Assembly: GCA_030750865.1 (NCBI GenBank)
Contig: JASMHE010000010.1
Location: 1 to 64,000 of the forward strand
Origin: Alphaproteobacteria bacterium
GTDB lineage: Bacteria; Pseudomonadota; Alphaproteobacteria; Micavibrionales; Micavibrionaceae
Direction of reading: 5' to 3'
Length of the DNA: 64,000 nt
The notes below the pieces were generated by a model, which was not told where the DNA came from, made no database searches, and saw nothing but the letters and a program-made list of their open reading frames with translations. Numbering within the stretch: the first letter of the stretch is position 1; the number at the start of each line of letters is the position of its first letter. The position numbers were made by a program, and so were the translations under genes. Shown in pieces: positions 1 through 64,000 of this stretch.

Positions 1-9
1 AATAATTAC

Positions 10-39
10 TTGATTTATGGTGCACAAATCGATTATAAC
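10..39 (+). promoter_or_regulatory. Probable sigma-70-type promoter of the tRNA-Glu gene
   Basis: TTGATT at 10-15 and TATAAC at 34-39 are separated by 18 bp and lie about 27 bp upstream of the tRNA. They match 4/6 and 5/6 of the TTGACA/TATAAT consensus. Predicted from sequence only. Confidence 0.45.
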
Positions 40-65
40 ACCATTTCCTAATCAAGCTTCTGTGC

Positions 66-141
66 GTCCCGTTCGTCTAGAGGCCTAGGACACCGCCCTT
101 TCACGGCGGCAACACGGGTTCGAATCCCGTACGGGATGCCA
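66..141 (+). tRNA. tRNA-Glu (anticodon TTC)
   Basis: A full cloverleaf can be drawn. The acceptor strand GTCCCGT (66-72) pairs with ACGGGAT (131-137, with a terminal G-U pair). The anticodon stem CCGCC/GGCGG encloses the loop containing TTC, and the T arm has the usual GGTTCGAATCC. The CCA end is encoded (139-141). The sequence is close to the E. coli tRNA-Glu pattern and reads GAA/GAG codons. It is followed directly by a rho-independent terminator, so it is probably transcribed alone from the promoter just upstream. Confidence 0.97.
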
Positions 142-148
142 ATTTATC

Positions 149-176
149 AAAAAACGCCAGCCTCGGCGTTTTTTTA
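149..176 (+). terminator. Rho-independent terminator of tRNA-Glu
   Basis: The stem AACGCC (153-158) / GGCGTT (165-170) has loop AGCCTC and is followed by a run of seven T (169-175). Confidence 0.85.
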
Positions 177-360
177 TTTTCAGCGTCATGTTTTTCGGCT
201 CTCTGCAGCATCAATGCAAAACTGTTACAAAAGAAATGTTTTGTGACTCAGCGAAGTGTGTTTGCTGTGTTACAATGCCGCCATGAATCACTCATGACTT
301 TCTCATGAAATGTTTGTGAGATACGCATGAATTATTTCCAAATGATGGAGGTCATTTATC

Positions 361-1383
361 ATGGAGGCACCAATTTCTTCTCTTACCGATTACAAACATA
401 TCTCTCCCCAGTCAGAAAAATTTGCGATGGACCGCAACCTTGCGCTTGAAGTTGTGCGCGTGACGGAGGCGGCCGCGATGGCGGCTTCGATGGAGGTTGG
501 GCGCGGCGATGAAAAACAGGCCGACCGCGCCGCTGTTGATGCGATGCGCGAGGCTTTGAATAGTCTGGCGATCAAGGGAACGGTCGTGATTGGCGAAGGC
601 GAACGCGACGAAGCGCCGATGCTGTATATCGGTGAAGAGGTCGGTGCAGGCGGCCCGCCGCTGGATATTGCACTTGATCCGCTGGAGGGAACAACCATCA
701 CGGCCAAAGGCGGACAGAACGCAATGGCCGTTGTCGCGATGACGGATAAGGGCGGCTTTTTGAATGCGCCGGATGTCTATATGGATAAACTGGCTGTCGG
801 GCCGCATATCTCGCCTGATATTCTGGATCTGGATGCGCCGCCTGCGGATATTGTGCAGAAAGTTGCGGCGGAAAAAGGCGCGCGTGTTGAAGATTTGCTG
901 GTGTGTATTCTGGATCGTCCGCGACATGAAGATTTGATCCGTGAGGTGCGTGATGCTGGTGCGCGCATTATTCTGATACAGGATGGTGACGTGAGTGCGG
1001 TTATGGCAACAGCCGATCAGCAAACAGGTATTGATATTTATATGGGCTCTGGCGGCGCACCGGAAGGTGTGCTGGCCGCAGCGGCGCTGCAATGTATCGG
1101 CGGTTCGATAGTCGGGCGGTTGACGTTCCGCTCTGATGAGGAAAAAGAACGCGCCGAACGCTGGGGCATCAAGGACCTGCATAAAACATATGTGATGGAT
1201 GAACTGGCCAAGCCCGACAATGTGATGTTCGCGGCAACGGGCGTGACAGATGGCACAATGTTGCGCGGTGTACGGCGTTATGCAGGGGGCGCGAAAACAC
1301 ATTCTATTGTGATGCGTTCAAAATCCGGTACAGTGCGCCAAATTGAAGCAACGCATAACTTTACACGCAAAAAACAGCCGTAA
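361..1383 (+). CDS. glpX: Class II fructose-1,6-bisphosphatase (GlpX)
   Basis: It hydrolyses fructose-1,6-bisphosphate to fructose-6-phosphate and phosphate in cytoplasmic gluconeogenesis; homologues in autotrophs may also act on sedoheptulose-1,7-bisphosphate. The 340-residue protein has the GlpX metal-site motifs GEGERDEAP (78-86) and DPLEGT (106-111, Asp106/Glu109/Thr111). Its length is normal for the family. The ATG at 361 is chosen because GGAGGT lies at 347-352, 8 bp upstream. A shorter start at the Met of MDRNLALE (residue 23) would also leave the domain intact. It stands alone between the tRNA and convergent minus-strand genes. No gluconeogenic neighbour is present, so the role rests on family membership. 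Confidence 0.95.
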   Translation: MEAPISSLTDYKHISPQSEKFAMDRNLALEVVRVTEAAAMAASMEVGRGDEKQADRAAVDAMREALNSLAIKGTVVIGEGERDEAPMLYIGEEVGAGGPPLDIALDPLEGTTITAKGGQNAMAVVAMTDKGGFLNAPDVYMDKLAVGPHISPDILDLDAPPADIVQKVAAEKGARVEDLLVCILDRPRHEDLIREVRDAGARIILIQDGDVSAVMATADQQTGIDIYMGSGGAPEGVLAAAALQCIGGSIVGRLTFRSDEEKERAERWGIKDLHKTYVMDELAKPDNVMFAATGVTDGTMLRGVRRYAGGAKTHSIVMRSKSGTVRQIEATHNFTRKKQP

Positions 1384-1479
1384 CAGCCGCAAGAGGCGCG
1401 GTGTCTTTCGTGCGGCTCTTCACGGTCTTTGATGGGGTGTGCTGTAGGCGTTTTAGGGCGTTTTGTGGCGGCGTTGCCG

Positions 1480-2514
1480 TCATTCCAGAATAATCTGGAC
1501 GCGGCGGTTTTTCTGACGTCCTTCGACCGTGTTATTGGTGTCGATGGGTTTGGTTTCGCCATAGGCAACGGCGCGCATGCGCTGCGCGGGGAATCCCTGG
1601 CTTTCGAAATAGTTGATCACGGAAACGGCACGTGCTGCGGAAAGCTCCCAGTTGGATGGGAAGCGCGGTGTTGAAATGGGCCTGTTATCGGTATGCCCTT
1701 CGATAATCACGTCATACTCTGTCTTTGAAATGGCAGGCAGAATTGTATCCAGAATGACCTGCGCCTCATCAAACAGCGTTGCTTCTGCGGATGCAAATAA
1801 CACATTTTCATTCATGCGGATTTCGATTTGATCGGGGCGTATATTCACCTCGACATCATCGCTGAATCCGGCATCACTAACGGCGGATTGCAAGCGCTTG
1901 CCTTCCGACATTTTTTCCTGATCAAAGACGGGGCTATCTTCGGCGTGTTTTTGTGGCGGTACGGCCGCAGGGGCTGTTTGTTCGTTGGATGTTTCGGCGT
2001 TGATCAGACCTTTGCGGGGATTGTCATCGGGCCGGATAACGTTGCGTTCTGCCGTGTCTTGCTGCCGGCGGTTGATGCTGTCCTGAAACAGAATGCCTTG
2101 CCCGGCGATTTGACGGTCTTGCCCGATTGGCGCGTCAGGCGATACATCCGTCGGCTGTTTGTCTGTCTCCGCGATTTGATGAACGGACGGATCGTCGGAG
2201 GGCTTTGATTGGGTTTCATCGGCCATGTTGAATGTGGAATGGGCTAGAAGCGCAACAAAAAGCGTGACAAGCAACGTTGCGATGTCCGTATAGCTGAGCA
2301 GCCAGTCACCGGCTGTGTTTTCGTTTATGTCATTATCATTGTCTTGTGCGAACAGCTGTTCGAAATCGGTTTCATAATAGGCGGCATTATTCGTATGGGA
2401 AGGGTGTGCCGTCGATGAATCCTGTGTCGCGTTATCTTCCGCCGCCGTAGATTCTGCATCATCGGTGCCGGGCGCGTTATTTTTCTTCGGTGCTTGCTTG
2501 TCGGATTCTGTCAT
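1480..2514 (-). CDS. motB: MotB-like stator protein with OmpA-type peptidoglycan-binding domain
   Basis: MotB anchors the MotA proton channel to peptidoglycan and powers flagellar (or related) motors. Order: an unusually long acidic, Asn/Thr-rich N-terminus (about 65 residues), one membrane segment beginning DWLLSYTDIATLL whose Asp77 matches the proton-carrying Asp of MotB, a variable linker, and a C-terminal OmpA/MotB domain with the GHTDNRP and NRRVQI signatures. The start at 2514 follows the motA stop by 1 bp. A start at 2541, inside motA, would add nine residues but has no ribosome site. The pair is clearly co-transcribed. No other flagellar genes are nearby, so a TolQR/ExbBD-like or gliding role cannot be ruled out. 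Confidence 0.87.
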   Translation of the reverse strand: MTESDKQAPKKNNAPGTDDAESTAAEDNATQDSSTAHPSHTNNAAYYETDFEQLFAQDNDNDINENTAGDWLLSYTDIATLLVTLFVALLAHSTFNMADETQSKPSDDPSVHQIAETDKQPTDVSPDAPIGQDRQIAGQGILFQDSINRRQQDTAERNVIRPDDNPRKGLINAETSNEQTAPAAVPPQKHAEDSPVFDQEKMSEGKRLQSAVSDAGFSDDVEVNIRPDQIEIRMNENVLFASAEATLFDEAQVILDTILPAISKTEYDVIIEGHTDNRPISTPRFPSNWELSAARAVSVINYFESQGFPAQRMRAVAYGETKPIDTNNTVEGRQKNRRVQIILE

Positions 2515-2515
2515 A

Positions 2516-3298
2516 TTATATCGCTGTGACCACTTCGTCATGGGCGTGTTCGAGATATTTGCTCAGAATTTCTTTCGTATAGGCTGGCGGGTTGCCTTGT
2601 GAGAGGAGGGTGACGGCTTCTTTTGCAACGCTCAATAAGACAATATCTTCCTGCAGCTTCTGTTCCAGCTTTACGGCAAGCGGTTTGAACAAAGCATTTG
2701 ACAGCAAGATGCCGTAAAAGGTTGTGACAAGCGCGATCGCCATATTTGTACCTATGGCTTCGATGTTGCCGCTATCCAATACGCCAAGCATATTAATCAA
2801 GCCGATCAATGTGCCCAGCATGCCGAATGCGGGCGCATAACTGGCCATTGTGCGCAGAACGGCGGCGTCCGTTTTGCGTGTGCTTTTGACCCGTTCAAGG
2901 CGCCAATGCATGACCTTCATCACGTCATCAATGCGGTTGCCGTCAATAATCATTTGTGCGGCGGCTTCCAGATAGGGGCTATGAATGCGGTAAATATTTT
3001 GTTCGACTTCGTGAATATTGCCTTTTTTCAAGGACGCCATTGTTTCCGTATAAAGATTAATACGGTTTTGTATGTTCTTTTTCGGGTTGCCGCGAATGGC
3101 CGTGAGAACGGCAACGCCCGCACGGCGAATAACACGGTACGGGTAACTGATGAATGTCGCCATGACTGTGCCGCCAAGCACAATCAGGAATCCTTGCAGA
3201 TTAAAGAATGTCAGGGGATTTTCCGCAACCAGGGCGAGAAATATAACGAACAGCACAAAGCATATCGCAATGATGCTGTACACGTACACGGGTTTCAT
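2516..3298 (-). CDS. motA: MotA/PomA-like stator channel protein
   Basis: This inner-membrane protein forms the ion channel and torque-generating half of the stator with MotB. The 260 residues include two N-terminal membrane segments (about 7-27 and 33-52), a large cytoplasmic loop containing the charged stretch around HWRLERVKSTRK, and two more membrane helices in the conserved block YAPAFGMLGTLIGL to VTTFYGILLSN. Pro and Gly positions of the MotA signature are present. The upstream GGAGAG, about 7 bp before the ATG, fixes the start. motB follows after 1 bp. Whether the coupling ion is H+ or Na+ cannot be decided by eye. Confidence 0.92.
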   Translation of the reverse strand: MKPVYVYSIIAICFVLFVIFLALVAENPLTFFNLQGFLIVLGGTVMATFISYPYRVIRRAGVAVLTAIRGNPKKNIQNRINLYTETMASLKKGNIHEVEQNIYRIHSPYLEAAAQMIIDGNRIDDVMKVMHWRLERVKSTRKTDAAVLRTMASYAPAFGMLGTLIGLINMLGVLDSGNIEAIGTNMAIALVTTFYGILLSNALFKPLAVKLEQKLQEDIVLLSVAKEAVTLLSQGNPPAYTKEILSKYLEHAHDEVVTAI

Positions 3299-3402
3299 TT
3301 TCGGCTCTCCTGCCTTAAAAAATAGACAATTTCATTCTGTAATTGTCTGAATAGTATAGCATTTTTGCGTATTTAAGCAAGGAAATAAGCGTGCCGCGCG
3401 CT

Positions 3403-4041
3403 TTATGACAGAATCTGAAACTGCTCTGTTTCTTTGTCAAGGATACGCAACTGGGCTGAGCCGATATCAAAATGCAGGCCGTGTATATCGAGTTGACCAG
3501 CGTCGATAGCGTCATTGATAAACGGAAATGTCTGTAAGTTTTGAATCGATTCCTTGATCGCTTCCAGCTCTGTGACAAGCTGTATGTCGCTGGCTGTTTT
3601 ATCCTTTGCGACGATTTCTTTTGCTTTTTCCGCGACGTCTTTGATGATAGACATCCATGATCCGATGAAATGGGTTGTATCTTCTTCGCCCATCGCATGA
3701 TCGAGGCAGGCTTTCACGCCGCCGCATGTGCTGTGCCCCAGAATAACGATATGTGATATTTTCAGGCCGGTGACAGCGAATTCGAGCGCGGCGCTGGTGC
3801 CGTGGAATTCCCCTTTTTCTTCGAAAGGCGGGACCAGATTGGCGACATTGCGGACGGTGAATATTTCGCCGGGTTTTGCCGAAAAAATCAGATCGGGGCT
3901 GACGCGTGAATCGCAACAGCTGATGACCATGATGTTCGGGGATTGTCCTTCGGCAAGCGTTTCGTAATCATGCTCTTCATTCGCGTTTCCGTCTAAGAAA
4001 GAAAGTTTATAACGTTCGATAAGGGCTTTGAAATCTTTCAT
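3403..4041 (-). CDS. Beta-class carbonic anhydrase
   Basis: It interconverts CO2 and bicarbonate in the cytoplasm, supplying bicarbonate for carboxylases and helping pH balance. The 212-residue protein has the beta-class zinc site: Cys42 in CCDSR (with Asp44/Arg46 dyad), His103 and Cys106 in GHSTCGG. Length fits the CynT/Can family. It starts 11 bp after the stop of the nitrilase-family gene on the same strand, so the two are likely co-transcribed. There is no cyanase nearby, so the symbol cynT would be misleading. Confidence 0.95.
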   Translation of the reverse strand: MKDFKALIERYKLSFLDGNANEEHDYETLAEGQSPNIMVISCCDSRVSPDLIFSAKPGEIFTVRNVANLVPPFEEKGEFHGTSAALEFAVTGLKISHIVILGHSTCGGVKACLDHAMGEEDTTHFIGSWMSIIKDVAEKAKEIVAKDKTASDIQLVTELEAIKESIQNLQTFPFINDAIDAGQLDIHGLHFDIGSAQLRILDKETEQFQILS

Positions 4042-4052
4042 CTTTTGTGTCT

Positions 4053-4970
4053 CTACTTGTTTTTGTGATGTGTGATATTGTAAAGGTCCGTGCGGCGGTC
4101 TTTTAGGTTTTTGACGCTGCCTTTTTCATGGAGGCGCTCAAGCTGGTTCATGTCCAGATCGGCAAAGAGTGGCATTTCGATTTGTGGCGTTGCTTCGGCG
4201 GCAACACAATCGTGCGGGAAGCCGTAATCAGATGGTGTCAGAATGCAGTTATGCGCATATTGCGTGTCCATATTCGTGACTTCCGGCAGGTTGCCGGTAT
4301 TGCCGGAGAGAACGACATAGCATTCATTTTCGATAGCGCGCGCTTGTGCGCAATGACGCACACGTTGATAGCCGCTGCGTGTGTCTGTCCAGTAAGGCAC
4401 GAATAAAATCTCGATCCGCTCTTCGGCCAGAATGCGGCCAAGTTCGGGGAATTCAACATCATAACAAATCAGGATGCCAACCTTGCCGAAATCGGTGTCA
4501 AAGGCGGTGACCGCATCTCCGCCCTCAAGGTTCCAGCATGTTTTTTCATCCGGTGTCAGGTGAATTTTCTTTTGCTTTTCATGGCGGCCGTCGCGATGAA
4601 ACAGATTGGCCACATTGTATAGTGTACCGTTTTCGATTTCGGGGACGCTGCCCGCGATAATGTTGATGTTATATTTCTGTGCCAGTGCTTTGGTGAGCTC
4701 GTTTATCTTCGGAGCGTTTTTGGCAAGTTTTTCAATGGCTTTTTCCGCTTTTCTTTCGCGGAATGTATTCATAAGCGGTGCGTTTAGAAATTCGGGAAAT
4801 AAAACGGCGTCGGCTCTGTATTCACTAGCTGTTTTGACAAATTTCTCAACTTTATCAATGAAGTGGTTCTGGCTTTTAAGCTCATGCATTTCCCACTGCA
4901 CGGTGCAGATGCGCACATCCATTTTGCGTGCGGACGGTATTTTGCTGTTTGTCAGTTCCATCATATCCAT
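4053..4970 (-). CDS. Nitrilase-superfamily carbon-nitrogen hydrolase
   Basis: Members hydrolyse amides, nitriles or carbamoyl compounds through a Glu-Lys-Cys triad. Here the triad is visible as Glu60 (FPEF), Lys135 (KKIHLTP) and Cys169 (ICYDVEFPE), numbered from the Met at 4970. The reading frame is open back to an ATG at 5081, but the extra 37 residues do not look like the family and no ribosome site supports either start clearly. I place the start at 4970 with low certainty. The long KIHLTPDE and CYDVEFPE motifs resemble the branch often fused to or found near acetyltransferases, though no such domain is present. Substrate unknown. It probably heads a two-gene unit with the carbonic anhydrase. 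Confidence 0.85.
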   Translation of the reverse strand: MDMMELTNSKIPSARKMDVRICTVQWEMHELKSQNHFIDKVEKFVKTASEYRADAVLFPEFLNAPLMNTFRERKAEKAIEKLAKNAPKINELTKALAQKYNINIIAGSVPEIENGTLYNVANLFHRDGRHEKQKKIHLTPDEKTCWNLEGGDAVTAFDTDFGKVGILICYDVEFPELGRILAEERIEILFVPYWTDTRSGYQRVRHCAQARAIENECYVVLSGNTGNLPEVTNMDTQYAHNCILTPSDYGFPHDCVAAEATPQIEMPLFADLDMNQLERLHEKGSVKNLKDRRTDLYNITHHKNK

Positions 4971-5132
4971 AGCCGCATTTTTTACATTGATTACGCATAA
5001 AATCAAAGCATAAAAAGCATGATTTAAAGAATCGGGATATTTCTGCGGGGTGCGCGCTAAAAACTTGACCCGCTTATGCAAAAGACGTAGAAATGAGGAT
5101 CAATAAATAAACAATAAAAAATAATAAGAAAA

Positions 5133-5148
5133 ACTGCGCTAACGCAGT
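5133..5148 (+). promoter_or_regulatory. Hairpin in the leader of the M16 peptidase gene
   Basis: ACTGCG (5133-5138) and CGCAGT (5143-5148) form a perfect 6-bp stem with loop CTAA. It ends just before the AGGGAAGG ribosome site (5153-5160). It could affect translation; function is inferred only from position. Confidence 0.35.
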
Positions 5149-5167
5149 GATCAGGGAAGGTTATATT

Positions 5168-7903
5168 ATGACAGAGCATTTTCAGCTGGATAACGGCGTA
5201 CACGTTGTATGTGAAGAACGTCCGGGCACACGTAAAGTATCAATGCAATTTGTGATCGGGTACGGCAGTGACCATGAACCGGTCGATGAAAACGGCCTTA
5301 CATTTTTAACGCAGGAAGTTGTCAATGGCGGAACGAAAACCCGTTCCCGTAACGAGCTTGCCGATATTATCGAGAATTCCGGCGCCAGCCTTGTGACAGT
5401 GACATCCGGTGATAAAACCCGTTTTGGTATTACATCGCTGGCCGATGATGCAGAAGACCTGTTTGATGTCTTGTCTGATGTTATCTTGAATCCGGCATAT
5501 GAGCAGGCTGAAATTGATACCACCAAAGAACAAATCAAATCCTGGATTGATTCAGAGGCGCAGTCCCCGAACAAACAAGCGGCAAAACTGTTCGCACAAG
5601 CGGCATTTAAAGGGCAGGCGGCTGCCGAAGATTCAATGGGGACCAAAGACCGTGTTGATGCCTTTACGCGAGATCAAATTATTCAAAAACATGCTGATCT
5701 TTTGTCATGCCCTGAGAATATCTGTATTTCATTTGCCGGTGATATCACGGCTGAAAAAGCCAAAGCGATGGCAGAGCAATATTTTGGTCATTTACAGCCT
5801 GTGACAGAAAAGCCGGAGCTGGATGTTGAATTTATCGGCGGCGATAATCGTCAGGAAACGGATTCTGCGCAGTTGAACCTGATTTTGGGTTTTGAAGCGC
5901 CATCTTTTCATGATGATGACCGATATGCGGCCTATATTCTGAATCAAATTCTGGGCGGCGGCATGTCGTTCCCGCTCTTTATTGAGGTGCGTGAAAAACG
6001 CGGTCTGGTGTACAGCGTACATTCGCAATATGCACCTGATGCCACAACCGGCAAGTTCGTGATTGCGGCCGGTACTGGCAAGGGGCAAGCTGCTGAATTG
6101 CTGGATACGACGTTTGGTATTTTCGAACAATTTATGAAAGACGGCTTTACGGACGACCAAATCAAAATGGTTGCAGATAAACTGCATGCGGGCAGAATTG
6201 GCGGCCTTGAAACGATTTTGGGCGCGTCGAAGAGTAATGCATCTTCTATTTTAGATCATGGCGAAATCAAAGATTTTGACGAAGTGTATGAGAAATTGCG
6301 CGCGGTCACATCCGAAGATTTGAAAAAGCTGTGTCATAAAATGTTCTCCGACGGGAAATACGCATTTGGCGGTTTCGGACCACTGGATACGATGCCGACA
6401 GAAGACGAGATTAAAGCGAAAATGCAGAAGATCGCCGATCTATATGCGCCGGATGCCAATGCGCCGGCAGCACCAAAATCAACTGATAAGCCATTGCCGT
6501 TCACGCCGAAGACAGGGCTTGCCGAACCGCAAGTAACTGAACTGGCAAACGGCATGAAAGTCGTCAGTGTCGAGCAGGCCGGACCGCTTGCCTGTGGTGC
6601 ATGGGTCGGGGCCGGTTCTATCCATGAAACCGAAGCGCTGAGCGGCGCGACCCACATGAATGAACATATGATGTTCAAAGGCACGCCGTCCTTCCCGGCC
6701 GGATCAATCGATACCTATGTCGAACAGGATTTGGGCGGGCATTTGAATGCCTATACCAGCAAAGACCAGACTTGCTATTACTTTTATGATCTGAAAGCCG
6801 AAGCGCTGTCAGGTGTTCTGGATTTGTGTGGCGAGATGGTCTTTGAGGCCGATATTGCGGAAGTCGAATTTGATGGTCACACCATTACCGACGATAAAGG
6901 CCAGCCGAAAAAGATGAAGGGCGAGCGCGATGTCGTGATTGAAGAAATCAAACGCAGTAATGACAGCCTGATGTCCGTGTTATGGGATACTGTTTATAAA
7001 ACGGCTTATCCGGATCAGCCGCAAGGGTGGCCTATTTTGGGGACAGAAGACGGATTGCGTGCGATGACATCACAGATGTTACGTGATTACCGTGATGAAT
7101 TTTATGTGCCGAATAATGTTGTTTTCAGTGCGGCCGGACCAATCAAGCACGAAGATTTTGTCGATATGGTCGAGAAGAAATTCGGCCAGATGCCGCAATC
7201 GCCGTTCCCGGCAACACAGCCTCCTGTTTATAAGGGTGGTGTGGCGTACACAGAGATGAGCGCCGCACAGCTTTGTAACTATTCCGTGACGGTAGAAACG
7301 GTTGATGCGGGGCATGATGATTCCGTTGTGTACAACATGTTGGCATCGATTGTCGGAGAGGGAGAAACGGCCCGCCTGAAAGAAAAACTGGTCTATCAGG
7401 ATAAATTGACCAGTGTTGTTGCTGCATTCCAGCAGGAATATGCGCATTGCGGTCATTTCACAATCTTTTCATATGCAACGGCGGATAAAGCCAAGCAAAT
7501 CCATGAAGCGATCTATGCCACATTGCGTGATACGGTCGGAACCATCACGCAGGACGACCTTGATAAGGTGAAAAAGCGTTTTGAGTTGATGGCGATCAGC
7601 GAGTATGAGAAAAATCGCGCTGCGTGTGACACGATGGGATCGGAGTTGATTGAAACAGGGCGCGTCACAGACCTTGAAACACAGCTCGAAAACATCAGTA
7701 ATGTCACACTGGATGATCTGAATGATGCGCTGGAACATATCTTGTCTGCTGACCCGACAGTTGCGGCTGTTGTTCCGAAAGGAACGGATTTGTCACTTTT
7801 GCCGGATGAACAGGAGGTACTGGTCGTGCGAGACCAGTATAAATTTCCAGGTAGCGGCGCAGGCAACAGCGTAGCGCCAGGCATCAATCCGCCGCAGCCT
7901 TGA
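5168..7903 (+). CDS. Fused double M16 (pitrilysin/MPP-type) metallopeptidase with the active site in the second half
   Basis: M16 peptidases form clam-shell chambers that cut peptides or unfolded proteins. This 911-residue protein contains two complete M16 plus M16_C units. In the first unit the zinc motif region reads GLTFLTQEVVNGGT instead of HxxEH, so it should be inactive, although its GGGMSFPLFIEVREKRGLVYSV segment is well conserved. The second unit has H496-M-N-E499-H500 and the downstream Glu pair at 592/593, giving a complete zinc site, with an insertion of roughly 15-20 residues before that Glu. Bacterial pairs usually have the active unit first. No signal peptide is visible, so it is probably cytoplasmic. 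The ATG at 5168 is preceded by AGGGAAGG; a GTG start at 5147 is less likely. Confidence 0.9.
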   Translation: MTEHFQLDNGVHVVCEERPGTRKVSMQFVIGYGSDHEPVDENGLTFLTQEVVNGGTKTRSRNELADIIENSGASLVTVTSGDKTRFGITSLADDAEDLFDVLSDVILNPAYEQAEIDTTKEQIKSWIDSEAQSPNKQAAKLFAQAAFKGQAAAEDSMGTKDRVDAFTRDQIIQKHADLLSCPENICISFAGDITAEKAKAMAEQYFGHLQPVTEKPELDVEFIGGDNRQETDSAQLNLILGFEAPSFHDDDRYAAYILNQILGGGMSFPLFIEVREKRGLVYSVHSQYAPDATTGKFVIAAGTGKGQAAELLDTTFGIFEQFMKDGFTDDQIKMVADKLHAGRIGGLETILGASKSNASSILDHGEIKDFDEVYEKLRAVTSEDLKKLCHKMFSDGKYAFGGFGPLDTMPTEDEIKAKMQKIADLYAPDANAPAAPKSTDKPLPFTPKTGLAEPQVTELANGMKVVSVEQAGPLACGAWVGAGSIHETEALSGATHMNEHMMFKGTPSFPAGSIDTYVEQDLGGHLNAYTSKDQTCYYFYDLKAEALSGVLDLCGEMVFEADIAEVEFDGHTITDDKGQPKKMKGERDVVIEEIKRSNDSLMSVLWDTVYKTAYPDQPQGWPILGTEDGLRAMTSQMLRDYRDEFYVPNNVVFSAAGPIKHEDFVDMVEKKFGQMPQSPFPATQPPVYKGGVAYTEMSAAQLCNYSVTVETVDAGHDDSVVYNMLASIVGEGETARLKEKLVYQDKLTSVVAAFQQEYAHCGHFTIFSYATADKAKQIHEAIYATLRDTVGTITQDDLDKVKKRFELMAISEYEKNRAACDTMGSELIETGRVTDLETQLENISNVTLDDLNDALEHILSADPTVAAVVPKGTDLSLLPDEQEVLVVRDQYKFPGSGAGNSVAPGINPPQP

Positions 7904-7944
7904 TATCTTACGATAGGCGGATGCGTGCCGGATTGTTTTCTTGA

Positions 7945-7966
7945 TTATTCCCTGCGAAGGGAATAA
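7945..7966 (+). promoter_or_regulatory. Perfect hairpin abutting the ribosome site of the PhzE-like gene
   Basis: TTATTCCCT (7945-7953) and AGGGAATAA (7958-7966) form a 9-bp stem with a GCGA tetraloop. Only 1 bp separates it from the ribosome site TAGGAGA (7968-7974). There is no T-run, so it is unlikely to be a terminator; a translational control element or mRNA stabiliser is more plausible. Confidence 0.45.
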
Positions 7967-7975
7967 GTAGGAGAC

Positions 7976-9838
7976 ATGAAGGAAATAAGCTTTAAAGATT
8001 TTATCGATATCTCACAGCCCTTTACCCTGATTGAAAAGCGCGGCCATGTGTCGTGCTATCAGGGGGCTGTGCATCATCTTGAAGCCCTTGATGATATTCA
8101 TCACTTATCGGAACAATCGGAAACGGATGTTGTTTTTGCGCTGCCATACCGCGTTATTCGTGAGCGCGGTTTTGAAGCCAAAGGCGATGAACCGATTCTG
8201 GCGATGACGGTCGAGCGTTGCCTGACGTTGCGCCGTGAAGATTTTATTCATCAACTGGACGATATACCGGTGACGGTCGATGCGGATATCACGCCGTCAA
8301 TGTCTGATGCGGCGTATGCTGAAATGATTGCGGCATTCCAGACAAATGAAATTGAAGGCGGTAATGCGTCGCAAACAACATTGTCACGCTATTTCAGCGG
8401 GACGTTGAATGATTTCGATATGGATGTCTTGCTCAGCGTGTATCGCAGACTGTTATGCTCGCGTGGGCAATATATGACGGTGCTGTTTGCCAATGTGCCG
8501 GATGAGCAATATATCGTGGGCGCGACGCCGGAACGTCATCTGGAAATCACCGGTAATGAAAGTATCATGGTACCGATCGCAGGCACGCTGCGTAAGGGCG
8601 AAGGCAAAGGTAAGGCCGATTTCGAACAGCGCCTGGATGCCTTCTTAAATGATCCGAAAGAAATCAATGAGCTGTTTCAGGTTATGGATGAAGAAATGAA
8701 GCTCATGGGCACGATCGCGCCCGAAGGCGGCACAATCTATGGCCCTTATATGCGTGAAATCGGGGCTGTCGTGCATACGGAATATGAATTGGTCGGCAAG
8801 CGCTGCCTGCATTCGATGGATGCGCTGCGCCTGTCTGTGCATGCACCGACTGTTGTCGGCTCGCCGATGGAAAGCGCTGCGCGTATCATTCATAAATATG
8901 AACCGGAATCGCGCCGTTACTATTCCGGTGAGTTCGGTCTTTATACGCGGGCCCGTAATAAACAGGTCAATGGCGATCTGGATACGGCTATTTTGATCCG
9001 TAGTGCTGAAATCAATGGTGAAGGCGTCTTCCGTATTCAGGCGGGGGGCGGTTTGGTGCGTGATTCCGTACCGGAAGAAGAAGCCAAAGAAAGCCGCGCC
9101 AAAGCAATGGGGATGCTTGGCATTCTGACGGGGGCGGCCGTAACATCTGAAAGCTACATGACCGATGAGCTCATGGCGAAGTATGAACCTGTTTTACAGG
9201 CGCGCAATGCCTATCTGTCTCCGTTTTGGCAAACAAAGCAAAATAAATATGAAAGCGCGGTCCGTGATCTGAACGGGTTGAAAATATCGATCGTGAATAA
9301 CGAAGATGACTTTGCTCATATGATCGGCCATATGATCCGCACATCACATGCCGATGTGCGTGTGACAGACACGTTTGACTATGATTATGATGGTGATGAC
9401 TGTGATATCCTTGTGCTGGGGCCGGGGCCGGGCGATCCGAATGACCGCAATCATCCCCGTATGGCCAAATTGCATGCGATTGCCGAAAAGGCGCTGGCGG
9501 CGGGCAAGCCTGTACTGGGTGTGTGTCTGGGGCATCAGGTGCTTGCCATTCAGCACGATATTGCTGTGGAACAACAGCACCAGTCAACACAGGGCATGCA
9601 GCGTGATGTGAGCGTGTTTGGTGAAATGCGTAAGCTGGGCTTTTATAATTCTTTCTCGCCGGTTTACGATGCGGCACTGGATGACCGTGCTGATTTTGCG
9701 TACGATCTGGACGATAAAAACCGTTTGATTGCCATGCGTGGCCGTGGGTTTGTCGGGTTCCAGTTTCACCCTGAATCCGTCATGTCGTACGATGGCTATG
9801 ACTTGCTGTGTGACGCGCTGATTTCCCTGATAAAATAA
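7976..9838 (+). CDS. PhzE-like fused chorismate aminase (anthranilate/ADIC synthase family, with glutamine amidotransferase domain)
   Basis: This family uses glutamine-derived ammonia to aminate chorismate, giving 2-amino-2-deoxyisochorismate (PhzE) or anthranilate (TrpE-TrpG fusions). The 620-residue protein has a chorismate-utilising domain (about 1-410) and a class I glutamine amidotransferase domain (about 430-620) with Cys517 in GVCLGHQ and His598/Glu600 in FHPES. The stretch DPKEINELFQVMDEEMKLM, the HTEYELVG motif and the SPMESA/RYYSG motifs follow PhzE rather than TrpE, which carries VDLARND at that place. The N-terminus lacks the TrpE tryptophan-binding LLES motif. No phz or trp genes are nearby, so the product and pathway are unknown. 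Start fixed by TAGGAGA. Confidence 0.85.
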   Translation: MKEISFKDFIDISQPFTLIEKRGHVSCYQGAVHHLEALDDIHHLSEQSETDVVFALPYRVIRERGFEAKGDEPILAMTVERCLTLRREDFIHQLDDIPVTVDADITPSMSDAAYAEMIAAFQTNEIEGGNASQTTLSRYFSGTLNDFDMDVLLSVYRRLLCSRGQYMTVLFANVPDEQYIVGATPERHLEITGNESIMVPIAGTLRKGEGKGKADFEQRLDAFLNDPKEINELFQVMDEEMKLMGTIAPEGGTIYGPYMREIGAVVHTEYELVGKRCLHSMDALRLSVHAPTVVGSPMESAARIIHKYEPESRRYYSGEFGLYTRARNKQVNGDLDTAILIRSAEINGEGVFRIQAGGGLVRDSVPEEEAKESRAKAMGMLGILTGAAVTSESYMTDELMAKYEPVLQARNAYLSPFWQTKQNKYESAVRDLNGLKISIVNNEDDFAHMIGHMIRTSHADVRVTDTFDYDYDGDDCDILVLGPGPGDPNDRNHPRMAKLHAIAEKALAAGKPVLGVCLGHQVLAIQHDIAVEQQHQSTQGMQRDVSVFGEMRKLGFYNSFSPVYDAALDDRADFAYDLDDKNRLIAMRGRGFVGFQFHPESVMSYDGYDLLCDALISLIK

Positions 9839-9862
9839 TTTTCAAAAAATGCAATTATCCTG

Positions 9863-9890
9863 TTGCAATGAGAATGATTCTCACTATTAT
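9863..9890 (+). promoter_or_regulatory. Promoter of the giant repeat protein gene, with a Fur box inside its spacer
   Basis: TTGCAA (9863-9868) and TATTAT (9885-9890) are separated by 16 bp. The first Fur-type palindrome fills the spacer almost exactly, so a bound repressor would block RNA polymerase. Confidence 0.6.
9869..9883. promoter_or_regulatory. Fur box 1 (perfect 7-1-7 palindrome)
   Basis: TGAGAATGATTCTCA is a perfect 7-1-7 inverted repeat matching the classical Fur/iron-box core. It lies between the -35 and -10 elements of the downstream gene. Confidence 0.8.
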
Positions 9891-9901
9891 GGTCGTGAAT
9901 T

Positions 9902-9916
9902 TAAGAATCGTTCTCA
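9902..9916. promoter_or_regulatory. Fur box 2 (imperfect 7-1-7 palindrome)
   Basis: TAAGAATCGTTCTCA differs from a perfect inverted repeat at one position per arm. It sits about 18 bp after box 1, near or just after the predicted transcription start. Confidence 0.65.
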
Positions 9917-9931
9917 TTTAGGGTGTTGTAA

Positions 9932-12900
9932 GTGTCTTCTGATGTAAGTGCATATAGAGCGGATTTTGAAACGCAATCAATGTTGGATAACGCAGCGTCA
10001 GTCATGGCGTCGGCCGACAAATCTGTTGCCAGAGAGGCAATGGAAAATGACGGTGCGGTGGGTGTCTGGATGCGTGAAACGCCGGCTGATGTGCAACGTG
10101 CTGTCAATGATGCAATTTCATATGCCGTATCAGGGCATGTTTCGATGAAGCTTGTGACCCGTGGTGAGCCATCCGCTGTTGCCTCCGAAATTATGACGCA
10201 ATTACTCAGCCGTTTTCCGGCCTCTTATCACGACGCCGTGCGTGCAATGGGGCAGGATGTGATGAACCGCCTGTGTGATTATTGCGAAAGCAGCAAATCA
10301 AACGGTGTGTCAGCCCGCTTTGAATTCAGAACAAAAATGGTTGAAAATCTGCCGGGATTCGAGTGCAAGCAATACAGTATCTCGACGTTTGCCCACAGCA
10401 ATAATGCGGCGTTTCAGGCGTCGCAATTCGCTGATAAGTTTGCGTCTCATCAGGTCCAGCAATTTAACCCGAGTTGGGTCGGAACGACAACAGGATCTCA
10501 GGATCTCAGCGAATATATGGCGCTGGGTGATAACCCGCATTTCTTGTTCGTGGTTGGATCTGTGTCTCTGGATGATTTGAACGAACACGAGCAGGATACC
10601 GAACTTGATATGGTACGCGCATTGGCCAGTGAAGCCGGTGGTGGCGGCGCGGCCGAAGCAGGTGAAGATGCTGATTTGATGCAGGAACTCTTGCAGGCAC
10701 TGGCCGAAGGCGGAGAGCTTTCGCCCGAAGCGGCCGAGGCAATGATGGCATTGGTGGAAGAAATGGCCGCGCTGGAAAAAGCCATTGATGGTGTGACCCC
10801 TGACAATGTGACAGAGCAGCAAGAAGAAGCGATTGCTGAAATTTCCGAGAACATCGAGCAAATCCTCATGGATTGTGAAGCTGCCGGTATTGAAGTGCCT
10901 GCGGCGTTGGCTGATGTTGCGGAATCAAAAATCGAAAAAGCGGCAGATCGGGTTTATCCTGACTCTGAAGCATCAATGGATATGGACGCAGATATGTCGG
11001 CTGACGCAAGTGATGCCGAACCGATGGATATTGCCGCCGATGATGGTGCGGATGTTGATGCCGCTGATGCGGATTCTGCAGATGTTACCGCCGCTGAAGA
11101 GAGTATAGATGCAGACGCTGCCGATATCGATGGTGAGGCTGTTGAGGTCGAAGCGGATGTAGAAATGGATGATACGCCCGAGGCTGATGCGGCGGACGTA
11201 ACAGCGGATGATCAGGATGTCGCCGTTGATGAAGATGCGCCAGCGCAACAGGACGCCGCGGCAGACGATGTTGCTGCCGATGATGTTGACGCGCAAGACA
11301 CAGGCGCTGACGCCGTTGCCGAGAATGAAGAGGAGGCCCCAGCTGCAGACGCACCTGACGGACCTGCGGATCAGGATGGAACGGCTGGGAAAACAGAACA
11401 ATCATCGCAAGCGGATGACGTGGCGGCCGATAGTCTGGTTGCTGAAGCTGCCACTGTCGATGCTGTTGATGGACCTGCGGAAATTGTGGCTGATGATGGT
11501 GCGCCTTCGGCACCGGAAGCGCCAGAAGCATCTGAGCCAGCCGTCGCTGACAGCGGTGCGTCTGACGTTGCTGCCGAGAGCATGATACAGGATTCAGGCG
11601 ACCAGCCAGCCGCGGCGAGTGCGGAGACCGTTGACGTCAGTGCACTGGACGCTCCGGAAGGGGTTGAACCAGCCGTCGCTGACAGCGGTGCGTCTGACGT
11701 TGCTGCCGAGAGCATGATACAGGATTCAGGCGATCAGCCAGCTGCTGCGAGTGCGGAGACTGTTGAAGCCAGTGCGCCGGACGCTCCGGAAGGGGCTGAG
11801 CCAGTCGCCGCTGACAGCGGTGCATCTGATGTTGCTGCCGAGAGCATGATACAGGATTCAGGCGACCAGCCAGCTACGGCGAGTGCGGAGACCGTTGAAG
11901 CCAGCGCGCCGGACGCGGCAGAAGCATCTGAGCCAGCTGCATCTGACAGCGGCGCATCCGAGGTTGCTGCCGAGAGCATGGTGCAGGATTCAGGCGACCA
12001 GCCAGCTACGGCGAGTGTGGATACCGTTGAAGCCAGCGCGCCGGACGCGCCGGAAGCATCTGAACCAGCTGCCGCTGACAGCGGAGCATCTGATGTTGCT
12101 GCCGAGAGCATGATACAGGATTCAGGCGATCAGCCATCTGCGACGAGCGCGGACGCACCATCTGCGGAAACGCCGTCAGCGGAAACGCCGTCAGCGGAAA
12201 CACCATCTGCGGAAGCGCCATCAGTGGAAACACCATCTGCGGAAACACCATCTGCGGAAACGCCGTCAGTGGAAACGCCATCAGCGGAAGCGCCATCAGT
12301 GGAAACACCATCAGCGGAAGCGCCATCAGTGGAAACGCCATCAGCGGAAGCGCCATCAGTGGACACGCCGTCAGCGGAAGCGCCGTCAGTGGAAACGCCA
12401 TCAGTGGACACGCCGTCAGTGGACACGCCGTCAGTGGAAACGCCGTCAGTGGAAACACCGTCAGCGGAAGCGCCGTCAGCGGAAGTGCCGTCAGTGGAAA
12501 CGCCATCAGCGGAAGCGCCATCGGTAGAAGCGCCATCGGTAGAAACGCCATCATCGACTGTGTCGGCGCCGCAACCGTCCGCATCTGCGGCATCAGCCAC
12601 ATCTTTTGCAACGTCCGCACCTGTAAATAATAATAGCGCTCCCGCACAGTCTGCACCTGCCGCGGCGCAACCGCAATCACAAGCTCCGCAGCAACCGACA
12701 GCCAGTCAGCCGCAGGCGCAAGCGCCACAACAACCACAGGCACAACAATCACAGAAGCCGCAAGCGCAACAGCAGCCTGCGCAGAATAATTCTGCTCCGG
12801 CAGCGGCACAGCAAAAACCTGTTGCCCCGGCACAGAAGGCACAAGCGCCGCAGCAACCACAGGCACAAAAGCCGCAGGTACAAGCACAACAGAAGCCACA

Positions 12901-13444
12901 AGCGGCCGAACCGCAGAAGCCACAAACGCCGCAAGCACAGCAAGTGAAGGCGGAGGCGCCGCAACAACAGCAAGCGCAGCCACAGCAAACTGTGCGTCAG
13001 GATGCGCCCGCTGCAGCTACGATGGCGGCAAGCGCAACTGCGGAAGCACCGCAAGCGCCAGCGGGTGTGCAGCAATCCGGCACAGATGCATCGGCCATGA
13101 ATGCGGCTTCAACGGATGTGCCGCAGCAGAGCGCCGCAGCGCAGTCAACACCAGTTCCGGAGCCGGAGGTGATTGATATTGCGGTTGTAAGCGAGAATAC
13201 AGCGCCATCATCATCTGGTCCGACACTATGGACGCGTGAGGATATTGATGCCCATAAAGCCGAGCATGGTACATCTGCCGCCAATGAAGTTGATCCTGCA
13301 GGAGGCTGTGGTGGTAAAAGCTGTGCAAGTTGCGGGGAATGTTTTGCGTCTGCTGTTTCTGGCGATGACCCGGAGATAGCGGCCAAGCTTGCGGAAAGTA
13401 AAGCGAGTCTTGAAAACGATCTGATGCATCTGAAAGTGGCATAA
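9932..13444 (+). CDS. Large, acidic, repeat-rich protein with cysteine motifs; Fur-box promoter; unknown function
   Basis: I do not recognise this 1170-residue protein. Parts in order: an N-terminal possibly folded region (about 1-230) with a CDYC motif (115-118); an acidic/helical region (about 230-340); an Asp/Ala-rich acidic stretch (about 340-530); five 44-residue tandem repeats (from 535, the last partial) of the type DSGASDVAAESMIQDSGDQP; 26 pentapeptides PS(A/V)(E/D)(T/A) (743-872); a Pro/Gln/Ala-rich stretch (about 895-1025); and a short C-terminal domain with Cys1126, 1131, 1134 and 1137 in CGGKSCASCGEC. There is no signal peptide or membrane segment. The start codon is a GTG preceded by AGGGTG; an ATG at residue 17 is possible. 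Two Fur boxes in the promoter suggest iron repression. The Cx4Cx2C spacing is like the plant-type [2Fe-2S] loop, so metal or Fe-S binding is a reasonable inference, not shown. Confidence 0.8.
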   Translation: MSSDVSAYRADFETQSMLDNAASVMASADKSVAREAMENDGAVGVWMRETPADVQRAVNDAISYAVSGHVSMKLVTRGEPSAVASEIMTQLLSRFPASYHDAVRAMGQDVMNRLCDYCESSKSNGVSARFEFRTKMVENLPGFECKQYSISTFAHSNNAAFQASQFADKFASHQVQQFNPSWVGTTTGSQDLSEYMALGDNPHFLFVVGSVSLDDLNEHEQDTELDMVRALASEAGGGGAAEAGEDADLMQELLQALAEGGELSPEAAEAMMALVEEMAALEKAIDGVTPDNVTEQQEEAIAEISENIEQILMDCEAAGIEVPAALADVAESKIEKAADRVYPDSEASMDMDADMSADASDAEPMDIAADDGADVDAADADSADVTAAEESIDADAADIDGEAVEVEADVEMDDTPEADAADVTADDQDVAVDEDAPAQQDAAADDVAADDVDAQDTGADAVAENEEEAPAADAPDGPADQDGTAGKTEQSSQADDVAADSLVAEAATVDAVDGPAEIVADDGAPSAPEAPEASEPAVADSGASDVAAESMIQDSGDQPAAASAETVDVSALDAPEGVEPAVADSGASDVAAESMIQDSGDQPAAASAETVEASAPDAPEGAEPVAADSGASDVAAESMIQDSGDQPATASAETVEASAPDAAEASEPAASDSGASEVAAESMVQDSGDQPATASVDTVEASAPDAPEASEPAAADSGASDVAAESMIQDSGDQPSATSADAPSAETPSAETPSAETPSAEAPSVETPSAETPSAETPSVETPSAEAPSVETPSAEAPSVETPSAEAPSVDTPSAEAPSVETPSVDTPSVDTPSVETPSVETPSAEAPSAEVPSVETPSAEAPSVEAPSVETPSSTVSAPQPSASAASATSFATSAPVNNNSAPAQSAPAAAQPQSQAPQQPTASQPQAQAPQQPQAQQSQKPQAQQQPAQNNSAPAAAQQKPVAPAQKAQAPQQPQAQKPQVQAQQKPQAAEPQKPQTPQAQQVKAEAPQQQQAQPQQTVRQDAPAAATMAASATAEAPQAPAGVQQSGTDASAMNAASTDVPQQSAAAQSTPVPEPEVIDIAVVSENTAPSSSGPTLWTREDIDAHKAEHGTSAANEVDPAGGCGGKSCASCGECFASAVSGDDPEIAAKLAESKASLENDLMHLKVA
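11534..12157 (+). repeat. Tandem 132-bp coding repeats (four full copies plus a partial fifth)
   Basis: Units begin at 11534, 11666, 11798, 11930 and 12062. Each encodes 44 residues starting EP(A/V)(V/A)(A/S)DSGAS. They stay in frame and are highly similar in DNA, indicating recent duplication inside the large repeat protein gene. Confidence 0.92.
12158..12547 (+). repeat. 26 tandem 15-bp coding repeats (pentapeptide PSxEx)
   Basis: The array is 390 bp of in-frame 15-bp units such as CCGTCAGTGGAAACG, encoding PSAET, PSVET, PSAEA or PSVDT. It is likely disordered, negatively charged and prone to copy-number change by slippage. Confidence 0.95.
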
Positions 13445-13622
13445 GATTTATCTGTAAACCTGATCTGATGACGGATTATGTGTTGTCTATGTTCCGATAT
13501 CGTGGTGTGTCGCGCTTGATGTGTTTTATCGCCTGAGGCATACGCAATCATTTCTTTCGATATGCTTATTTGAAACGGCGATCTGCCTATTTCTTATGTC
13601 TGGCATGATATTTGTGTGAGAT

Positions 13623-13656
13623 GAAAAGCGCCCCGTCTGTGTGTACAGAAGGGGCG
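13623..13656 (-). terminator. Terminator of the nfu-like gene
   Basis: CGCCCCGTCTGT (13629-13640) pairs with ACAGAAGGGGCG (13645-13656) with one mismatch. On the minus strand it is followed by GCTTTT, fitting termination of the convergent nfu-like gene. It may also serve the plus-strand gene. Confidence 0.75.
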
Positions 13657-13688
13657 TTGTTAGGACTGTGTGTTGTGTATCAGCCGGA

Positions 13689-14369
13689 TTAAGCGATGGT
13701 CGGTTTGCCGCTGTTCTGTGCAGGATCGTACATCAGCAAATTCCCCAGCGTATATTTCGGTTGATCGGGGTATAGTTTTGCCGCTTGTTCAAATGCATCA
13801 GAGAGGTTCTTTCTGGCAAATTTCGCTGTGATACCGGATGATGACGGGCATCCGGAGCACGCACCCGTGACCGAGATGTGCACGTCAACTTCGCCGTTGT
13901 GGTCATCGACTTTCAAGACTTCCATGCGTCCGCCATGTCCGGCTGTCATGCGGCTGACACTGTTGAATGCGGCTGATACCACTTGTTCCAGAAATGTTTG
14001 GGGGATGAAGCGGTTTTGATATTGGTCTTGTTTTAACAGTTCTTTTTCATCGGCCAGTTTGTAATTTTCAAGCTTTAAGGCGTGTTCCAGAACGGTCTGG
14101 ATATATTCTTTGTAAGGTTCAGGCCATTGTGTGCCGCCGCGGCGGAGTGTGATCTGGTCACCCTTATCGTCAATCGCTTTTGATAATGTGACGCTGTATG
14201 TACGCAGTTTTTCTTCGCCGAAGAAATGTTTTGCGATTTCGAACCCGTTCAGGTCGTCTTTGGCTGTGACGGTGTGTGTGTCCAGAGATTCCAGAATATT
14301 GACGCCGAGATAAAAGCTGATCGCAGTCGGATTTTTGTCTTCGGATTCTGCATTATATTGCACAGTCAT
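13689..14369 (-). CDS. NifU C-terminal-domain (Nfu) iron-sulfur carrier; Fur-box promoter
   Basis: Nfu proteins hold a [4Fe-4S] or [2Fe-2S] cluster at the interface of a CxxC dimer and deliver it to client enzymes in the cytoplasm. The 226-residue protein has a long N-terminal part (about 1-120) of the Nfu_N-like type, with residues FLGV/YLGVNILESLDT and the block EIAKHFFGEEKLRTYSVT. The C-terminal NifU domain contains the signature GACSGCPSSSGITAKF with the cluster cysteines. The start is supported by AAGGGTG upstream of the ATG. A Fur-type box lies 20 bp upstream of the start, matching the pair of boxes at the convergent large repeat gene. No isc or suf genes are close. Confidence 0.88.
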   Translation of the reverse strand: MTVQYNAESEDKNPTAISFYLGVNILESLDTHTVTAKDDLNGFEIAKHFFGEEKLRTYSVTLSKAIDDKGDQITLRRGGTQWPEPYKEYIQTVLEHALKLENYKLADEKELLKQDQYQNRFIPQTFLEQVVSAAFNSVSRMTAGHGGRMEVLKVDDHNGEVDVHISVTGACSGCPSSSGITAKFARKNLSDAFEQAAKLYPDQPKYTLGNLLMYDPAQNSGKPTIA

Positions 14370-14388
14370 GGCCGCACCCTTTTTTCTT

Positions 14389-14403
14389 TGAGAATGATTG
14401 TCA
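14389..14403. promoter_or_regulatory. Fur box 3, upstream of the nfu-like gene
   Basis: TGAGAATGATTGTCA has one mismatch between its 7-bp arms and is nearly identical to Fur box 1. On the minus strand it lies about 27 bp after a TTGCAA (14431-14436), where the -10/+1 region of the nfu-like gene should be. Confidence 0.7.
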
Positions 14404-14588
14404 TTTACGTTTATTGGATTTCGCGCAGAATTGCAAGATTTCTTTTGTGCTTTTATCGGCGGCAGCGCGCGGATGCCGCCCGGTATGATCCGGTCTTATT
14501 TATGACGCTCTTTATCTTTTCCTAATAATTCACTGATAAAATTAAAGATAGTGGTGTTGTACATATGCGATATATCAGGAGGGTTGGC

Positions 14589-14810
14589 ATGAAAGACATG
14601 ATCGTAAAACATAAAAAATGGGCGATTGCCTTATCTGTTTTGGTATTGTGTGGTGCGGTCAAACATGTGTCCGCCGAAATGGTTCTGAGTAAGAAATATA
14701 GCGTGCAACGCTCCGCCACTGACATTTATGTGATCCCTGAATCAAGTAAGCATTCACAAATTCCGCCTAAACTGAAAGAACAGTTACGTGCGGTATCCTC
14801 ACCATCTTAA
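14589..14810 (+). CDS. Small secreted protein of unknown function
   Basis: This is a 73-residue product with a basic N-terminus (KDMIVKHKK), a hydrophobic core (WAIALSVLVLCGAV) and a probable signal peptidase site after HVSA, leaving about 46 mature residues. I recognise no domain. The ATG at 14589 follows AGGAGGG (14577-14583) with ideal spacing; an upstream in-frame ATG at 14565 overlaps that site and is unlikely. It lies alone between the nfu-like promoter and the regulator pair. The signal peptide predicts periplasmic or extracellular location. The coding call rests on the strong ribosome site plus the signal sequence. Confidence 0.65.
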   Translation: MKDMIVKHKKWAIALSVLVLCGAVKHVSAEMVLSKKYSVQRSATDIYVIPESSKHSQIPPKLKEQLRAVSSPS

Positions 14811-14852
14811 TCGCTGTCTTCATCACGAATCTTGGAAAATGAGAGGTGCTGG

Positions 14853-15092
14853 TTAGGGCGGTTCTAGCGCAATGTTCCTGAAAAAATCATCAAGCGGTAT
14901 ATCCAGTGTTTTGTGCAGGATATAGAGGTTCCCTGCCGACAGTCGATTGCGGCCGTTTTCGTATTTTTGTATTTGCTGGAAGGTTATACCGAGTATGGTG
15001 GCGATCTCTTTTTGGGATCGTTTGAGCTGTTTGCGAATGCGGCGTAAGTTCTTGCCGATTTCAATATCAATAGAGGCTGTATGATGATGCAT
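14853..15092 (-). CDS. Xre-family (HTH_3) transcriptional regulator
   Basis: The 79-residue protein is essentially one Cro/CI-type helix-turn-helix domain (about 13-67) with the motif RSQKEIATILGITFQQIQKYENGRNRLSAGNL. The helix-turn-helix and the IQKYENG segment are typical of Xre proteins. It is divergent from a LexA/CI-like gene across an 83-bp gap that contains direct repeats, so the two proteins may regulate that gap. The start has AAGGA upstream. Alphaproteobacteria carry many chromosomal Xre proteins of this size, and nothing else here suggests a prophage. Confidence 0.88.
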   Translation of the reverse strand: MHHHTASIDIEIGKNLRRIRKQLKRSQKEIATILGITFQQIQKYENGRNRLSAGNLYILHKTLDIPLDDFFRNIALEPP

Positions 15093-15120
15093 TATATTTT
15101 CCTTTTTGGAAATAATGTAC

Positions 15121-15145
15121 GCAATATTTCTATTTTAGCAATATT
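15121..15145. promoter_or_regulatory. Direct repeat GCAATATT x2 in the divergent regulator gap
   Basis: GCAATATT occurs at 15121-15128 and 15138-15145, 17 bp start to start, between two divergent HTH regulator genes. It is a candidate operator for one of them. Confidence 0.4.
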
Positions 15146-15175
15146 AAATTTCCATTTTTTCGGCATACTTGCTGT

Positions 15176-15814
15176 ATGGACAAGCAATGGCTGGAAACAC
15201 AATTTCGTTTAAACCCCGAGAAAACAAAGGCTGCGTTGGCAAAGGCGCTGAATCTTGAACCGCCGGCAATCAGTAAAATGTTAAGCGGGACGCGGCAAAT
15301 CAAAGCGGCCGAATACGTGGGTATGCGTAAATTCTTCGGTATGACAACAGAATCAGGTCAGGCAAAGCCTTATCTGGAGCGGGCCTATCAGGTTAAGCCG
15401 TTACAGACGCAAGCGCAGGCGCAGGCGCTGTATGATAGTCGCGCAGACGGTGGTATAAAAGAGGCCGAGGCACAGGATACATGGGTGATGCCAGCGTCCT
15501 TTTTTGAAAAACGCACGCAGGCGCCGGCCGAGAAAATCCGCTTTTTCGAAGTGAAAGACAAAGCCATGATGCCCGATATAGATGCGGGAGATCATGTGCT
15601 GGTTGATTTATCGGACAAGAAGCCGTCACCGGCAGGGCTGTTTGTCTTGTATGACGGTATCGGGACGGTTATCCGCCAGTGTGAGTTTATTCCCCAGTCC
15701 GATCCGCTGAAGCTGCGCATATCGGCGCACAATAGCCAGTTCCGCTCCTATCAGGTGGAGTTCGATAAAACAGAAATATTGGGCCGCGTGATCGCCCGTA
15801 TGGAATGGCTTTGA
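15176..15814 (+). CDS. LexA/CI-like HTH regulator with an S24-type domain lacking the catalytic serine
   Basis: The 212-residue protein has an N-terminal DNA-binding helix-turn-helix region (about 15-55, KAALAKALNLEPPAISKMLSG) and a C-terminal LexA/S24-like domain (about 118-205). At the site where self-cleaving repressors have Ser-Met-x-Pro, this protein has Ala130-Met-Met-Pro133. The catalytic Lys region reads TVIRQ (164-168), with no Lys. It should therefore dimerise but not cleave itself. The promoter gap is shared with the divergent Xre gene. No clear ribosome site precedes the ATG at 15176. It could respond to a ligand rather than to RecA; its target is unknown. Confidence 0.82.
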   Translation: MDKQWLETQFRLNPEKTKAALAKALNLEPPAISKMLSGTRQIKAAEYVGMRKFFGMTTESGQAKPYLERAYQVKPLQTQAQAQALYDSRADGGIKEAEAQDTWVMPASFFEKRTQAPAEKIRFFEVKDKAMMPDIDAGDHVLVDLSDKKPSPAGLFVLYDGIGTVIRQCEFIPQSDPLKLRISAHNSQFRSYQVEFDKTEILGRVIARMEWL

Positions 15815-15900
15815 ATATGTTGGGCGTGCGGAAAGCACGGGAAGACGCGGGGCAGGAGAAAACAGAGTCGGGCACACGAGACAGGGGAAAACAGGCAATA

Positions 15901-15930
15901 AAAAAGCGGCTTACTTGAAGCCGCTTTATT
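15901..15930. terminator. Bidirectional terminator between the S24-like gene and rpmG
   Basis: A perfect 10-bp stem AAAGCGGCTT (15903-15912) / AAGCCGCTTT (15918-15927) has a 5-nt loop. An A-run on its left gives a U-run on the minus strand, so it should end the long rpmG-side transcript as well as the plus-strand gene. Confidence 0.88.
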
Positions 15931-15949
15931 TGTATATGCTGTAACCGTC

Positions 15950-16174
15950 TTAGTTTTTCTTTGACGGTGGCATTTTCTTTTCAACAAACTCGACATGGCA
16001 ACCTGTTTTGCCGCTGTCTTTGTTGAATGCGCGTGGGTCGTACTTTTTCTTTGCGAGCTTCTCTGTCGCAAGACGACCTTTGTTTGTGTAGTATGTGTAA
16101 CCTGTTGGCTCACCAGCTTCGGTTGTGCCTGTGCTTACCAATCTAACTTTTGTTGCTACGCCTTTTTTAGCCAT
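15950..16174 (-). CDS. rpmG: Large-subunit ribosomal protein L33 (extended form)
   Basis: L33 sits near the E-site of the 50S subunit. The core pattern KVRLVST, YYTNKGR, EKLAKKKYDP and HVEF matches proteobacterial L33. At 74 residues it is about 20 longer than the usual 55. The extra length comes from an insertion after LVSTG (TTEAGEPTG), another after KYDP (AFNKDSGKTGC), and a basic tail. There is no zinc-ribbon cysteine set. It closes the minus-strand series pyrB to rnr, which is its typical alphaproteobacterial position, and is followed by a strong terminator. Confidence 0.9.
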   Translation of the reverse strand: MAKKGVATKVRLVSTGTTEAGEPTGYTYYTNKGRLATEKLAKKKYDPRAFNKDSGKTGCHVEFVEKKMPPSKKN

Positions 16175-16252
16175 GAGTATTCTCTATATAAAAAATGTTA
16201 ATCTGAGCCCCGCAAAATAACGTTTTTTACGGGCTTGTCAAGTTTTTCGTCG

Positions 16253-18556
16253 TTATTTTTGTTTCTTTTTGAAATTCTTCTTCTTTTTATGGGGCGCGTT
16301 CTTCTTGCCATAGCTTGATTTTTGCCCTTTTTTACCGTGTTTGTGCGGTTTTTTATGTTGTTTTTTACCGTCGTTATTGTGTTTTGCGCGTGATGCTTTC
16401 TGGAAGTTCGCGCCTTCGATATCCGCCCCTTTATCATTGGTCAGTTCAAGAATTGTACTGCCTGTCAGCGGATCGGCTTCAATCAGGCGCACATCGATTT
16501 TTGCGCCAAGCCGGAAGATGCGTCCGTGTCGCCGTCCGATCAGGGCGTGTTGCCGTTCAACATGTTCGTAATAGTCGTTCTTCATCGACCGCATCGGAAT
16601 AAAACCGTCTGCGCCAGTGTCGGCGAGTTGGACGAACAGGCCAAACCGTGTCACGCCGGTAATACGGCCGGAAAATTCTTCGCCGATCTTGTCTGACAGG
16701 AATGCAGAGGTGAAACGGTCAACGGCCGAGCGTTCGGCATTGACGGATTTGCGTTCGGTGTCCGAAATATGTTCGGACTTTTCTTCCATTGTGACGCTTT
16801 CCTCATCGGACAGGCCGCCTTCGCCAAGCTTATAGGCTTTGATCAGGCTGCGATGTACCAACAGATCGGCATAGCGGCGGATTGGCGATGTGAAGTGTGC
16901 GTAACGTTGCAGTGCCAGCCCGAAATGCCCTTTGTTATTCGTGCTGTAATGCGCTTGGGATTGCGTGCGCAAAATGACTTCGCTGATCATGTGGCTATAG
17001 GGCAGCTCTCCGGCTTTGCGCAAGAGGGCGTTAATTTGCGGCGAGCGCACAACTTGCCCTTTGGGGAAGGAGAGATCAAAGGCCTCCAGAAAATCACGTA
17101 CGCCGTCCAGTTTTGTGGCGTCGGGCTTTTCATGTACACGGTAAACGCATGGTGCATCTTTGTCTTCAAGTGCACTGGCGGCGGCAACGTTGGCGAGAAT
17201 CATAAATTCTTCGATCAGGCGATGACTGTCAAAACGTGTGCGCAGGGTGACACCTGCCATTTCGTTATTGTCATTGATCACAATTTGCCGTTCCGGCAGA
17301 TCAAGGTCGAGTGCGCCGCGTTCTTCGCGATGGGCCAGCAGGATATCAAATGCTTTGTAAAGCGGGGTGATAACGGCATCCATCAACGGTTCGGTCTGGT
17401 CGTCGGGCAGGCCGTCTTTGGCGGACTGCACCTGTGTATAGGTCAGGCGCGCCTTTGATTTCATCAAGCCGCGCACGAATTTATATTTCTGTAATGTGCC
17501 TGTCTTATCGATCCACATATGGGCGGCAAGGCACGCACGTTCTTCGTCCGGGCGCAAGGAACATAAATCATTACACAGCCGTTCGGGCAACATGGGAATG
17601 ACGCGATCAGGGAAGTATGTTGAATTGCCGCGTCGATAGGCTTCGTTGTCGATGTCCGAGGCCGGTCTGACATAGTAGGAGACATCGGCGATCGCCACGA
17701 TCAGATGGAAGCCGCCATCGTCTGTTTGTTCGGCAAAAACGGCATCATCGAAATCACGTGCATCTTCGCCGTCAATAGTGACCAGTGGTACGGTGCGCAG
17801 ATCTTGTCTTTTTCCGAGTTCAGGGACGCTCATATCGACGGTTGCGGCAACGACATCCGGCGGAAATTCCTCGTTCAGGCCGTTTTCATAGGCGCTGAGG
17901 ATGCTGATAATCTTGCGGTCGCTTTCATGGCCGATGACATCAAGAATGCGCACGAATTTCTTGCTCATGCCGCGTGGTGTTGGCTGGATAGACGCTGTGA
18001 CAAGATCGCCTTCTTTGGCATCGCCCATATCCTGATCGGGGATGATATATTCGTCTTTTGCCTTTTTATTGGCCGGAGTCAGCAGATAGCCTTTTTTGTT
18101 CTTGCGCACCAGACCGATGATGCGGGTCTCCGCACTGTCCAGAACGCGCATGATATGGGCATCATATTCGTCGGCGTCAACTTTGCGCAGTCGCGCCAGA
18201 ATGCGCGTGCCGATTTGCAGATCATGCGTATGCGGCGTGTCCGCAATCACGTAAATTGTCGGGATGTCTTTATCATCACTGCCGATACGATCGGTCGGAA
18301 TAGCGATCATCTCACCGTCAAGGCTCATGTCCGTGATGACAAGCGTTGTCGTTTCCGGCAGGGCGTCCGGCAATGCAAATGCACCGTCATCCTGTTTTTC
18401 GATCAGGCCTTTTTTAACCATTTTGCGGAGTTGTTCCCGGAACGGGCGGCGCGCATCCCCCTTGATACCAAAGGCTTGCGAAAGCTCGCGTTTGGTGGCG
18501 GGCGCAGGACTCTCTGCGAGGAATTGCAGAATGTCGTCATGACTTGGCAGATTCAT
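16253..18556 (-). CDS. rnr: Ribonuclease R (RNB-family 3'-5' exoribonuclease)
   Basis: RNase R degrades structured RNA, rRNA fragments and trans-translation targets from the 3' end in the cytoplasm. The 767-residue protein has an N-terminal winged-helix region (about 1-65), cold-shock-like OB folds, the RNB catalytic domain with DGEDARDFDDAV (262-273) carrying the metal-binding aspartates, a C-terminal S1 domain (about 620-705), and a very basic Lys/His/Gly tail (last 50 residues) typical of RNase R. It starts 6 bp after the topA stop codon and was surely co-transcribed with it. Length and domain order are standard. Confidence 0.97.
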   Translation of the reverse strand: MNLPSHDDILQFLAESPAPATKRELSQAFGIKGDARRPFREQLRKMVKKGLIEKQDDGAFALPDALPETTTLVITDMSLDGEMIAIPTDRIGSDDKDIPTIYVIADTPHTHDLQIGTRILARLRKVDADEYDAHIMRVLDSAETRIIGLVRKNKKGYLLTPANKKAKDEYIIPDQDMGDAKEGDLVTASIQPTPRGMSKKFVRILDVIGHESDRKIISILSAYENGLNEEFPPDVVAATVDMSVPELGKRQDLRTVPLVTIDGEDARDFDDAVFAEQTDDGGFHLIVAIADVSYYVRPASDIDNEAYRRGNSTYFPDRVIPMLPERLCNDLCSLRPDEERACLAAHMWIDKTGTLQKYKFVRGLMKSKARLTYTQVQSAKDGLPDDQTEPLMDAVITPLYKAFDILLAHREERGALDLDLPERQIVINDNNEMAGVTLRTRFDSHRLIEEFMILANVAAASALEDKDAPCVYRVHEKPDATKLDGVRDFLEAFDLSFPKGQVVRSPQINALLRKAGELPYSHMISEVILRTQSQAHYSTNNKGHFGLALQRYAHFTSPIRRYADLLVHRSLIKAYKLGEGGLSDEESVTMEEKSEHISDTERKSVNAERSAVDRFTSAFLSDKIGEEFSGRITGVTRFGLFVQLADTGADGFIPMRSMKNDYYEHVERQHALIGRRHGRIFRLGAKIDVRLIEADPLTGSTILELTNDKGADIEGANFQKASRAKHNNDGKKQHKKPHKHGKKGQKSSYGKKNAPHKKKKNFKKKQK

Positions 18557-18562
18557 ATGATC

Positions 18563-21031
18563 TTATTTCTTTGCTTTTGTCTTTTTTGCGGCGGTCTTTT
18601 TCTTTGCCGTTGATTTCTTGGCCGTCGATTTCTTCGCGGTGGTCTTTTTCGCCGTCGATTTTTTCTTGGCTGGCCGCTTGCTTTCCTGTGCCAGAACGTC
18701 AACGGCGCGGTTCATCCCGACGGTCAGAACGTCATCATCCTTCGGCAGGGATTTGAACTTGCCGTCATGTTTCAGATACGGACCAAAACGGCCGATACCG
18801 GCTTGTATCATTTTGCCGGTTTCCGGATGTTTGCCGATGTCACGCGGCAGAGACAGCAGACTGACGGCCATCTCTAGCGTGACGTTTTCGGGCGATGTGC
18901 CGCGCGGCAATCCCTGACGTTTTGGTTTGTCTTTTGATTCCGGCGGTGGATCAAGCTGCACATACGGGCCGTATGGTCCGCGGCGTAACGTAATTGTGCG
19001 GCCGGTTTCCGGATCGGCGCCAAGTTCTTTTGGCTCATTGGCGAGTTTTGCTGCCTCGGCATCCGCACCGTCTGTGACGTTTCCGTCATTGTCTTTCACG
19101 ACCAGCGGCCGGGTAAAGCGGCAGTCCGGATAGTTCGAGCAGCCGATAAAAGCGCCGTATTTTCCGAGCTTCAGTGATAATGTACCGTCACCGCATGCCT
19201 GACAGGACCGCGGGTCGGACCCGTCTTCGCGTGGCGGGAAGAAGTGCGATCCGAGCTCTTCGTTCAGATGGTCGATCACTTCGGTGATAGTCAGTTTCTT
19301 TGTTTCTTCGACTTTGGCAATAAATTGCGTCCAGAAATCACGCAGCGTATCTTTCCAGAATGTATGTCCGGCCGCGATCGCATCAAGCTGTTCTTCCAGT
19401 GTTGCGGTGAAGTCGTAATCGACAATGCGGTTAAAGAATTTTTGCAGGAATGTTGTAACAATCCGGCCGCGATCTTCGGGGATAAAGCGTTTTTTCTCCA
19501 AGACCACATAGTTACGGTCACGCAGAACCTGCAGAATTGAAGCGTAGGTTGACGGACGGCCGATGCCTAGCTCTTCGAGCCGTTTCACGAGAGAAGCCTC
19601 GGAATAGCGTGGCGGCGGCTGTGTAAAGTGCTGGTTTTCAAGGACGTCGAGTGTCTTCAGATTGTCGTTTTCTGCAAGTGGCGGCAAGCGGCGTTCATTT
19701 TCGCTTTGCAATTGCGCGTCGTCTTTTTCGTCATCACTTTCCTGATACAATGTCAGGAAACCGTCAAAGGCGATGGTCGAGCCTGTGGCCCGCAAGACAA
19801 CATCATCTGTACCATCAGAAATATCGGCAGCAACCTGATCGAGGATGGCATTTTCCATTTGCGATGCCATTGTCCGTTTCCAGATCAGATCGTAGAGCCT
19901 GAGCATCTGGTCGTCCAGATGCGGGCGCAGGCGCTGCGGTGTTTTTGTCAAATCTGTCGGGCGGACCGCTTCGTGTGCTTCCTGCGCGTTTTTGGCTTTT
20001 GATTTATAAAGGCGTGGCGCATCAGGCAGATATTTGTCGCCGTAATCTTTCTTGATTAGTGAACGGCACTGGCTGACGGCATCTTGTGATAATGTCGTCC
20101 CGTCCGTACGCATATAGGTAATCAGACCGACAGTTTCGCCATCAAGCGGAATCCCTTCATAAAGCTTTTGTGCAAGACGCATGGTTTGTGAGGCGGAAAA
20201 GCCGAGCTTGCGGGAGGCTTCTTGTTGCAGGGTCGATGTGATAAAGGGCGGCGACGGATTGCGGCGCTGCTGTTTTTTCTCGATCCGGTGTATTTTCAGC
20301 GCTTTGTTTTTGATGCGGTCTGCGGCATGCGCGGCATCTTTGATGGATGGAATATCCATCTTGCCGAGCTTGTTGCCTGACAGATGCGTCAGCTTTGCAG
20401 TAAATGGCGCGCCGTCAGGGGATTGCAGCTTTGCTTCAATCGACCAGTATTCTTCGCTTTTAAACTTCTCAATTTCGGTTTCGCGTTCACAGATCAGGCG
20501 TAGAGCAACCGATTGCACGCGGCCCGCAGAACGTGAGCCAGGCAGTTTGCGCCACAAAATAGGCGATAGGTTGAAGCCGACCAGATAGTCAAGTGCGCGG
20601 CGAGCAAGGTAGGCTTCGATCAGATGTTCATCCAGATCGCGGGCATTGTCGAATGCCTCTTGCACGGCTTTTTTCGTGATTTCGTTAAACGCAACACGGT
20701 AAAGCTGGCGGTCGCCGATCAGTTTGCCGTCTTGTAACATTTCCTTGATATGCCATGAAATGGCCTCACCCTCGCGATCCGGGTCGGTTGCGAGATAAAT
20801 GGCTTTGGCATCTTTGACTGCTTTTTTGATATCACCGAATGGTTTTGCCGCGCGGTCACCCAGTTCCCATTTCATGGAAAAATCTTCGTCCGGCAGGACC
20901 GATCCGTCTTTGGCAGGCAAATCGCGGACATGCCCGAAGGATGCCAAGACAATATAATCCTTCCCAAGATATTTATTGATGGTTTTTGCCTTTGCCGGCG
21001 ATTCGACGATAACTACATTTGATGCGCTCAA
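18563..21031 (-). CDS. topA: DNA topoisomerase I
   Basis: It relaxes negative supercoils through a 5'-phosphotyrosine intermediate. The 822 residues contain the Toprim domain (VIVESPAKAKTI at 7-18, DPDREGE at 83-89), the catalytic Tyr306 in LITYMRTDGT, a C-terminal CxxC zinc-ribbon-type repeat (around SCQACGDGTLSLKLGKYGAFIGCSNYP, described here by its four cysteines), further topo C-terminal repeats, and a lysine/alanine tail built of STAKK/TTAKK units. Such tails are common in alphaproteobacterial TopA and bind DNA. It lies between dprA and rnr in the same direction, the conserved arrangement for this class. Confidence 0.97.
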   Translation of the reverse strand: MSASNVVIVESPAKAKTINKYLGKDYIVLASFGHVRDLPAKDGSVLPDEDFSMKWELGDRAAKPFGDIKKAVKDAKAIYLATDPDREGEAISWHIKEMLQDGKLIGDRQLYRVAFNEITKKAVQEAFDNARDLDEHLIEAYLARRALDYLVGFNLSPILWRKLPGSRSAGRVQSVALRLICERETEIEKFKSEEYWSIEAKLQSPDGAPFTAKLTHLSGNKLGKMDIPSIKDAAHAADRIKNKALKIHRIEKKQQRRNPSPPFITSTLQQEASRKLGFSASQTMRLAQKLYEGIPLDGETVGLITYMRTDGTTLSQDAVSQCRSLIKKDYGDKYLPDAPRLYKSKAKNAQEAHEAVRPTDLTKTPQRLRPHLDDQMLRLYDLIWKRTMASQMENAILDQVAADISDGTDDVVLRATGSTIAFDGFLTLYQESDDEKDDAQLQSENERRLPPLAENDNLKTLDVLENQHFTQPPPRYSEASLVKRLEELGIGRPSTYASILQVLRDRNYVVLEKKRFIPEDRGRIVTTFLQKFFNRIVDYDFTATLEEQLDAIAAGHTFWKDTLRDFWTQFIAKVEETKKLTITEVIDHLNEELGSHFFPPREDGSDPRSCQACGDGTLSLKLGKYGAFIGCSNYPDCRFTRPLVVKDNDGNVTDGADAEAAKLANEPKELGADPETGRTITLRRGPYGPYVQLDPPPESKDKPKRQGLPRGTSPENVTLEMAVSLLSLPRDIGKHPETGKMIQAGIGRFGPYLKHDGKFKSLPKDDDVLTVGMNRAVDVLAQESKRPAKKKSTAKKTTAKKSTAKKSTAKKKTAAKKTKAKK

Positions 21032-21124
21032 AGTAAAACCTTTTCGGATTTTTGAAATTAAACTCTATAAGGAATTGACATGTCGCAGGCCATTCGTCAA
21101 CCGTTTTAGACAAATTAGCCTGTC

Positions 21125-22336
21125 TTATGTCTCGCGGATACGCACAATTTTATTGCCCGGAACACGTTCTATATCCCCTGTGATTTCAAGCTCCAGTATC
21201 GCAATTTGCATGGCTGGTGCCGTGATTTTATGCGTCTGGATTAATTCATCAATTGCGGTCGGGGTAAAGGATAAAACGTCCAGCAAAAGGGTCTTTACAT
21301 CGGTGTCAGCAGATGGCGAAGGGGGCTGTGACGGTGTTGATGTGTCTGTATTTTGGTTGTGGGGTATGTCTGTCTGCGTGTCGCTGTGATCCGTTCCGGT
21401 TTGAATGGTATAATTGCGTTTGGGGGCGTGCAGGTCGTGTCCGGCAAAATCCTGCAAATCATCCAGAACATCGGCTGCGCTGCGTACCAGCAAGGCTCCA
21501 TCGCGGATCAGGCGATTTGTACCGCCGGCGCGCGGGTCCATCGGGTGGCCCGGCACGGCATACACATCACGTCCTTGTTCTGCGGCAAGGCGCGCCGTGA
21601 TAAGCGAGCCGGAGCGCTCATTGGCTTCGACGACGACAACACCGGAGGACAGGCCCGATACAATGCGGTTGCGGCGCGGGAAGTCCTGTGCACGGGGTGC
21701 TGTGCCCATCGGATTTTCGGCGATGACCAGACCTTGCGCCGCGATGGCTTTGAACAGGTCTGTGTTTTCCCGCGGATAGATATGGTCCAGTCCGCCCGCA
21801 ACAACGGCGATTGTCCCTGTGTCAAGACTGCCTTTATGGGCGGCCGTATCAATGCCGCGTGCCAGACCGGAGGCCACAGTTATGTCCTGTTTGCCGATGT
21901 CATGAGCCAGTTTTTTGGTAAAATTCCGGCCGTTATGCGAGACATTGCGCGATCCGACAATGCCGACGCAGTTACGCTGTGCCAATGTAATATCACCCAT
22001 CACGCAAATGACAGGCGGCGCATCATCAATAGCGCCCAGAGGCAGGGGGTAATCAGGGTCGGCTGCCGTAATCAGGCGCGCGCCGTATTTCTCGATCGCT
22101 TTTAATTCCCGGTCTATGTCCCGGTCGGACGGTATGCGCATCCGGCTTTTCTTGCCGGACTTTGCTGTAATTTCAGGAATGGCTTCCAATGCCCGTGTCG
22201 CCGTGCCGTAGGTTTCCAGCATTTTATAAAAAGAGATCGGGCCGATCCGTTCTGTGCGGATCAGGCGCAGCCAGTTCAGGCGTTCCTTTTCATCAAGGCT
22301 TTCATTTTTGCGATATGAAAAGGAGAACAGATTCAT
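21125..22336 (-). CDS. dprA: DNA-processing protein DprA/Smf
   Basis: DprA binds incoming single-stranded DNA and loads RecA during natural transformation. The 403-residue protein shows an N-terminal SAM-like region (about 15-60), the Rossmann-like DprA core with VGSRN, SGLARGIDTAAHKG, GGLDHIYPREN and SGVVVVEANERSGSLITARLAAEQGRDVYAVPG (motifs spread over about 130-290), and a C-terminal winged-helix domain (about 340-400). It is 6 bp from plsY in the operon. The gene is present in most alphaproteobacteria, so its presence alone does not prove competence. Confidence 0.96.
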   Translation of the reverse strand: MNLFSFSYRKNESLDEKERLNWLRLIRTERIGPISFYKMLETYGTATRALEAIPEITAKSGKKSRMRIPSDRDIDRELKAIEKYGARLITAADPDYPLPLGAIDDAPPVICVMGDITLAQRNCVGIVGSRNVSHNGRNFTKKLAHDIGKQDITVASGLARGIDTAAHKGSLDTGTIAVVAGGLDHIYPRENTDLFKAIAAQGLVIAENPMGTAPRAQDFPRRNRIVSGLSSGVVVVEANERSGSLITARLAAEQGRDVYAVPGHPMDPRAGGTNRLIRDGALLVRSAADVLDDLQDFAGHDLHAPKRNYTIQTGTDHSDTQTDIPHNQNTDTSTPSQPPSPSADTDVKTLLLDVLSFTPTAIDELIQTHKITAPAMQIAILELEITGDIERVPGNKIVRIRET

Positions 22337-22342
22337 ACGGGA

Positions 22343-23002
22343 TCAGCTCTCTTTTTTTTCTGTGTTATTCTCGGCGTTATTCTCTGTGCGCGCGGCCTTT
22401 TTCTTGCTGCCGATTTTGGGTTCTTCGCCCTTCAGCAGGCGGCGGATATTGGTGTGATGTTTGGCCCAGACAATGATGGTAATCAGGCCAAGCAAGATCG
22501 TCAGCGGGATGTTATTATAAAAGAAGAACGCATAAAGCGGTGATAGCAAAATGGCGATCAATGCAGACAAAGATGAATAGCGGAATAAAACAGCCATCAC
22601 AAGCCATGTTCCGCATGTCGCAAGGCCGACATAAGGGGCCAGAACAAGATAAGTGCCGAGTGTCGTCGCAACGCCTTTGCCGCCTTTGAATTTTAGCCAG
22701 ACCGGAAAAATGTGACCAATAATGGCGGCAAAGCCTGCCAGCATCATGGCATATGGATCATCGAACAAGAGTGATGCGGTGAATACGGCCGCGCCGCCTT
22801 TGCCGACATCCCCAATCAGCGTGGCAAAGGCCAGCAGCTTGTTGCCGGTGCGCAACACATTTGTGGCACCGATATTGCCGGATCCGATTTTGCGGATATC
22901 ACCATGTCCGGTGGCAAAGCAGAGCACGAGTCCGAAGGGGATCGCGCCGAGGAGATAGCCAAGTAAAGCGGCCAGTAATGTTTCTGTGTTCAGGTCAATC
23001 AT
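22343..23002 (-). CDS. plsY: Acyl-phosphate:glycerol-3-phosphate acyltransferase PlsY
   Basis: PlsY transfers an acyl group from acyl-phosphate to glycerol-3-phosphate in the inner membrane, the first step of phospholipid synthesis. The 219 residues have five to six membrane segments and the PlsY signatures GSGNIGATNVLR (GxGN block), KGGKGVATTLG and the region YSSLSALI. A charged Lys/Asn/Glu tail of about 25 residues extends past the family core. It lies between pyrB and dprA. In many alphaproteobacteria pyrC would sit upstream of it; here pyrB is the direct neighbour. Confidence 0.96.
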   Translation of the reverse strand: MIDLNTETLLAALLGYLLGAIPFGLVLCFATGHGDIRKIGSGNIGATNVLRTGNKLLAFATLIGDVGKGGAAVFTASLLFDDPYAMMLAGFAAIIGHIFPVWLKFKGGKGVATTLGTYLVLAPYVGLATCGTWLVMAVLFRYSSLSALIAILLSPLYAFFFYNNIPLTILLGLITIIVWAKHHTNIRRLLKGEEPKIGSKKKAARTENNAENNTEKKES

Positions 23003-23043
23003 GCCATCATGCCTTGTTTCTTTTATGGTTTTTTATGGTTTGT

Positions 23044-24003
23044 TTATGTGTTGCGGGTCAGCAGTTTTTCGAATACGGCCATACGTGTCGGTACACCGTT
23101 GCGGACCTGTTTCAAAATCAAACTGCGTTCAGGGTGATCTGCGACGTCGTCGGCAATCTGGACGTTACGCAGAAACGGACCCGGGTCCATTGCCAGCGCG
23201 TTTGGTCCGGCGATATTCAGACGATCCATCGTCAGGCCGAATTTCCGGAAATAATCTTCGTCGGATGAAATCAGCGCTTTGCCCATCCGCTCTTTTTGCA
23301 GACGGATGGTCATGACAATATCGGCGCCGGCCAGACCGTCTTCCATATTGTCGAATTTCTGGACATTATCGACAGGCAGCTTTTCGGGCATCAGCACTGC
23401 TGGCGCAATAATACGCAGATCAGCACCGAAACGGCTGAGGAGTTGCAGGTTGGAGCTGGCAACGCGGCTATGGGCGATATCGCCGCAAATGGCAATCTTC
23501 AACCCTTCAATTTTTCCCAGAGCGCGGCGGATTGTCAGTGCGTCCAGCAAAGCTTGTGTCGGGTGTTCGCGCCAGGAATCGCCCGCATTCACAACGGGGC
23601 AGTCCACGCGGTTGGCAATATATTCGGGCGCGCCGTATTCCGTGTGCCGAATGACGATGGCATCAGGGCGCAGCATTGCTTGCAGCGTCCAGACTGTATC
23701 AAGAAGTGTTTCGCCCTTTTTGACGGAGCTTGAATCCACATCAATATTCACGACATCGGCGCCAAGACGTTTGGCCGCCATCTCGAATGATGTTCTGGTG
23801 CGCGTGGAATCTTCGAAGAACAGGGATAGAATGACACAGCCCCGCAGCACATCCGGCCTGAAAGCGCGTTCATCCAGACGGTCTGCGTAATAATCGGCCA
23901 GTTGTAAGATTGATTCGATATCGTCATTTTCAAGATGATTAATCCCGAGAACATGATCTTGCGTGAAGGCAGGGGCGTGTTTTGCAGGGGCGGCGCTGTT
24001 CAT
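23044..24003 (-). CDS. pyrB: Aspartate carbamoyltransferase catalytic chain
   Basis: PyrB condenses carbamoyl phosphate and aspartate in pyrimidine synthesis. The 319-residue protein has the carbamoyl-phosphate loop STRTRTS (66-72), the 80s-type loop SSVKKGET with Lys95/96, HPTQALLD and the aspartate domain. An odd point is the HPGPxNR motif, which reads DPGPFLRN (273-280), so the His is replaced by Asp and the Asn by Leu. No pyrI regulatory chain and no pyrC follow. The gene is 53 bp downstream of the CoA-transferase and 41 bp upstream of plsY. Confidence 0.95.
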   Translation of the reverse strand: MNSAAPAKHAPAFTQDHVLGINHLENDDIESILQLADYYADRLDERAFRPDVLRGCVILSLFFEDSTRTRTSFEMAAKRLGADVVNIDVDSSSVKKGETLLDTVWTLQAMLRPDAIVIRHTEYGAPEYIANRVDCPVVNAGDSWREHPTQALLDALTIRRALGKIEGLKIAICGDIAHSRVASSNLQLLSRFGADLRIIAPAVLMPEKLPVDNVQKFDNMEDGLAGADIVMTIRLQKERMGKALISSDEDYFRKFGLTMDRLNIAGPNALAMDPGPFLRNVQIADDVADHPERSLILKQVRNGVPTRMAVFEKLLTRNT

Positions 24004-24056
24004 TTTTTATCCTACGGCTTGAGAGTATTGCGGTCGCTGCCTACTATAAGAAAATT

Positions 24057-25298
24057 TTATGAGGATGCAATAATGTTGTTGGCTTCAAGGGCTGCGATTT
24101 CCTCATCATTTTTTTGTAGCAAATCACGCAAGACATCTTTGGTATGCTGGCCGCATGTCGGCGGTGCGGCATCATAGGATACGGGCGACCGCGAGAATTT
24201 AAGCGGTGAACCGACCAGATCAATATCATGCCCTGCACCGTCATGATGCATGGTGATTTGCATATCGCGCTGCTGGACTTGTTTCATCTTGAAAGCATCT
24301 TCCAGCGTGTTGACTGGGGCAACGGGGACATCAATATCCTGAAACAATGTAACCCAGTGGTCTGTACTGTGTTCCAGCAGGCGGCCTTGTAGAATTTTGA
24401 TGAGTGCATTGCGGTTTTCAACGCGGGCGCTGTTGGTTGCGTAAAGCGGGTCTGCGGCAATATCGTTGCAGCCAAGACCGTCGCATAAACGCGAAAATTG
24501 TCGATCGTTGCCGACGGCGATGATGACATGCCCGTCTTTTGTTTCAAAAGACTGGTAGGGCACAATGGTGGAATGGGCGTTACCAAGACGCGGCGCCATT
24601 TTACCCGATGTCAGATAATATTGTGCAACATTGGTCAGGCTTGAAAGCGTGCAGTCCAGCAAAGCCAGATCAACATGCTGGCCTAGCCCTGTTTTATGTC
24701 TGTTTTCAATGGCGGCCAAAATACCGATTGCGGCGTGAAGCCCCGTCATAATATCACTCAGGGCGACGCCGACCTTCATTGGCGTGCCGTCCGGTTCACC
24801 GGTGACGGACATCAGGCCGCTCATGGCTTGTGCCAGAAAGTCGTATCCCGGTTCGGTTGCAAGTTCGCCCGTTTGTCCGAAACCGGTAATCGAACAATAA
24901 ACCAGATGCGGATAATCATCTTTTAAGTCTTCGTAAGACAAGCCGTATTTTTTCAGGCCGCCTGTTTTGAAATTTTCAATGACGATATCGGCATCTTTTA
25001 ACAGCGCTTTGATCAAGGCTTGACCGTCGGAAGTCGAAATATCAATGGCGACCGATTTTTTGTTCCGGTTGGCGGACAGATAATATGCACTTTCCGTGGT
25101 TTTGTTCCCGTTTGTATCATTCAGGAAGGGCGGTCCCCATTTGCGGGTGTCGTCACCGGCGCCCGGTCGTTCGATTTTGATGATCTCGGCGCCCATATCG
25201 CCCAGCATTTGCGTGCAGAACGGACCGGCAAGCACGCGCGAAAGGTCAATAACACGAAGATGTTTTAAAGGCGGTGTTGTCGTTGTTGTCATTGTCAT
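24057..25298 (-). CDS. Class III (CaiB/BaiF) acyl-CoA transferase
   Basis: Class III enzymes move CoA between acyl groups through an aspartyl thioester. The 413 residues show the family N-terminus RVIDLSRVLAGPFCTQMLGDMGAEIIKIERPG, the NRNKKSVAIDI motif, and the catalytic Asp182 in ALSDIMTG followed by ENRHKTGLGQ. The protein resembles the formyl-CoA/succinyl-CoA-type branch, but the donor and acceptor cannot be named from sequence. It sits between the histidine kinase and pyrB on the same strand, a placement with no obvious metabolic link. The initial Met-Thr run (TTTTT) makes the exact start uncertain by a few residues. Confidence 0.92.
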   Translation of the reverse strand: MTMTTTTTPPLKHLRVIDLSRVLAGPFCTQMLGDMGAEIIKIERPGAGDDTRKWGPPFLNDTNGNKTTESAYYLSANRNKKSVAIDISTSDGQALIKALLKDADIVIENFKTGGLKKYGLSYEDLKDDYPHLVYCSITGFGQTGELATEPGYDFLAQAMSGLMSVTGEPDGTPMKVGVALSDIMTGLHAAIGILAAIENRHKTGLGQHVDLALLDCTLSSLTNVAQYYLTSGKMAPRLGNAHSTIVPYQSFETKDGHVIIAVGNDRQFSRLCDGLGCNDIAADPLYATNSARVENRNALIKILQGRLLEHSTDHWVTLFQDIDVPVAPVNTLEDAFKMKQVQQRDMQITMHHDGAGHDIDLVGSPLKFSRSPVSYDAAPPTCGQHTKDVLRDLLQKNDEEIAALEANNIIASS

Positions 25299-25328
25299 GG
25301 GGGATTCCTGTTCGGTGTTATGCGGATT

Positions 25329-27677
25329 TTATTCCGCTGCATATGTTGTTTTCAGTTTTTCCAGATCGTCCCGTATATTCTCGATTTCATAGGGGATCTG
25401 TTTAATCAGGTCATTATAATCGGCTTTGTCCTGATGCGCCATATCCTGAATCTGTTTTGCGATATCACCCAGTGGAAGACAGCATGCGGAATAGGCCGCG
25501 CCTTTGAGGCTGTGGGATAAGTCATGTACGGCTTTTGTGTCATTGTGCGCGGCGGCGTCTGTCAGTTTTTCAATTGTTTTGGATGACATATCAAGGAAGA
25601 TGCCGATCATGCCAAGTGATTCAGCGTCGATCTGGCCAAAGTGCTCTTTGATTTTGTTTTTATCAATGGCTTGCACCGGACGCGCTGTGATAGGGGCATC
25701 GTTGGTATTGATATCTGCTGTTACGGATTCATCTGTGGTGTTTGCCGTATTTTTGATGCGAAAGAGATTCCAGCGGATCAGCAGGCGTTTGATTTGTCCG
25801 AGGGACACAGGCTTGATCAGACATTCATCAAAGCGATGTTCCAGATATATATTGCGGCGGCTTGTTTGAATGTCGGCCGTCAATGCCACGATCGGCATGG
25901 ATTTGATATGCCGGCTGTCATGATTGCGCGCGGCGGCCACCAGTTCATAGCCGTCCATGACCGGCATATGAAGGTCGGTGATCAGCATGTCATAGTCGTT
26001 TTCTGTCAATTTCTGTAGCGCGTCTTCGCCGTTTTGCGCAAAGGTGATATTGATATCGAATTGGTCAAATTGTTTGGCCAGAATATGACGAACGCTTTCG
26101 GTATCTTCGGCAATCAGGATGTCTGCGGTTTTTGCGGCCGTATTATCAATATTGCGTTGCAGGGAATTGACGATCGCATCGGCAAGCCCCAGGCGGCTTG
26201 CGGGTTTGGAAAGATATGATACACCCATCGAGGTGAGGGCGTCATGCATGCCCGGATCTTCGCGGACCGTGTACATCAAAATGCTGGAAGACGGGCGGAT
26301 GTCGAGAATGTCTGTAATTAGATCTGTGCCCAGACCGTCGGGCAGTCCCTGATCGACAATTGTGATATCAAACGGCTGTTCTTTGGTGATGCTCAGCGCT
26401 TCGGTGTATGAGCCGCATACGGTGACTTTTGCCCCCATCGTTTCCAGTGCGTATTTGATTTCCTTTGCCCCTTGTGGGTGATCTTCGACAGATAAGACGG
26501 TGACGCCGTCTAAATTCGGCAGGTCGGATTGTGCGGCGTCGGTGCTGATTTCATGGGCGGGAATTTCAAACCAGAATGTCGCGCCGTTGCCGATATCACT
26601 TTCGATTCCGATTTGTCCGCCCATTAATGTCACAAGCTTGTGACAGATAGAAAGGCCCAGTCCGGTGCCGCCGAATTTGCGTGTGATGCTGTTATCGGCC
26701 TGTGTAAAGGGTGAAAAGAGCTTGTCCTGCGCCGCTTTTGAAATGCCGGGGCCGCTATCCTGTACTTCGAAACGGATGGCAGGTACGGGATCATCGGATG
26801 TATGAAGAGTCGCTGTTTTCAGCGTAACGGCAACCGTGCCGTCTTCGGTAAATTTGACGGCATTTGAAATCAGGTTCATCAGGATTTGCCGCAGGCGCAG
26901 CGGGTCCCCCTCAATCACGCGCGGTACGGCGGGATCTATTTCATCAACAAAGGTGATGTGTTTGCTTTTGGGCTGGGCCTTGATGGCTTCGATAACGCCG
27001 TGAACAAGTGTGCGTAGCGGCACTTCAAATTCGTCCAGTTCCATTTTGTCGGCATCCATCTTGGTCAGGTCGAGGATGTCGTCAAGGATACTCATCATGG
27101 CGCTGGCAGATTCGCGCGCCGTATGGACCATTGATTTGATGTTGTCGTCCTGACTATCTGCGCCGATCAACTCCAATAAGCCGAAGACACTTTGCATCGG
27201 TGTACGAATTTCGTGACTGACCGTGGCAAGGAAATTGGTTTTAAGCTCGGAAATCTGATCGGCTTCGGCGAGTGCCTCTTCCAGTAGGGCTTCGGCATAT
27301 TTATCTTCGGAAATATCGGTGAACCATAAAACAAAGGCTTCTGCGCCGCGATAATTGCATTCTTGTATGAAAAGCTTGATCCACCGTTTCACAATGCCTG
27401 CGGCGTTTTCTTTTTCCAGTGTAATTGTGTAGTTATAGGGCGGGTGTGATGAATTCAGCCGTTCAGTCAGGTCGGTGTCATGATAATCGGGCAAAAGATC
27501 GGCCAGTGTGTGACCGGTAATGTCGGCCGGGGTTATCTCATCCTCGCCGAGCCATCTTTTGATAAGCTGTATGAAGTGCGGGTTGCAATATTGAACAGGT
27601 AACCGGTCGCCATCCTTTTCGACGATGCACAAACCAAACGGGGCGGCTTCGTAAAAAGCATTCAGGTTTTTATCCAT
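25329..27677 (-). CDS. Hybrid histidine kinase: PAS, HisKA, HATPase, two receivers, HPt
   Basis: The 782-residue protein has no membrane segment, so it senses an internal signal. Domains: PAS-like (about 5-130), HisKA with His155 in ATVSHEIRTP, HATPase_c with Asn272, DSGPG (307-311) and GGTGLG (336-341), a first receiver with Asp442, a second receiver with Asp568 in ITDLHMP, and a C-terminal HPt domain with His722 in HSLKGAA. A complete phosphorelay in one polypeptide, resembling TorS/BarA-type kinases without a sensor membrane domain. No response regulator gene is adjacent, so the output partner is unknown. It is the first gene of the minus-strand series and diverges from asd. Confidence 0.95.
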   Translation of the reverse strand: MDKNLNAFYEAAPFGLCIVEKDGDRLPVQYCNPHFIQLIKRWLGEDEITPADITGHTLADLLPDYHDTDLTERLNSSHPPYNYTITLEKENAAGIVKRWIKLFIQECNYRGAEAFVLWFTDISEDKYAEALLEEALAEADQISELKTNFLATVSHEIRTPMQSVFGLLELIGADSQDDNIKSMVHTARESASAMMSILDDILDLTKMDADKMELDEFEVPLRTLVHGVIEAIKAQPKSKHITFVDEIDPAVPRVIEGDPLRLRQILMNLISNAVKFTEDGTVAVTLKTATLHTSDDPVPAIRFEVQDSGPGISKAAQDKLFSPFTQADNSITRKFGGTGLGLSICHKLVTLMGGQIGIESDIGNGATFWFEIPAHEISTDAAQSDLPNLDGVTVLSVEDHPQGAKEIKYALETMGAKVTVCGSYTEALSITKEQPFDITIVDQGLPDGLGTDLITDILDIRPSSSILMYTVREDPGMHDALTSMGVSYLSKPASRLGLADAIVNSLQRNIDNTAAKTADILIAEDTESVRHILAKQFDQFDINITFAQNGEDALQKLTENDYDMLITDLHMPVMDGYELVAAARNHDSRHIKSMPIVALTADIQTSRRNIYLEHRFDECLIKPVSLGQIKRLLIRWNLFRIKNTANTTDESVTADINTNDAPITARPVQAIDKNKIKEHFGQIDAESLGMIGIFLDMSSKTIEKLTDAAAHNDTKAVHDLSHSLKGAAYSACCLPLGDIAKQIQDMAHQDKADYNDLIKQIPYEIENIRDDLEKLKTTYAAE

Positions 27678-27795
27678 GCCGCGCCCCTCGTGTTTTACTT
27701 GTTTTCGCCGTGTTTCATTATTATTTTGTCTTGATTCCGGAGCGGATGCTCCTGTAAAAGGAACACTATCATAACATTGTAAAGAAAGAATAAAA

Positions 27796-28794
27796 ATGGG
27801 TTATAGAGTTGCGGTTGTCGGTGCGACAGGAAATGTCGGACATGAAATGTTGAAAATTCTTGATGAGCGGGAATTTCCGGTTGATGAAATTTATGCGCTG
27901 GCCTCATCACGGTCGGTCGGCAAAGAAGTGTCGTTCGGTGATGAGAATATCAAGGTCACGGACCTTGCGAATTTTGATTTCTCGAAGGTAGATATTGTTT
28001 TGTCATCGCCAGGGGCAAAAGTGTCTGCTGCGTTTGCGCCGAAAGCGGCCAAAGCGGGCGCGGTTGTGATCGATAATACAAGTCATTTCCGCATGGCCCC
28101 CGATGTGCCGTTGATTGTGCCCGAAGTAAACCCCGAGGCGATCAAAGGACATAAAAACATCATTGCCAACCCGAACTGTTCAACGATCCAGATGGTTGTG
28201 GCATTGAAGCCGTTGCATGATTTGGCGAAAATCAAGCGTGTTGTTGTTTCGACATACCAGTCAGTGTCCGGTGGCGGGAAGGCAGCGATGGATGCGCTGT
28301 TTAACCAGACAAAATCCGTTTACATGAATGATTTGCAGGAAAATGACATTTTCCCAAAGCGCATTGCGTTTAATATCATCCCGCAAATTGACGTGTTTAT
28401 GGATGATCATCAGACAAAAGAAGAATGGAAAATGGTTGTTGAGACCAAGAAGATTCTGGACCCGAAAATCAAGCTTTGCGCCAACTGTGTGCGCGTACCT
28501 GTTTTTGTTGGTCATTCCGAAATGGTGAATGTCGAATTTGAAGATGAGGTTTCGGCATCGCAGGCCATTGACGCATGGCGCGAATTTGAAGGCACCACGG
28601 TGATTGATTTGGATTCCGAACTTGAATATGTCACGCCTGCGGAAATTGCCGGTGAAGATGACGTGTTCATCAGCCGTGTACGCGAAGATATCTCGGTTGA
28701 AAATGGCCTGAATTTCTGGTGCGTGTCAGACAATCTGCGCAAAGGGGCCGCGCTGAACACGGTACAGATCGCCGAACTTTTGATTAAGTCCTAA
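27796..28794 (+). CDS. asd: Aspartate-semialdehyde dehydrogenase
   Basis: Asd reduces aspartyl phosphate to aspartate semialdehyde, the branch point to lysine/diaminopimelate, threonine and methionine. The 332-residue protein has the NADP-binding GATGNVG (10-16), catalytic Cys128 in NPNCST, and the active-site His region RVPVFVGHSE. Length and motifs are typical of the bacterial Asd family. It feeds meso-diaminopimelate to MurE in this window. It diverges from the kinase gene; a short hairpin GGAGC/GCTCC (27739-27752) lies in the shared gap. Its stop is 6 bp from the convergent pdxY stop. Confidence 0.97.
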   Translation: MGYRVAVVGATGNVGHEMLKILDEREFPVDEIYALASSRSVGKEVSFGDENIKVTDLANFDFSKVDIVLSSPGAKVSAAFAPKAAKAGAVVIDNTSHFRMAPDVPLIVPEVNPEAIKGHKNIIANPNCSTIQMVVALKPLHDLAKIKRVVVSTYQSVSGGGKAAMDALFNQTKSVYMNDLQENDIFPKRIAFNIIPQIDVFMDDHQTKEEWKMVVETKKILDPKIKLCANCVRVPVFVGHSEMVNVEFEDEVSASQAIDAWREFEGTTVIDLDSELEYVTPAEIAGEDDVFISRVREDISVENGLNFWCVSDNLRKGAALNTVQIAELLIKS

Positions 28795-28800
28795 GTCAGG

Positions 28801-29661
28801 TTAGGCACGTTCTGCGCTGAACTGTTTGTCAGGTGATACAAAATAATCTTGCGCCGCGATGATGGAAAGCTCGCGGCGTTTGCTTTTTGCGGTCAGGTCG
28901 AGTGTTTGGTAAACCGCGTTCACGGTGTTTTCAAGAGCAGATCGTAAGTCTTCGCCATTCATCATGTGGCCGAGGAACAGGGCGGCGGTCATATCACCGG
29001 ATCCGTTCGGTTCCGTGTTGAAGGCAATGCGGGGTGTTGTGATGCGGTATTTTTTGCCGTTTTTATGCGAGATAATCGTTTCGATATGATGATCTTTGGT
29101 TTCTTCGGTGTGAATGGATGTGGCCAGAATGATGTCCGGTCCTGTGCTGTGCAATTTTTCACATGCCGCAGCAACATCATCGTGACTAATGATTGTGGTG
29201 TCGCTTAAATACGATAATTCAAACTGGTTCGGCGTAATGATGTGCGCAGCCTGAATCGCGCGGTTCTTGAAAAAGCCCGGCAATTCTTCTTTTACGAAAA
29301 AGCCACGCCCCGTATCGCCCATGACGGGATCGCAGCAATAAAGCGCATCTGTGTTACGCAGTTTGATTTCCTCAACGGTTTGCAGAACAAGATTGCCAAG
29401 TTCGGTGTCGCCCATATAGCCGGATAGAACGGCGTCAATATTGCTCAGCACGCCGCGTTCTTCCAGCCCGTCAATCAGCGATTCAATATCGGCGGGAGAG
29501 AAAATCTGTCCGCGCCAGTTGCCGTATCCTGTGTGATTTGAAAATTGTACGGTGTTCACAATGCTAACTTCGAATCCCATGCGCTGTAAGGGGAAAACGG
29601 CTGCCCGATTGCCGACATAGCCGTATGCAACATGGGACTGGATAGAAAGAATATGTTTCAT
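28801..29661 (-). CDS. pdxY: Pyridoxal kinase
   Basis: It phosphorylates pyridoxal (and related vitamers) with ATP to make pyridoxal phosphate in salvage. The roughly 286-residue protein has the PfkB/ribokinase-type fold of PdxY: N-terminal ILSIQSHVAYGYVGN, the vitamer-contact segment NTVQFSNHTGYG, CDPVMGDTGRGFFV and the anion-hole motif GSGDMTAALFLGHM with catalytic Asp. The start at 29661 is preferred over the ATG at 29673, because AAGGTGA precedes it. It diverges from sdhC across a gap containing a 20-bp palindrome, so the two may share control. Confidence 0.95.
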   Translation of the reverse strand: MKHILSIQSHVAYGYVGNRAAVFPLQRMGFEVSIVNTVQFSNHTGYGNWRGQIFSPADIESLIDGLEERGVLSNIDAVLSGYMGDTELGNLVLQTVEEIKLRNTDALYCCDPVMGDTGRGFFVKEELPGFFKNRAIQAAHIITPNQFELSYLSDTTIISHDDVAAACEKLHSTGPDIILATSIHTEETKDHHIETIISHKNGKKYRITTPRIAFNTEPNGSGDMTAALFLGHMMNGEDLRSALENTVNAVYQTLDLTAKSKRRELSIIAAQDYFVSPDKQFSAERA

Positions 29662-29728
29662 GTTCACCTTCATAAATCGTTGCGCTGCGAAAATTTGCGG
29701 GTCATTATCGCCGAGATAGGGGATTTTG

Positions 29729-29748
29729 CAAAATAAATATTTATTTTG
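29729..29748. promoter_or_regulatory. Perfect 20-bp palindrome in the pdxY-sdhC divergent promoter region
   Basis: CAAAATAAATATTTATTTTG is a perfect inverted repeat. It ends 2 bp before the predicted -35 element of sdhCDAB, a normal place for an activator or repressor site. The cognate regulator is unknown. Confidence 0.6.
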
Positions 29749-29750
29749 GT

Positions 29751-29779
29751 TTGGCTTCTCTGAAAATCGACGCTATCAT
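29751..29779 (+). promoter_or_regulatory. Predicted promoter of sdhCDAB
   Basis: TTGGCT (29751-29756) and TATCAT (29774-29779) are 17 bp apart, matching 4/6 and 5/6 of consensus, about 40 bp upstream of the sdhC start. Confidence 0.55.
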
Positions 29780-29820
29780 GTTGCCGCATTAATATTAACG
29801 AATACAAGGTGATGAATTCG

Positions 29821-30225
29821 ATGTCCGGATCTTCAAAGAAAATACAAAGACCCTTGTCGCCGCATTTGCAGGTTTACAAACCGCAAATGACGTCCGTTTT
29901 GTCCATTTTACACCGCATGACCGGCTTTGCGATGGCGGTCGGCATTCTTGTGGTTGTCTGGATGCTGGTGGCTGCGGCAAGTGGCGAGCAAGCATACAAT
30001 GTGTTCTTGCACTATGTGGGATCGAAAGTCGGTATGGTCTTGCTGTTTGGCTGGTCCGTTGCCTTTTTCTATCACATGTCAAACGGTATCCGGCATTTGT
30101 TCTGGGATATGGGCTATTTGTTTAAATTACAAAATGCGTTCCGCGCTGGTTATGTGGTTTTGCTGTCAACGGTTGTGTTGACGGGATTGCTGTGGTGGAC
30201 GGTTTGCCCGTTTAATGTGCACTAA
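29821..30225 (+). CDS. sdhC: Succinate dehydrogenase cytochrome b556 subunit
   Basis: SdhC is a membrane anchor of complex II and helps bind heme b and ubiquinone. The 134-residue protein has the family signature RPLSPHLQVYKPQMTSVLSILHRMTG, three membrane helices and the heme-ligand region HMSNGIRHLFWD. The ATG at 29821 is chosen because AAGGTGA (29806-29812) is 8 bp before it; ATG 29812 overlaps that site. First gene of sdhCDAB. Confidence 0.95.
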   Translation: MSGSSKKIQRPLSPHLQVYKPQMTSVLSILHRMTGFAMAVGILVVVWMLVAAASGEQAYNVFLHYVGSKVGMVLLFGWSVAFFYHMSNGIRHLFWDMGYLFKLQNAFRAGYVVLLSTVVLTGLLWWTVCPFNVH

Positions 30226-30249
30226 TTTTGAATGATCGGGAATGAAGCG

Positions 30250-30654
30250 ATGAAATTGAAATGGGAAGAAAGCGGATTGAAAGCACCTTTAGCACGGGCC
30301 AAAGGTCTTGGGTCTGCCAAAGAAGGATCTGAACACTGGTTTATGCAGCGCGTGACAGCCATATCGAATTTGATTTTGATGGCGTGGCTGATCTGGTCTG
30401 TTATTCATCATGTCGTCGGTGCGTCACATGCTGATTTTACGGCATGGCTGGCTGCGCCTGTGAATGCAATTTTGATGATTTTGGCCGTGATCTCGGTGTT
30501 TTATCATGCGGCGCTGGGAACGCAGGTGATCACAGAAGATTATGTACATCATGAAGGATTGAAAATGATCAAGCTGATCGGGATCAAGCTGTTCTTCTTC
30601 GGTGCTGCTGTGGCCTGTATATTTTCAATTATGAAGGTCGCATTTGGCGGTTAA
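30250..30654 (+). CDS. sdhD: Succinate dehydrogenase hydrophobic membrane anchor
   Basis: SdhD is the second membrane anchor of complex II. The 134-residue protein has the N-terminal GLGSAKEGSEHWFMQRVTAI block, which carries the conserved quinone-site residues of alphaproteobacterial SdhD, then three helices and the motif YHAALGTQVITEDYVHHE with the heme-side His. The ATG at 30250 is preferred because GGGA lies upstream; an ATG at 30232 has no ribosome site. It lies between sdhC and sdhA. Confidence 0.92.
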   Translation: MKLKWEESGLKAPLARAKGLGSAKEGSEHWFMQRVTAISNLILMAWLIWSVIHHVVGASHADFTAWLAAPVNAILMILAVISVFYHAALGTQVITEDYVHHEGLKMIKLIGIKLFFFGAAVACIFSIMKVAFGG

Positions 30655-30684
30655 AATTTGGGTTTTAAAAAGGTGGAAGAGTAA

Positions 30685-32475
30685 ATGTCTGAGAAATACG
30701 AAATTGTAGATCATGAATTTGATGTCGTTGTTGTCGGTGGCGGCGGCGCCGGTCTGCGTGCCGGGTTTGGTTGCGCCGAGAAGGGGTTGAGCACGGCAAT
30801 TATCTCGAAGGTTTTTCCGACACGCTCACACACGGTTGCAGCGCAGGGCGGCATTTCTGCCGCGCTTGGAAATGTTGGTGAAGATGACTGGCGCTTTCAT
30901 ATGTATGACACGGTCAAAGGCTCTGACTGGCTGGGCGATCAGGATGCGATTGAATATATGTGCCGCGAAGCCATTCCCGCCATTATCGAGCTGGAACATT
31001 ATGGCGTACCGTTTTCCCGTACCGAAGACGGCAAGATTTATCAGCGTCCGTTCGGCGGGATGACAACCCATTACGGCAAAGGCACGGCGCGCCGCACATG
31101 CGCCGCCGCAGACCGTACAGGGCACGCGATTTTGCACACATTATATACGCAAGCATTAAAGCATAAGGCCGAGTTCTTCATTGAATATTTCGTGCTTGAT
31201 CTGATCATGAGTGATGATGGCGAATGTATCGGTGTTATGGCGTGGAATCTGGATGACGGTAAAATTCACCGTTTTCGCGCACACCAGACCATCCTTGCAA
31301 CGGGTGGTTATGGCCGTGCCTATTTCTCTTGTACATCGGCGCACACATGTACGGGCGACGGGAATGCGATGGTCTTGCGGGCCGGTATTCCGTTGCAGGA
31401 TATGGAGTTTGTTCAATTCCACCCGACAGGTATCTATGGCGCAGGCTGTCTGATTACCGAAGGGGTGCGTGGTGAAGGTGGTTATCTGACCAATAGCGAA
31501 GGTGAGCGCTTTATGGAGCGTTATGCGCCATCGGCCAAAGACCTTGCTAGCCGCGATGTCGTGTCGCGTTCCATGACGATTGAAATTCGCGAAGGGCGCG
31601 GCGTTGGTGAAAATAAAGACCATATCTATCTGCACCTTGATCATCTGGATGATGATGTGATCCATTCACGCTTGCCGGGGATTGCCGAAACGGCGAAAAT
31701 CTTTGCCGGTGTTGATGTGACGAAAGAGCCGATCCCTGTTCTGCCGACGGTGCATTACAATATGGGCGGTATTCCGACAAATTATAAAACCGAAGTTTTG
31801 AACCCGACAAAAGATGATCCGAATGCGGCCGTGCCGGGCTTGATGGCGATTGGTGAAGCGGCTTGTGTTTCCGTACACGGCGCGAACCGTTTGGGATCAA
31901 ACTCACTTCTTGACCTAGTTGTCTTCGGGCGCGCGGCGGCAAATCGCTGTGCCGAGCTTGTCTCGCCGGGGTCTTCACATCAGGCGCTTGGTGGTGATGA
32001 CGGATCAAAGGCGCTGGATCGTCTTGATTTCTTCCGGAACAACAAGGGCAAAACGAAAACGGCGGAATTGCGCCTGCGCATGCAGAAAAATATGCAGAAC
32101 CATGCTGCGGTGTTCCGTACGCAGGAAACAATGGAAGAAGGCCGCGATCTGGTCGATCAGTGCTTTGATGCGAAAAACGATCTGAGTGTTGAAGACAAAT
32201 CAATGATTTTCAATACCGACCTTGTGGAGACGCTGGAGCTGGATAATTTGCTTTATCAGGCAAAAGCCACAATTCATTGTGCGTGTAACCGGAAAGAGTC
32301 ACGCGGCGCACATGCGCACGAAGATTATCCTGACCGCGATGATAAGGAGTGGATGAAACATTCCACAGTGCGCATCGATCCGAAAGGGAAGGTCGAACTT
32401 GGTGATCGTCCGGTTATTTTGACAACATTGACGAACGATGTTGAATCCTTCCCGCCGAAAAAACGTGTTTATTAA
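30685..32475 (+). CDS. sdhA: Succinate dehydrogenase flavoprotein subunit
   Basis: SdhA oxidises succinate to fumarate and passes electrons through covalent FAD. The 596-residue protein contains the Rossmann [10 protein letters not shown] motif (12-25), the flavinylation His in [17 protein letters not shown], active-site motifs [22 protein letters not shown] and the capping-domain Arg/His sequence, and the C-terminal [18 protein letters not shown] block. All are standard for bacterial and mitochondrial SdhA. A GGTGG-type ribosome site precedes the ATG. Confidence 0.98.
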
Positions 32476-32501
32476 TCTGAAGATGATTAAAGGTATAAAA
32501 G

Positions 32502-33299
32502 ATGGCAGAATTTAAACTTCCCAGACATTCCCGCATTGAAAAAGGGCGCGAAATTGACGCGGCCGATAAGGGGGCTAAACGTAAAAAGAAATTCTCGATT
32601 TACCGCTGGGATCCGGATACGGCTGATAATCCGCGTATGGACACCTATGAAATCGATCTGGATAAATGCGGACCGATGGTGCTGGATGCGCTGATTTATA
32701 TCAAGAACGAAATTGATAGTACGGTGACATTCCGTCGGTCATGCCGCGAAGGGATTTGCGGGTCATGTGCGATGAATATCGATGGCACAAATACGCTGGC
32801 CTGTACGAAACCGATCGAAGATGTCAAAAAGACGCAGGTGCGCATCACGCCACTGCCGCATATGAATGTTGTCAAAGACCTTGTGCCGGATCAAAATCAC
32901 CTGATCGCGCAATATAATTCGATCGAACCGTGGCTGAAGACAGATTCGCCTGCGCCAACGCGGGAGCGTTTGCAAAGCGCGGAAGATGCCGATCACCTGA
33001 ATGGTGAGGACGGGCATGGTCCGGCCGGTTGTATTTTGTGTTTTTGTTGTTCGACATCTTGCCCGAGCTATTGGTGGAACAGTGACCGTTTTATGGGCCC
33101 TGCGACATTGATGCAGGCCTATCGCTGGATTTCGGATACGCGTGATGAAGCAACGGGCGAACGTTTGGATCAATTGGAAGACCCATTCCGTCTGTACCGT
33201 TGTCATACCATTATGAATTGTACGAATACATGTCCGAAAGGGCTGAATCCGGCTAAATCAATCGGTGAAATCAAGAAATTGATGGTCACGCGGAAGTAA
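32502..33299 (+). CDS. sdhB: Succinate dehydrogenase iron-sulfur subunit
   Basis: SdhB relays electrons from FAD to quinone through three clusters. The 265 residues hold the [2Fe-2S] motif [10 protein letters not shown] plus a later Cys, the [4Fe-4S] and [3Fe-4S] motifs [17 protein letters not shown] and [17 protein letters not shown], in normal spacing. The gene is last in sdhCDAB and is followed by a terminator. The operon lies next to two iron-linked loci in this window, but has no recognisable Fur box. Confidence 0.98.
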
Positions 33300-33324
33300 T
33301 TCTTATCGATTTGAGACAGGTTCA

Positions 33325-33362
33325 AAGCGCGTATGCCATATGTGGGATGCGCGCTTTTTCTT
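33325..33362 (+). terminator. Terminator of sdhCDAB
   Basis: AAAGCGCG (33325-33332) pairs with CGCGCTTT (33351-33358), with partial extension of the stem inward, followed by TTTCTTT. Confidence 0.75.
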
Positions 33363-33378
33363 TGTGCGTGGTAAAATG

Positions 33379-33399
33379 ATTTGAAATATTATTTCAAAT
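33379..33399. repeat. Inverted repeat 9-3-9, non-coding
   Basis: ATTTGAAAT (33379-33387) and ATTTCAAAT (33391-33399) are separated by ATT. It is the first of two AT-rich palindromes in the gap after sdhB and is a candidate operator. Confidence 0.5.
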
Positions 33400-33438
33400 T
33401 TGTGTCAGCGTTCTTTTTCTTGTTGCGTGAGTATTGCG

Positions 33439-33466
33439 ATTATGTTAATTTAATAATTAACATAAT
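33439..33466. repeat. Inverted repeat 12-4-12, non-coding
   Basis: ATTATGTTAATT (33439-33450) and AATTAACATAAT (33455-33466) are separated by TAAT. A TATGAT at 33466-33471 immediately follows, so it could be an operator over a promoter directed rightward. Confidence 0.55.
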
Positions 33467-33472
33467 ATGATG

Positions 33473-33566
33473 CTTTTGTAAGAATAAAGAATGTCAGGGA
33501 TTTAAGGCTTCATAGGAGGAGTCTGGGAATTTGAGCGGCTTGCTTCGGCAGGCCGCTCTTTTTTTA
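33473..33566 (+). ncRNA. Possible small RNA ending in a strong intrinsic terminator
   Basis: Between the sdhB terminator and msrA no convincing ORF exists, yet a very strong terminator (33533-33565) points rightward. The stretch between the TATGAT and the terminator is about 90 nt and contains an unpaired AGGAGGAG (33514-33521). An independently transcribed small RNA is one explanation; the 5' end is inferred from a -10-like box only. It could instead be a second terminator for sdhCDAB read-through. Confidence 0.35.
33533..33565 (+). terminator. Strong intrinsic terminator with TTCG loop
   Basis: GAGCGGCTTGC (33533-33543) pairs with GCAGGCCGCTC (33548-33558), with one G-T wobble and loop TTCG, followed by seven T. 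Confidence 0.88.
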
Positions 33567-33602
33567 TTATTGAGGCAGGGCGCGTTTAAGAAAAAAAGCG
33601 AG

Positions 33603-34229
33603 TTACCGGTTCTTCTTGGCTTTTTGCTGCTTTTTATATTGTACACGGATATGATCTTCGCCGGTCTTTTCCTTGTATTTCTCGTAATATTGCTGATGGT
33701 AATCCTCTGCAGGCCAGAAATCTTCGGCATGTTCGATTGTTGTGACAATCGGTTTGTCGAAAATGTCAGCGCCTTCGAGTTGGGCAATGCTTTCCTGTGC
33801 AATATTCTTTTGGCGTGTGTCCTGATAAAAAATAGCGGACCTGTATTGCGTGCCGACATCAACGCCCTGTTTGTTAAGTTGTGTCGGGTCGTGCGCCTTG
33901 ATCATAAAGAAAATCAAGAGCTTTTCGTAACTTGTTTTCTTTGGATCATAGTAAACCTGTACGACTTCTGCATGTCCGGTCGTGCCCTTTGAGACGTCCT
34001 GATAGGTCGGGTCCGGTGTCTGCCCGCCCATATATCCTGCGACGGTATAGAGGACGCCGGGCTGCCCACGGAATTCGCTTTCGATGCACCAAAAACAGCC
34101 GCCTGCAAAGATTGCGGTTTCGGCGTTTTTTGGTTTTTTGTCCATCAGGTCACCTTTTTGTTTTGCGTGGCTGTGACCCGGGAAGAGGGCCAGCATGCCA
34201 ATGATGATAAAAAGAGATAGCTTCTTCAT
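33603..34229 (-). CDS. msrA: Exported peptide methionine sulfoxide reductase MsrA
   Basis: MsrA reduces the S-form of methionine sulfoxide in proteins. The 208-residue protein starts with a signal peptide (MKKLSLFIIIGMLALFPGHSHA), so repair is likely in the periplasm. The catalytic motif reads GGCFWCIES, with Cys45 as nucleophile and an extra Cys48 where many MsrA have Gly. The YxGG (AGYMGG), GHAEVVQV and PAEDYHQQY blocks are intact. The C-terminus ends in a Lys/Gln-rich basic tail. It is a single gene on the minus strand, with the possible small RNA just downstream on the opposite strand. Confidence 0.95.
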   Translation of the reverse strand: MKKLSLFIIIGMLALFPGHSHAKQKGDLMDKKPKNAETAIFAGGCFWCIESEFRGQPGVLYTVAGYMGGQTPDPTYQDVSKGTTGHAEVVQVYYDPKKTSYEKLLIFFMIKAHDPTQLNKQGVDVGTQYRSAIFYQDTRQKNIAQESIAQLEGADIFDKPIVTTIEHAEDFWPAEDYHQQYYEKYKEKTGEDHIRVQYKKQQKAKKNR

Positions 34230-34337
34230 GTTTCTTGCTTTTGTTTTTACTTTCTTTCTCAGTTATAGACATAAATTCGTTAAAAACCACATTATAGTTA
34301 CATATTTTTTACGTGACGTGAACCGTCTGAAAGAATG

Positions 34338-34369
34338 AAAAAAGCCCGGATCTGCACATCCGGGCTTTT
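34338..34369 (-). terminator. Terminator of the secreted protein gene at 34392
   Basis: A perfect 12-bp stem AAAAGCCCGGAT (34340-34351) / ATCCGGGCTTTT (34358-34369). The A-run at the left becomes a U-run on the minus strand. Confidence 0.88.
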
Positions 34370-34391
34370 CGTTGTATTAACCAAAGGAGGG

Positions 34392-34958
34392 TTAAATACT
34401 GTCAATCGTGTTTGTGTTGCAGTCCATGCGATGGATTTTCAGTTTCTCGAAATGATTTTCGCTGAGGTAAATATTGCACCGTGATTTGGCGACAATCTGG
34501 CCGGTCCAGGCATCTTGTTGATCGACAAACGCATCGACGATGGCCAGATCTGTGTTGGCTGTCATGTTAATGTCATTGACTTTGATTTTGGTCTGGTAGG
34601 CATGCATCGCAAAATTGCTGTCGATGAACTGGTTCTTGCCTTGCAGAACGTAATACCCTGTCAGGGTGTTGTGCCGGTAAGCTTCCGGATAATATGTGCC
34701 GTTGCGTGTTTGCCGATAAACGGGCTCTGTTCGGTTCAGGTTGCCTGCACGGTATGTGACGTAATTTTCAAACACAGCCTGATCATCAATGAGTGATGCC
34801 AGCTCTTTGTGATATGTATAAAGGTCAATATGTTTGTTTGCCTTTTGTAGCTTATCAAGTAATTGATGTATTTCAGGGGCCGTGATGCGGCGCTCGCTGG
34901 CGTGTGCTGCCGGCAGTGAAATGGCCAGTGCCAAGACGGTCATAAGAATAAAACGCAT
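34392..34958 (-). CDS. Secreted or periplasmic protein of unknown function
   Basis: I recognise no family. The 188-residue protein begins with a clear signal peptide (MRFILMTVLALAISLPAAHAS), then a helical stretch (ITAPEIHQLLDKLQKAN), then a beta-rich part with many Asn/Thr/Tyr residues, and two Cys near the end (SRCNIY and MDCNT) that could form a disulfide. Size and the helix-then-strand layout recall NTF2-like or lipocalin-like periplasmic proteins, but this is only an impression. A single gene with its own terminator. Confidence 0.78.
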   Translation of the reverse strand: MRFILMTVLALAISLPAAHASERRITAPEIHQLLDKLQKANKHIDLYTYHKELASLIDDQAVFENYVTYRAGNLNRTEPVYRQTRNGTYYPEAYRHNTLTGYYVLQGKNQFIDSNFAMHAYQTKIKVNDINMTANTDLAIVDAFVDQQDAWTGQIVAKSRCNIYLSENHFEKLKIHRMDCNTNTIDSI

Positions 34959-35072
34959 TTTGTAAATCTCCGAATTTTGAACTGATTAATCAGTAGGACT
35001 TTGACCAGAATAAAACGGAAACCCTTTATAAATTGTTAAATTGGGCGGCGGTGGCTTGGCTTTTTTGTTGAA

Positions 35073-35801
35073 ATGTCTCATCATGCAGGCATGCAGATTA
35101 CAAAACATGATACCGATCATTACGAAGACCGTCCGGAGGGTGCCAAGCCTGATATTCTGGTGTTGCATTACACGGAAACGCGGGACTTGAAAGAGGCCGA
35201 GGATTATTTTGCCGGCCGCGTGCCGCACCCTTCCGGGGGGCGCGTCAGTGTCCATTATATGGTCGATATTGATGGCGGGGTTCACCAATATGTCGATGAA
35301 GATAAGCGCGCGTGGCATGCCGGTGTGGGGTATTGGCGCGGCTGCACGGATGTGAATAGCCATTCTATCGGTGTCGAAATTGTGCATCCCGGTCATAAAT
35401 ACGGTTATGGTCCGTTTCCTGATGCGCAAATTGATGCGGTGATTGCGCTGTGTCAGGATGTTGTGTCGCGGCATGAAATTGAAGCGCGGAATGTTGTGGC
35501 GCATTCCGATATCGCGCCGGACCGCAAGATTGATCCGGGGGAGCTGTTCCCCTGGGATAAGCTGGCTGCACAAGGTGTGGGGCGCGTTGCGGAAGCGCTG
35601 CGTGCGGATGTGGCGGGGCTGATGCAAGAGCCGGATATTGTGAAGGAAATGTTGCTGGCCTATGGATATGATCCGCAGCAGCCGCTTGATGTGTTGCTGT
35701 CGGCGTTTCAGCGTCATTTCGTGCAAGATGCTTTCGTGCGTGGTGAGCAAGGGCGTTTGACGCAGCAAACCGTTCTTTGTTTGCTTTCCCTGATAAAATA
35801 A
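35073..35801 (+). CDS. ampD: AmpD-type N-acetylmuramoyl-L-alanine amidase
   Basis: It cleaves the bond between muramic acid and the stem peptide of recycled muropeptides. The 242 residues have the amidase_2 zinc site His32 (VLHYTET), His144 (VAHSDIAP) and Asp154 (KIDPGELFPW), and a C-terminal helical region (about 190-240) that looks like a peptidoglycan-binding domain (YGYDPQQPLDVLLSAFQRHF). No signal peptide, so cytoplasmic recycling is likely, although the PG-binding module is more usual in AmiD-type enzymes. It sits immediately upstream of rnpB and the dcw cluster, as in other alphaproteobacteria. Confidence 0.93.
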   Translation: MSHHAGMQITKHDTDHYEDRPEGAKPDILVLHYTETRDLKEAEDYFAGRVPHPSGGRVSVHYMVDIDGGVHQYVDEDKRAWHAGVGYWRGCTDVNSHSIGVEIVHPGHKYGYGPFPDAQIDAVIALCQDVVSRHEIEARNVVAHSDIAPDRKIDPGELFPWDKLAAQGVGRVAEALRADVAGLMQEPDIVKEMLLAYGYDPQQPLDVLLSAFQRHFVQDAFVRGEQGRLTQQTVLCLLSLIK

Positions 35802-35820
35802 TATAAAAACCGTTTCAATC

Positions 35821-36201
35821 AGAAGGTCGGGCGGCCGCTTGCGCTTTTTAGTGTGAGAGGAAAGTCCGGGCTTCACGGAAACACGATACCGGATAACGTC
35901 CGGAGAGCGTAAGCTCATGGAAAGTGCCACAGAAAATATACCGCCGATGGCCTTCGGGTACAGGTAAGGTTGAAATGGTGCGGTAAGAGCGCACCGCGTC
36001 TTTGGTAACAAAGGCGGCAGGGTAAACCCTATCGGAAGCAAGACCAAATAGGCGTTGCATGGTTTCGGCCGGATGCGTTTCCGCATCGCAATGCGGGTTG
36101 GTTGCTTGACGGTGATGGTAACATCACTGCCAGATGAATGGTCGCCTATCTTTGTGGTTTCGGCTGCAAAGGGGACAGAACCCGGCTTACAGATCTTCTG
36201 A
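35821..36201 (+). ncRNA. rnpB: RNase P RNA (bacterial type A)
   Basis: Catalytic RNA that trims tRNA 5' ends. Hallmarks: GAGAGGAAAGTCCGGGC (CR-I), ACAGAA after the first arm, the block CGCCGATGGCC, GGTAAGAGCGCACCGCG, GGTAAACCCTATCGGAAGCAAGACCAAATAGG (CR-IV, given as overlapping motifs), and GACAGAACCCGGCTTACAG (CR-V). The P1 helix closes between AGAAGGTC (35821-35828) and GATCTTCT (36192-36199). The ends are set from P1 and may differ by a few bases. Located between ampD and mraZ. Confidence 0.96.
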
Positions 36202-36216
36202 TATTTCTATTTTGTG

Positions 36217-36248
36217 AAAAGCGTCACCTGAATGGGTGGCGCTTTTTT
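36217..36248 (+). terminator. Terminator after rnpB
   Basis: AAAAGCGTCACC (36217-36228) pairs with GGTGGCGCTTTT (36235-36246, with one G-T pair), followed by T residues. Confidence 0.85.
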
Positions 36249-36502
36249 CGTTTTGCCCTTTTTCCGAAAAAGCTGTGGTTATCTTGGGAAAAACCGCCTT
36301 GCGGCGTTGTTGCCCATAAAAACCCGTGGTATTCCTAAAATATCCATGTTATACCATATGTATAGGTATAAATTATGGTGTTCTCTCTCTTATGCTGGGG
36401 CGGATCTTGGGCGACTAAGACGCACACCGCGCGTGATCCGCCCCGTGCATATTCAAGATGTAATGGGCACTGGAAACAGTTTTAAGGTTTGTTTGACGGG
36501 AT
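36249..36502 (+). promoter_or_regulatory. Leader/promoter region of the dcw cluster (254 bp, no gene)
   Basis: No ORF is convincing here. An inverted repeat TATACC (36350-36355) / GGTATA (36365-36370) and AT-rich sequence suggest a promoter. TGGG-type motifs occur at 36396-36400 and 36408-36412, but they do not have the 10-bp spacing known for MraZ sites. The exact promoter is not assignable by eye. Confidence 0.4.
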
Positions 36503-36976
36503 ATGGCGCTATTTCTCTCGACATTTATTAATCGTATTGACAAAAAGGGCAGGGTTTCTGTGCCGGCCAGTTTTCGCGCGTCCGTTTCGGCACAAGCGTT
36601 TAATGGTGTTGTCCTGTTCCGGTCACATGCGCATGCCTGTCTTGAGGGCGTCGATTACGCAACGATGGAAGAGTTGAGCGGGCGTCTTGATGCGTATGAT
36701 TTTCTGTCCAGCGATCAAGATGATCTTGCGACCTCGATTTTTGGTGAGGCCGTGCAGTTGACCTTTGATGGCGATGGTCGGATTGTTCTGCCTGCGGATT
36801 TGATTGCGCATGCGGGGTTGGGTGATCAGGTGGCTTTTGTCGGGATGGGGCGAAAATTCCAGATATGGAATCCGGATCACTATAAAGCGCGCCGCGATGA
36901 AGCGCGTCAGCATGTCTTTGAAAAAGGGCTGACGGTTCCGCGTCGCCCTGATGGTGACAAAGGAGGGCGCGACTGA
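36503..36976 (+). CDS. mraZ: Transcriptional regulator MraZ
   Basis: MraZ binds the promoter of its own cluster and represses it. The 157-residue protein has two SpoVT/AbrB-like beta domains, with the halves starting FINRIDKKGRVSVPASFR and VQLTFDGDGRIVLPADLI, each holding the DxxGR signature. It is the first gene of the dcw cluster. Its last base overlaps the rsmH start, typical translational coupling. Confidence 0.95.
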   Translation: MALFLSTFINRIDKKGRVSVPASFRASVSAQAFNGVVLFRSHAHACLEGVDYATMEELSGRLDAYDFLSSDQDDLATSIFGEAVQLTFDGDGRIVLPADLIAHAGLGDQVAFVGMGRKFQIWNPDHYKARRDEARQHVFEKGLTVPRRPDGDKGGRD

Positions 36977-37923
36977 TGGGTTCTGCGCCGCATTATTCTG
37001 TGATGTTGCCCGAAGTGCTGTCAGCGATGGCGCCTGCGGATGGCGAGGTCTATGTGGATGGCACGCTGGGCGCGGGTGGTTATACGCAGGCGCTTTTGGA
37101 TCAGGCGGATTGTACGGTGGTGGCCATTGATCGTGATGAGGCGGCGCTTGCGATTGCAAAAGAACGTCTGAAAGATTATGAGGGCCGCGTTTATTTTGTG
37201 CATGGCCGTTTTGCTGATGTTGCCTCACATCTTGCGCAGCTGGGTTTTGCGCGCGTGGACGGATTTGTTGTTGATTTAGGTGTGTCGTCGATGCAGCTCG
37301 ATCAGGCGGATCGCGGGTTTTCGTTCCGGTTTGACGGGCCGCTGGATATGCGGATGGATCAATCGGGCGAAGGGCAGACCGCAGCCGATGTTGTGAATAC
37401 ATATGATGAAACCGATATCGCAAATATTATTTATAAATATGGTGAAGAGCGTAAGTCGCGTCATGTGGCGCGCGCGATCGTATCGCGCCGTGCCGAGCGA
37501 CCATTTGAACGCACATCTGATTTAGCCGATGTGGTGCGCGGCGCTATTTTCTCTTCACCGAAAGATAAGATTGATCCGGCAACGCGCACATTTCAGGGGC
37601 TTCGTATCTATGTGAACAAAGAGCTTGAAGAGCTTGAAAAAGCGCTCGATGCGTCTGTTGGCATTCTGTCGCCTGGTGGGCGGCTGGTTGTGGTGTCATT
37701 CCATTCACTGGAAGACCGCATTGTAAAACATTTCCTCCTTGACCGTTCTGGTCAACGCAGCAGAGGGTCGCGGCATATGCCTGACCTGACACCTGATGAA
37801 CCTGCTGTGTTTTCTCTCCCTTCTAAAAAAGCTGTGTTCCCGTCTGATGATGAGGTTGCCGATAATGCACGTTCGCGTTCCGCGCGTTTGCGTTATGCAA
37901 TCCGAACGGAGGCCGCCATATGA
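36976..37923 (+). CDS. rsmH: 16S rRNA (cytosine1402-N4)-methyltransferase RsmH (MraW)
   Basis: It methylates C1402 in the ribosomal P site. The 315-residue protein has the SAM-binding GTLGAGGYTQALL, the DRDEAAL acidic loop, FVVDLGVSSMQLD, GFSFRFDGPLDMRMD and VVSFHSLEDRIVKHF motifs of RsmH. Start overlaps the mraZ stop and its stop overlaps the ftsL start by 4 bp. Confidence 0.97.
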   Translation: MGSAPHYSVMLPEVLSAMAPADGEVYVDGTLGAGGYTQALLDQADCTVVAIDRDEAALAIAKERLKDYEGRVYFVHGRFADVASHLAQLGFARVDGFVVDLGVSSMQLDQADRGFSFRFDGPLDMRMDQSGEGQTAADVVNTYDETDIANIIYKYGEERKSRHVARAIVSRRAERPFERTSDLADVVRGAIFSSPKDKIDPATRTFQGLRIYVNKELEELEKALDASVGILSPGGRLVVVSFHSLEDRIVKHFLLDRSGQRSRGSRHMPDLTPDEPAVFSLPSKKAVFPSDDEVADNARSRSARLRYAIRTEAAI

Positions 37924-38282
37924 AGCAGGTTATAAAAAAGAATAAAACCGGTTTCCGTTTTTCTATTCTGGCGGTTGTCTGTGCATCTGTGCTGGCGGCT
38001 ATATGGCTGTTTAATGTGTCGCAATCCGTGCAGAATGCCGAAAAGCGTCTTGCAGATTTGCAGCGTAATGTCTTGCGTGAAAAGAAGACGTTGCGCGTGT
38101 TGCGTGCCGAGTGGGATTATTTGAACAGACCGGCGCGTCTTGAAGAACTGTCCCGCACTTATCTTGATCTGGGGGCGCCGCGCGCTACGCAGTTCAGTGA
38201 TGACGGGGCTGATCTGCCTGAAAGTGCGTCACCGGATGTGCCGTTACGTAAGCCTGTGGCCTATGATGGGGGTGCGCGATGA
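37920..38282 (+). CDS. ftsL: Cell division protein FtsL
   Basis: FtsL is a bitopic divisome protein that forms a coiled-coil complex with FtsB and FtsQ and activates FtsWI. The 120-residue protein has a basic cytoplasmic N-terminus, one membrane segment (about 14-30), then a heptad-like stretch (SVQNAEKRLADLQRNVLREKKTLRVLRAEWDYLNRP, described by its spacing) and the motif RLEELSRTYLDL. The assignment is supported by position between rsmH and ftsI. The start is ATGA, overlapping the rsmH stop. Confidence 0.9.
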   Translation: MKQVIKKNKTGFRFSILAVVCASVLAAIWLFNVSQSVQNAEKRLADLQRNVLREKKTLRVLRAEWDYLNRPARLEELSRTYLDLGAPRATQFSDDGADLPESASPDVPLRKPVAYDGGAR

Positions 38283-40114
38283 GTTACCGTCATTTCATGA
38301 GCCCGTCTCATATTCTGCGGATCGAGGGCGCGAAGCGTTCCTCGCTTGATGTTGCGCGCGGGCGTGTTGCTTTTGTGAGCCTTATGATCTTTCTGGCGTA
38401 TCTGGTGGTTGCGGTACGCGTGATGGATGTCTCGCTTATTCAGGGTGAATTTGCGGATTATCACATTACCGACCAGATGCTGGAAGATGTGCAGTTGAAA
38501 CAAGCCGAAGATGACGGTAACGGCGTTGTCCTGAATGTGCCGCGTGCCGATATTGTTGACCGTAATGGCGTCTTGCTGGCGACCTCGCTTGAAACGGCGT
38601 CACTATATGCCGATCCTTATCTGATCCAGAACCCTGCCGATGTTGCGGCGGCATTGGTCGAGGCGATGCCCGATCTTGTGTATGGTGATGTGCTGCAACG
38701 TTTACAGCGTAGTGGCCGTTTTGTCTGGATCAAACGTAATATTACACCGGATGAGCAATATAAAATCTTGCGGATCGGGTCACCGGGGCTTGCCTTTAAA
38801 ACCGAATATCGCCGTTTTTATCCGCAAGGTGATATGGCTGCGCATGTTGTCGGTTATACAAATGTGGACGGCAAAGGGCTGGTCGGTCTGGAGCGTAGCT
38901 TCGATAATATGCTCGGGTCGAAGTCGGATGCACCGTTAAAAACAACGATTGATGTGCGCTTGCAGCATGTTTTGACGCGGGAATTAAATAAGGCGATTTC
39001 TGATTTTCGTGGTGTCGGCGGCGCCGGTGTGATTATGGATGTGAATACCGGCGAAGTGCTGGCGGCCTCATCAATGCCTGATTTTGATCCGCATGATCCG
39101 ACATCTGTGTCAGACAAAGGGGCGGCGTTTAACCGCTTGTCGCTCGGGGTTTATGAGCTCGGCTCGACCTTCAAGATTTTCTCGACAGCGGCGGCACTGG
39201 AATTTGCGGGTGCGGCGCTGGATGATCGTTTCGATGCCAGAAAGCCAATTCAGGTAGACCGGTTTAAAATATCGGATTATCACGCCGAGGACCGTATTCT
39301 GAGTTTACCCGAAGTCTTTATGGTGTCGTCCAATATCGGCTCCGCCTTGATGGGGAAGATGGTCGGCACCGAAACGATGGAACGTTTTTTTGCGGATTTG
39401 GGATTGTTGTCTGCGCTGGATACGGAATTGAAGGAAGTCGGGCACCCGCTTGTTCCGAACCCGTGGCGTGATATTAATACGCTGACAGCGTCATATGGTC
39501 ATGGCATTGCCGTCAGTCCGTTGCAAATGGTGTCGGCGGCTTCAAGTATCGTCAATGGCGGTGTCCGTGTGCAGCCGACATTTATCTATAATGAAAATAA
39601 GCGTCATGATGATGCGATGAATATTCGTGTGGTTTCGCCACAAACGGCACACCGTATGCGCCAGTTATTGCGGCTTGTGGTGACGGATGGTACGGGGGCG
39701 AATGCCGATGTGCCGGGATATCGTGTTGGCGGCAAAACCGGTACGGCGGAAAAGATTGTCGGCGGGCAATATAATCATAAAAAGCTGATCTCGTCTTTTG
39801 TTGGTTTCTTCCCGATGAATGAACCGCGTTATGCCATTTTTGTGATGGTGGATGAACCGAAGGGCACACGTGAAAGTTTCGGATATGCAACAGGCGGATG
39901 GGTTGCTGCGCCGGCTGTGAACCGCATTGTGACATCAATGGCAGCCGTGATGGCGATTACGCCGCAGCCGCATATGCAAGAAGACAGTCTGGTTGCATCC
40001 CTGCAGTCCTATATCAACAAAGATGGTTTGCATGGCGCTGTGTCAGCCATTTTAAATCACGGTGTTGTGCATTCATATGAAGATATGGAGCAGGAAGCGG
40101 AGGGCGCACGATGA
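38279..40114 (+). CDS. ftsI: Septal peptidoglycan transpeptidase FtsI (PBP3)
   Basis: FtsI cross-links septal peptidoglycan in the periplasm with FtsW. The 611-residue protein has one N-terminal membrane anchor (about 29-50), a dimerisation/pedestal domain with the motif RADIVDRNG, and the transpeptidase domain with Ser296-T-F-Lys299, Ser350-S-Asn352 and Lys486-Thr-Gly488. Length is normal. Overlaps ftsL and murE by 4 bp. Confidence 0.97.
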   Translation: MSYRHFMSPSHILRIEGAKRSSLDVARGRVAFVSLMIFLAYLVVAVRVMDVSLIQGEFADYHITDQMLEDVQLKQAEDDGNGVVLNVPRADIVDRNGVLLATSLETASLYADPYLIQNPADVAAALVEAMPDLVYGDVLQRLQRSGRFVWIKRNITPDEQYKILRIGSPGLAFKTEYRRFYPQGDMAAHVVGYTNVDGKGLVGLERSFDNMLGSKSDAPLKTTIDVRLQHVLTRELNKAISDFRGVGGAGVIMDVNTGEVLAASSMPDFDPHDPTSVSDKGAAFNRLSLGVYELGSTFKIFSTAAALEFAGAALDDRFDARKPIQVDRFKISDYHAEDRILSLPEVFMVSSNIGSALMGKMVGTETMERFFADLGLLSALDTELKEVGHPLVPNPWRDINTLTASYGHGIAVSPLQMVSAASSIVNGGVRVQPTFIYNENKRHDDAMNIRVVSPQTAHRMRQLLRLVVTDGTGANADVPGYRVGGKTGTAEKIVGGQYNHKKLISSFVGFFPMNEPRYAIFVMVDEPKGTRESFGYATGGWVAAPAVNRIVTSMAAVMAITPQPHMQEDSLVASLQSYINKDGLHGAVSAILNHGVVHSYEDMEQEAEGAR

Positions 40115-41550
40115 AGCTTTCGGCCTTGTATCCAGATCATGTCTTTACGCCGGATCCCGATATTCGTGGGATCACGGCCGATAGTCGCGCGGTGCAGGAC
40201 GGATATTTGTTCGCGGCATTGCCCGGTGGGCATTATGACGGTGCGGGCTTTATCCGTGATGCGGTTGCCAATGGCGCTGTCGCTGTTTTATGCGCAGAAG
40301 ATGCTGTGTGTGATGCGGATGATGTTGCCGTGCTGCGCGTGCAGAACCCGCGTCAGGTGCTGGGCGATATTGCGGCGCATTACTATGCGGCGCAGCCCGA
40401 TCATATTGCGGCGGTAACCGGTACAAACGGAAAAACATCAACGGTTGATTTTGTGCGCCAGATTTTGGAAGCGCTGTCCGTGAAGGGTGGCAGTCTGGGC
40501 ACGCTGGGTGTGCGGTTTGATGAAATGGATCGTAGCGGCGCGATGACAACGCCGGATCCGGTGACCTTGCATGCTTTGCTGGCGGATTTGTCTGCGGCAG
40601 GTGTCACCCACTTGGCGATGGAAGCGTCCAGTCATGGACTGGACCAGCACCGTCTGGACCATGTCAAAGTCGATGTTGCTGCATTTACCAATCTGTCGCA
40701 CGATCATCTGGATTATCACGAGAATTTTGAAAACTATCTGGCCGCAAAAATGCGTTTGTTTGACACGGTTTTGTCCGCCAACGGTGTAGCGGTGCTGAAT
40801 GCGGATATCAAAGAATTCAAGGCAATACAGCGCGTCTGTGAAACGAAAGGTCATCGCGTTTTATCTTATGGACGTGATGGCGATACGCTGCGGCTGCTGT
40901 CGTGTGAACCGCGTCCGGGTGGTCAGGCGATCCGTCTGGAAATTGACGGGCAGGTGCATGATATTTTGATTCCGCTGGTGGGTTATTTTCAGGTGATGAA
41001 TATCTTGTGCGCGATGGCAATCGTGATGGGATACGGCTTCGCGGTGCGCGATATCGTACCTGTATTGCCGTCGTTAACGGGTGTGCCCGGCCGTCTCCAA
41101 CAGGTTAGCAGTCAACATAAAGGTGCGGTTTATATTGATTATGCCCATACGCCCGATGCGCTTGAAAAAGTATTGGATGCCTTGCGTCCGCATACGCCGG
41201 GACGTTTGATTTGTTTGATCGGATGCGGCGGAGATCGTGATCCGGCAAAACGGCCTGTTATGGGGCGTATCGCACATGAAAAGGCAGATATTGCCATCAT
41301 CACAGATGATAATCCGCGCACGGAAGAGGCTGCGCCCATTCGTGCGGCGATGATGGCGCAAGCCCCGGATGCGATTGAAGTTGCAGGCCGCCGCGAAGCG
41401 ATTGCGCATGGCGTATCGTTGTTGCAGGACGGTGATGTGTTCCTGATTGCCGGCAAAGGGCATGAGCAGGGGCAAATTGTCGGCGATAAAATATTGCCGT
41501 TTGATGATTATACAGTTGCACAGGACGCTTTGGAGGGGCGTAAGGCTTAA
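40111..41550 (+). CDS. murE: UDP-MurNAc-L-Ala-D-Glu:meso-diaminopimelate ligase
   Basis: MurE adds the third stem amino acid in the cytoplasm. The 479-residue protein has the ATP-binding GTNGKTS (104-110), the carbamylated-Lys region EASSHGLDQHRL, and the third-residue specificity motif Asp400-Asn401-Pro402-Arg403, which indicates meso-diaminopimelate rather than lysine. It is followed by a 137-158 bp gap before murF, unlike the tight spacing elsewhere in this cluster. Confidence 0.97.
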   Translation: MKLSALYPDHVFTPDPDIRGITADSRAVQDGYLFAALPGGHYDGAGFIRDAVANGAVAVLCAEDAVCDADDVAVLRVQNPRQVLGDIAAHYYAAQPDHIAAVTGTNGKTSTVDFVRQILEALSVKGGSLGTLGVRFDEMDRSGAMTTPDPVTLHALLADLSAAGVTHLAMEASSHGLDQHRLDHVKVDVAAFTNLSHDHLDYHENFENYLAAKMRLFDTVLSANGVAVLNADIKEFKAIQRVCETKGHRVLSYGRDGDTLRLLSCEPRPGGQAIRLEIDGQVHDILIPLVGYFQVMNILCAMAIVMGYGFAVRDIVPVLPSLTGVPGRLQQVSSQHKGAVYIDYAHTPDALEKVLDALRPHTPGRLICLIGCGGDRDPAKRPVMGRIAHEKADIAIITDDNPRTEEAAPIRAAMMAQAPDAIEVAGRREAIAHGVSLLQDGDVFLIAGKGHEQGQIVGDKILPFDDYTVAQDALEGRKA

Positions 41551-41687
41551 AAATAAACATGTTTCAAAAACGCCGCCCGGCGTTCCGGTGTCTTGCCGGT
41601 TTTTCTTCTCTATCGGGGCTGTTCCGGTCCTGACTTTTCCATTTTTCCGGCCTTTTCCGGCCACATTCAAATTTTAAAAAGAAACTG
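41551..41687 (+). other. murE-murF intergenic gap with hairpin and short direct repeat
   Basis: AACGCCG (41569-41575) and CGGCGTT (41578-41584) form a tight inverted repeat, and TTTTCCGGCC occurs twice (41643-41652 and 41653-41662 region). No reading frame is convincing. It may act as an mRNA processing or attenuation site. Confidence 0.4.
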
Positions 41688-43130
41688 ATGACAAAAAGAG
41701 GTATCAAAGTGACACGTAAAACCAATCTATGGACAGCTCGTGAGGCAATGCAGGCAACAGACGGTAAAACATCCGGCGCGTGGGTTGCCAGCGGCGTTTC
41801 AATCGATAGCCGCACGGTAGAAGAGGGTGATTTATTTATCGCGATAGAAGGGCCGCAGGCCGATGGTCATGATTATGTGTCTCATGCGTTGCAAAATGGT
41901 GCTGTGGCGGCGGTCGTGCATAAAATTCCGGATGGCTTTTCTGCTGATGATCCGCGTCTTCTTGTCGTGACGGACACGATGGATGCGATGGAAGATTTGG
42001 GGCAGGCTGCCCGTTACCGTATGGGCGGCAAGGTTGTTGCCGTGACGGGGTCCGTTGGAAAAACAAGTACAAAGGCGATGCTGGCCGAAGCGTTTAAGGC
42101 AAACGGCAGAATGCATTGCAGTGTCGGCAGTTATAATAACCATTGGGGCGTGCCGCTGACGCTGAGCCGTATGCATGATGCGTCTGATTACGGTATCTTC
42201 GAGATCGGCATGAACCATAGCGGCGAAATTGTGCCGCTGACAAAACAGGTACGGCCGGATATTGCCATTATCACAACGGTTGAAGCTGTGCATATCGAGC
42301 ATTTTGATTCCGTGCAGGCCATTGCCGATGCCAAAGCCGAAATTTTTGAAGGCGTGCAGACGGGCGGCACGGTTGTGTTGAATCGTGACAATGAATGGTT
42401 TTCACATTTGAAGCGGAAAGCCGAAAATCTGGGTTTGCAGGTCAAATCATTCGGCAAGCATGCAGAAGCGGATGCGCGGCTGGTTGATGTGCTGGTGGCG
42501 TCTAACGGTACGCGGGTGCAGGCCGATATTGACGGTGAAACGGTGTCATTCATGATGCCTGTCATTGGCGAACATCATGCGATGAATGCGATGGCTGTTT
42601 TGATGGCTGTGACATTAAGCGGCGCGTCACTGGCAAAAGCCGTTGACGGTTTGACAACAATGGAAGCGGTTGAAGGGCGCGGCAAGCGTGAACTTCTGCA
42701 AAATATCGGCGGTGCGGATAATCCGGTAACAGTGCTGGATGAAAGCTATAACGCATCCCCTGCCTCAATGCGGGCGGCCTTCAAGGTGCTGGCGATGATT
42801 GATCCGGGGCGCGGCGGTCGCCGTATTGCGATTTTGGGTGATATGCTCGAGCTTGGTAAAGAAGCGGCCAAAGCGCATAAGGATCTGGCGTTGCCGTTGC
42901 AGGCGGCGGGTGTACAACTTGTCTATACTTGTGGCACACTCATGAAGAATTTATATGATTCTATTCCGAAAGAGCAGCAGGGCGCTCATGCAACAACCAG
43001 TCAGGAACTGGCGCAGATTGTTCCCGATGTTCTGGTGCCCGGTGATGTGGTGATGGTAAAGGGATCAAACGGGAGTAAAATGGGATCGGTTATCGAGGCG
43101 ATGCGCGCACTGCCTTCGGTATCAGCTTAA
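41688..43130 (+). CDS. murF: UDP-MurNAc-tripeptide:D-Ala-D-Ala ligase
   Basis: MurF adds D-Ala-D-Ala to finish the cytoplasmic pentapeptide. The 480-residue protein has the ATP loop GSVGKTST, GSYNNHWGVP and EIGMNHSGEI of MurF, and the C-terminal domain with DESYNASPASMRAAF. Two starts are possible: ATG at 41688, or GTG at 41709 preceded by AAAGAGGT (41695-41702), which has the better ribosome site and would give 473 residues. The former is listed for completeness. Confidence 0.95.
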   Translation: MTKRGIKVTRKTNLWTAREAMQATDGKTSGAWVASGVSIDSRTVEEGDLFIAIEGPQADGHDYVSHALQNGAVAAVVHKIPDGFSADDPRLLVVTDTMDAMEDLGQAARYRMGGKVVAVTGSVGKTSTKAMLAEAFKANGRMHCSVGSYNNHWGVPLTLSRMHDASDYGIFEIGMNHSGEIVPLTKQVRPDIAIITTVEAVHIEHFDSVQAIADAKAEIFEGVQTGGTVVLNRDNEWFSHLKRKAENLGLQVKSFGKHAEADARLVDVLVASNGTRVQADIDGETVSFMMPVIGEHHAMNAMAVLMAVTLSGASLAKAVDGLTTMEAVEGRGKRELLQNIGGADNPVTVLDESYNASPASMRAAFKVLAMIDPGRGGRRIAILGDMLELGKEAAKAHKDLALPLQAAGVQLVYTCGTLMKNLYDSIPKEQQGAHATTSQELAQIVPDVLVPGDVVMVKGSNGSKMGSVIEAMRALPSVSA

Positions 43131-43166
43131 AGCCCAACGCGTCAGTATCAGTAGGAGACACGCTGT

Positions 43167-44252
43167 ATGTTATATAATTTGTTAACGCCGCTTGCGGAAG
43201 ATTACACAATTTTTAACCTGTTCCGCTATATCACGTTCCGTACCGGCGGTGCGATCATGACATCCCTTATTCTGTGTTTTCTGATCGGGCCAAGTATGAT
43301 CAACTGGTTGCGCGGTTTGCAAGCGGGGAGCCTGACGAAACGGGAATATTTGCCGGATAACCATCTTGAAAAAGTCGGCACGCCGACAATGGGCGGTTTG
43401 ATGATCCTGATTTCGGTTATTATCAGCACCGTTTTATGGACGGATCTGACCAATCCATATATGTGGTATGCCGTTCTGGTGATGTCGGGCTATGGACTGA
43501 TCGGATTTCTGGATGATTATCTGAAGTTGACGAAAAAGAATTCCAAAGGGCTGTCCGGCCGTTACAAAATTCTGGGACAATTGATTTTCGGTGGCATTGC
43601 CGCATTTGGCATGACGCTCAGTTTTCCGGCAGATGTGGGCGGCGTGCTGACCTTCCCGTTTTTCAAGGAGTTCACCCTTAATCTGGGCATTTTCTTTGTG
43701 CCCTGGGCGCTGTTTGTGATGATCGGCGCATCAAACGCGGTGAACCTGACTGACGGGCTGGACGGGCTTGCGATTGTGCCGGTTGCCATTGTTGCGGCTT
43801 GTTTCGGGCTGATTGCCTATCTGGTGGGTAATACGATTTATAGTGAATATCTGCATCTAACATATGTGCCGGGAACGGGTGAGCTTGCCATTTTATGCGG
43901 CGCGCTTGTTGGTGCGGCAATGGGCTTTTTGTGGTTCAATGCCCCGCCCGCGATGGTCTTTATGGGGGATACCGGATCGCTTGCAATGGGCGGTGTACTG
44001 GGGTCGATCGCGCTGATGACAAAACATGAAATCGTGCTTGCGATTATCGGCGGTTTGTTCGTGCTGGAAACAGTGTCGGTTATTGTGCAGGTTCTATCGT
44101 TCAAGCTGACGGGAAAGCGTGTGTTTGCAATGGCACCATTGCATCACCATTTCGAGAAAAAAGGATGGTCTGAATCAACGATCGTTGTCCGGTTCTGGAT
44201 TATCGCCGTTATTTTGGCGCTGGTCGGTCTTTCCACATTAAAGCTGAGGTGA
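43167..44252 (+). CDS. mraY: Phospho-MurNAc-pentapeptide transferase MraY
   Basis: MraY makes lipid I by transferring phospho-MurNAc-pentapeptide to undecaprenyl phosphate on the inner membrane. The 361-residue protein has about ten membrane helices, and the acidic motifs GFLDDYLK and NLTDGLDGLA plus MAPLHHHFEKKGW are intact. A GGAGA ribosome site precedes the ATG. Confidence 0.97.
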   Translation: MLYNLLTPLAEDYTIFNLFRYITFRTGGAIMTSLILCFLIGPSMINWLRGLQAGSLTKREYLPDNHLEKVGTPTMGGLMILISVIISTVLWTDLTNPYMWYAVLVMSGYGLIGFLDDYLKLTKKNSKGLSGRYKILGQLIFGGIAAFGMTLSFPADVGGVLTFPFFKEFTLNLGIFFVPWALFVMIGASNAVNLTDGLDGLAIVPVAIVAACFGLIAYLVGNTIYSEYLHLTYVPGTGELAILCGALVGAAMGFLWFNAPPAMVFMGDTGSLAMGGVLGSIALMTKHEIVLAIIGGLFVLETVSVIVQVLSFKLTGKRVFAMAPLHHHFEKKGWSESTIVVRFWIIAVILALVGLSTLKLR

Positions 44253-44258
44253 TCTTCT

Positions 44259-45596
44259 ATGATTGATGTGCGTCCGTTTGTTGAAACATTACAGGGTAAA
44301 GATGTTGCCGTGTACGGATTGGGCGTGTCCAACCGTGCGGCGGTCAAGGCGCTGTCGGCGGCAGGTGCGACTGTTGTTGCATGGGATGATGATGCGGACA
44401 AAAGAGCGCATGAGTCGTTACAGCAAGATGGTGTCGAGATCAGTAATTTGCTGGATGCCGATATGTCTCGCTTTGGCGCATTAATTTTAGCGCCGGGTAT
44501 TCCGCTTGTGCATCCCGAGCCACACCCCATTGTTATCAAAGCGTTAGAGCATAATATTGAATTAATGTGTGATCTGGAAGTGTTGCACCGGTCTGCGCAC
44601 GGCTTGTCTGTCATTGGTATTACGGGAACAAACGGCAAGTCAACGACAACGGCCCTGATCGGTCATATTCTGAATGAAAATGGTGTGAACGCCGCGATTG
44701 GCGGCAATATCGGCCATGCGGCCCTTGATCTGGATATTGACGATTGCCGCTTTATCGTGCTGGAGGTATCGTCATTCCAGCTGGATTTGTGCCCGTCTTT
44801 CTCTGCGGATATCGGCGTGCTGTTGAATATTACGCCCGATCATCTTGATCGGCACGATACGATGGAAGCGTATGCCGATGCAAAGGCGCGCCTGTTTCGC
44901 GGGGCGGGTGATGCGGTCATCGGACGGAATGAGAAGATAACGGGCAAGGTCCATGATGCCGTGAAAAAATCGGGCGAGCGCGACGTGTATCCGATTGATG
45001 TGGATGTGATCGCCGATATGGAATTTCCGGCGCTGTCCGGTGCACATAACCAGCAGAATATTGCCGCTGCCCTGCAAGCCTGTTTGCTGGCGGGGTTAGA
45101 GCAAGACGATATTCTGGCAGCGATCGAAACATTTCCCGGTCTGATGCATCGTCAGTTTTTGACGCGTACAATTAACGGTGTTGCCTATGTAAATGATAGT
45201 AAAGCAACAAATGCAGACGCAACATCAAAGGCGCTGGCCTGTTATGATAATATTCATTGGATTGTCGGCGGCGTTGCAAAAGATGGCGGCCTTGCGGGGC
45301 TGGAGGATTTTGCGGATAAAATTGTCCATGCCTATGTGATCGGTACGGATAGCGACATCTTTACCGACTGGCTTGCCGAAGAAAACATTCCTTACACGGT
45401 CGTGGGGATGTTGGATGTTGCCGTACATGAAGCGCATGAAAGTGCGCAGGAAATGCGCGGGCAGCCGGGCGGCGCGGCGACCATTCTGTTGTCACCTGCG
45501 GCGGCGTCGTTTGATCAGTTCAGCAATTTCGAACATCGCGGCGATGCGTTTACGCAGGCTGTGGAAGCGCTGCCGGAGGATGCAGCCAATGGCTAG
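44259..45596 (+). CDS. murD: UDP-MurNAc-L-Ala:D-Glu ligase
   Basis: MurD adds D-glutamate to the nucleotide precursor. The 445-residue protein has VYGLGVSNRAA at the UDP-binding N-terminus, GTNGKSTTTALI, NITPDHLDRH and NDSKATNADATSKAL of the Mur-ligase core. It overlaps ftsW by 8 bp. Confidence 0.97.
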   Translation: MIDVRPFVETLQGKDVAVYGLGVSNRAAVKALSAAGATVVAWDDDADKRAHESLQQDGVEISNLLDADMSRFGALILAPGIPLVHPEPHPIVIKALEHNIELMCDLEVLHRSAHGLSVIGITGTNGKSTTTALIGHILNENGVNAAIGGNIGHAALDLDIDDCRFIVLEVSSFQLDLCPSFSADIGVLLNITPDHLDRHDTMEAYADAKARLFRGAGDAVIGRNEKITGKVHDAVKKSGERDVYPIDVDVIADMEFPALSGAHNQQNIAAALQACLLAGLEQDDILAAIETFPGLMHRQFLTRTINGVAYVNDSKATNADATSKALACYDNIHWIVGGVAKDGGLAGLEDFADKIVHAYVIGTDSDIFTDWLAEENIPYTVVGMLDVAVHEAHESAQEMRGQPGGAATILLSPAAASFDQFSNFEHRGDAFTQAVEALPEDAANG

Positions 45597-46743
45597 GCTT
45601 TTTTCGCGTGTGGATCAATCAAAGCTGGCTGATTGGTGGTGGACCATTGATCGCGGCATGTTGATCTGTGCGACCGTGTTTATTGTGACCGGTATTTTGC
45701 TGGTCGCGGCAGCCAGTCCGGCTGTGGCAGAACGGATCGGCATTGATCAGTTTTATTTTTTAAAGCGGCATGTGATTATTCTGATTCCGTCTGTTTGTCT
45801 GATGATCGGGATATCGTTCCTGTCGCCGCGTAATATCTGGCGGCTTCTGAGTCTGGTCTTTATCGGCAGCATTATCGCGATGTTGATGGTGCTGGCGTTC
45901 GGGGACGAGATTAAGGGCGCAAAACGCTGGATCAGGATTTTCGGCTTTTCTTTACAGCCCAGCGAGTTTGCCAAAATGTCTTTTGCGGTTGTCGGTGCAT
46001 GGGTCATGTATCTGAAAAAAGAAAAGCTGCATTTTCACGGGTACAAGGTGCTGACCGGTCTTTATCTGTTGGTTGTCGGGTTGATGTTATTGCAGCCCGA
46101 TTTCGGGATGACGATGGTGACATCCGTGATATTCGGGGTGCATATTTTTCTGTCGGGATGCCCGATTTGGGTGGTGGCGGCCTTGTTTGTCGGCGGACTT
46201 GTGATGGTGCTATCGGCCTATTTTATTTTCGATCATGTGCAAAGCCGTATTGACCGTTTTCTGAATCCTGATTCCGGTGATAGTTACCAGATTGAAAAAT
46301 CGCTGGAGGCCATCAAAGAAGGCGGCCTGTTCGGTACGGGGCCGGGGCAGGGTACTGTCAAATTGCAATTGCCCGACGGCCATGCCGATTTTATTTTTGC
46401 GGTTGCAGGCGAAGAGCTGGGCCTGATTTTCCTGCTGCCGTTTATTGCGCTGTTCCTTTACATGATTTTGCGCGGGCTGAATAAAATTATGAACGAAGAC
46501 GATGTCTTTATCGTGCTGGCTGTTGCGGGTATTCTGGTGATGTACGCGATGCAGGCCTTTGTGCATATGGGGTCGGCGCTTCATATTCTACCGGCAAAGG
46601 GGATGACGTTGCCGTTTATCAGTTATGGCGGGTCATCATTATTATCAAGTTGTATTGCAATGGGGGTCGTTCTTGGCTTGACAAGAAGGCAGGTGCGTCA
46701 GAGTATTGCAAGAGGCGGTTCAATTACCAAACGCGGGCGATAA
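45589..46743 (+). CDS. ftsW: Septal peptidoglycan glycosyltransferase FtsW
   Basis: FtsW polymerises lipid II into septal glycan together with FtsI. The 384-residue SEDS protein has about ten membrane helices and the conserved blocks SLQPSEFAKM, GTGPGQGTVK and the C-terminal PFISYGGSSLL. The ATG at 45589 follows CGGAGGA and overlaps the murD stop; the frame is open further upstream but within murD. Confidence 0.96.
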   Translation: MARLFSRVDQSKLADWWWTIDRGMLICATVFIVTGILLVAAASPAVAERIGIDQFYFLKRHVIILIPSVCLMIGISFLSPRNIWRLLSLVFIGSIIAMLMVLAFGDEIKGAKRWIRIFGFSLQPSEFAKMSFAVVGAWVMYLKKEKLHFHGYKVLTGLYLLVVGLMLLQPDFGMTMVTSVIFGVHIFLSGCPIWVVAALFVGGLVMVLSAYFIFDHVQSRIDRFLNPDSGDSYQIEKSLEAIKEGGLFGTGPGQGTVKLQLPDGHADFIFAVAGEELGLIFLLPFIALFLYMILRGLNKIMNEDDVFIVLAVAGILVMYAMQAFVHMGSALHILPAKGMTLPFISYGGSSLLSSCIAMGVVLGLTRRQVRQSIARGGSITKRGR

Positions 46744-46759
46744 AAGGGTCTTATTTCGA

Positions 46760-47908
46760 ATGAGTAAAGAGTCAAAGTTGATTTTATTAAGTAGCGGTGG
46801 CACAGGCGGGCACGTCTTTCCGGCGATTGCGCTGGGGCGTGATTTGTTGTCGCGCGGCTATCGTGTGGAAATGGCAACGGATGTGCGCGGTACGCGCTAC
46901 GAAGCCGAGAAATACGGCATTAAGGTGCATGTGCTAAAATCCGGTACGCTTGGCTCTGGCCTGCTTGGAAAAATTAAGGGGGCAACATCGCTCGGGCTGG
47001 GCGTGTTGCAGGCCCGTAAGCTGGTTGACCGTTTGAAACCTTCTGTCGTGGTTGGCTTTGGTGGATATCCGTCATTTCCGGCTGTTTTCGCGGCCCAGCA
47101 GAAAAGAATTCCGACCGTTATTCACGAACAAAACGCCATTATCGGCCGCGCCAATATTTTGCTTGCGCCGAAGGCAGACCGTATCGCGCTGTCTATGTCC
47201 CGCGTGGAGGGATTGGAAGAGGTTGATGCCGTGCGTGCGATTGTCACAGGGAATCCCGTGCGTGATGATATTGCCGATTTATATAACAAGCCGTACCCGA
47301 CACTGGAAACGGACGGCGTGCTGAATGTCTTTGTGATGGGCGGCTCGCAAGGCGCGCAGATTTTCTCTGATGTGATGCCCGAAGCATTGGCGCAAATGCC
47401 TGCGCCGTACAAAAAGCGTTTGCGCATTGTGCAGCAGTGCCGCCCGGATGATATTGACCGGACACGTGCGATTTATAATACGGCCGATATTCAGGCGCGT
47501 TTATCCAGCTTCTTTGATGATGTGCCTGATATTTTGACACAGACACATTTGATTATCGGCCGGTCAGGGGCCAGCACCGTTGCCGAGGTAACGGCATCCG
47601 GTCGTCCTGCGATTTTTGTGCCGTATCCGCATCACGCGGATCAACAACAAAAAATCAATGCCGAAACCGTTGTTGATGCCGGTGGCGCATGGATTATGGA
47701 TCAAAAAGGCTTTACAAATGAAGCGCTTATCACGCGTCTTGAAACCTTCATGCAAAACCCAGAAACGTTGTTCCGTGCCGCCGAAGCGTCACGCAGTTGC
47801 GGCAAGCCGGATGCGGCACGCCGTCTTGGCAATCTTGTGACGGCGCTTGCGTCCGGATGGGATAAAAAGGAAAAGACGCGCTTTGATCCGACGCAGGGGC
47901 ATGGCTAG
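46760..47908 (+). CDS. murG: Lipid II synthase MurG
   Basis: MurG adds GlcNAc to lipid I on the cytoplasmic face. The 382-residue protein has SSGGTGGHVFPAIALG at the N-terminus, the HEQNAIIGRAN motif and the donor-site GRSGASTVAEVTASG plus FVPYPHHADQQQ. The ATG at 46760 gives the normal MurG N-terminus; longer frames overlap ftsW and lack support. Confidence 0.96.
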   Translation: MSKESKLILLSSGGTGGHVFPAIALGRDLLSRGYRVEMATDVRGTRYEAEKYGIKVHVLKSGTLGSGLLGKIKGATSLGLGVLQARKLVDRLKPSVVVGFGGYPSFPAVFAAQQKRIPTVIHEQNAIIGRANILLAPKADRIALSMSRVEGLEEVDAVRAIVTGNPVRDDIADLYNKPYPTLETDGVLNVFVMGGSQGAQIFSDVMPEALAQMPAPYKKRLRIVQQCRPDDIDRTRAIYNTADIQARLSSFFDDVPDILTQTHLIIGRSGASTVAEVTASGRPAIFVPYPHHADQQQKINAETVVDAGGAWIMDQKGFTNEALITRLETFMQNPETLFRAAEASRSCGKPDAARRLGNLVTALASGWDKKEKTRFDPTQGHG

Positions 47909-48026
47909 GGCATGGCCGATGCCTGCGCGTCAGCGATACACATGATATAATTTTCATGACATTTATGCCGCAAGTTGCTAAAACCACGGTGTAATCAATA
48001 TCAGTAAACAGATTCGGGTGAATAAT

Positions 48027-49481
48027 ATGCGGCATATGCCGATCAATATTGGAACGCTCCACTTTGTGGGTATCGGCGGCATCGGCATGAGCGGCATTGC
48101 CGAGATTTTGCACGATTCAGGCTATCAGGTGCAGGGATCTGATATGGCCGAAAATGCCAATGTGCAGCGTCTGCGCAAAAAAGGACTTCTGGTTCATGTT
48201 GGTCATGATGCCGGACATCTTATGGATCAGGACGGCGAGGAAGTTGCCGTTGTTGTGATTTCATCTGCGGTGAAAAATGATAATCCGGAATTGAAAGCGG
48301 CCCGTGCGCAGGGACTGCCTGTTGTGCGCCGTGCCGAAATGCTGGCGGAATTGATGCGTCTGCGCTGGTCGATTGCCATTGGCGGAACGCACGGTAAAAC
48401 GACCACGACATCGATTGTCGGTACGATGTTGGAAGAAGGCGGGTGCGATCCGACGGTGATTAATGGCGGGATCGTGAACCGCTATGGCACGAATATCCGT
48501 TTGGGGCAGGGCGACTGGCTTGTGGCTGAGGCCGATGAAAGTGACGGTACATTTACGCGCTTGCCCGCCACGATTTGCGTTGTGACGAATATTGATCCCG
48601 AACATATGGAAAGCTATAGCGGTTTTGATGGCGTGCGCCGTGCTTATCAGCAGTTTGTTGAAAATATTCCGTTCTATGGTTTCGGTGTTTTGTGTGCCGA
48701 TCATGATGAGGTGCTGTCGTTAAAGGCCCGCGTGCCCGACCGCCGTATTGTGACCTATGGGTTTAGTCCGCAGGCCGATGTGCGGGCGGTGAATGTGCAG
48801 ACCGATGTTGATGGCAGCCGTTTTGATGTGGTGTTTTCGGCGTGGCTGCACGGCGAAGAAGAAGAGCATCTGAAAGATGTGTACCTGTCTATGCCCGGTG
48901 AACATAACGTGCAAAATGCGTTATCCGCGATTGCGATTGCTTATGAAATGGGAATTGCTTTTCCGTTGATGAAAAATGCGTTGTCGGGCTTTGCCGGTGT
49001 GAAGCGGCGCTTTACCAAAACAGGTGAAGTGAATGATATTCTGGTGATTGATGATTACGGCCACCATCCGGTTGAGATTGAGGCCGTGTTGAAAACAGCC
49101 CGTATTTCGGCGGAAAAGCGCGGCGGGAATTTGATCGCCGTGATGCAGCCGCACCGTTTCAGCCGTTTGCATGATTTGTTCGACGATTTTTGCACCTGCT
49201 TTACGCAGGCCGACAGCGTGCTGATTACCGATGTGTACAGAGCCGGAGAAGAGCCGATCGCCGGCGCGGATAAAGATGCGCTGGCCGATGGCATTCGTAA
49301 ACACGGACATCGTGATGTAAATTGCCTTGATGACATCAAAAAATTGCCACAATTCATTGCTGAAATCGGGAAACCAAACGATATCGTCGTGTGTCTCGGT
49401 GCGGGCGATATTACAACACACGCCAATGCGTTGCCACAGGCATTGACCGAAATCTATGATGCCGAGAAGAAAAGAGCCTGA
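48027..49481 (+). CDS. murC: UDP-MurNAc:L-alanine ligase
   Basis: MurC adds the first stem amino acid. The 484-residue protein has the UDP-binding HFVGIGGIGMSG, GTHGKTTTTSIVG and DDYGHHPVEIEAV motifs. The ATG at 48027 is preferred because GGGTG (48016-48020) lies 6 bp upstream; a GTG at 48018 would add three residues. A gap of 118 bp separates it from murG. Confidence 0.96.
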   Translation: MRHMPINIGTLHFVGIGGIGMSGIAEILHDSGYQVQGSDMAENANVQRLRKKGLLVHVGHDAGHLMDQDGEEVAVVVISSAVKNDNPELKAARAQGLPVVRRAEMLAELMRLRWSIAIGGTHGKTTTTSIVGTMLEEGGCDPTVINGGIVNRYGTNIRLGQGDWLVAEADESDGTFTRLPATICVVTNIDPEHMESYSGFDGVRRAYQQFVENIPFYGFGVLCADHDEVLSLKARVPDRRIVTYGFSPQADVRAVNVQTDVDGSRFDVVFSAWLHGEEEEHLKDVYLSMPGEHNVQNALSAIAIAYEMGIAFPLMKNALSGFAGVKRRFTKTGEVNDILVIDDYGHHPVEIEAVLKTARISAEKRGGNLIAVMQPHRFSRLHDLFDDFCTCFTQADSVLITDVYRAGEEPIAGADKDALADGIRKHGHRDVNCLDDIKKLPQFIAEIGKPNDIVVCLGAGDITTHANALPQALTEIYDAEKKRA

Positions 49482-49487
49482 TACATC

Positions 49488-50462
49488 ATGACTGCCCTGA
49501 ACCAAGATCAACTCACATTATCCCCCCGTGTCTCTTTGCCTGATATGCCATCTGTGCGTGGCCGTATCACGGAAAATGCACCATTGGGTATGGCGGGATG
49601 GTTCCGTGCGGGCGGTACGGCGGATTATATGTTCAAACCCGCCGATATTGATGATTTAAAAGAATTTCTGGGCCTGTTGCCCGCGGATGTGCCTGTATCA
49701 ACATATGGCGTTTTGTCCAATACGATTGTGCGTGATGGCGGTGTGCGCGGTGTTGTGATCCGTCTCGGGCGTGATTTCGCGGGAATTGAGGCGCAGGATG
49801 ACCACACCATTTATGCCGGATCACTGGCGCTGGATGCCAATGTCGCAAAGGCAGCGGCACAAGCCGATATTGACGGGCTTGCATTTTATAGCGGTATTCC
49901 CGGTACGATTGGCGGCGCGCTGCGCATGAATGCGGGATGTTACGGCACGGAAACAAAAGATGTGCTGGTCAAATCATACGGTTTACGGCGTGATGGTAGC
50001 GATTTTGAAATGACGCCGGATGATATGGGAATGGCGTATCGTCATACGGAAACGCCGCAAGATGTTATTTTTACGGGCGCTTTATTCAAAGGTGTGCCAG
50101 GACAAAAAGAAGATATTCTCGGGCATATGAATGATATTCGTACGCGCCGTGAGAATTCACAGCCGATCCGCGAGAAAACGGGCGGATCAACATTTGCAAA
50201 CCCGTCCGCCGAAGATATTGAAAAAGCCGGACTGCCCGAAGGCACAAAAGTGTGGCAGTTGATCGATTCCGTACAGGGGCGCGGGCTGCGTGTCGGCGGG
50301 GCGATTATGTCTGAAAAACATTGTAATTTCATGATCAATACCGGCGATGCAACGGCCGCGGATCTTGAAAATCTTGGTGAGGAGGTGCGCCGCCGTGTTT
50401 ACGAGACGCATGGAATCATGCTGAGATGGGAAATCAGACGCATCGGGGAGGTCGTGTCATGA
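49488..50462 (+). CDS. murB: UDP-N-acetylenolpyruvoylglucosamine reductase
   Basis: MurB reduces enolpyruvyl-UDP-GlcNAc to UDP-MurNAc with FAD and NADPH. The 324-residue protein has the FAD-binding GWFRAGGTADYMF, SGIPGTIGGALRMNAGCYG and GGSTFANP (the catalytic Ser region), typical of the shorter (type II) MurB. Its TGA overlaps the ATG of ddl. Confidence 0.96.
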   Translation: MTALNQDQLTLSPRVSLPDMPSVRGRITENAPLGMAGWFRAGGTADYMFKPADIDDLKEFLGLLPADVPVSTYGVLSNTIVRDGGVRGVVIRLGRDFAGIEAQDDHTIYAGSLALDANVAKAAAQADIDGLAFYSGIPGTIGGALRMNAGCYGTETKDVLVKSYGLRRDGSDFEMTPDDMGMAYRHTETPQDVIFTGALFKGVPGQKEDILGHMNDIRTRRENSQPIREKTGGSTFANPSAEDIEKAGLPEGTKVWQLIDSVQGRGLRVGGAIMSEKHCNFMINTGDATAADLENLGEEVRRRVYETHGIMLRWEIRRIGEVVS

Positions 50463-51451
50463 ACAAAAAGAATGTCGCATTATTGGTTGGGGGCTGGTCT
50501 GCGGAACGCGAAGTCTCTTTAACAAAGGGCAAAGCGGTTGAATCTGCGTTGATTGAGGCAGGATACGATGTGACCTGTATTGATGTGACAAAAGATATTC
50601 ATACATTGGTTGCGGCGCTGACGCCTAAACCTGATGCTGTGTTCAATAATTTGCACGGCCGCGGGGGCGAAGATGGCGAAATTCAGGGGCTGCTTGAAAT
50701 CATGGAAATTCCGTACACGCATTCCGGTGTGATGGCCTCTGCAGTGGGAATGAATAAATCCGTATCAAAAAATCTGGCCGCATCGGTCGGTGTCCCTGTG
50801 GCCGAAGAAGTGATTGCCACTGTGCGCGACATTACGGCGCGTGATATGATGCCGCGCCCTTATGTTGTCAAGCCGATCAACGAAGGGTCAAGCGTGGGTA
50901 TTCGTATCGTACAGGACGGTGACAATTTGCCTGCGGTGGATCTTAGTTTTAAAAATGAAGATGAGCCACTGATGGTGGAACGTTATATTCCGGGACGTGA
51001 ATTGACTGTTGCTGTTCTGGATGGCAAAGCGCAGGCGGTTACCGAAATTGTATCACATGCGTCGTTCTTTGATTATGATGCAAAATACCGCGATACGCGT
51101 ACCGAATATGTCCTGCCGGCAAAAATTCCTGCAGAGATTTATGAATCCTGTATGGATTTTGCCGAGCGCGTGTATAATATAGTGGAATGCCGTGGCTTGG
51201 CCCGTTGTGACTTTCGTTATGACGACACGGTCACGGAGCAGGAGGCGTTATGCTTTCTGGAAATCAACACACAGCCTGGTCTGACGGCGGAATCAATCGG
51301 ACCGTCACAGGTTATCTATAACGGGACGAGCTTTTCCGAGCTTTGCGCCCATCTTGTCGAGACAGCAACATGCCAAAAAGAAAACGAAAAGGCACAGCAA
51401 AAAATAAAAGCGGATGGTTCAACGCCTCAGCCAGAGAAACGCTTCGCTTAA
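50459..51451 (+). CDS. ddl: D-alanine--D-alanine ligase
   Basis: Ddl makes the D-Ala-D-Ala dipeptide used by MurF. The 330-residue ATP-grasp protein shows LVGGWSAEREVSL, the HGRGGEDGEIQG motif, PYVVKPINEGSSVGI and FLEINTQPGLTAESIGP. Start ATG at 50459 has GGGGAGG upstream. Its 3' end overlaps the ftsQ start by 82 bp in another frame. Confidence 0.96.
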   Translation: MNKKNVALLVGGWSAEREVSLTKGKAVESALIEAGYDVTCIDVTKDIHTLVAALTPKPDAVFNNLHGRGGEDGEIQGLLEIMEIPYTHSGVMASAVGMNKSVSKNLAASVGVPVAEEVIATVRDITARDMMPRPYVVKPINEGSSVGIRIVQDGDNLPAVDLSFKNEDEPLMVERYIPGRELTVAVLDGKAQAVTEIVSHASFFDYDAKYRDTRTEYVLPAKIPAEIYESCMDFAERVYNIVECRGLARCDFRYDDTVTEQEALCFLEINTQPGLTAESIGPSQVIYNGTSFSELCAHLVETATCQKENEKAQQKIKADGSTPQPEKRFA

Positions 51452-52260
51452 TATTCGCACGTCTTTTAATACGGTTAAAAGCGCTGGCAATGCTGTTTGC
51501 GGTTGTGATCTTTGTTGCGTGGCTTTGCGTTTGGGGCTGGCTGAGCGGCTTTTTTGCGCAAACCTATCAGGATACACGCGCGGCCGTTCTCGATTATACG
51601 GTCGATATGGGGTTTTATGTTGACGATCTGTTGGTGGAAGGGCGCGAAAATGCAGATGCCGATTTGATTATGGCGCTGCTGAATGTGGATCATGGTGATC
51701 CGATTTTCGCGTTTGATCCGGTGTCGGCAAAACAAGCGCTTGAAAAAATATCATGGATCAAAGAAGCGCGTGTCGAACGCCGTTTGCCGCGACGGGTTTA
51801 TATTGATTTGACCGAACGCACGCCAATGGCGCTGTGGCAGAAAGACGGCAAGGTGAAATTGATTGATGCGGAATCTGTCGTTCTGACATCGACACCATCG
51901 GGGAAGTTCAAGGATATGATCCTGATTGTCGGGGATGGCGCCGAAGAGCATGCGGCATCATTGATCCGCCTGCTGGAATCAGAGCCGGTTATAAAACCGC
52001 ATGTTGATACATTGAAACGTATTCAGGAACGGCGCTGGGATATGGTTTTATCAAATGGTATTGTTGTGAAATTGCCTGAAGAGAATATTCCGCTGGCACT
52101 GCGCAGGCTGGTGGAATTGCAGGAAAGCGATCAAATCATGAATCGGGATTTGCTGGCAATCGATATTCGGGATCAGGAAAAAATAACGGTCAGAACACGG
52201 CCGGGAAACGTCGAATCATATAAGTCTGAGCTATTACGCCATAAAGGAAACGCAATATGA
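51370..52260 (+). CDS. ftsQ: Cell division protein FtsQ
   Basis: FtsQ is a bitopic divisome scaffold with a periplasmic POTRA domain. The 296-residue protein has a basic cytoplasmic tail (PKRKRKGTAKNK), one membrane segment (about 38-62), the POTRA region starting LVEGRENADADLIM, and the conserved motif IKEARVERRLPRRVYIDLTERTPMALWQ. The ATG at 51370 is the first plausible start. It begins 82 bp before the ddl stop. Confidence 0.92.
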   Translation: MPKRKRKGTAKNKSGWFNASARETLRLIFARLLIRLKALAMLFAVVIFVAWLCVWGWLSGFFAQTYQDTRAAVLDYTVDMGFYVDDLLVEGRENADADLIMALLNVDHGDPIFAFDPVSAKQALEKISWIKEARVERRLPRRVYIDLTERTPMALWQKDGKVKLIDAESVVLTSTPSGKFKDMILIVGDGAEEHAASLIRLLESEPVIKPHVDTLKRIQERRWDMVLSNGIVVKLPEENIPLALRRLVELQESDQIMNRDLLAIDIRDQEKITVRTRPGNVESYKSELLRHKGNAI

Positions 52261-53537
52261 GCAAGAAGTTTAAACCAAGCTTTAAGCCGAAAGGATCTGT
52301 TTTTGCCGCGCTGGATATCGGGTCCAGCAAAATCGCGTGCCTGATTGCACGCATCGTGGATGATAACGGCAATTACGAGATTTTGGGCGCAGGTCATCAG
52401 GCATCGCACGGGGTGAAATCCGGTGTCGTGACGGATCAGGCGGAAATCGAGCAGGTGATCCGGCAGGTTGTCCATACGGCCGAACATATGGCCGCGAACG
52501 CGATGAAGGGGTATCCGCTGCGCGAAGTTGTGATGAATGTGGCGGGCACATTGGCAACGTCGCATAATTTTCAGGTCGGGGTTGAAATTGCCGGACAGGA
52601 AATTATTGAAAACGATGTGCGCCGTGCGATGGTGAAAGCGCAGGAGCAAATCCTGACCGATGATATCGAGCTTATTCATACAATTCCGGTTGGTTATATG
52701 ATTGACGGGAATGACGGTATTCGTGAACCGCGCGGTATGTATGGCGAAACGCTGGATGTGAATATTCATCTGGTAACGGGTGAGTCAACGTCGCTGCGTA
52801 ATATTGCAACAGCGGTCCAGCACAGTCATCTGGATATTGATGCGCTGTGCTTGTCTTCATATGCGGCGGGGCTGTCCAGTCTGGTCGAAGACGAAATGGA
52901 TCTCGGCTGTACGGTGATTGATATGGGGGGCGGCGTGACATCTTTTGCGCTGTTCCAGAGCGGCTCGCTGATTTATGCCGATGCGGTACCGCTTGGCGGC
53001 AAGCACGTCACAAGTGATATTGCGCGTGGCCTGACAACATCGCTGGCTGATGCCGAACGGTTAAAAACGCTGTATGGCAGTGCCATCGGCACAAGTGTCG
53101 ATCAAAATGAAATGATTGATGTGCCGCAGCTGGGTGATTCCAGCCGCAAGGAAATCAATCACGTGCCGCGTTCGTTGTTGATCGGGATTATACAGCCGCG
53201 CATCGAAGAAATTCTGGAGCTTGTGCGCGCAAAGTTAAAGGAAAGCGGATTTGGTGATCTGGTTGGTCGCCGCGTTGTGTTAACGGGCGGAGCAAGCCAA
53301 TTGCCCGGCATGCGTGATCTTGCGCAGCTTGTTCTGGATAAGCAGGTGCGTCTTGGTGGACCGATCCGTGTTGCGGGTTTACCTGATTCTGTTTCAAGTC
53401 CGGCCTTTGCGACAACGGTCGGGTTACTGAATTGTGTGGCGACGCGGTCCCATGAAATTCCGGCCGATATCATCGCGCAGATGCAGCCGGAGAATCTGTT
53501 TGACCGTGTCAAATTGTGGTTGCGTGAGAATTGGTGA
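52257..53537 (+). CDS. ftsA: Cell division actin homologue FtsA
   Basis: FtsA tethers FtsZ to the membrane. The 426-residue protein has the actin-fold ATP motifs ALDIGSSKIACLIA and VIDMGGGVTSFALF, plus VLTGGASQLPG. The C-terminal FDRVKLWLRENW is the amphipathic membrane-targeting helix. It overlaps ftsQ by 4 bp. Confidence 0.97.
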   Translation: MSKKFKPSFKPKGSVFAALDIGSSKIACLIARIVDDNGNYEILGAGHQASHGVKSGVVTDQAEIEQVIRQVVHTAEHMAANAMKGYPLREVVMNVAGTLATSHNFQVGVEIAGQEIIENDVRRAMVKAQEQILTDDIELIHTIPVGYMIDGNDGIREPRGMYGETLDVNIHLVTGESTSLRNIATAVQHSHLDIDALCLSSYAAGLSSLVEDEMDLGCTVIDMGGGVTSFALFQSGSLIYADAVPLGGKHVTSDIARGLTTSLADAERLKTLYGSAIGTSVDQNEMIDVPQLGDSSRKEINHVPRSLLIGIIQPRIEEILELVRAKLKESGFGDLVGRRVVLTGGASQLPGMRDLAQLVLDKQVRLGGPIRVAGLPDSVSSPAFATTVGLLNCVATRSHEIPADIIAQMQPENLFDRVKLWLRENW

Positions 53538-53571
53538 GGTGATTTTACGTTATGCACGGTAAATCACACCT

Positions 53572-53657
53572 TTTTCCACAGAGAGAGTCACAACTCTTTT
53601 TTCGCGTATTCCCTGTGTTTTTGAGGTTTTTCTGTGGATGTAATGCAGTTATCCACA
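53572..53657. promoter_or_regulatory. DnaA-box-like cluster upstream of ftsZ
   Basis: TTTTCCACA (53572-53580), CTGTGGAT (53632-53639) and a consensus DnaA box TTATCCACA (53649-53657) occur within 90 bp of the 348-bp ftsA-ftsZ gap. The last two form a perfect inverted repeat CTGTGGAT/ATCCACAG. A second inverted repeat CTTTCGA/TCGAAAG lies at 53686-53712. No gene is present in this gap. Confidence 0.6.
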
Positions 53658-53885
53658 GTATTTGTAAAAACACCCCTTCACGAATCTTTCGAGTTTTGTA
53701 ACACTTCGAAAGTCCGAATCAAAAGAATCAGTTAGCTTGAGTTTCTCAAGTCGTATCAATGTCTAAGAACAGGAGTTTATGTGGGGTTTTGGAGTCCGAT
53801 TGCGTAAGAATTCATTTTTCCGCTCTTTTATTTCAAGCGTCTCTCACTTAGAATCGAAAGTATCTTGCCTATGGAGGATCACTCA

Positions 53886-55718
53886 ATGATAAATGTCAGA
53901 ATGCAACCAACCGAAGTTCAAAAGCTTTCGCCGAAAATTACCGTAATTGGTGTCGGCGGCGCAGGGGGGAATGCGGTCAATAATATGATCAGCAGCGACC
54001 TGCAAGGTGTCGAATTTCTTGTCTGTAATACAGATGCGCAAGCGCTGGAAGGTTCTTATTGCGAAACAAAAATTCAACTCGGGACAGATGTCACCGGCGG
54101 TCTTGGTGCCGGTGCAAAACCGGAAGTCGGGCGCGCTGCAGCGGAAGAAAGCCTGAATGATGTCCTGACATATCTGGAAGGCTCGAATATGGCCTTTATC
54201 ACAGCCGGTATGGGCGGTGGTACAGGAACGGGCGCAGCGCCTGTGATTGCCAAAGCCTGCCGTGAAAAAGGAATTTTGACGGTCGGTGTTGTGACAAAGC
54301 CGTTCCATTTCGAAGGCACAACACGGATGCGTATGGCCGAGCAGGGCATTGAAGAAATGCAGGATTACGTGGATACGTTGATCGTCATCCCGAACCAGAA
54401 CCTGTTCCGCGTTGCAAACGAAAAAACAACATTTGCCGAAGCGTTCCGCATGGCCGATTCTGTTCTGCAGTCCGGTGTGCGTGGCGTGACGGACCTGATG
54501 GTAATGCCTGGTCTGATTAACCTTGATTTTGCCGATATTCGTTCTTCCATGATTGAAATGGGTAAAGCCATGATGGGAACGGGTGAGGCCGAGGGCGAAC
54601 GTCGTTCTGTCGAGGCCGCTGAGGCTGCGATTAACAACCCGCTTCTTGATGATGTTACAATGAAAGGTGCGCGCGGCGTTATTATTAACGTGACGGGCGG
54701 TACAGACATGACATTGTTCGAAGTTGACGAAGCCTGTAACCGTATTCGTGACGAAGTTGACCCGAATGCGAATATTATCTTCGGTTCTACATTTGACGAA
54801 AAACTCGACGGTGTTATGCGCGTTTCTGTTGTTGCAACAGGGATTGATGCCGAAGAACGTCGCGTTGGTTCAACAGGTGGCGGTGCTGTTTTTACAAATG
54901 CCGTATCCCAGCAGGGCACATCTGAAAAAAAGCTTGAACGCGCACAGCCTAATGCGACAAGCATGAGCGTGGCTGAAGAAGCAGAGACTGCGCAGGATCA
55001 AATTGTCTCGGCGCAACAGCCATCTTTGTCTGCGGCGACCTACAGCCCTGAAATTGCAAAACCGGCAGCGCCGGCACCTGCACCGGAACAGGCTGAACTG
55101 AGCAGCTTTTCTCGCGGGCCCGAGATGCCGCAACCTTCTGCGGAAACAGATGCGAATGCGAGCGAAGCCAAGCGTGGCACAATTTATAACGATGCGTTTA
55201 TTCCGCCAAAGCCTGTCGAGGCACCAAAGCCCTTTGACGGACCATCTGCGGATATGACGCAAACGCCTGCTGTTGAAGAAACGGTTATGGAAGAACAACC
55301 TGCCGCTCCGGAAACACAGGACACAGAGCTGTCTGCATCACGGACGCAAGATTCATCTGTTTCACCTGCTTCTGCAGGATCGACACTGAATTTGAAGCCG
55401 CCTGTACCGGGTGGTGCTGGTCATGTGCCAACACCAAAGAAAAAGCCGGCGTCATTGTTCGAGCGTTTCACAAGCCCGCTACGTCAGGGGCATGATGATC
55501 GCAAAGACGAAGAAGCATCAGGCGAAGGCCGCACAGGCAGTGCCGGTGGTGCCGGAGGATTTGGTTCTTTGGGACTGCGTGCGCCGAAAACGGCCGCTGC
55601 AGCGAAGGAACAGCCGCAGGGCAGCCTGAATATTGATATGCCGAAAGAAAAGGCGAAGAAAGAAGGTAGCGAAGACGAACTTGATATTCCTGCATTCTTG
55701 CGTCGCCAAGCGAACTAA
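53886..55718 (+). CDS. ftsZ: Cell division protein FtsZ with long C-terminal linker
   Basis: FtsZ is the tubulin-like GTPase that forms the Z-ring. The 610-residue protein has the GTP loop GGGTGTGA (110-117), the NLDFADI T7-type loop and the globular core up to about 320. A long Pro/Ala/Glu-rich linker of more than 250 residues follows, and the conserved end [12 protein letters not shown] binds FtsA/ZipA-type partners. Long linkers are known in alphaproteobacteria. The ATG at 53886 follows ATGGAGGATC; an in-frame TTG upstream is not needed. Confidence 0.97.
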
Positions 55719-55800
55719 GAGGTCAACCTAAGAGGCCAAAATCAGGCGGCATTCACAGAATTCATTTTAAATGGATATTTACTCAAATTGCTAAACTTGC

Positions 55801-55828
55801 AGGGGGCTTTCGCCCCCTCTTTTTTTGT
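55801..55828 (+). terminator. Terminator after ftsZ
   Basis: AGGGGGC (55801-55807) pairs with GCCCCCT (55812-55818), loop TTTC, followed by a run of T. It ends the dcw transcript; the remaining gap to lpxC (to 56036) contains no gene. Confidence 0.9.
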
Positions 55829-56036
55829 TTCCTGTGTTGTGTGGTGCTGCCTTGTGTTGCGGGGCGCGGCAAGTGTAACAAAGCGCAATAAAGCGTGATT
55901 TGTATAGCGCGCACGTATTTTCTATATTGAAATCAGAGTAAAACGTCTTTTCAGCATTCTCTTTTGCGCATTTTTGCACATATGGCTATGACGACGTTCG
56001 ATAAATTGAAACACATACTTATAACGGTTATTTTAA

Positions 56037-56918
56037 ATGCAACATACGCTAAAAACATCTGTAACATTCGACGGTGTTGGTCTTCATTCAGGATGCGATG
56101 TGACAATGACGGTGCATCCGGCTGAGGCAGGGCACGGCATTGTGTTTGTCCGCACAGATGTGACAGACAGCCGGGCGCAGGCCATAGCGGCCCGCTGGGA
56201 TGCGGTGGTTGATACAAAGCTTTGTACGGTGATTGGTAACGAAGATGGTGTAACACTCGGCACAATCGAACATTTGATGGCCGCGCTGCGTGGCTGCGCG
56301 ATTGATAATGCCTTGATCGAAATTAACGGACCGGAAGTGCCTGTGATGGATGGCAGTTCTGTGGCCTTTGTTGAAAAATTCGATGAAACAGGTTTTGTCC
56401 GTCAGGATGCGCCGCGCCGTGCGATCCGCGTTTTAAAAGAAGTTGAAGTCACCGTTGAGGGTAAGAAAGTGGCCTTGAAGCCTGCTGATATTGCAACTTT
56501 CTCGGGCTTTATCGATTTTGATCATCCGTTGATCGGCAACCAAAAATATGAAATCAAGTTGCTGAACGGGAATTTCCGTCACGATCTGGCCGATGCCCGT
56601 ACATTCGGTTTCGCGCATGAGGTTGAAGCGCTGCGCAAAATGGGGTTGGCGCTTGGCGGTTCTCTGGATAATGCCATTGTGCTTGATAGTGAAAAAGTCC
56701 TGAATGCACAGGGACTACGTTACAGCGATGAATTTATTCGTCATAAATTGCTGGACGCGATTGGCGATTTATATCTGGCCGGTGGTCCGCTTTTGGCCGC
56801 CTATGAAGGCGAAAAATCAAGCCATGACCTGAATAACAAACTGTTGCACGCTTTGTTTGCTGATGACAGTGCCTGGGAATTTGTTGATGCCCCGGCGGAT
56901 CAGGTGCAGGCAAGTTAG
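56037..56918 (+). CDS. lpxC: UDP-3-O-acyl-N-acetylglucosamine deacetylase
   Basis: LpxC performs the committed step of lipid A synthesis. The 293-residue protein has the zinc ligands His79 (TIEHLMAAL), His236 and Asp240 (RHKLLDAIGD), and the catalytic His263 in SSHDLNNKLL. Slightly shorter than E. coli LpxC. Its presence proves lipid A-based outer membrane biogenesis. It follows the ftsZ terminator and has its own leader. Confidence 0.97.
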   Translation: MQHTLKTSVTFDGVGLHSGCDVTMTVHPAEAGHGIVFVRTDVTDSRAQAIAARWDAVVDTKLCTVIGNEDGVTLGTIEHLMAALRGCAIDNALIEINGPEVPVMDGSSVAFVEKFDETGFVRQDAPRRAIRVLKEVEVTVEGKKVALKPADIATFSGFIDFDHPLIGNQKYEIKLLNGNFRHDLADARTFGFAHEVEALRKMGLALGGSLDNAIVLDSEKVLNAQGLRYSDEFIRHKLLDAIGDLYLAGGPLLAAYEGEKSSHDLNNKLLHALFADDSAWEFVDAPADQVQAS

Positions 56919-56968
56919 ATTGTCCTATAAAAGAACTATTTCTTTCTTTTTACGGCACGTTTTGCTAG

Positions 56969-56990
56969 AAAAACGTTTCGTTTTTTCTGT
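56969..56990 (+). terminator. Weak terminator candidate after lpxC
   Basis: AGAAAAACG (56969-56977) is complementary to CGTTTTT(T)CT (56981-56990) with loop TTT; the stem is AT-rich. Confidence 0.4.
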
Positions 56991-57061
56991 TGGTCATAAT
57001 TATATGTCCGAGAGGAAAGAAAAAGCGGTGTGAGACATCATGAAAACAAGGAATAAAAAAG

Positions 57062-58042
57062 ATGCAGCCTGATTTACAACAGAATAATCATTTGATGGCC
57101 GATTTGCGCGAAGGATTTGCCTTTGTCGCGAAAAATGCCAAGCATGTCCGTATTGATTATGATGCGCTGGATCAGTATGTCATTCGTTTGCATGATGTGA
57201 CGGATGAAGACTTGCTGAGTCTTGAGTATCATTTTACCGGCACGGAAGAAGAGATTGCCTCATATATTCTTGTACTGGATGCGATTAATTTCGGGTCCGG
57301 TTATAAAGATTTACTGGCGGATGAAGGCTGGGCGCTGTCACAAGGTGATATTTATTACACGGTTTCAACATTGCTGAAAGATCAGTACAACGCACATGGC
57401 GCGCTCTCGGCAGATGATCTGGCTGCGATGCAGGTTGAAGATGTGGCCAAAATATTGAAGCTGGATTTATCACGCGACAAAATGGCCGAATTTGCAACAT
57501 TATGTACGCAGTCGATTTCCGAGTTGGGGCAATTCGTACAAGACCGCTATGACGGGCGGATTTTGAATTTGGTCCACGCGGCTGGCGGCAGTTGCGAACA
57601 GCTTATTTCTGTTCTGTCTGCATTGCGCCATTTTCAGGATGTGCATGATTATCAAGGGCGCGAGATTCCGTTTTTGAAGCGGGCGCAGCGTGTCGCAATT
57701 GATCTGGAACTGGCCTACAACCATATTGGTAAGACATTGTTTGATGATCTGGATAAATTGACGGTTTCAGCCGATAATGCCGTGCCGCATGTCTTGCATA
57801 TGGATGGTATTTTACAGTACACACCGGCGCTTCAGCAAAAGATCGACAGTCATACATTGTTGCCGTCCGGATCGGATGAAGAAATTGAAATCCGTGCAAT
57901 GGCAGGACAGGCGGTTGAGCTGCTTGCCGCATTAGGAAAGCGCCGCGCGATCGATATTGATCATATTCTGTGGCACAAATCAGTGGAAGAAGATGTATAT
58001 CAGACAAAGCCGACGCATAAGACACTGACAAACTTCTATTAA
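57062..58042 (+). CDS. Queuosine-salvage protein (Qng1/DUF2419), queuosine 5'-phosphate N-glycosylase family
   Basis: Family members release queuine base from queuosine 5'-phosphate (and nucleoside) so that it can be reused in tRNA; best known in eukaryotes (C9orf64/QNG1) and some bacteria. The 326-residue protein matches the family along its length: DAINFGSGY in the N-terminal part, the block FLKRAQRVAIDLELA, DIDKLTVSADNAVPHVL-like sequence (here DLDKLTVSADNAVPHVLH), the GILQY motif, EEIEIRAMAGQAVELL and the C-terminal IDHILWHKSVEE with PTHKTLTNFY. AAGGAA precedes the ATG. It interrupts the conserved lpxC-bamD order. The exact substrate in this organism is inferred from the family. Confidence 0.87.
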   Translation: MQPDLQQNNHLMADLREGFAFVAKNAKHVRIDYDALDQYVIRLHDVTDEDLLSLEYHFTGTEEEIASYILVLDAINFGSGYKDLLADEGWALSQGDIYYTVSTLLKDQYNAHGALSADDLAAMQVEDVAKILKLDLSRDKMAEFATLCTQSISELGQFVQDRYDGRILNLVHAAGGSCEQLISVLSALRHFQDVHDYQGREIPFLKRAQRVAIDLELAYNHIGKTLFDDLDKLTVSADNAVPHVLHMDGILQYTPALQQKIDSHTLLPSGSDEEIEIRAMAGQAVELLAALGKRRAIDIDHILWHKSVEEDVYQTKPTHKTLTNFY

Positions 58043-58179
58043 TCCATTTTTTCTTTCTTGCTGATCCACCGGATAAAAAGCCCGGATGGAAGAGTTGGGG
58101 ATTGCCTGACAAACACCTCTTTCTTTTCGGGGGTGAACCCTCTAGAATGGCGGGGTTAACACGTATTTTGGATATATAA

Positions 58180-59016
58180 ATGATACATAACCGCTTCAAA
58201 TATATGACTGTTTTCGGGCTGTGTGCGCTTTTGACGCTTGGTTCGTGTGCCGGTACGGATAAAGAAGAAGTCAATCCGTATGATGGCCGTCCGGTCGAAT
58301 CGATTTATAACGAAGCGGCGGCTTTGCTTGATCAGAAAGAATATCAGAAATCGGCCGGTATTTTCGAAGAGGTCGAGCGTCAATATCCGTATTCACAATG
58401 GGCAACCCGCGCAGAGCTAATGGCCGCGTATGCCTATTACGAAGCCGGACTGTATGACGATGCCATCTTGGCTGTGGACCGGTTCATGGAACTGCATCCG
58501 GGGCATCAGGATATTGATTATGCCCTTTATATCAAAGCGCTGACATATTACGACCAGATTAGCGATGTTGCGCGGGATCAGGAAATGACCGAACGTGCGA
58601 TGGAAAATCTGGACTTGTTAATCCGTCGTTTCCCGGAAAGTGGTTATGCGCGTGATGCACGATTCAAGCGTGATTTGACCAATGATCACCTTGCGGGCAA
58701 GGAAATGGAAATCGGACGTTATTATCTGACGCGCAATCATGTGAACGCGGCGATTAATCGTTTCCGCGCTGTGATTCAGAATTACCAGACAACAACACAT
58801 GTGCCCGAAGCGCTCCATAGATTGGTTGAATCCTATCTGACATTGGGGTTAAAGGAAGAGGCACTGCAAGTGGCGGCTGTGCTGGGATATAACTATCCGG
58901 GGAATGCTTGGTACGAACGGACCTATAACTTGCTGGATGATGAACAGCGTGCGCGGATCATCGCAGAGCGCGACTGGGTTGATCGCACGGTTGATTCATT
59001 GTTCAAACCGAATTAA
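58180..59016 (+). CDS. bamD: Outer-membrane assembly lipoprotein BamD
   Basis: BamD is the essential lipoprotein of the BAM complex that inserts beta-barrel proteins. The 278-residue protein has a lipoprotein signal with lipobox LGSC (Cys23) and then five TPR-like repeats (YNEAAALLDQKEYQKSAGIFEEVERQYPYSQWATRAELM gives the first unit pattern). Its length matches BamD/ComL. It stands directly upstream of recN and ligA, the usual alphaproteobacterial order. Confidence 0.95.
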   Translation: MIHNRFKYMTVFGLCALLTLGSCAGTDKEEVNPYDGRPVESIYNEAAALLDQKEYQKSAGIFEEVERQYPYSQWATRAELMAAYAYYEAGLYDDAILAVDRFMELHPGHQDIDYALYIKALTYYDQISDVARDQEMTERAMENLDLLIRRFPESGYARDARFKRDLTNDHLAGKEMEIGRYYLTRNHVNAAINRFRAVIQNYQTTTHVPEALHRLVESYLTLGLKEEALQVAAVLGYNYPGNAWYERTYNLLDDEQRARIIAERDWVDRTVDSLFKPN

Positions 59017-59033
59017 AGGGGGAACTGCACGCC

Positions 59034-62785
<3,752 letters not shown>

Positions 62786-62862
62786 AACCGCGCTATGCCG
62801 TTTGGGGCTTCGGTCTTGGGATGTCGTTTTAGGAGGGCGTTTGGAGCGGAGTTGCTGCCTTG

Positions 62863-63108
62863 TCACATATTTTTCTTTTGCGCGCGAATGGTGTTCAGTT
62901 TTTCCATCGCTTTGTCGATATCACTGGGATAAACACGGCGTTCAACAAATTCGCCGCCGCCTGTATTCCGTGTCATAGACAGGTCAAGCGCGTTGATCAA
63001 TTGTTCGCTGACCTCAATATCTTCTTGTTCCAGTGCTTTTTCGAGGGCAAACAGAATGCGGTCACTTAATCTGAGGTGGCTTTTATCGCTAAAATCAAAA
63101 TCGGTCAT
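62863..63108 (-). CDS. Small protein of unknown function
   Basis: No family recognised. The 81-residue product is mostly helical, charged, and predicted soluble: segments LRLSDRILFALEKALEQEDIEV and SDIDKAMEKLNTIRAQ form amphipathic helices. The start at 63108 has AAAAGG upstream; a frame open to 63153 would add a basic segment (KKKKRPH) without support. It lies between convergent ligA and the alpha/beta hydrolase gene, with which it shares strand and could be co-transcribed. Confidence 0.65.
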   Translation of the reverse strand: MTDFDFSDKSHLRLSDRILFALEKALEQEDIEVSEQLINALDLSMTRNTGGGEFVERRVYPSDIDKAMEKLNTIRAQKKNM

Positions 63109-63167
63109 AATGTGCGGCCTTTTCTTTTTCTTGAAATATTTCAGGTCCGGCACTTTAACATGTTTTC

Positions 63168-64000
63168 TTAGGGCATCTGTATCCCGTTTGATTTCAGCAT
63201 ATTCCTGAATTCATCAAAGAACACATCGCGCGTTTGATCTTGTTCCATCAGAATCTCGTGGGCAGCATCAGGCAAGTCTATGATCTTGGCGGTGGGAACT
63301 TGTTCGAAGATTTTTTTGGTGACCTGATTATCGACGATCACGTCTTTACCGGCGCAGGCCACAAGAAACGGAATGCCCAGATTTGCAATTTTTCCAGGGT
63401 TGCTTTCCAGAAAATCGCAAGAGCGCAAGGCATGGTATATCCACCCGTTTGTGATGTTCCCAACCTGTAAGTCGGGATCTTTTTTGCACCAGTAATTATG
63501 GACGCCATTACGGACGGGGTCTGTTGAAAATGTGGCTCGCGCGATCCCCTCACGTTTGGACGCCGTCCAGTTCCCGCCACCTGTCGGAACATAATTTTCA
63601 TTGAAAAAACGTTTTAGATGGGTGGATAAGAAATGCCGCACGACTTTGGGCATGGCTTTCAGAATGTAGGTCGCCGTTAGGGGGGCACTAAAAGCGGCGG
63701 CTTTGAATGTTTGCGGATGATCGATCATGTAACGTAAACCGATATTGCCGCCCATTGAATGGGCCATCATGACAAGCGGTATGTCGGCAAATTCAGGTTT
63801 TGATGCGACATGGTTTGTGATGAATTCATGCAGATCATCGGCATCTTCGGTGAAGCCTTCGGAATGTTTCTTGTGCGGATTAGGCAGATGTCTGTGTGAT
63901 TTGCCGTGACCTTGCCAGTCAATCATGGCAAAGGCGCAATTCATATCAGACAGCGTGCGGGCCGTTTCATAGTATTTTTCAATAAATTCGCTTAGGCCTT
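63168..64000 (-). CDS. Lysophospholipase-like alpha/beta hydrolase (5' end outside the window)
   Basis: These serine hydrolases (monoacylglycerol lipase/PldB branch) cleave acyl esters of lysophospholipids or glycerides. The frame is open to the window edge: the codons before the Met at 63944 read as GLSEFIEKYYETARTLSD, matching the family segment that precedes the oxyanion region DWQGHGKS. The nucleophile motif is AHSMGG (Ser), and the C-terminal half has VIVDNQVT (Asp) and DAAHEILME (His), completing the triad. The N-terminus is cut, so length and any signal peptide are unknown. The Gly before His in the GxSxG-type motif is Ala here. Confidence 0.9.
   Translation of the reverse strand, partial: GLSEFIEKYYETARTLSDMNCAFAMIDWQGHGKSHRHLPNPHKKHSEGFTEDADDLHEFITNHVASKPEFADIPLVMMAHSMGGNIGLRYMIDHPQTFKAAAFSAPLTATYILKAMPKVVRHFLSTHLKRFFNENYVPTGGGNWTASKREGIARATFSTDPVRNGVHNYWCKKDPDLQVGNITNGWIYHALRSCDFLESNPGKIANLGIPFLVACAGKDVIVDNQVTKKIFEQVPTAKIIDLPDAAHEILMEQDQTRDVFFDEFRNMLKSNGIQMP

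Follow-up and report, generated by a model that had tools for sequence, protein, structure and literature searches.

The window, the 64-kb stretch of DNA analyzed here, contains a long gene (AB) converging on a shorter one (D), each with Fur-type palindromes upstream (Table 1). Palindromes were scored as matches to TGANAATNATTNTCA, a general Fur-type motif that equals its own reverse complement, over its 12 fixed positions.

Table 1. Features of the AB–D locus, with positions in the window
Feature	Position	Strand or sequence	Remarks
Promoter-like hexamers TTGCAA / TATTAT, 16-nt spacer	9863–9890	+	Consensus scan 9/12; no proof of function
Fur box 1, perfect palindrome (7-1-7) within the promoter spacer	9869–9883	TGAGAATGATTCTCA	12/12
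Fur-type site 2, weaker	9902–9916	TAAGAATCGTTCTCA	10/12
AB, 1170-aa protein	9932–13444	+	GTG start, open ORF
AB N-terminal conserved region, residues 1–235 (A module and start of B)	9932–10636	+	Separate A and B genes in several relatives
AB low-complexity arm, residues 236–1090	10637–13201	+	Composition, tandem repeats
AB C-terminal Cys4 cluster, C-x4-C-x2-C-x2-C, residues 1126–1137 (CGGKSCASCGEC)	13307–13342	+	
D, 226-aa second Nfu, divergent; CxxC (C171, C174) in its NifU domain	13689–14369	–	ATG start, open ORF
Fur box upstream of D, about 20 nt from its ATG	14389–14403	TGAGAATGATTGTCA	12/12

Predicted Fur control of AB and D

A sequence-only reading of this DNA had described two convergent genes, three Fur-type palindromes and the placement of box 1 between the –35 and –10 elements. 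Both ORFs and all three palindromes were recovered at the same positions, and box 1 fills the 16 nt that separate TTGCAA (starting at 9863) from TATTAT (ending at 9890); the promoter call itself is soft, because the hexamer scan gives 7 matches versus 3.4 expected. Sites scoring 12/12 occur in the window only at 9869 and 14389, and sites scoring at least 10/12 at ten positions. Among 4500 promoters simulated with a first-order Markov model, none reached 12, 0.2% reached at least 11, and 3.2% reached at least 10, so the site at 9902 is weak on its own. In random 280-bp stretches of the studied loci, real sites included, a score of at least 12 was found in 20/3400 and at least 11 in 43/3400.

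The same genome encodes a canonical Fur (G000:C8:150810; 132.8 bits, threshold >120 bits), and its FTR1 iron permease is preceded by a Fur-type site. Together with 12/12 boxes at both the AB and D promoters (0/4500 simulated) and boxes at both genes in relatives, these observations back the Fur control predicted in that reading. No canonical Fur scored above 120 bits in G049, where the pair lacks a good box.

Fur boxes at iron-responsive promoters are also a feature of the Caulobacter Fur regulon and its iron response, for which a table places the NFU gene CC_0062 under Fe-S cluster assembly/repair at 4.60-fold (PMC3751524). The present locus differs in carrying a dedicated second Nfu that has its own Fur box and is paired with a giant protein.

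D is a divergent second Nfu

The neighbor of AB had been proposed as an Nfu-type Fe-S carrier, and the CxxC-bearing NifU domain of D matches PF01106 at 34.6 bits (cut-off 27). C171 and C174 are invariant in 7/7, and a PDB profile search returned NifU-like chains. D resembles NfuA/NifU-type carriers over most of its length: alignment of its profile to canonical Nfu spans about positions 13–197 of 231. By contrast, it is unlike the canonical Nfu of the same genomes in being a second copy tied to AB and in falling below equivalog cut-offs (NfuA TIGR03341, 14 bits versus 269). Mean identity across the same nine genomes is 19% for D-type Nfu versus 57% for canonical Nfu (G020, whose D is a short form, is not among the nine). 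Pfam Nfu_N was not among the matches listed for D up to E 1, and AlphaFold models made without an alignment were uninformative (mean pLDDT 34 for AB residues 1–235, 43 for D).

AB carries a long acidic arm and a C-terminal Cys4 cluster

The AB arm consists of 25% Ala and 10–11% each of Ser, Glu, Pro and Asp, with 176 acidic versus 13 basic residues; the middle of the gene contains tandem repeats of 132 bp (88% matches) and 15 bp (84% matches). A Pfam scan of the whole protein gave nothing above cut-off. Its sole listed match, Extensin_1 (PF02095), scored 46.1 bits versus a cut-off of 105 and covered only residues 743–874 of the repeat, and was rejected as a low-complexity look-alike. An NCBIfam scan of residues 1–243 found no match, and PDB profile searches with AB gave no convincing match (best E 0.0024, to a designed protein; 0.028 in the other search). 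The only named-genome match of the N-terminal region, Selenomonas L016, was discarded: it spans 36 residues of an ORF lying among CRISPR-system-like genes, as judged by eye. A role for AB, D and a further gene, C, in anti-phage defense was likewise rejected, with PADLOC assigning 0 families to 5/5 proteins; a search for gene C in viral contigs found none.

Two cysteine motifs had been pointed out in AB. The C-terminal Cx4Cx2Cx2C cluster stands (Table 1). The N-terminal CxxC is present (C115, C118), but both cysteines are kept in only 4/10 aligned A modules; it is therefore no family feature, and was ruled out as the key site.

A sensor or scaffold, in which the tip cluster would report Fe-S or zinc status or the arm would build a starvation assembly, with metal occupancy as the switch, would suit the very acidic, repetitive arm of the window AB, poor in order-promoting residues, and also the length range of AB (511–2362 aa among 28 tabulated proteins) on related N-terminal bodies. 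We consider it quite unlikely: no DNA-binding or signaling domain exceeded the Pfam cut-off in the seven AB or B proteins scanned out of the 28, and it would be unusual for a sensor to have an Nfu of its own.

The convergent pair is conserved

A PF01106 search of 58 genomes (that of the window included) gave seven second NifU-domain genes, two of them under the Pfam cut-off, and 7/7 are convergent with a long AB gene. An order-wide profile search of 142 genomes added three second Nfu copies (G125, G127 and G020), again all convergent with AB. The AB neighbors of all these copies are long, low-complexity proteins with C-terminally clustered cysteines. Counting the window, there are 12 loci with a profile-recognized Nfu and three whose partner lies in the same place and is unproved as Nfu (G059, E 0.07; G030, 0.006; G067, 2.2; best shuffle 0.06). 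Convergent order is thus retained in 15 loci from three families of the order, which removes the concern, attached to the original reading, that the pair might not be found together in related genomes.

Judged by eye, the surroundings of the convergent pairs are mostly dissimilar; an obgE-like neighbor is common to G043 and G055, and suf-like genes lie close to the G059 pair, as does a Fur-family gene.

The N-terminal bodies are related at the profile level. Profile A6, built without the window, recovers the window AB at E 2e-5 versus 0.16 for the best shuffle. Alignment of body profiles sharing no sequences (hhalign) gave E 2e-4 and a probability of 46%, and a second set gave E 1e-7 (94%) with the window on the split-gene side and 1e-5 (82%) without it. 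In 385 sampled genomes of the class (that of the window included), profile A4 found one further, marginal AB-like gene outside the order (G187, E 8e-4), a 1411-residue open frame with C-terminal CKKDCGNCHAQC; in the class-wide sample outside the order, profile A6 found no further AB-like gene.

Uptake systems abound in Fur and in Zur regulons, and many surface proteins contain Pro/Ala-rich repeats, which would fit an exported protein metallophore seeking iron or zinc outside the cell. This is very unlikely, as the window AB has no evident signal sequence, no recurrent export gene was noticed among the neighboring ORFs (both by eye), and the linked partner belongs to a family known to be cytosolic.

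Tail type matches partner and box

We tabulated tails, partners and boxes over 28 loci. A Cys4 tail was found in 15/15 loci with a convergent partner versus 0/13 without (P 3e-8). Fur boxes of at least 11/12 stood at AB in 10/14 convergent loci versus 0/13 others (P 1.5e-4), and Zur boxes of at least 13/14 in 0/14 versus 7/13 (P 0.002); these P values treat the loci as independent and, the loci being related, overstate. At simulated promoters the corresponding backgrounds were 0.2% for Fur and 0.02% for Zur. Promoters of the convergent partners reached a Fur score of at least 10/12 in 10/15 loci and at least 11 in 7/15. The box motifs were general ones, and the box thresholds and Cys4 rule were fixed after the sequences had been viewed; a 15-residue window in this rule would also make G031 (Zur box, no Nfu) a Cys4 protein.

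Boxes at AB were counted over 14 convergent loci, not 15, because the G026-C4 AB promoter is lost at a contig end. Dropped before the final counts were G061 and G026-C1 (cut at contig ends; Fur 12 and 11), G052 (A on a different contig from B and C), G128-C180 (cut), and G085, G114 and G187 (marginal or partly cut). In the promoter scan, G052 A was counted as non-convergent, giving 14 there versus 13 in the final table.

The match between boxes and locus type has exceptions. The pairs of G049 and G127 have no good Fur boxes; in G043 and G055 the AB promoter reaches only 10, and the partner promoter 9 and 8, respectively; and a strong Zur box is missing in 6/13 non-convergent loci. G064 has both partners, yet lacks the mixed Cys/His motif accompanying gene C elsewhere. 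Gene C of G030 was identified by eye from its CC and CGH motifs, with no C-profile match at E 0.001.

Linkage of the pair is conserved, Fur and Zur boxes are both present in the family, and tail type matches partner. Because the Cys4 tail accompanies the convergent partner, the Fe-S link of the pair is strengthened. The iron-sparing or Fe-S repair system suggested in the sequence-only reading is a candidate function. Mere co-regulation, with AB and D sharing Fur control and never meeting, and the low-complexity body being fast-drifting filler, could draw on their separate promoters and on the poor conservation of D. It is highly improbable, however, given the order kept across three families in mostly differing surroundings and, within one genome, a tail type that tracks partner type: in the five genomes with both AB kinds (G000, G037, G043, G055 and G125), Cys4 is in the convergent copy and not in the other tabulated copies. 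Regulation and linkage of the AB–D pair are well supported by sequence; its chemistry is what we infer.

Zinc-type sisters of AB

AB has sisters without Nfu in zinc-type loci behind Zur boxes, one of them in the same genome as the window. There, the window AB scores 12 for Fur and 8 for Zur, and the C13 copy 8 and 13. The C13 copy, which is clustered with a CobW-type GTPase, an ABC transporter and a Fur-family regulator, has two CxCxxC copies in its tail and is among the seven non-convergent loci whose boxes place them in the predicted Zur regulon. Sister tails have fewer clustered cysteines than the Cys4 type, often with histidines. The Zur-controlled sisters show that the long protein is not confined to iron.

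These loci share GTTA-N5-TAAC type sites and a COG0523 protein with the Caulobacter Zur regulon (PMC4176598). In the part of that source drawn on here, DUF2946 proteins are among the metal-responsive genes, and an AB-type long protein is not among the members given (PMC4176598). The AB relatives with Zur sites and different candidate metal-binding tails suggest an undescribed family of metal-starvation proteins.

Some tails repeat their motif (Cys4 occurs twice in G026, G020 and G067, besides the doubled CxCxxC of C13), and long arms with few sites are compatible with a diffuse binder. AB might thus be a reserve or sponge for iron, or for zinc in the Zur branch, freed by protein breakdown in starvation, with D merely loading it and no directed delivery. 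We regard this as unlikely, because a few small sites over 511–2362 residues would make a poor store and because the match of tail type to convergent partner points to specific exchange.

Proposed function and implications

We tentatively favor, at a little short of an even chance, a Fur-repressed iron-starvation system in which a dedicated Nfu, D, serves a site for metal or an Fe-S cluster at the end of the long AB arm; the system would belong to a wider iron/zinc family. Upon iron shortage, Fur would leave its boxes and both AB and D would be made. AB, probably cytosolic, would anchor to a cell component through its N-terminal globular part, and its acidic Ala/Pro-rich arm would present the four-cysteine site. 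Nfu is the housekeeping Fe-S carrier; D, as its paralogue released to diverge and work with one partner, would load this site with an Fe-S cluster or iron, or unload it. Scarce clusters may thus be gathered on AB and then passed to chosen clients, which would benefit. In the zinc branch, sisters with a similar body and arm, many behind Zur boxes, would use other tails and no Nfu. By description only, AB resembles CIAPIN1/anamorsin of the cytosolic Fe-S pathway, in which Cys clusters end a flexible stretch; the spacing of its Cys motifs differs from AB.

A broader and more doubtful proposal is that AB represents a new class of proteins that handle metals inside the cell on long arms, with one paralogue per metal, comprising a Fur/Cys4/Nfu iron branch and a Zur/Cys-His/protein C zinc branch, in which a swap of tip and partner would change the metal. 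Known bacterial answers to iron or zinc shortage are uptake, sparing and substitution. A giant protein per metal, each having a tip chemistry and a partner of its own, would amount to another kind of response, in which the scarce metal is handled within the cell on a long arm. If so, there would be a concrete client, open to testing, for an Nfu paralogue, and the exchanges of tip and partner that occur in nature would provide a ready-made experiment on what sets the specificity for a metal.

Fur-type boxes at the AB and D genes

Re-reading of the sequence and scoring of the boxes bore out the arrangement described in the sequence-only reading: a gene for a 1170-aa long protein (AB) and one for an Nfu-type carrier (D), with promoter-like hexamers and three Fur-type palindromes. 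Scored at 12 fixed positions, only two boxes were perfect in the 64-kb window of this 2.19-Mb genome. A score of 12 was reached in none of 4500 simulated promoters of like composition, and in 20 of 3400 random 280-bp stretches of the studied loci, real sites included. Box 2 was weaker (10/12), a score attained by 3.2% of simulated promoters. As a check of the motif, a Fur-type site was found just before an FTR1 iron permease gene in the same genome. Iron-loaded Fur is a repressor, and the boxes indicate that it very probably controls both AB and D genes. Two neighboring genes were also seen: directly upstream of AB, a chorismate-binding and glutamine amidotransferase fusion, which we did not notice by eye beside AB in relatives, and beyond D, an S24-peptidase-like gene whose helix-turn-helix match is weak.

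Positions of features in the window and in other contigs (C) and locus excerpts (L)
Feature	Sequence	Positions	Strand
AB, long protein	window	9932-13444	+
D, second Nfu	window	13689-14369	-
Fur-type box 1	window	9869-9883	
Fur-type box 2	window	9902-9916	
Fur-type box of D	window	14389-14403	
Fusion gene upstream of AB	window	7976-9838	
S24-peptidase-like gene	window	15176-15814	
Canonical Nfu	C8 (window genome)	502893	
Fur-type site	L003 (window genome)	1501-1519	
FTR1 iron permease	L003 (window genome)	1543-2331	
Sister AB cluster	L116 (C13, window genome)	5997-14530	
Two small genes between AB and D	L017 (G047)	15070-15953	
283-286 aa gene	L118	9658-10509	
283-286 aa gene	L105 (G059)	7979-8836	
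283-286 aa gene	L120	8935-9795	
suf-like, IscR/Rrf2-like and Fur-family genes near the pair	L105 (G059)	201-5315	

A divergent second Nfu paired with AB

The NifU domain of D scored above the Pfam cut-off and, because a canonical Nfu is encoded elsewhere in the same genome, D is a second copy. A D profile gave matches in 127 of the 142 genomes of the order; most were to canonical Nfu, which aligned across roughly positions 13-197 of 231. Among nine genomes with both kinds, mean identity between genomes was 57% for canonical Nfu (48-67%, 36 pairs) and 19% for D (13-34%); the CxxC of D was kept in the seven copies first aligned. D has escaped the constraint on the housekeeping gene, with its CxxC retained.

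A NifU family search of 58 genomes, own included, detected a second copy in seven, those of G043 and G037 lying below the Pfam cut-off. Each of the seven copies is convergent with a long, low-complexity gene whose product ends in a cysteine cluster, and so are the three further second copies from the order search (G125, G127 and G020). In G055 and G064, D escaped the order-wide D profile search and was recovered from the AB side. The pair is conserved in relatives, as the sequence-only reading required: 12 loci (the window counted) are convergent pairs with a recognizable Nfu, that of G055 recognized weakly (E 0.0019) and that of G020 a short 123-aa form, and three (G059, G030 and G067) have a convergent gene at the same place whose Nfu identity is not provable. 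In 10 of the 15 convergent loci (G049, G043, G037, G125, G127, G055, G059, G064, G030 and G067), AB and its partner end no more than 15 bp apart or share a few terminal bases. The gap is 244 bp in the window, and G047 has two small, mutually similar genes (by eye) between AB and D, for which no Pfam family was found. AB and D form one unit.

In three genomes, the unproven convergent partner is preceded by a 283-286 aa gene sharing stretches such as FGNTRDPV (by eye), each with an 11/12 Fur-type site ahead of it. In G059, translations read by eye place the pair near suf-like, IscR/Rrf2-like and Fur-family genes.

Tail and regulator types among AB loci

We defined a Cys4 tail, after the tails were viewed, as four cysteines spanning at most 14 residues of the C-terminal 260; a 15-residue window would also admit G031. 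This tail was present in 15/15 loci with a convergent partner versus 0/13 without. A mixed motif, HxCx(2-3)CxH, occurred in 7/14 loci with gene C, another gene after AB, versus 0/14 without; gene C of G030 was assigned by eye, and not counting it gives 6/13 versus 1/15. Both motif kinds are present in G047, G059 and G030, which have a convergent partner and gene C; G064 also has both genes, yet lacks the mixed motif. The loci are related, so P values are upper claims, but the Cys4 contrast was repeated inside each of five genomes holding both kinds of AB locus, independently of P values. In the tabulated loci, tail type tracks partner type, and the Cys4 tail and D are probably linked in function.

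Fur scores of at least 11/12 at AB were found in 10/14 convergent loci versus 0/13 others, and Zur scores of at least 13/14 in 0/14 versus 7/13. Partner-side promoters scored at least 10/12 for Fur in 10/15 loci and at least 11 in 7/15. The exceptions among convergent loci were G049 and G127, without a good box, and G043 and G055, scoring 10. Canonical Fur was detected in seven of ten genomes tested for Fur-family genes, a set that does not include G127; it was absent from G031, G042 and G049, which had only Fur-family members of 43-55 bits. The AB loci of G031 and G042 have no Nfu. Judged from these sites, regulator type appears to track tail type.

Thirteen tabulated loci lack a convergent partner, and in 10 of them gene C follows AB. 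The six gene C products that were aligned share an invariant CC pair and a His at the C terminus. A strong Zur box stands right before AB, or before its N-terminal gene A where the gene is split, in seven of the 13 loci; the other six have none. Five of the seven boxes contain exact GTTA-N5-TAAC, the site used for Caulobacter Zur (PMC4176598). Zur scores of 13 or 14 arose in 26 of 1650 random 330-bp locus stretches, real sites included, and 12 in one. A perfect Zur box also lies at a nearby CobW-like gene (by eye) in G125. The window genome itself encodes a sister AB of 898 aa on contig C13 with a Zur score of 13/14, as has a 162-aa gene; this zinc-type cluster also holds an AhpC-like peroxiredoxin, a CobW-type GTPase, an ABC ATPase, an FtsX-type permease, a DUF3299 protein and a Fur-family regulator, which its neighbors suggest may be Zur. 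A DUF2946 gene precedes AB in G042 (just below the cut-off), G128, G037, G125 and G043 by profile match, and in G018, G055, G091 and G003 by eye; because it is present in 52 of the 142 genomes, it is not AB-specific.

The long protein AB

Two profile searches together placed AB-type genes in 26 of the 142 genomes, spread over three families; two of these genomes (G114 and G085) are marginal. In a class-wide sample of 385 genomes, the marginal G187 was the sole match besides the window genome. The N-terminal part, fused in the window, is split in some relatives into A (about 113-160 aa) and the long gene B. Single split and fused profiles aligned at hhalign E 2e-4 (probability 46%) and larger sets at 1e-7 and 1e-5; the fused profile matched window AB at 2e-5 (best shuffle 0.16). 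The two profiles appear related, only just so at the single-profile level. In window AB, alanine makes up 25% of the strongly acidic arm (residues 236-1090), which has a single cysteine among its 855 residues; C115/C118 aside, the four tail cysteines are the only cluster in the protein.

None of the scanned proteins (5 A, 7 AB or B) reached a Pfam cut-off, nor did either of two scanned N-terminal parts reach that of NCBIfam. Searches of an open-licence library, which most subscription journals lie outside, listed no paper recognizable by title or abstract start as concerning an AB-type protein. Together with the absence of Pfam, NCBIfam and PDB matches to the scanned proteins, these searches suggest that the AB family may be new in kind.

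A proposed model for AB and D in iron starvation

Nfu proteins bear Fe-S clusters on their CxxC and pass them to clients. We tentatively propose, as a serious possibility rather than a probable account, that AB and D form a Fur-derepressed iron-starvation system alongside a zinc branch. The AB tip would receive clusters or iron from D, and AB, via its N-terminal body, may deliver or hold them where starvation needs them.
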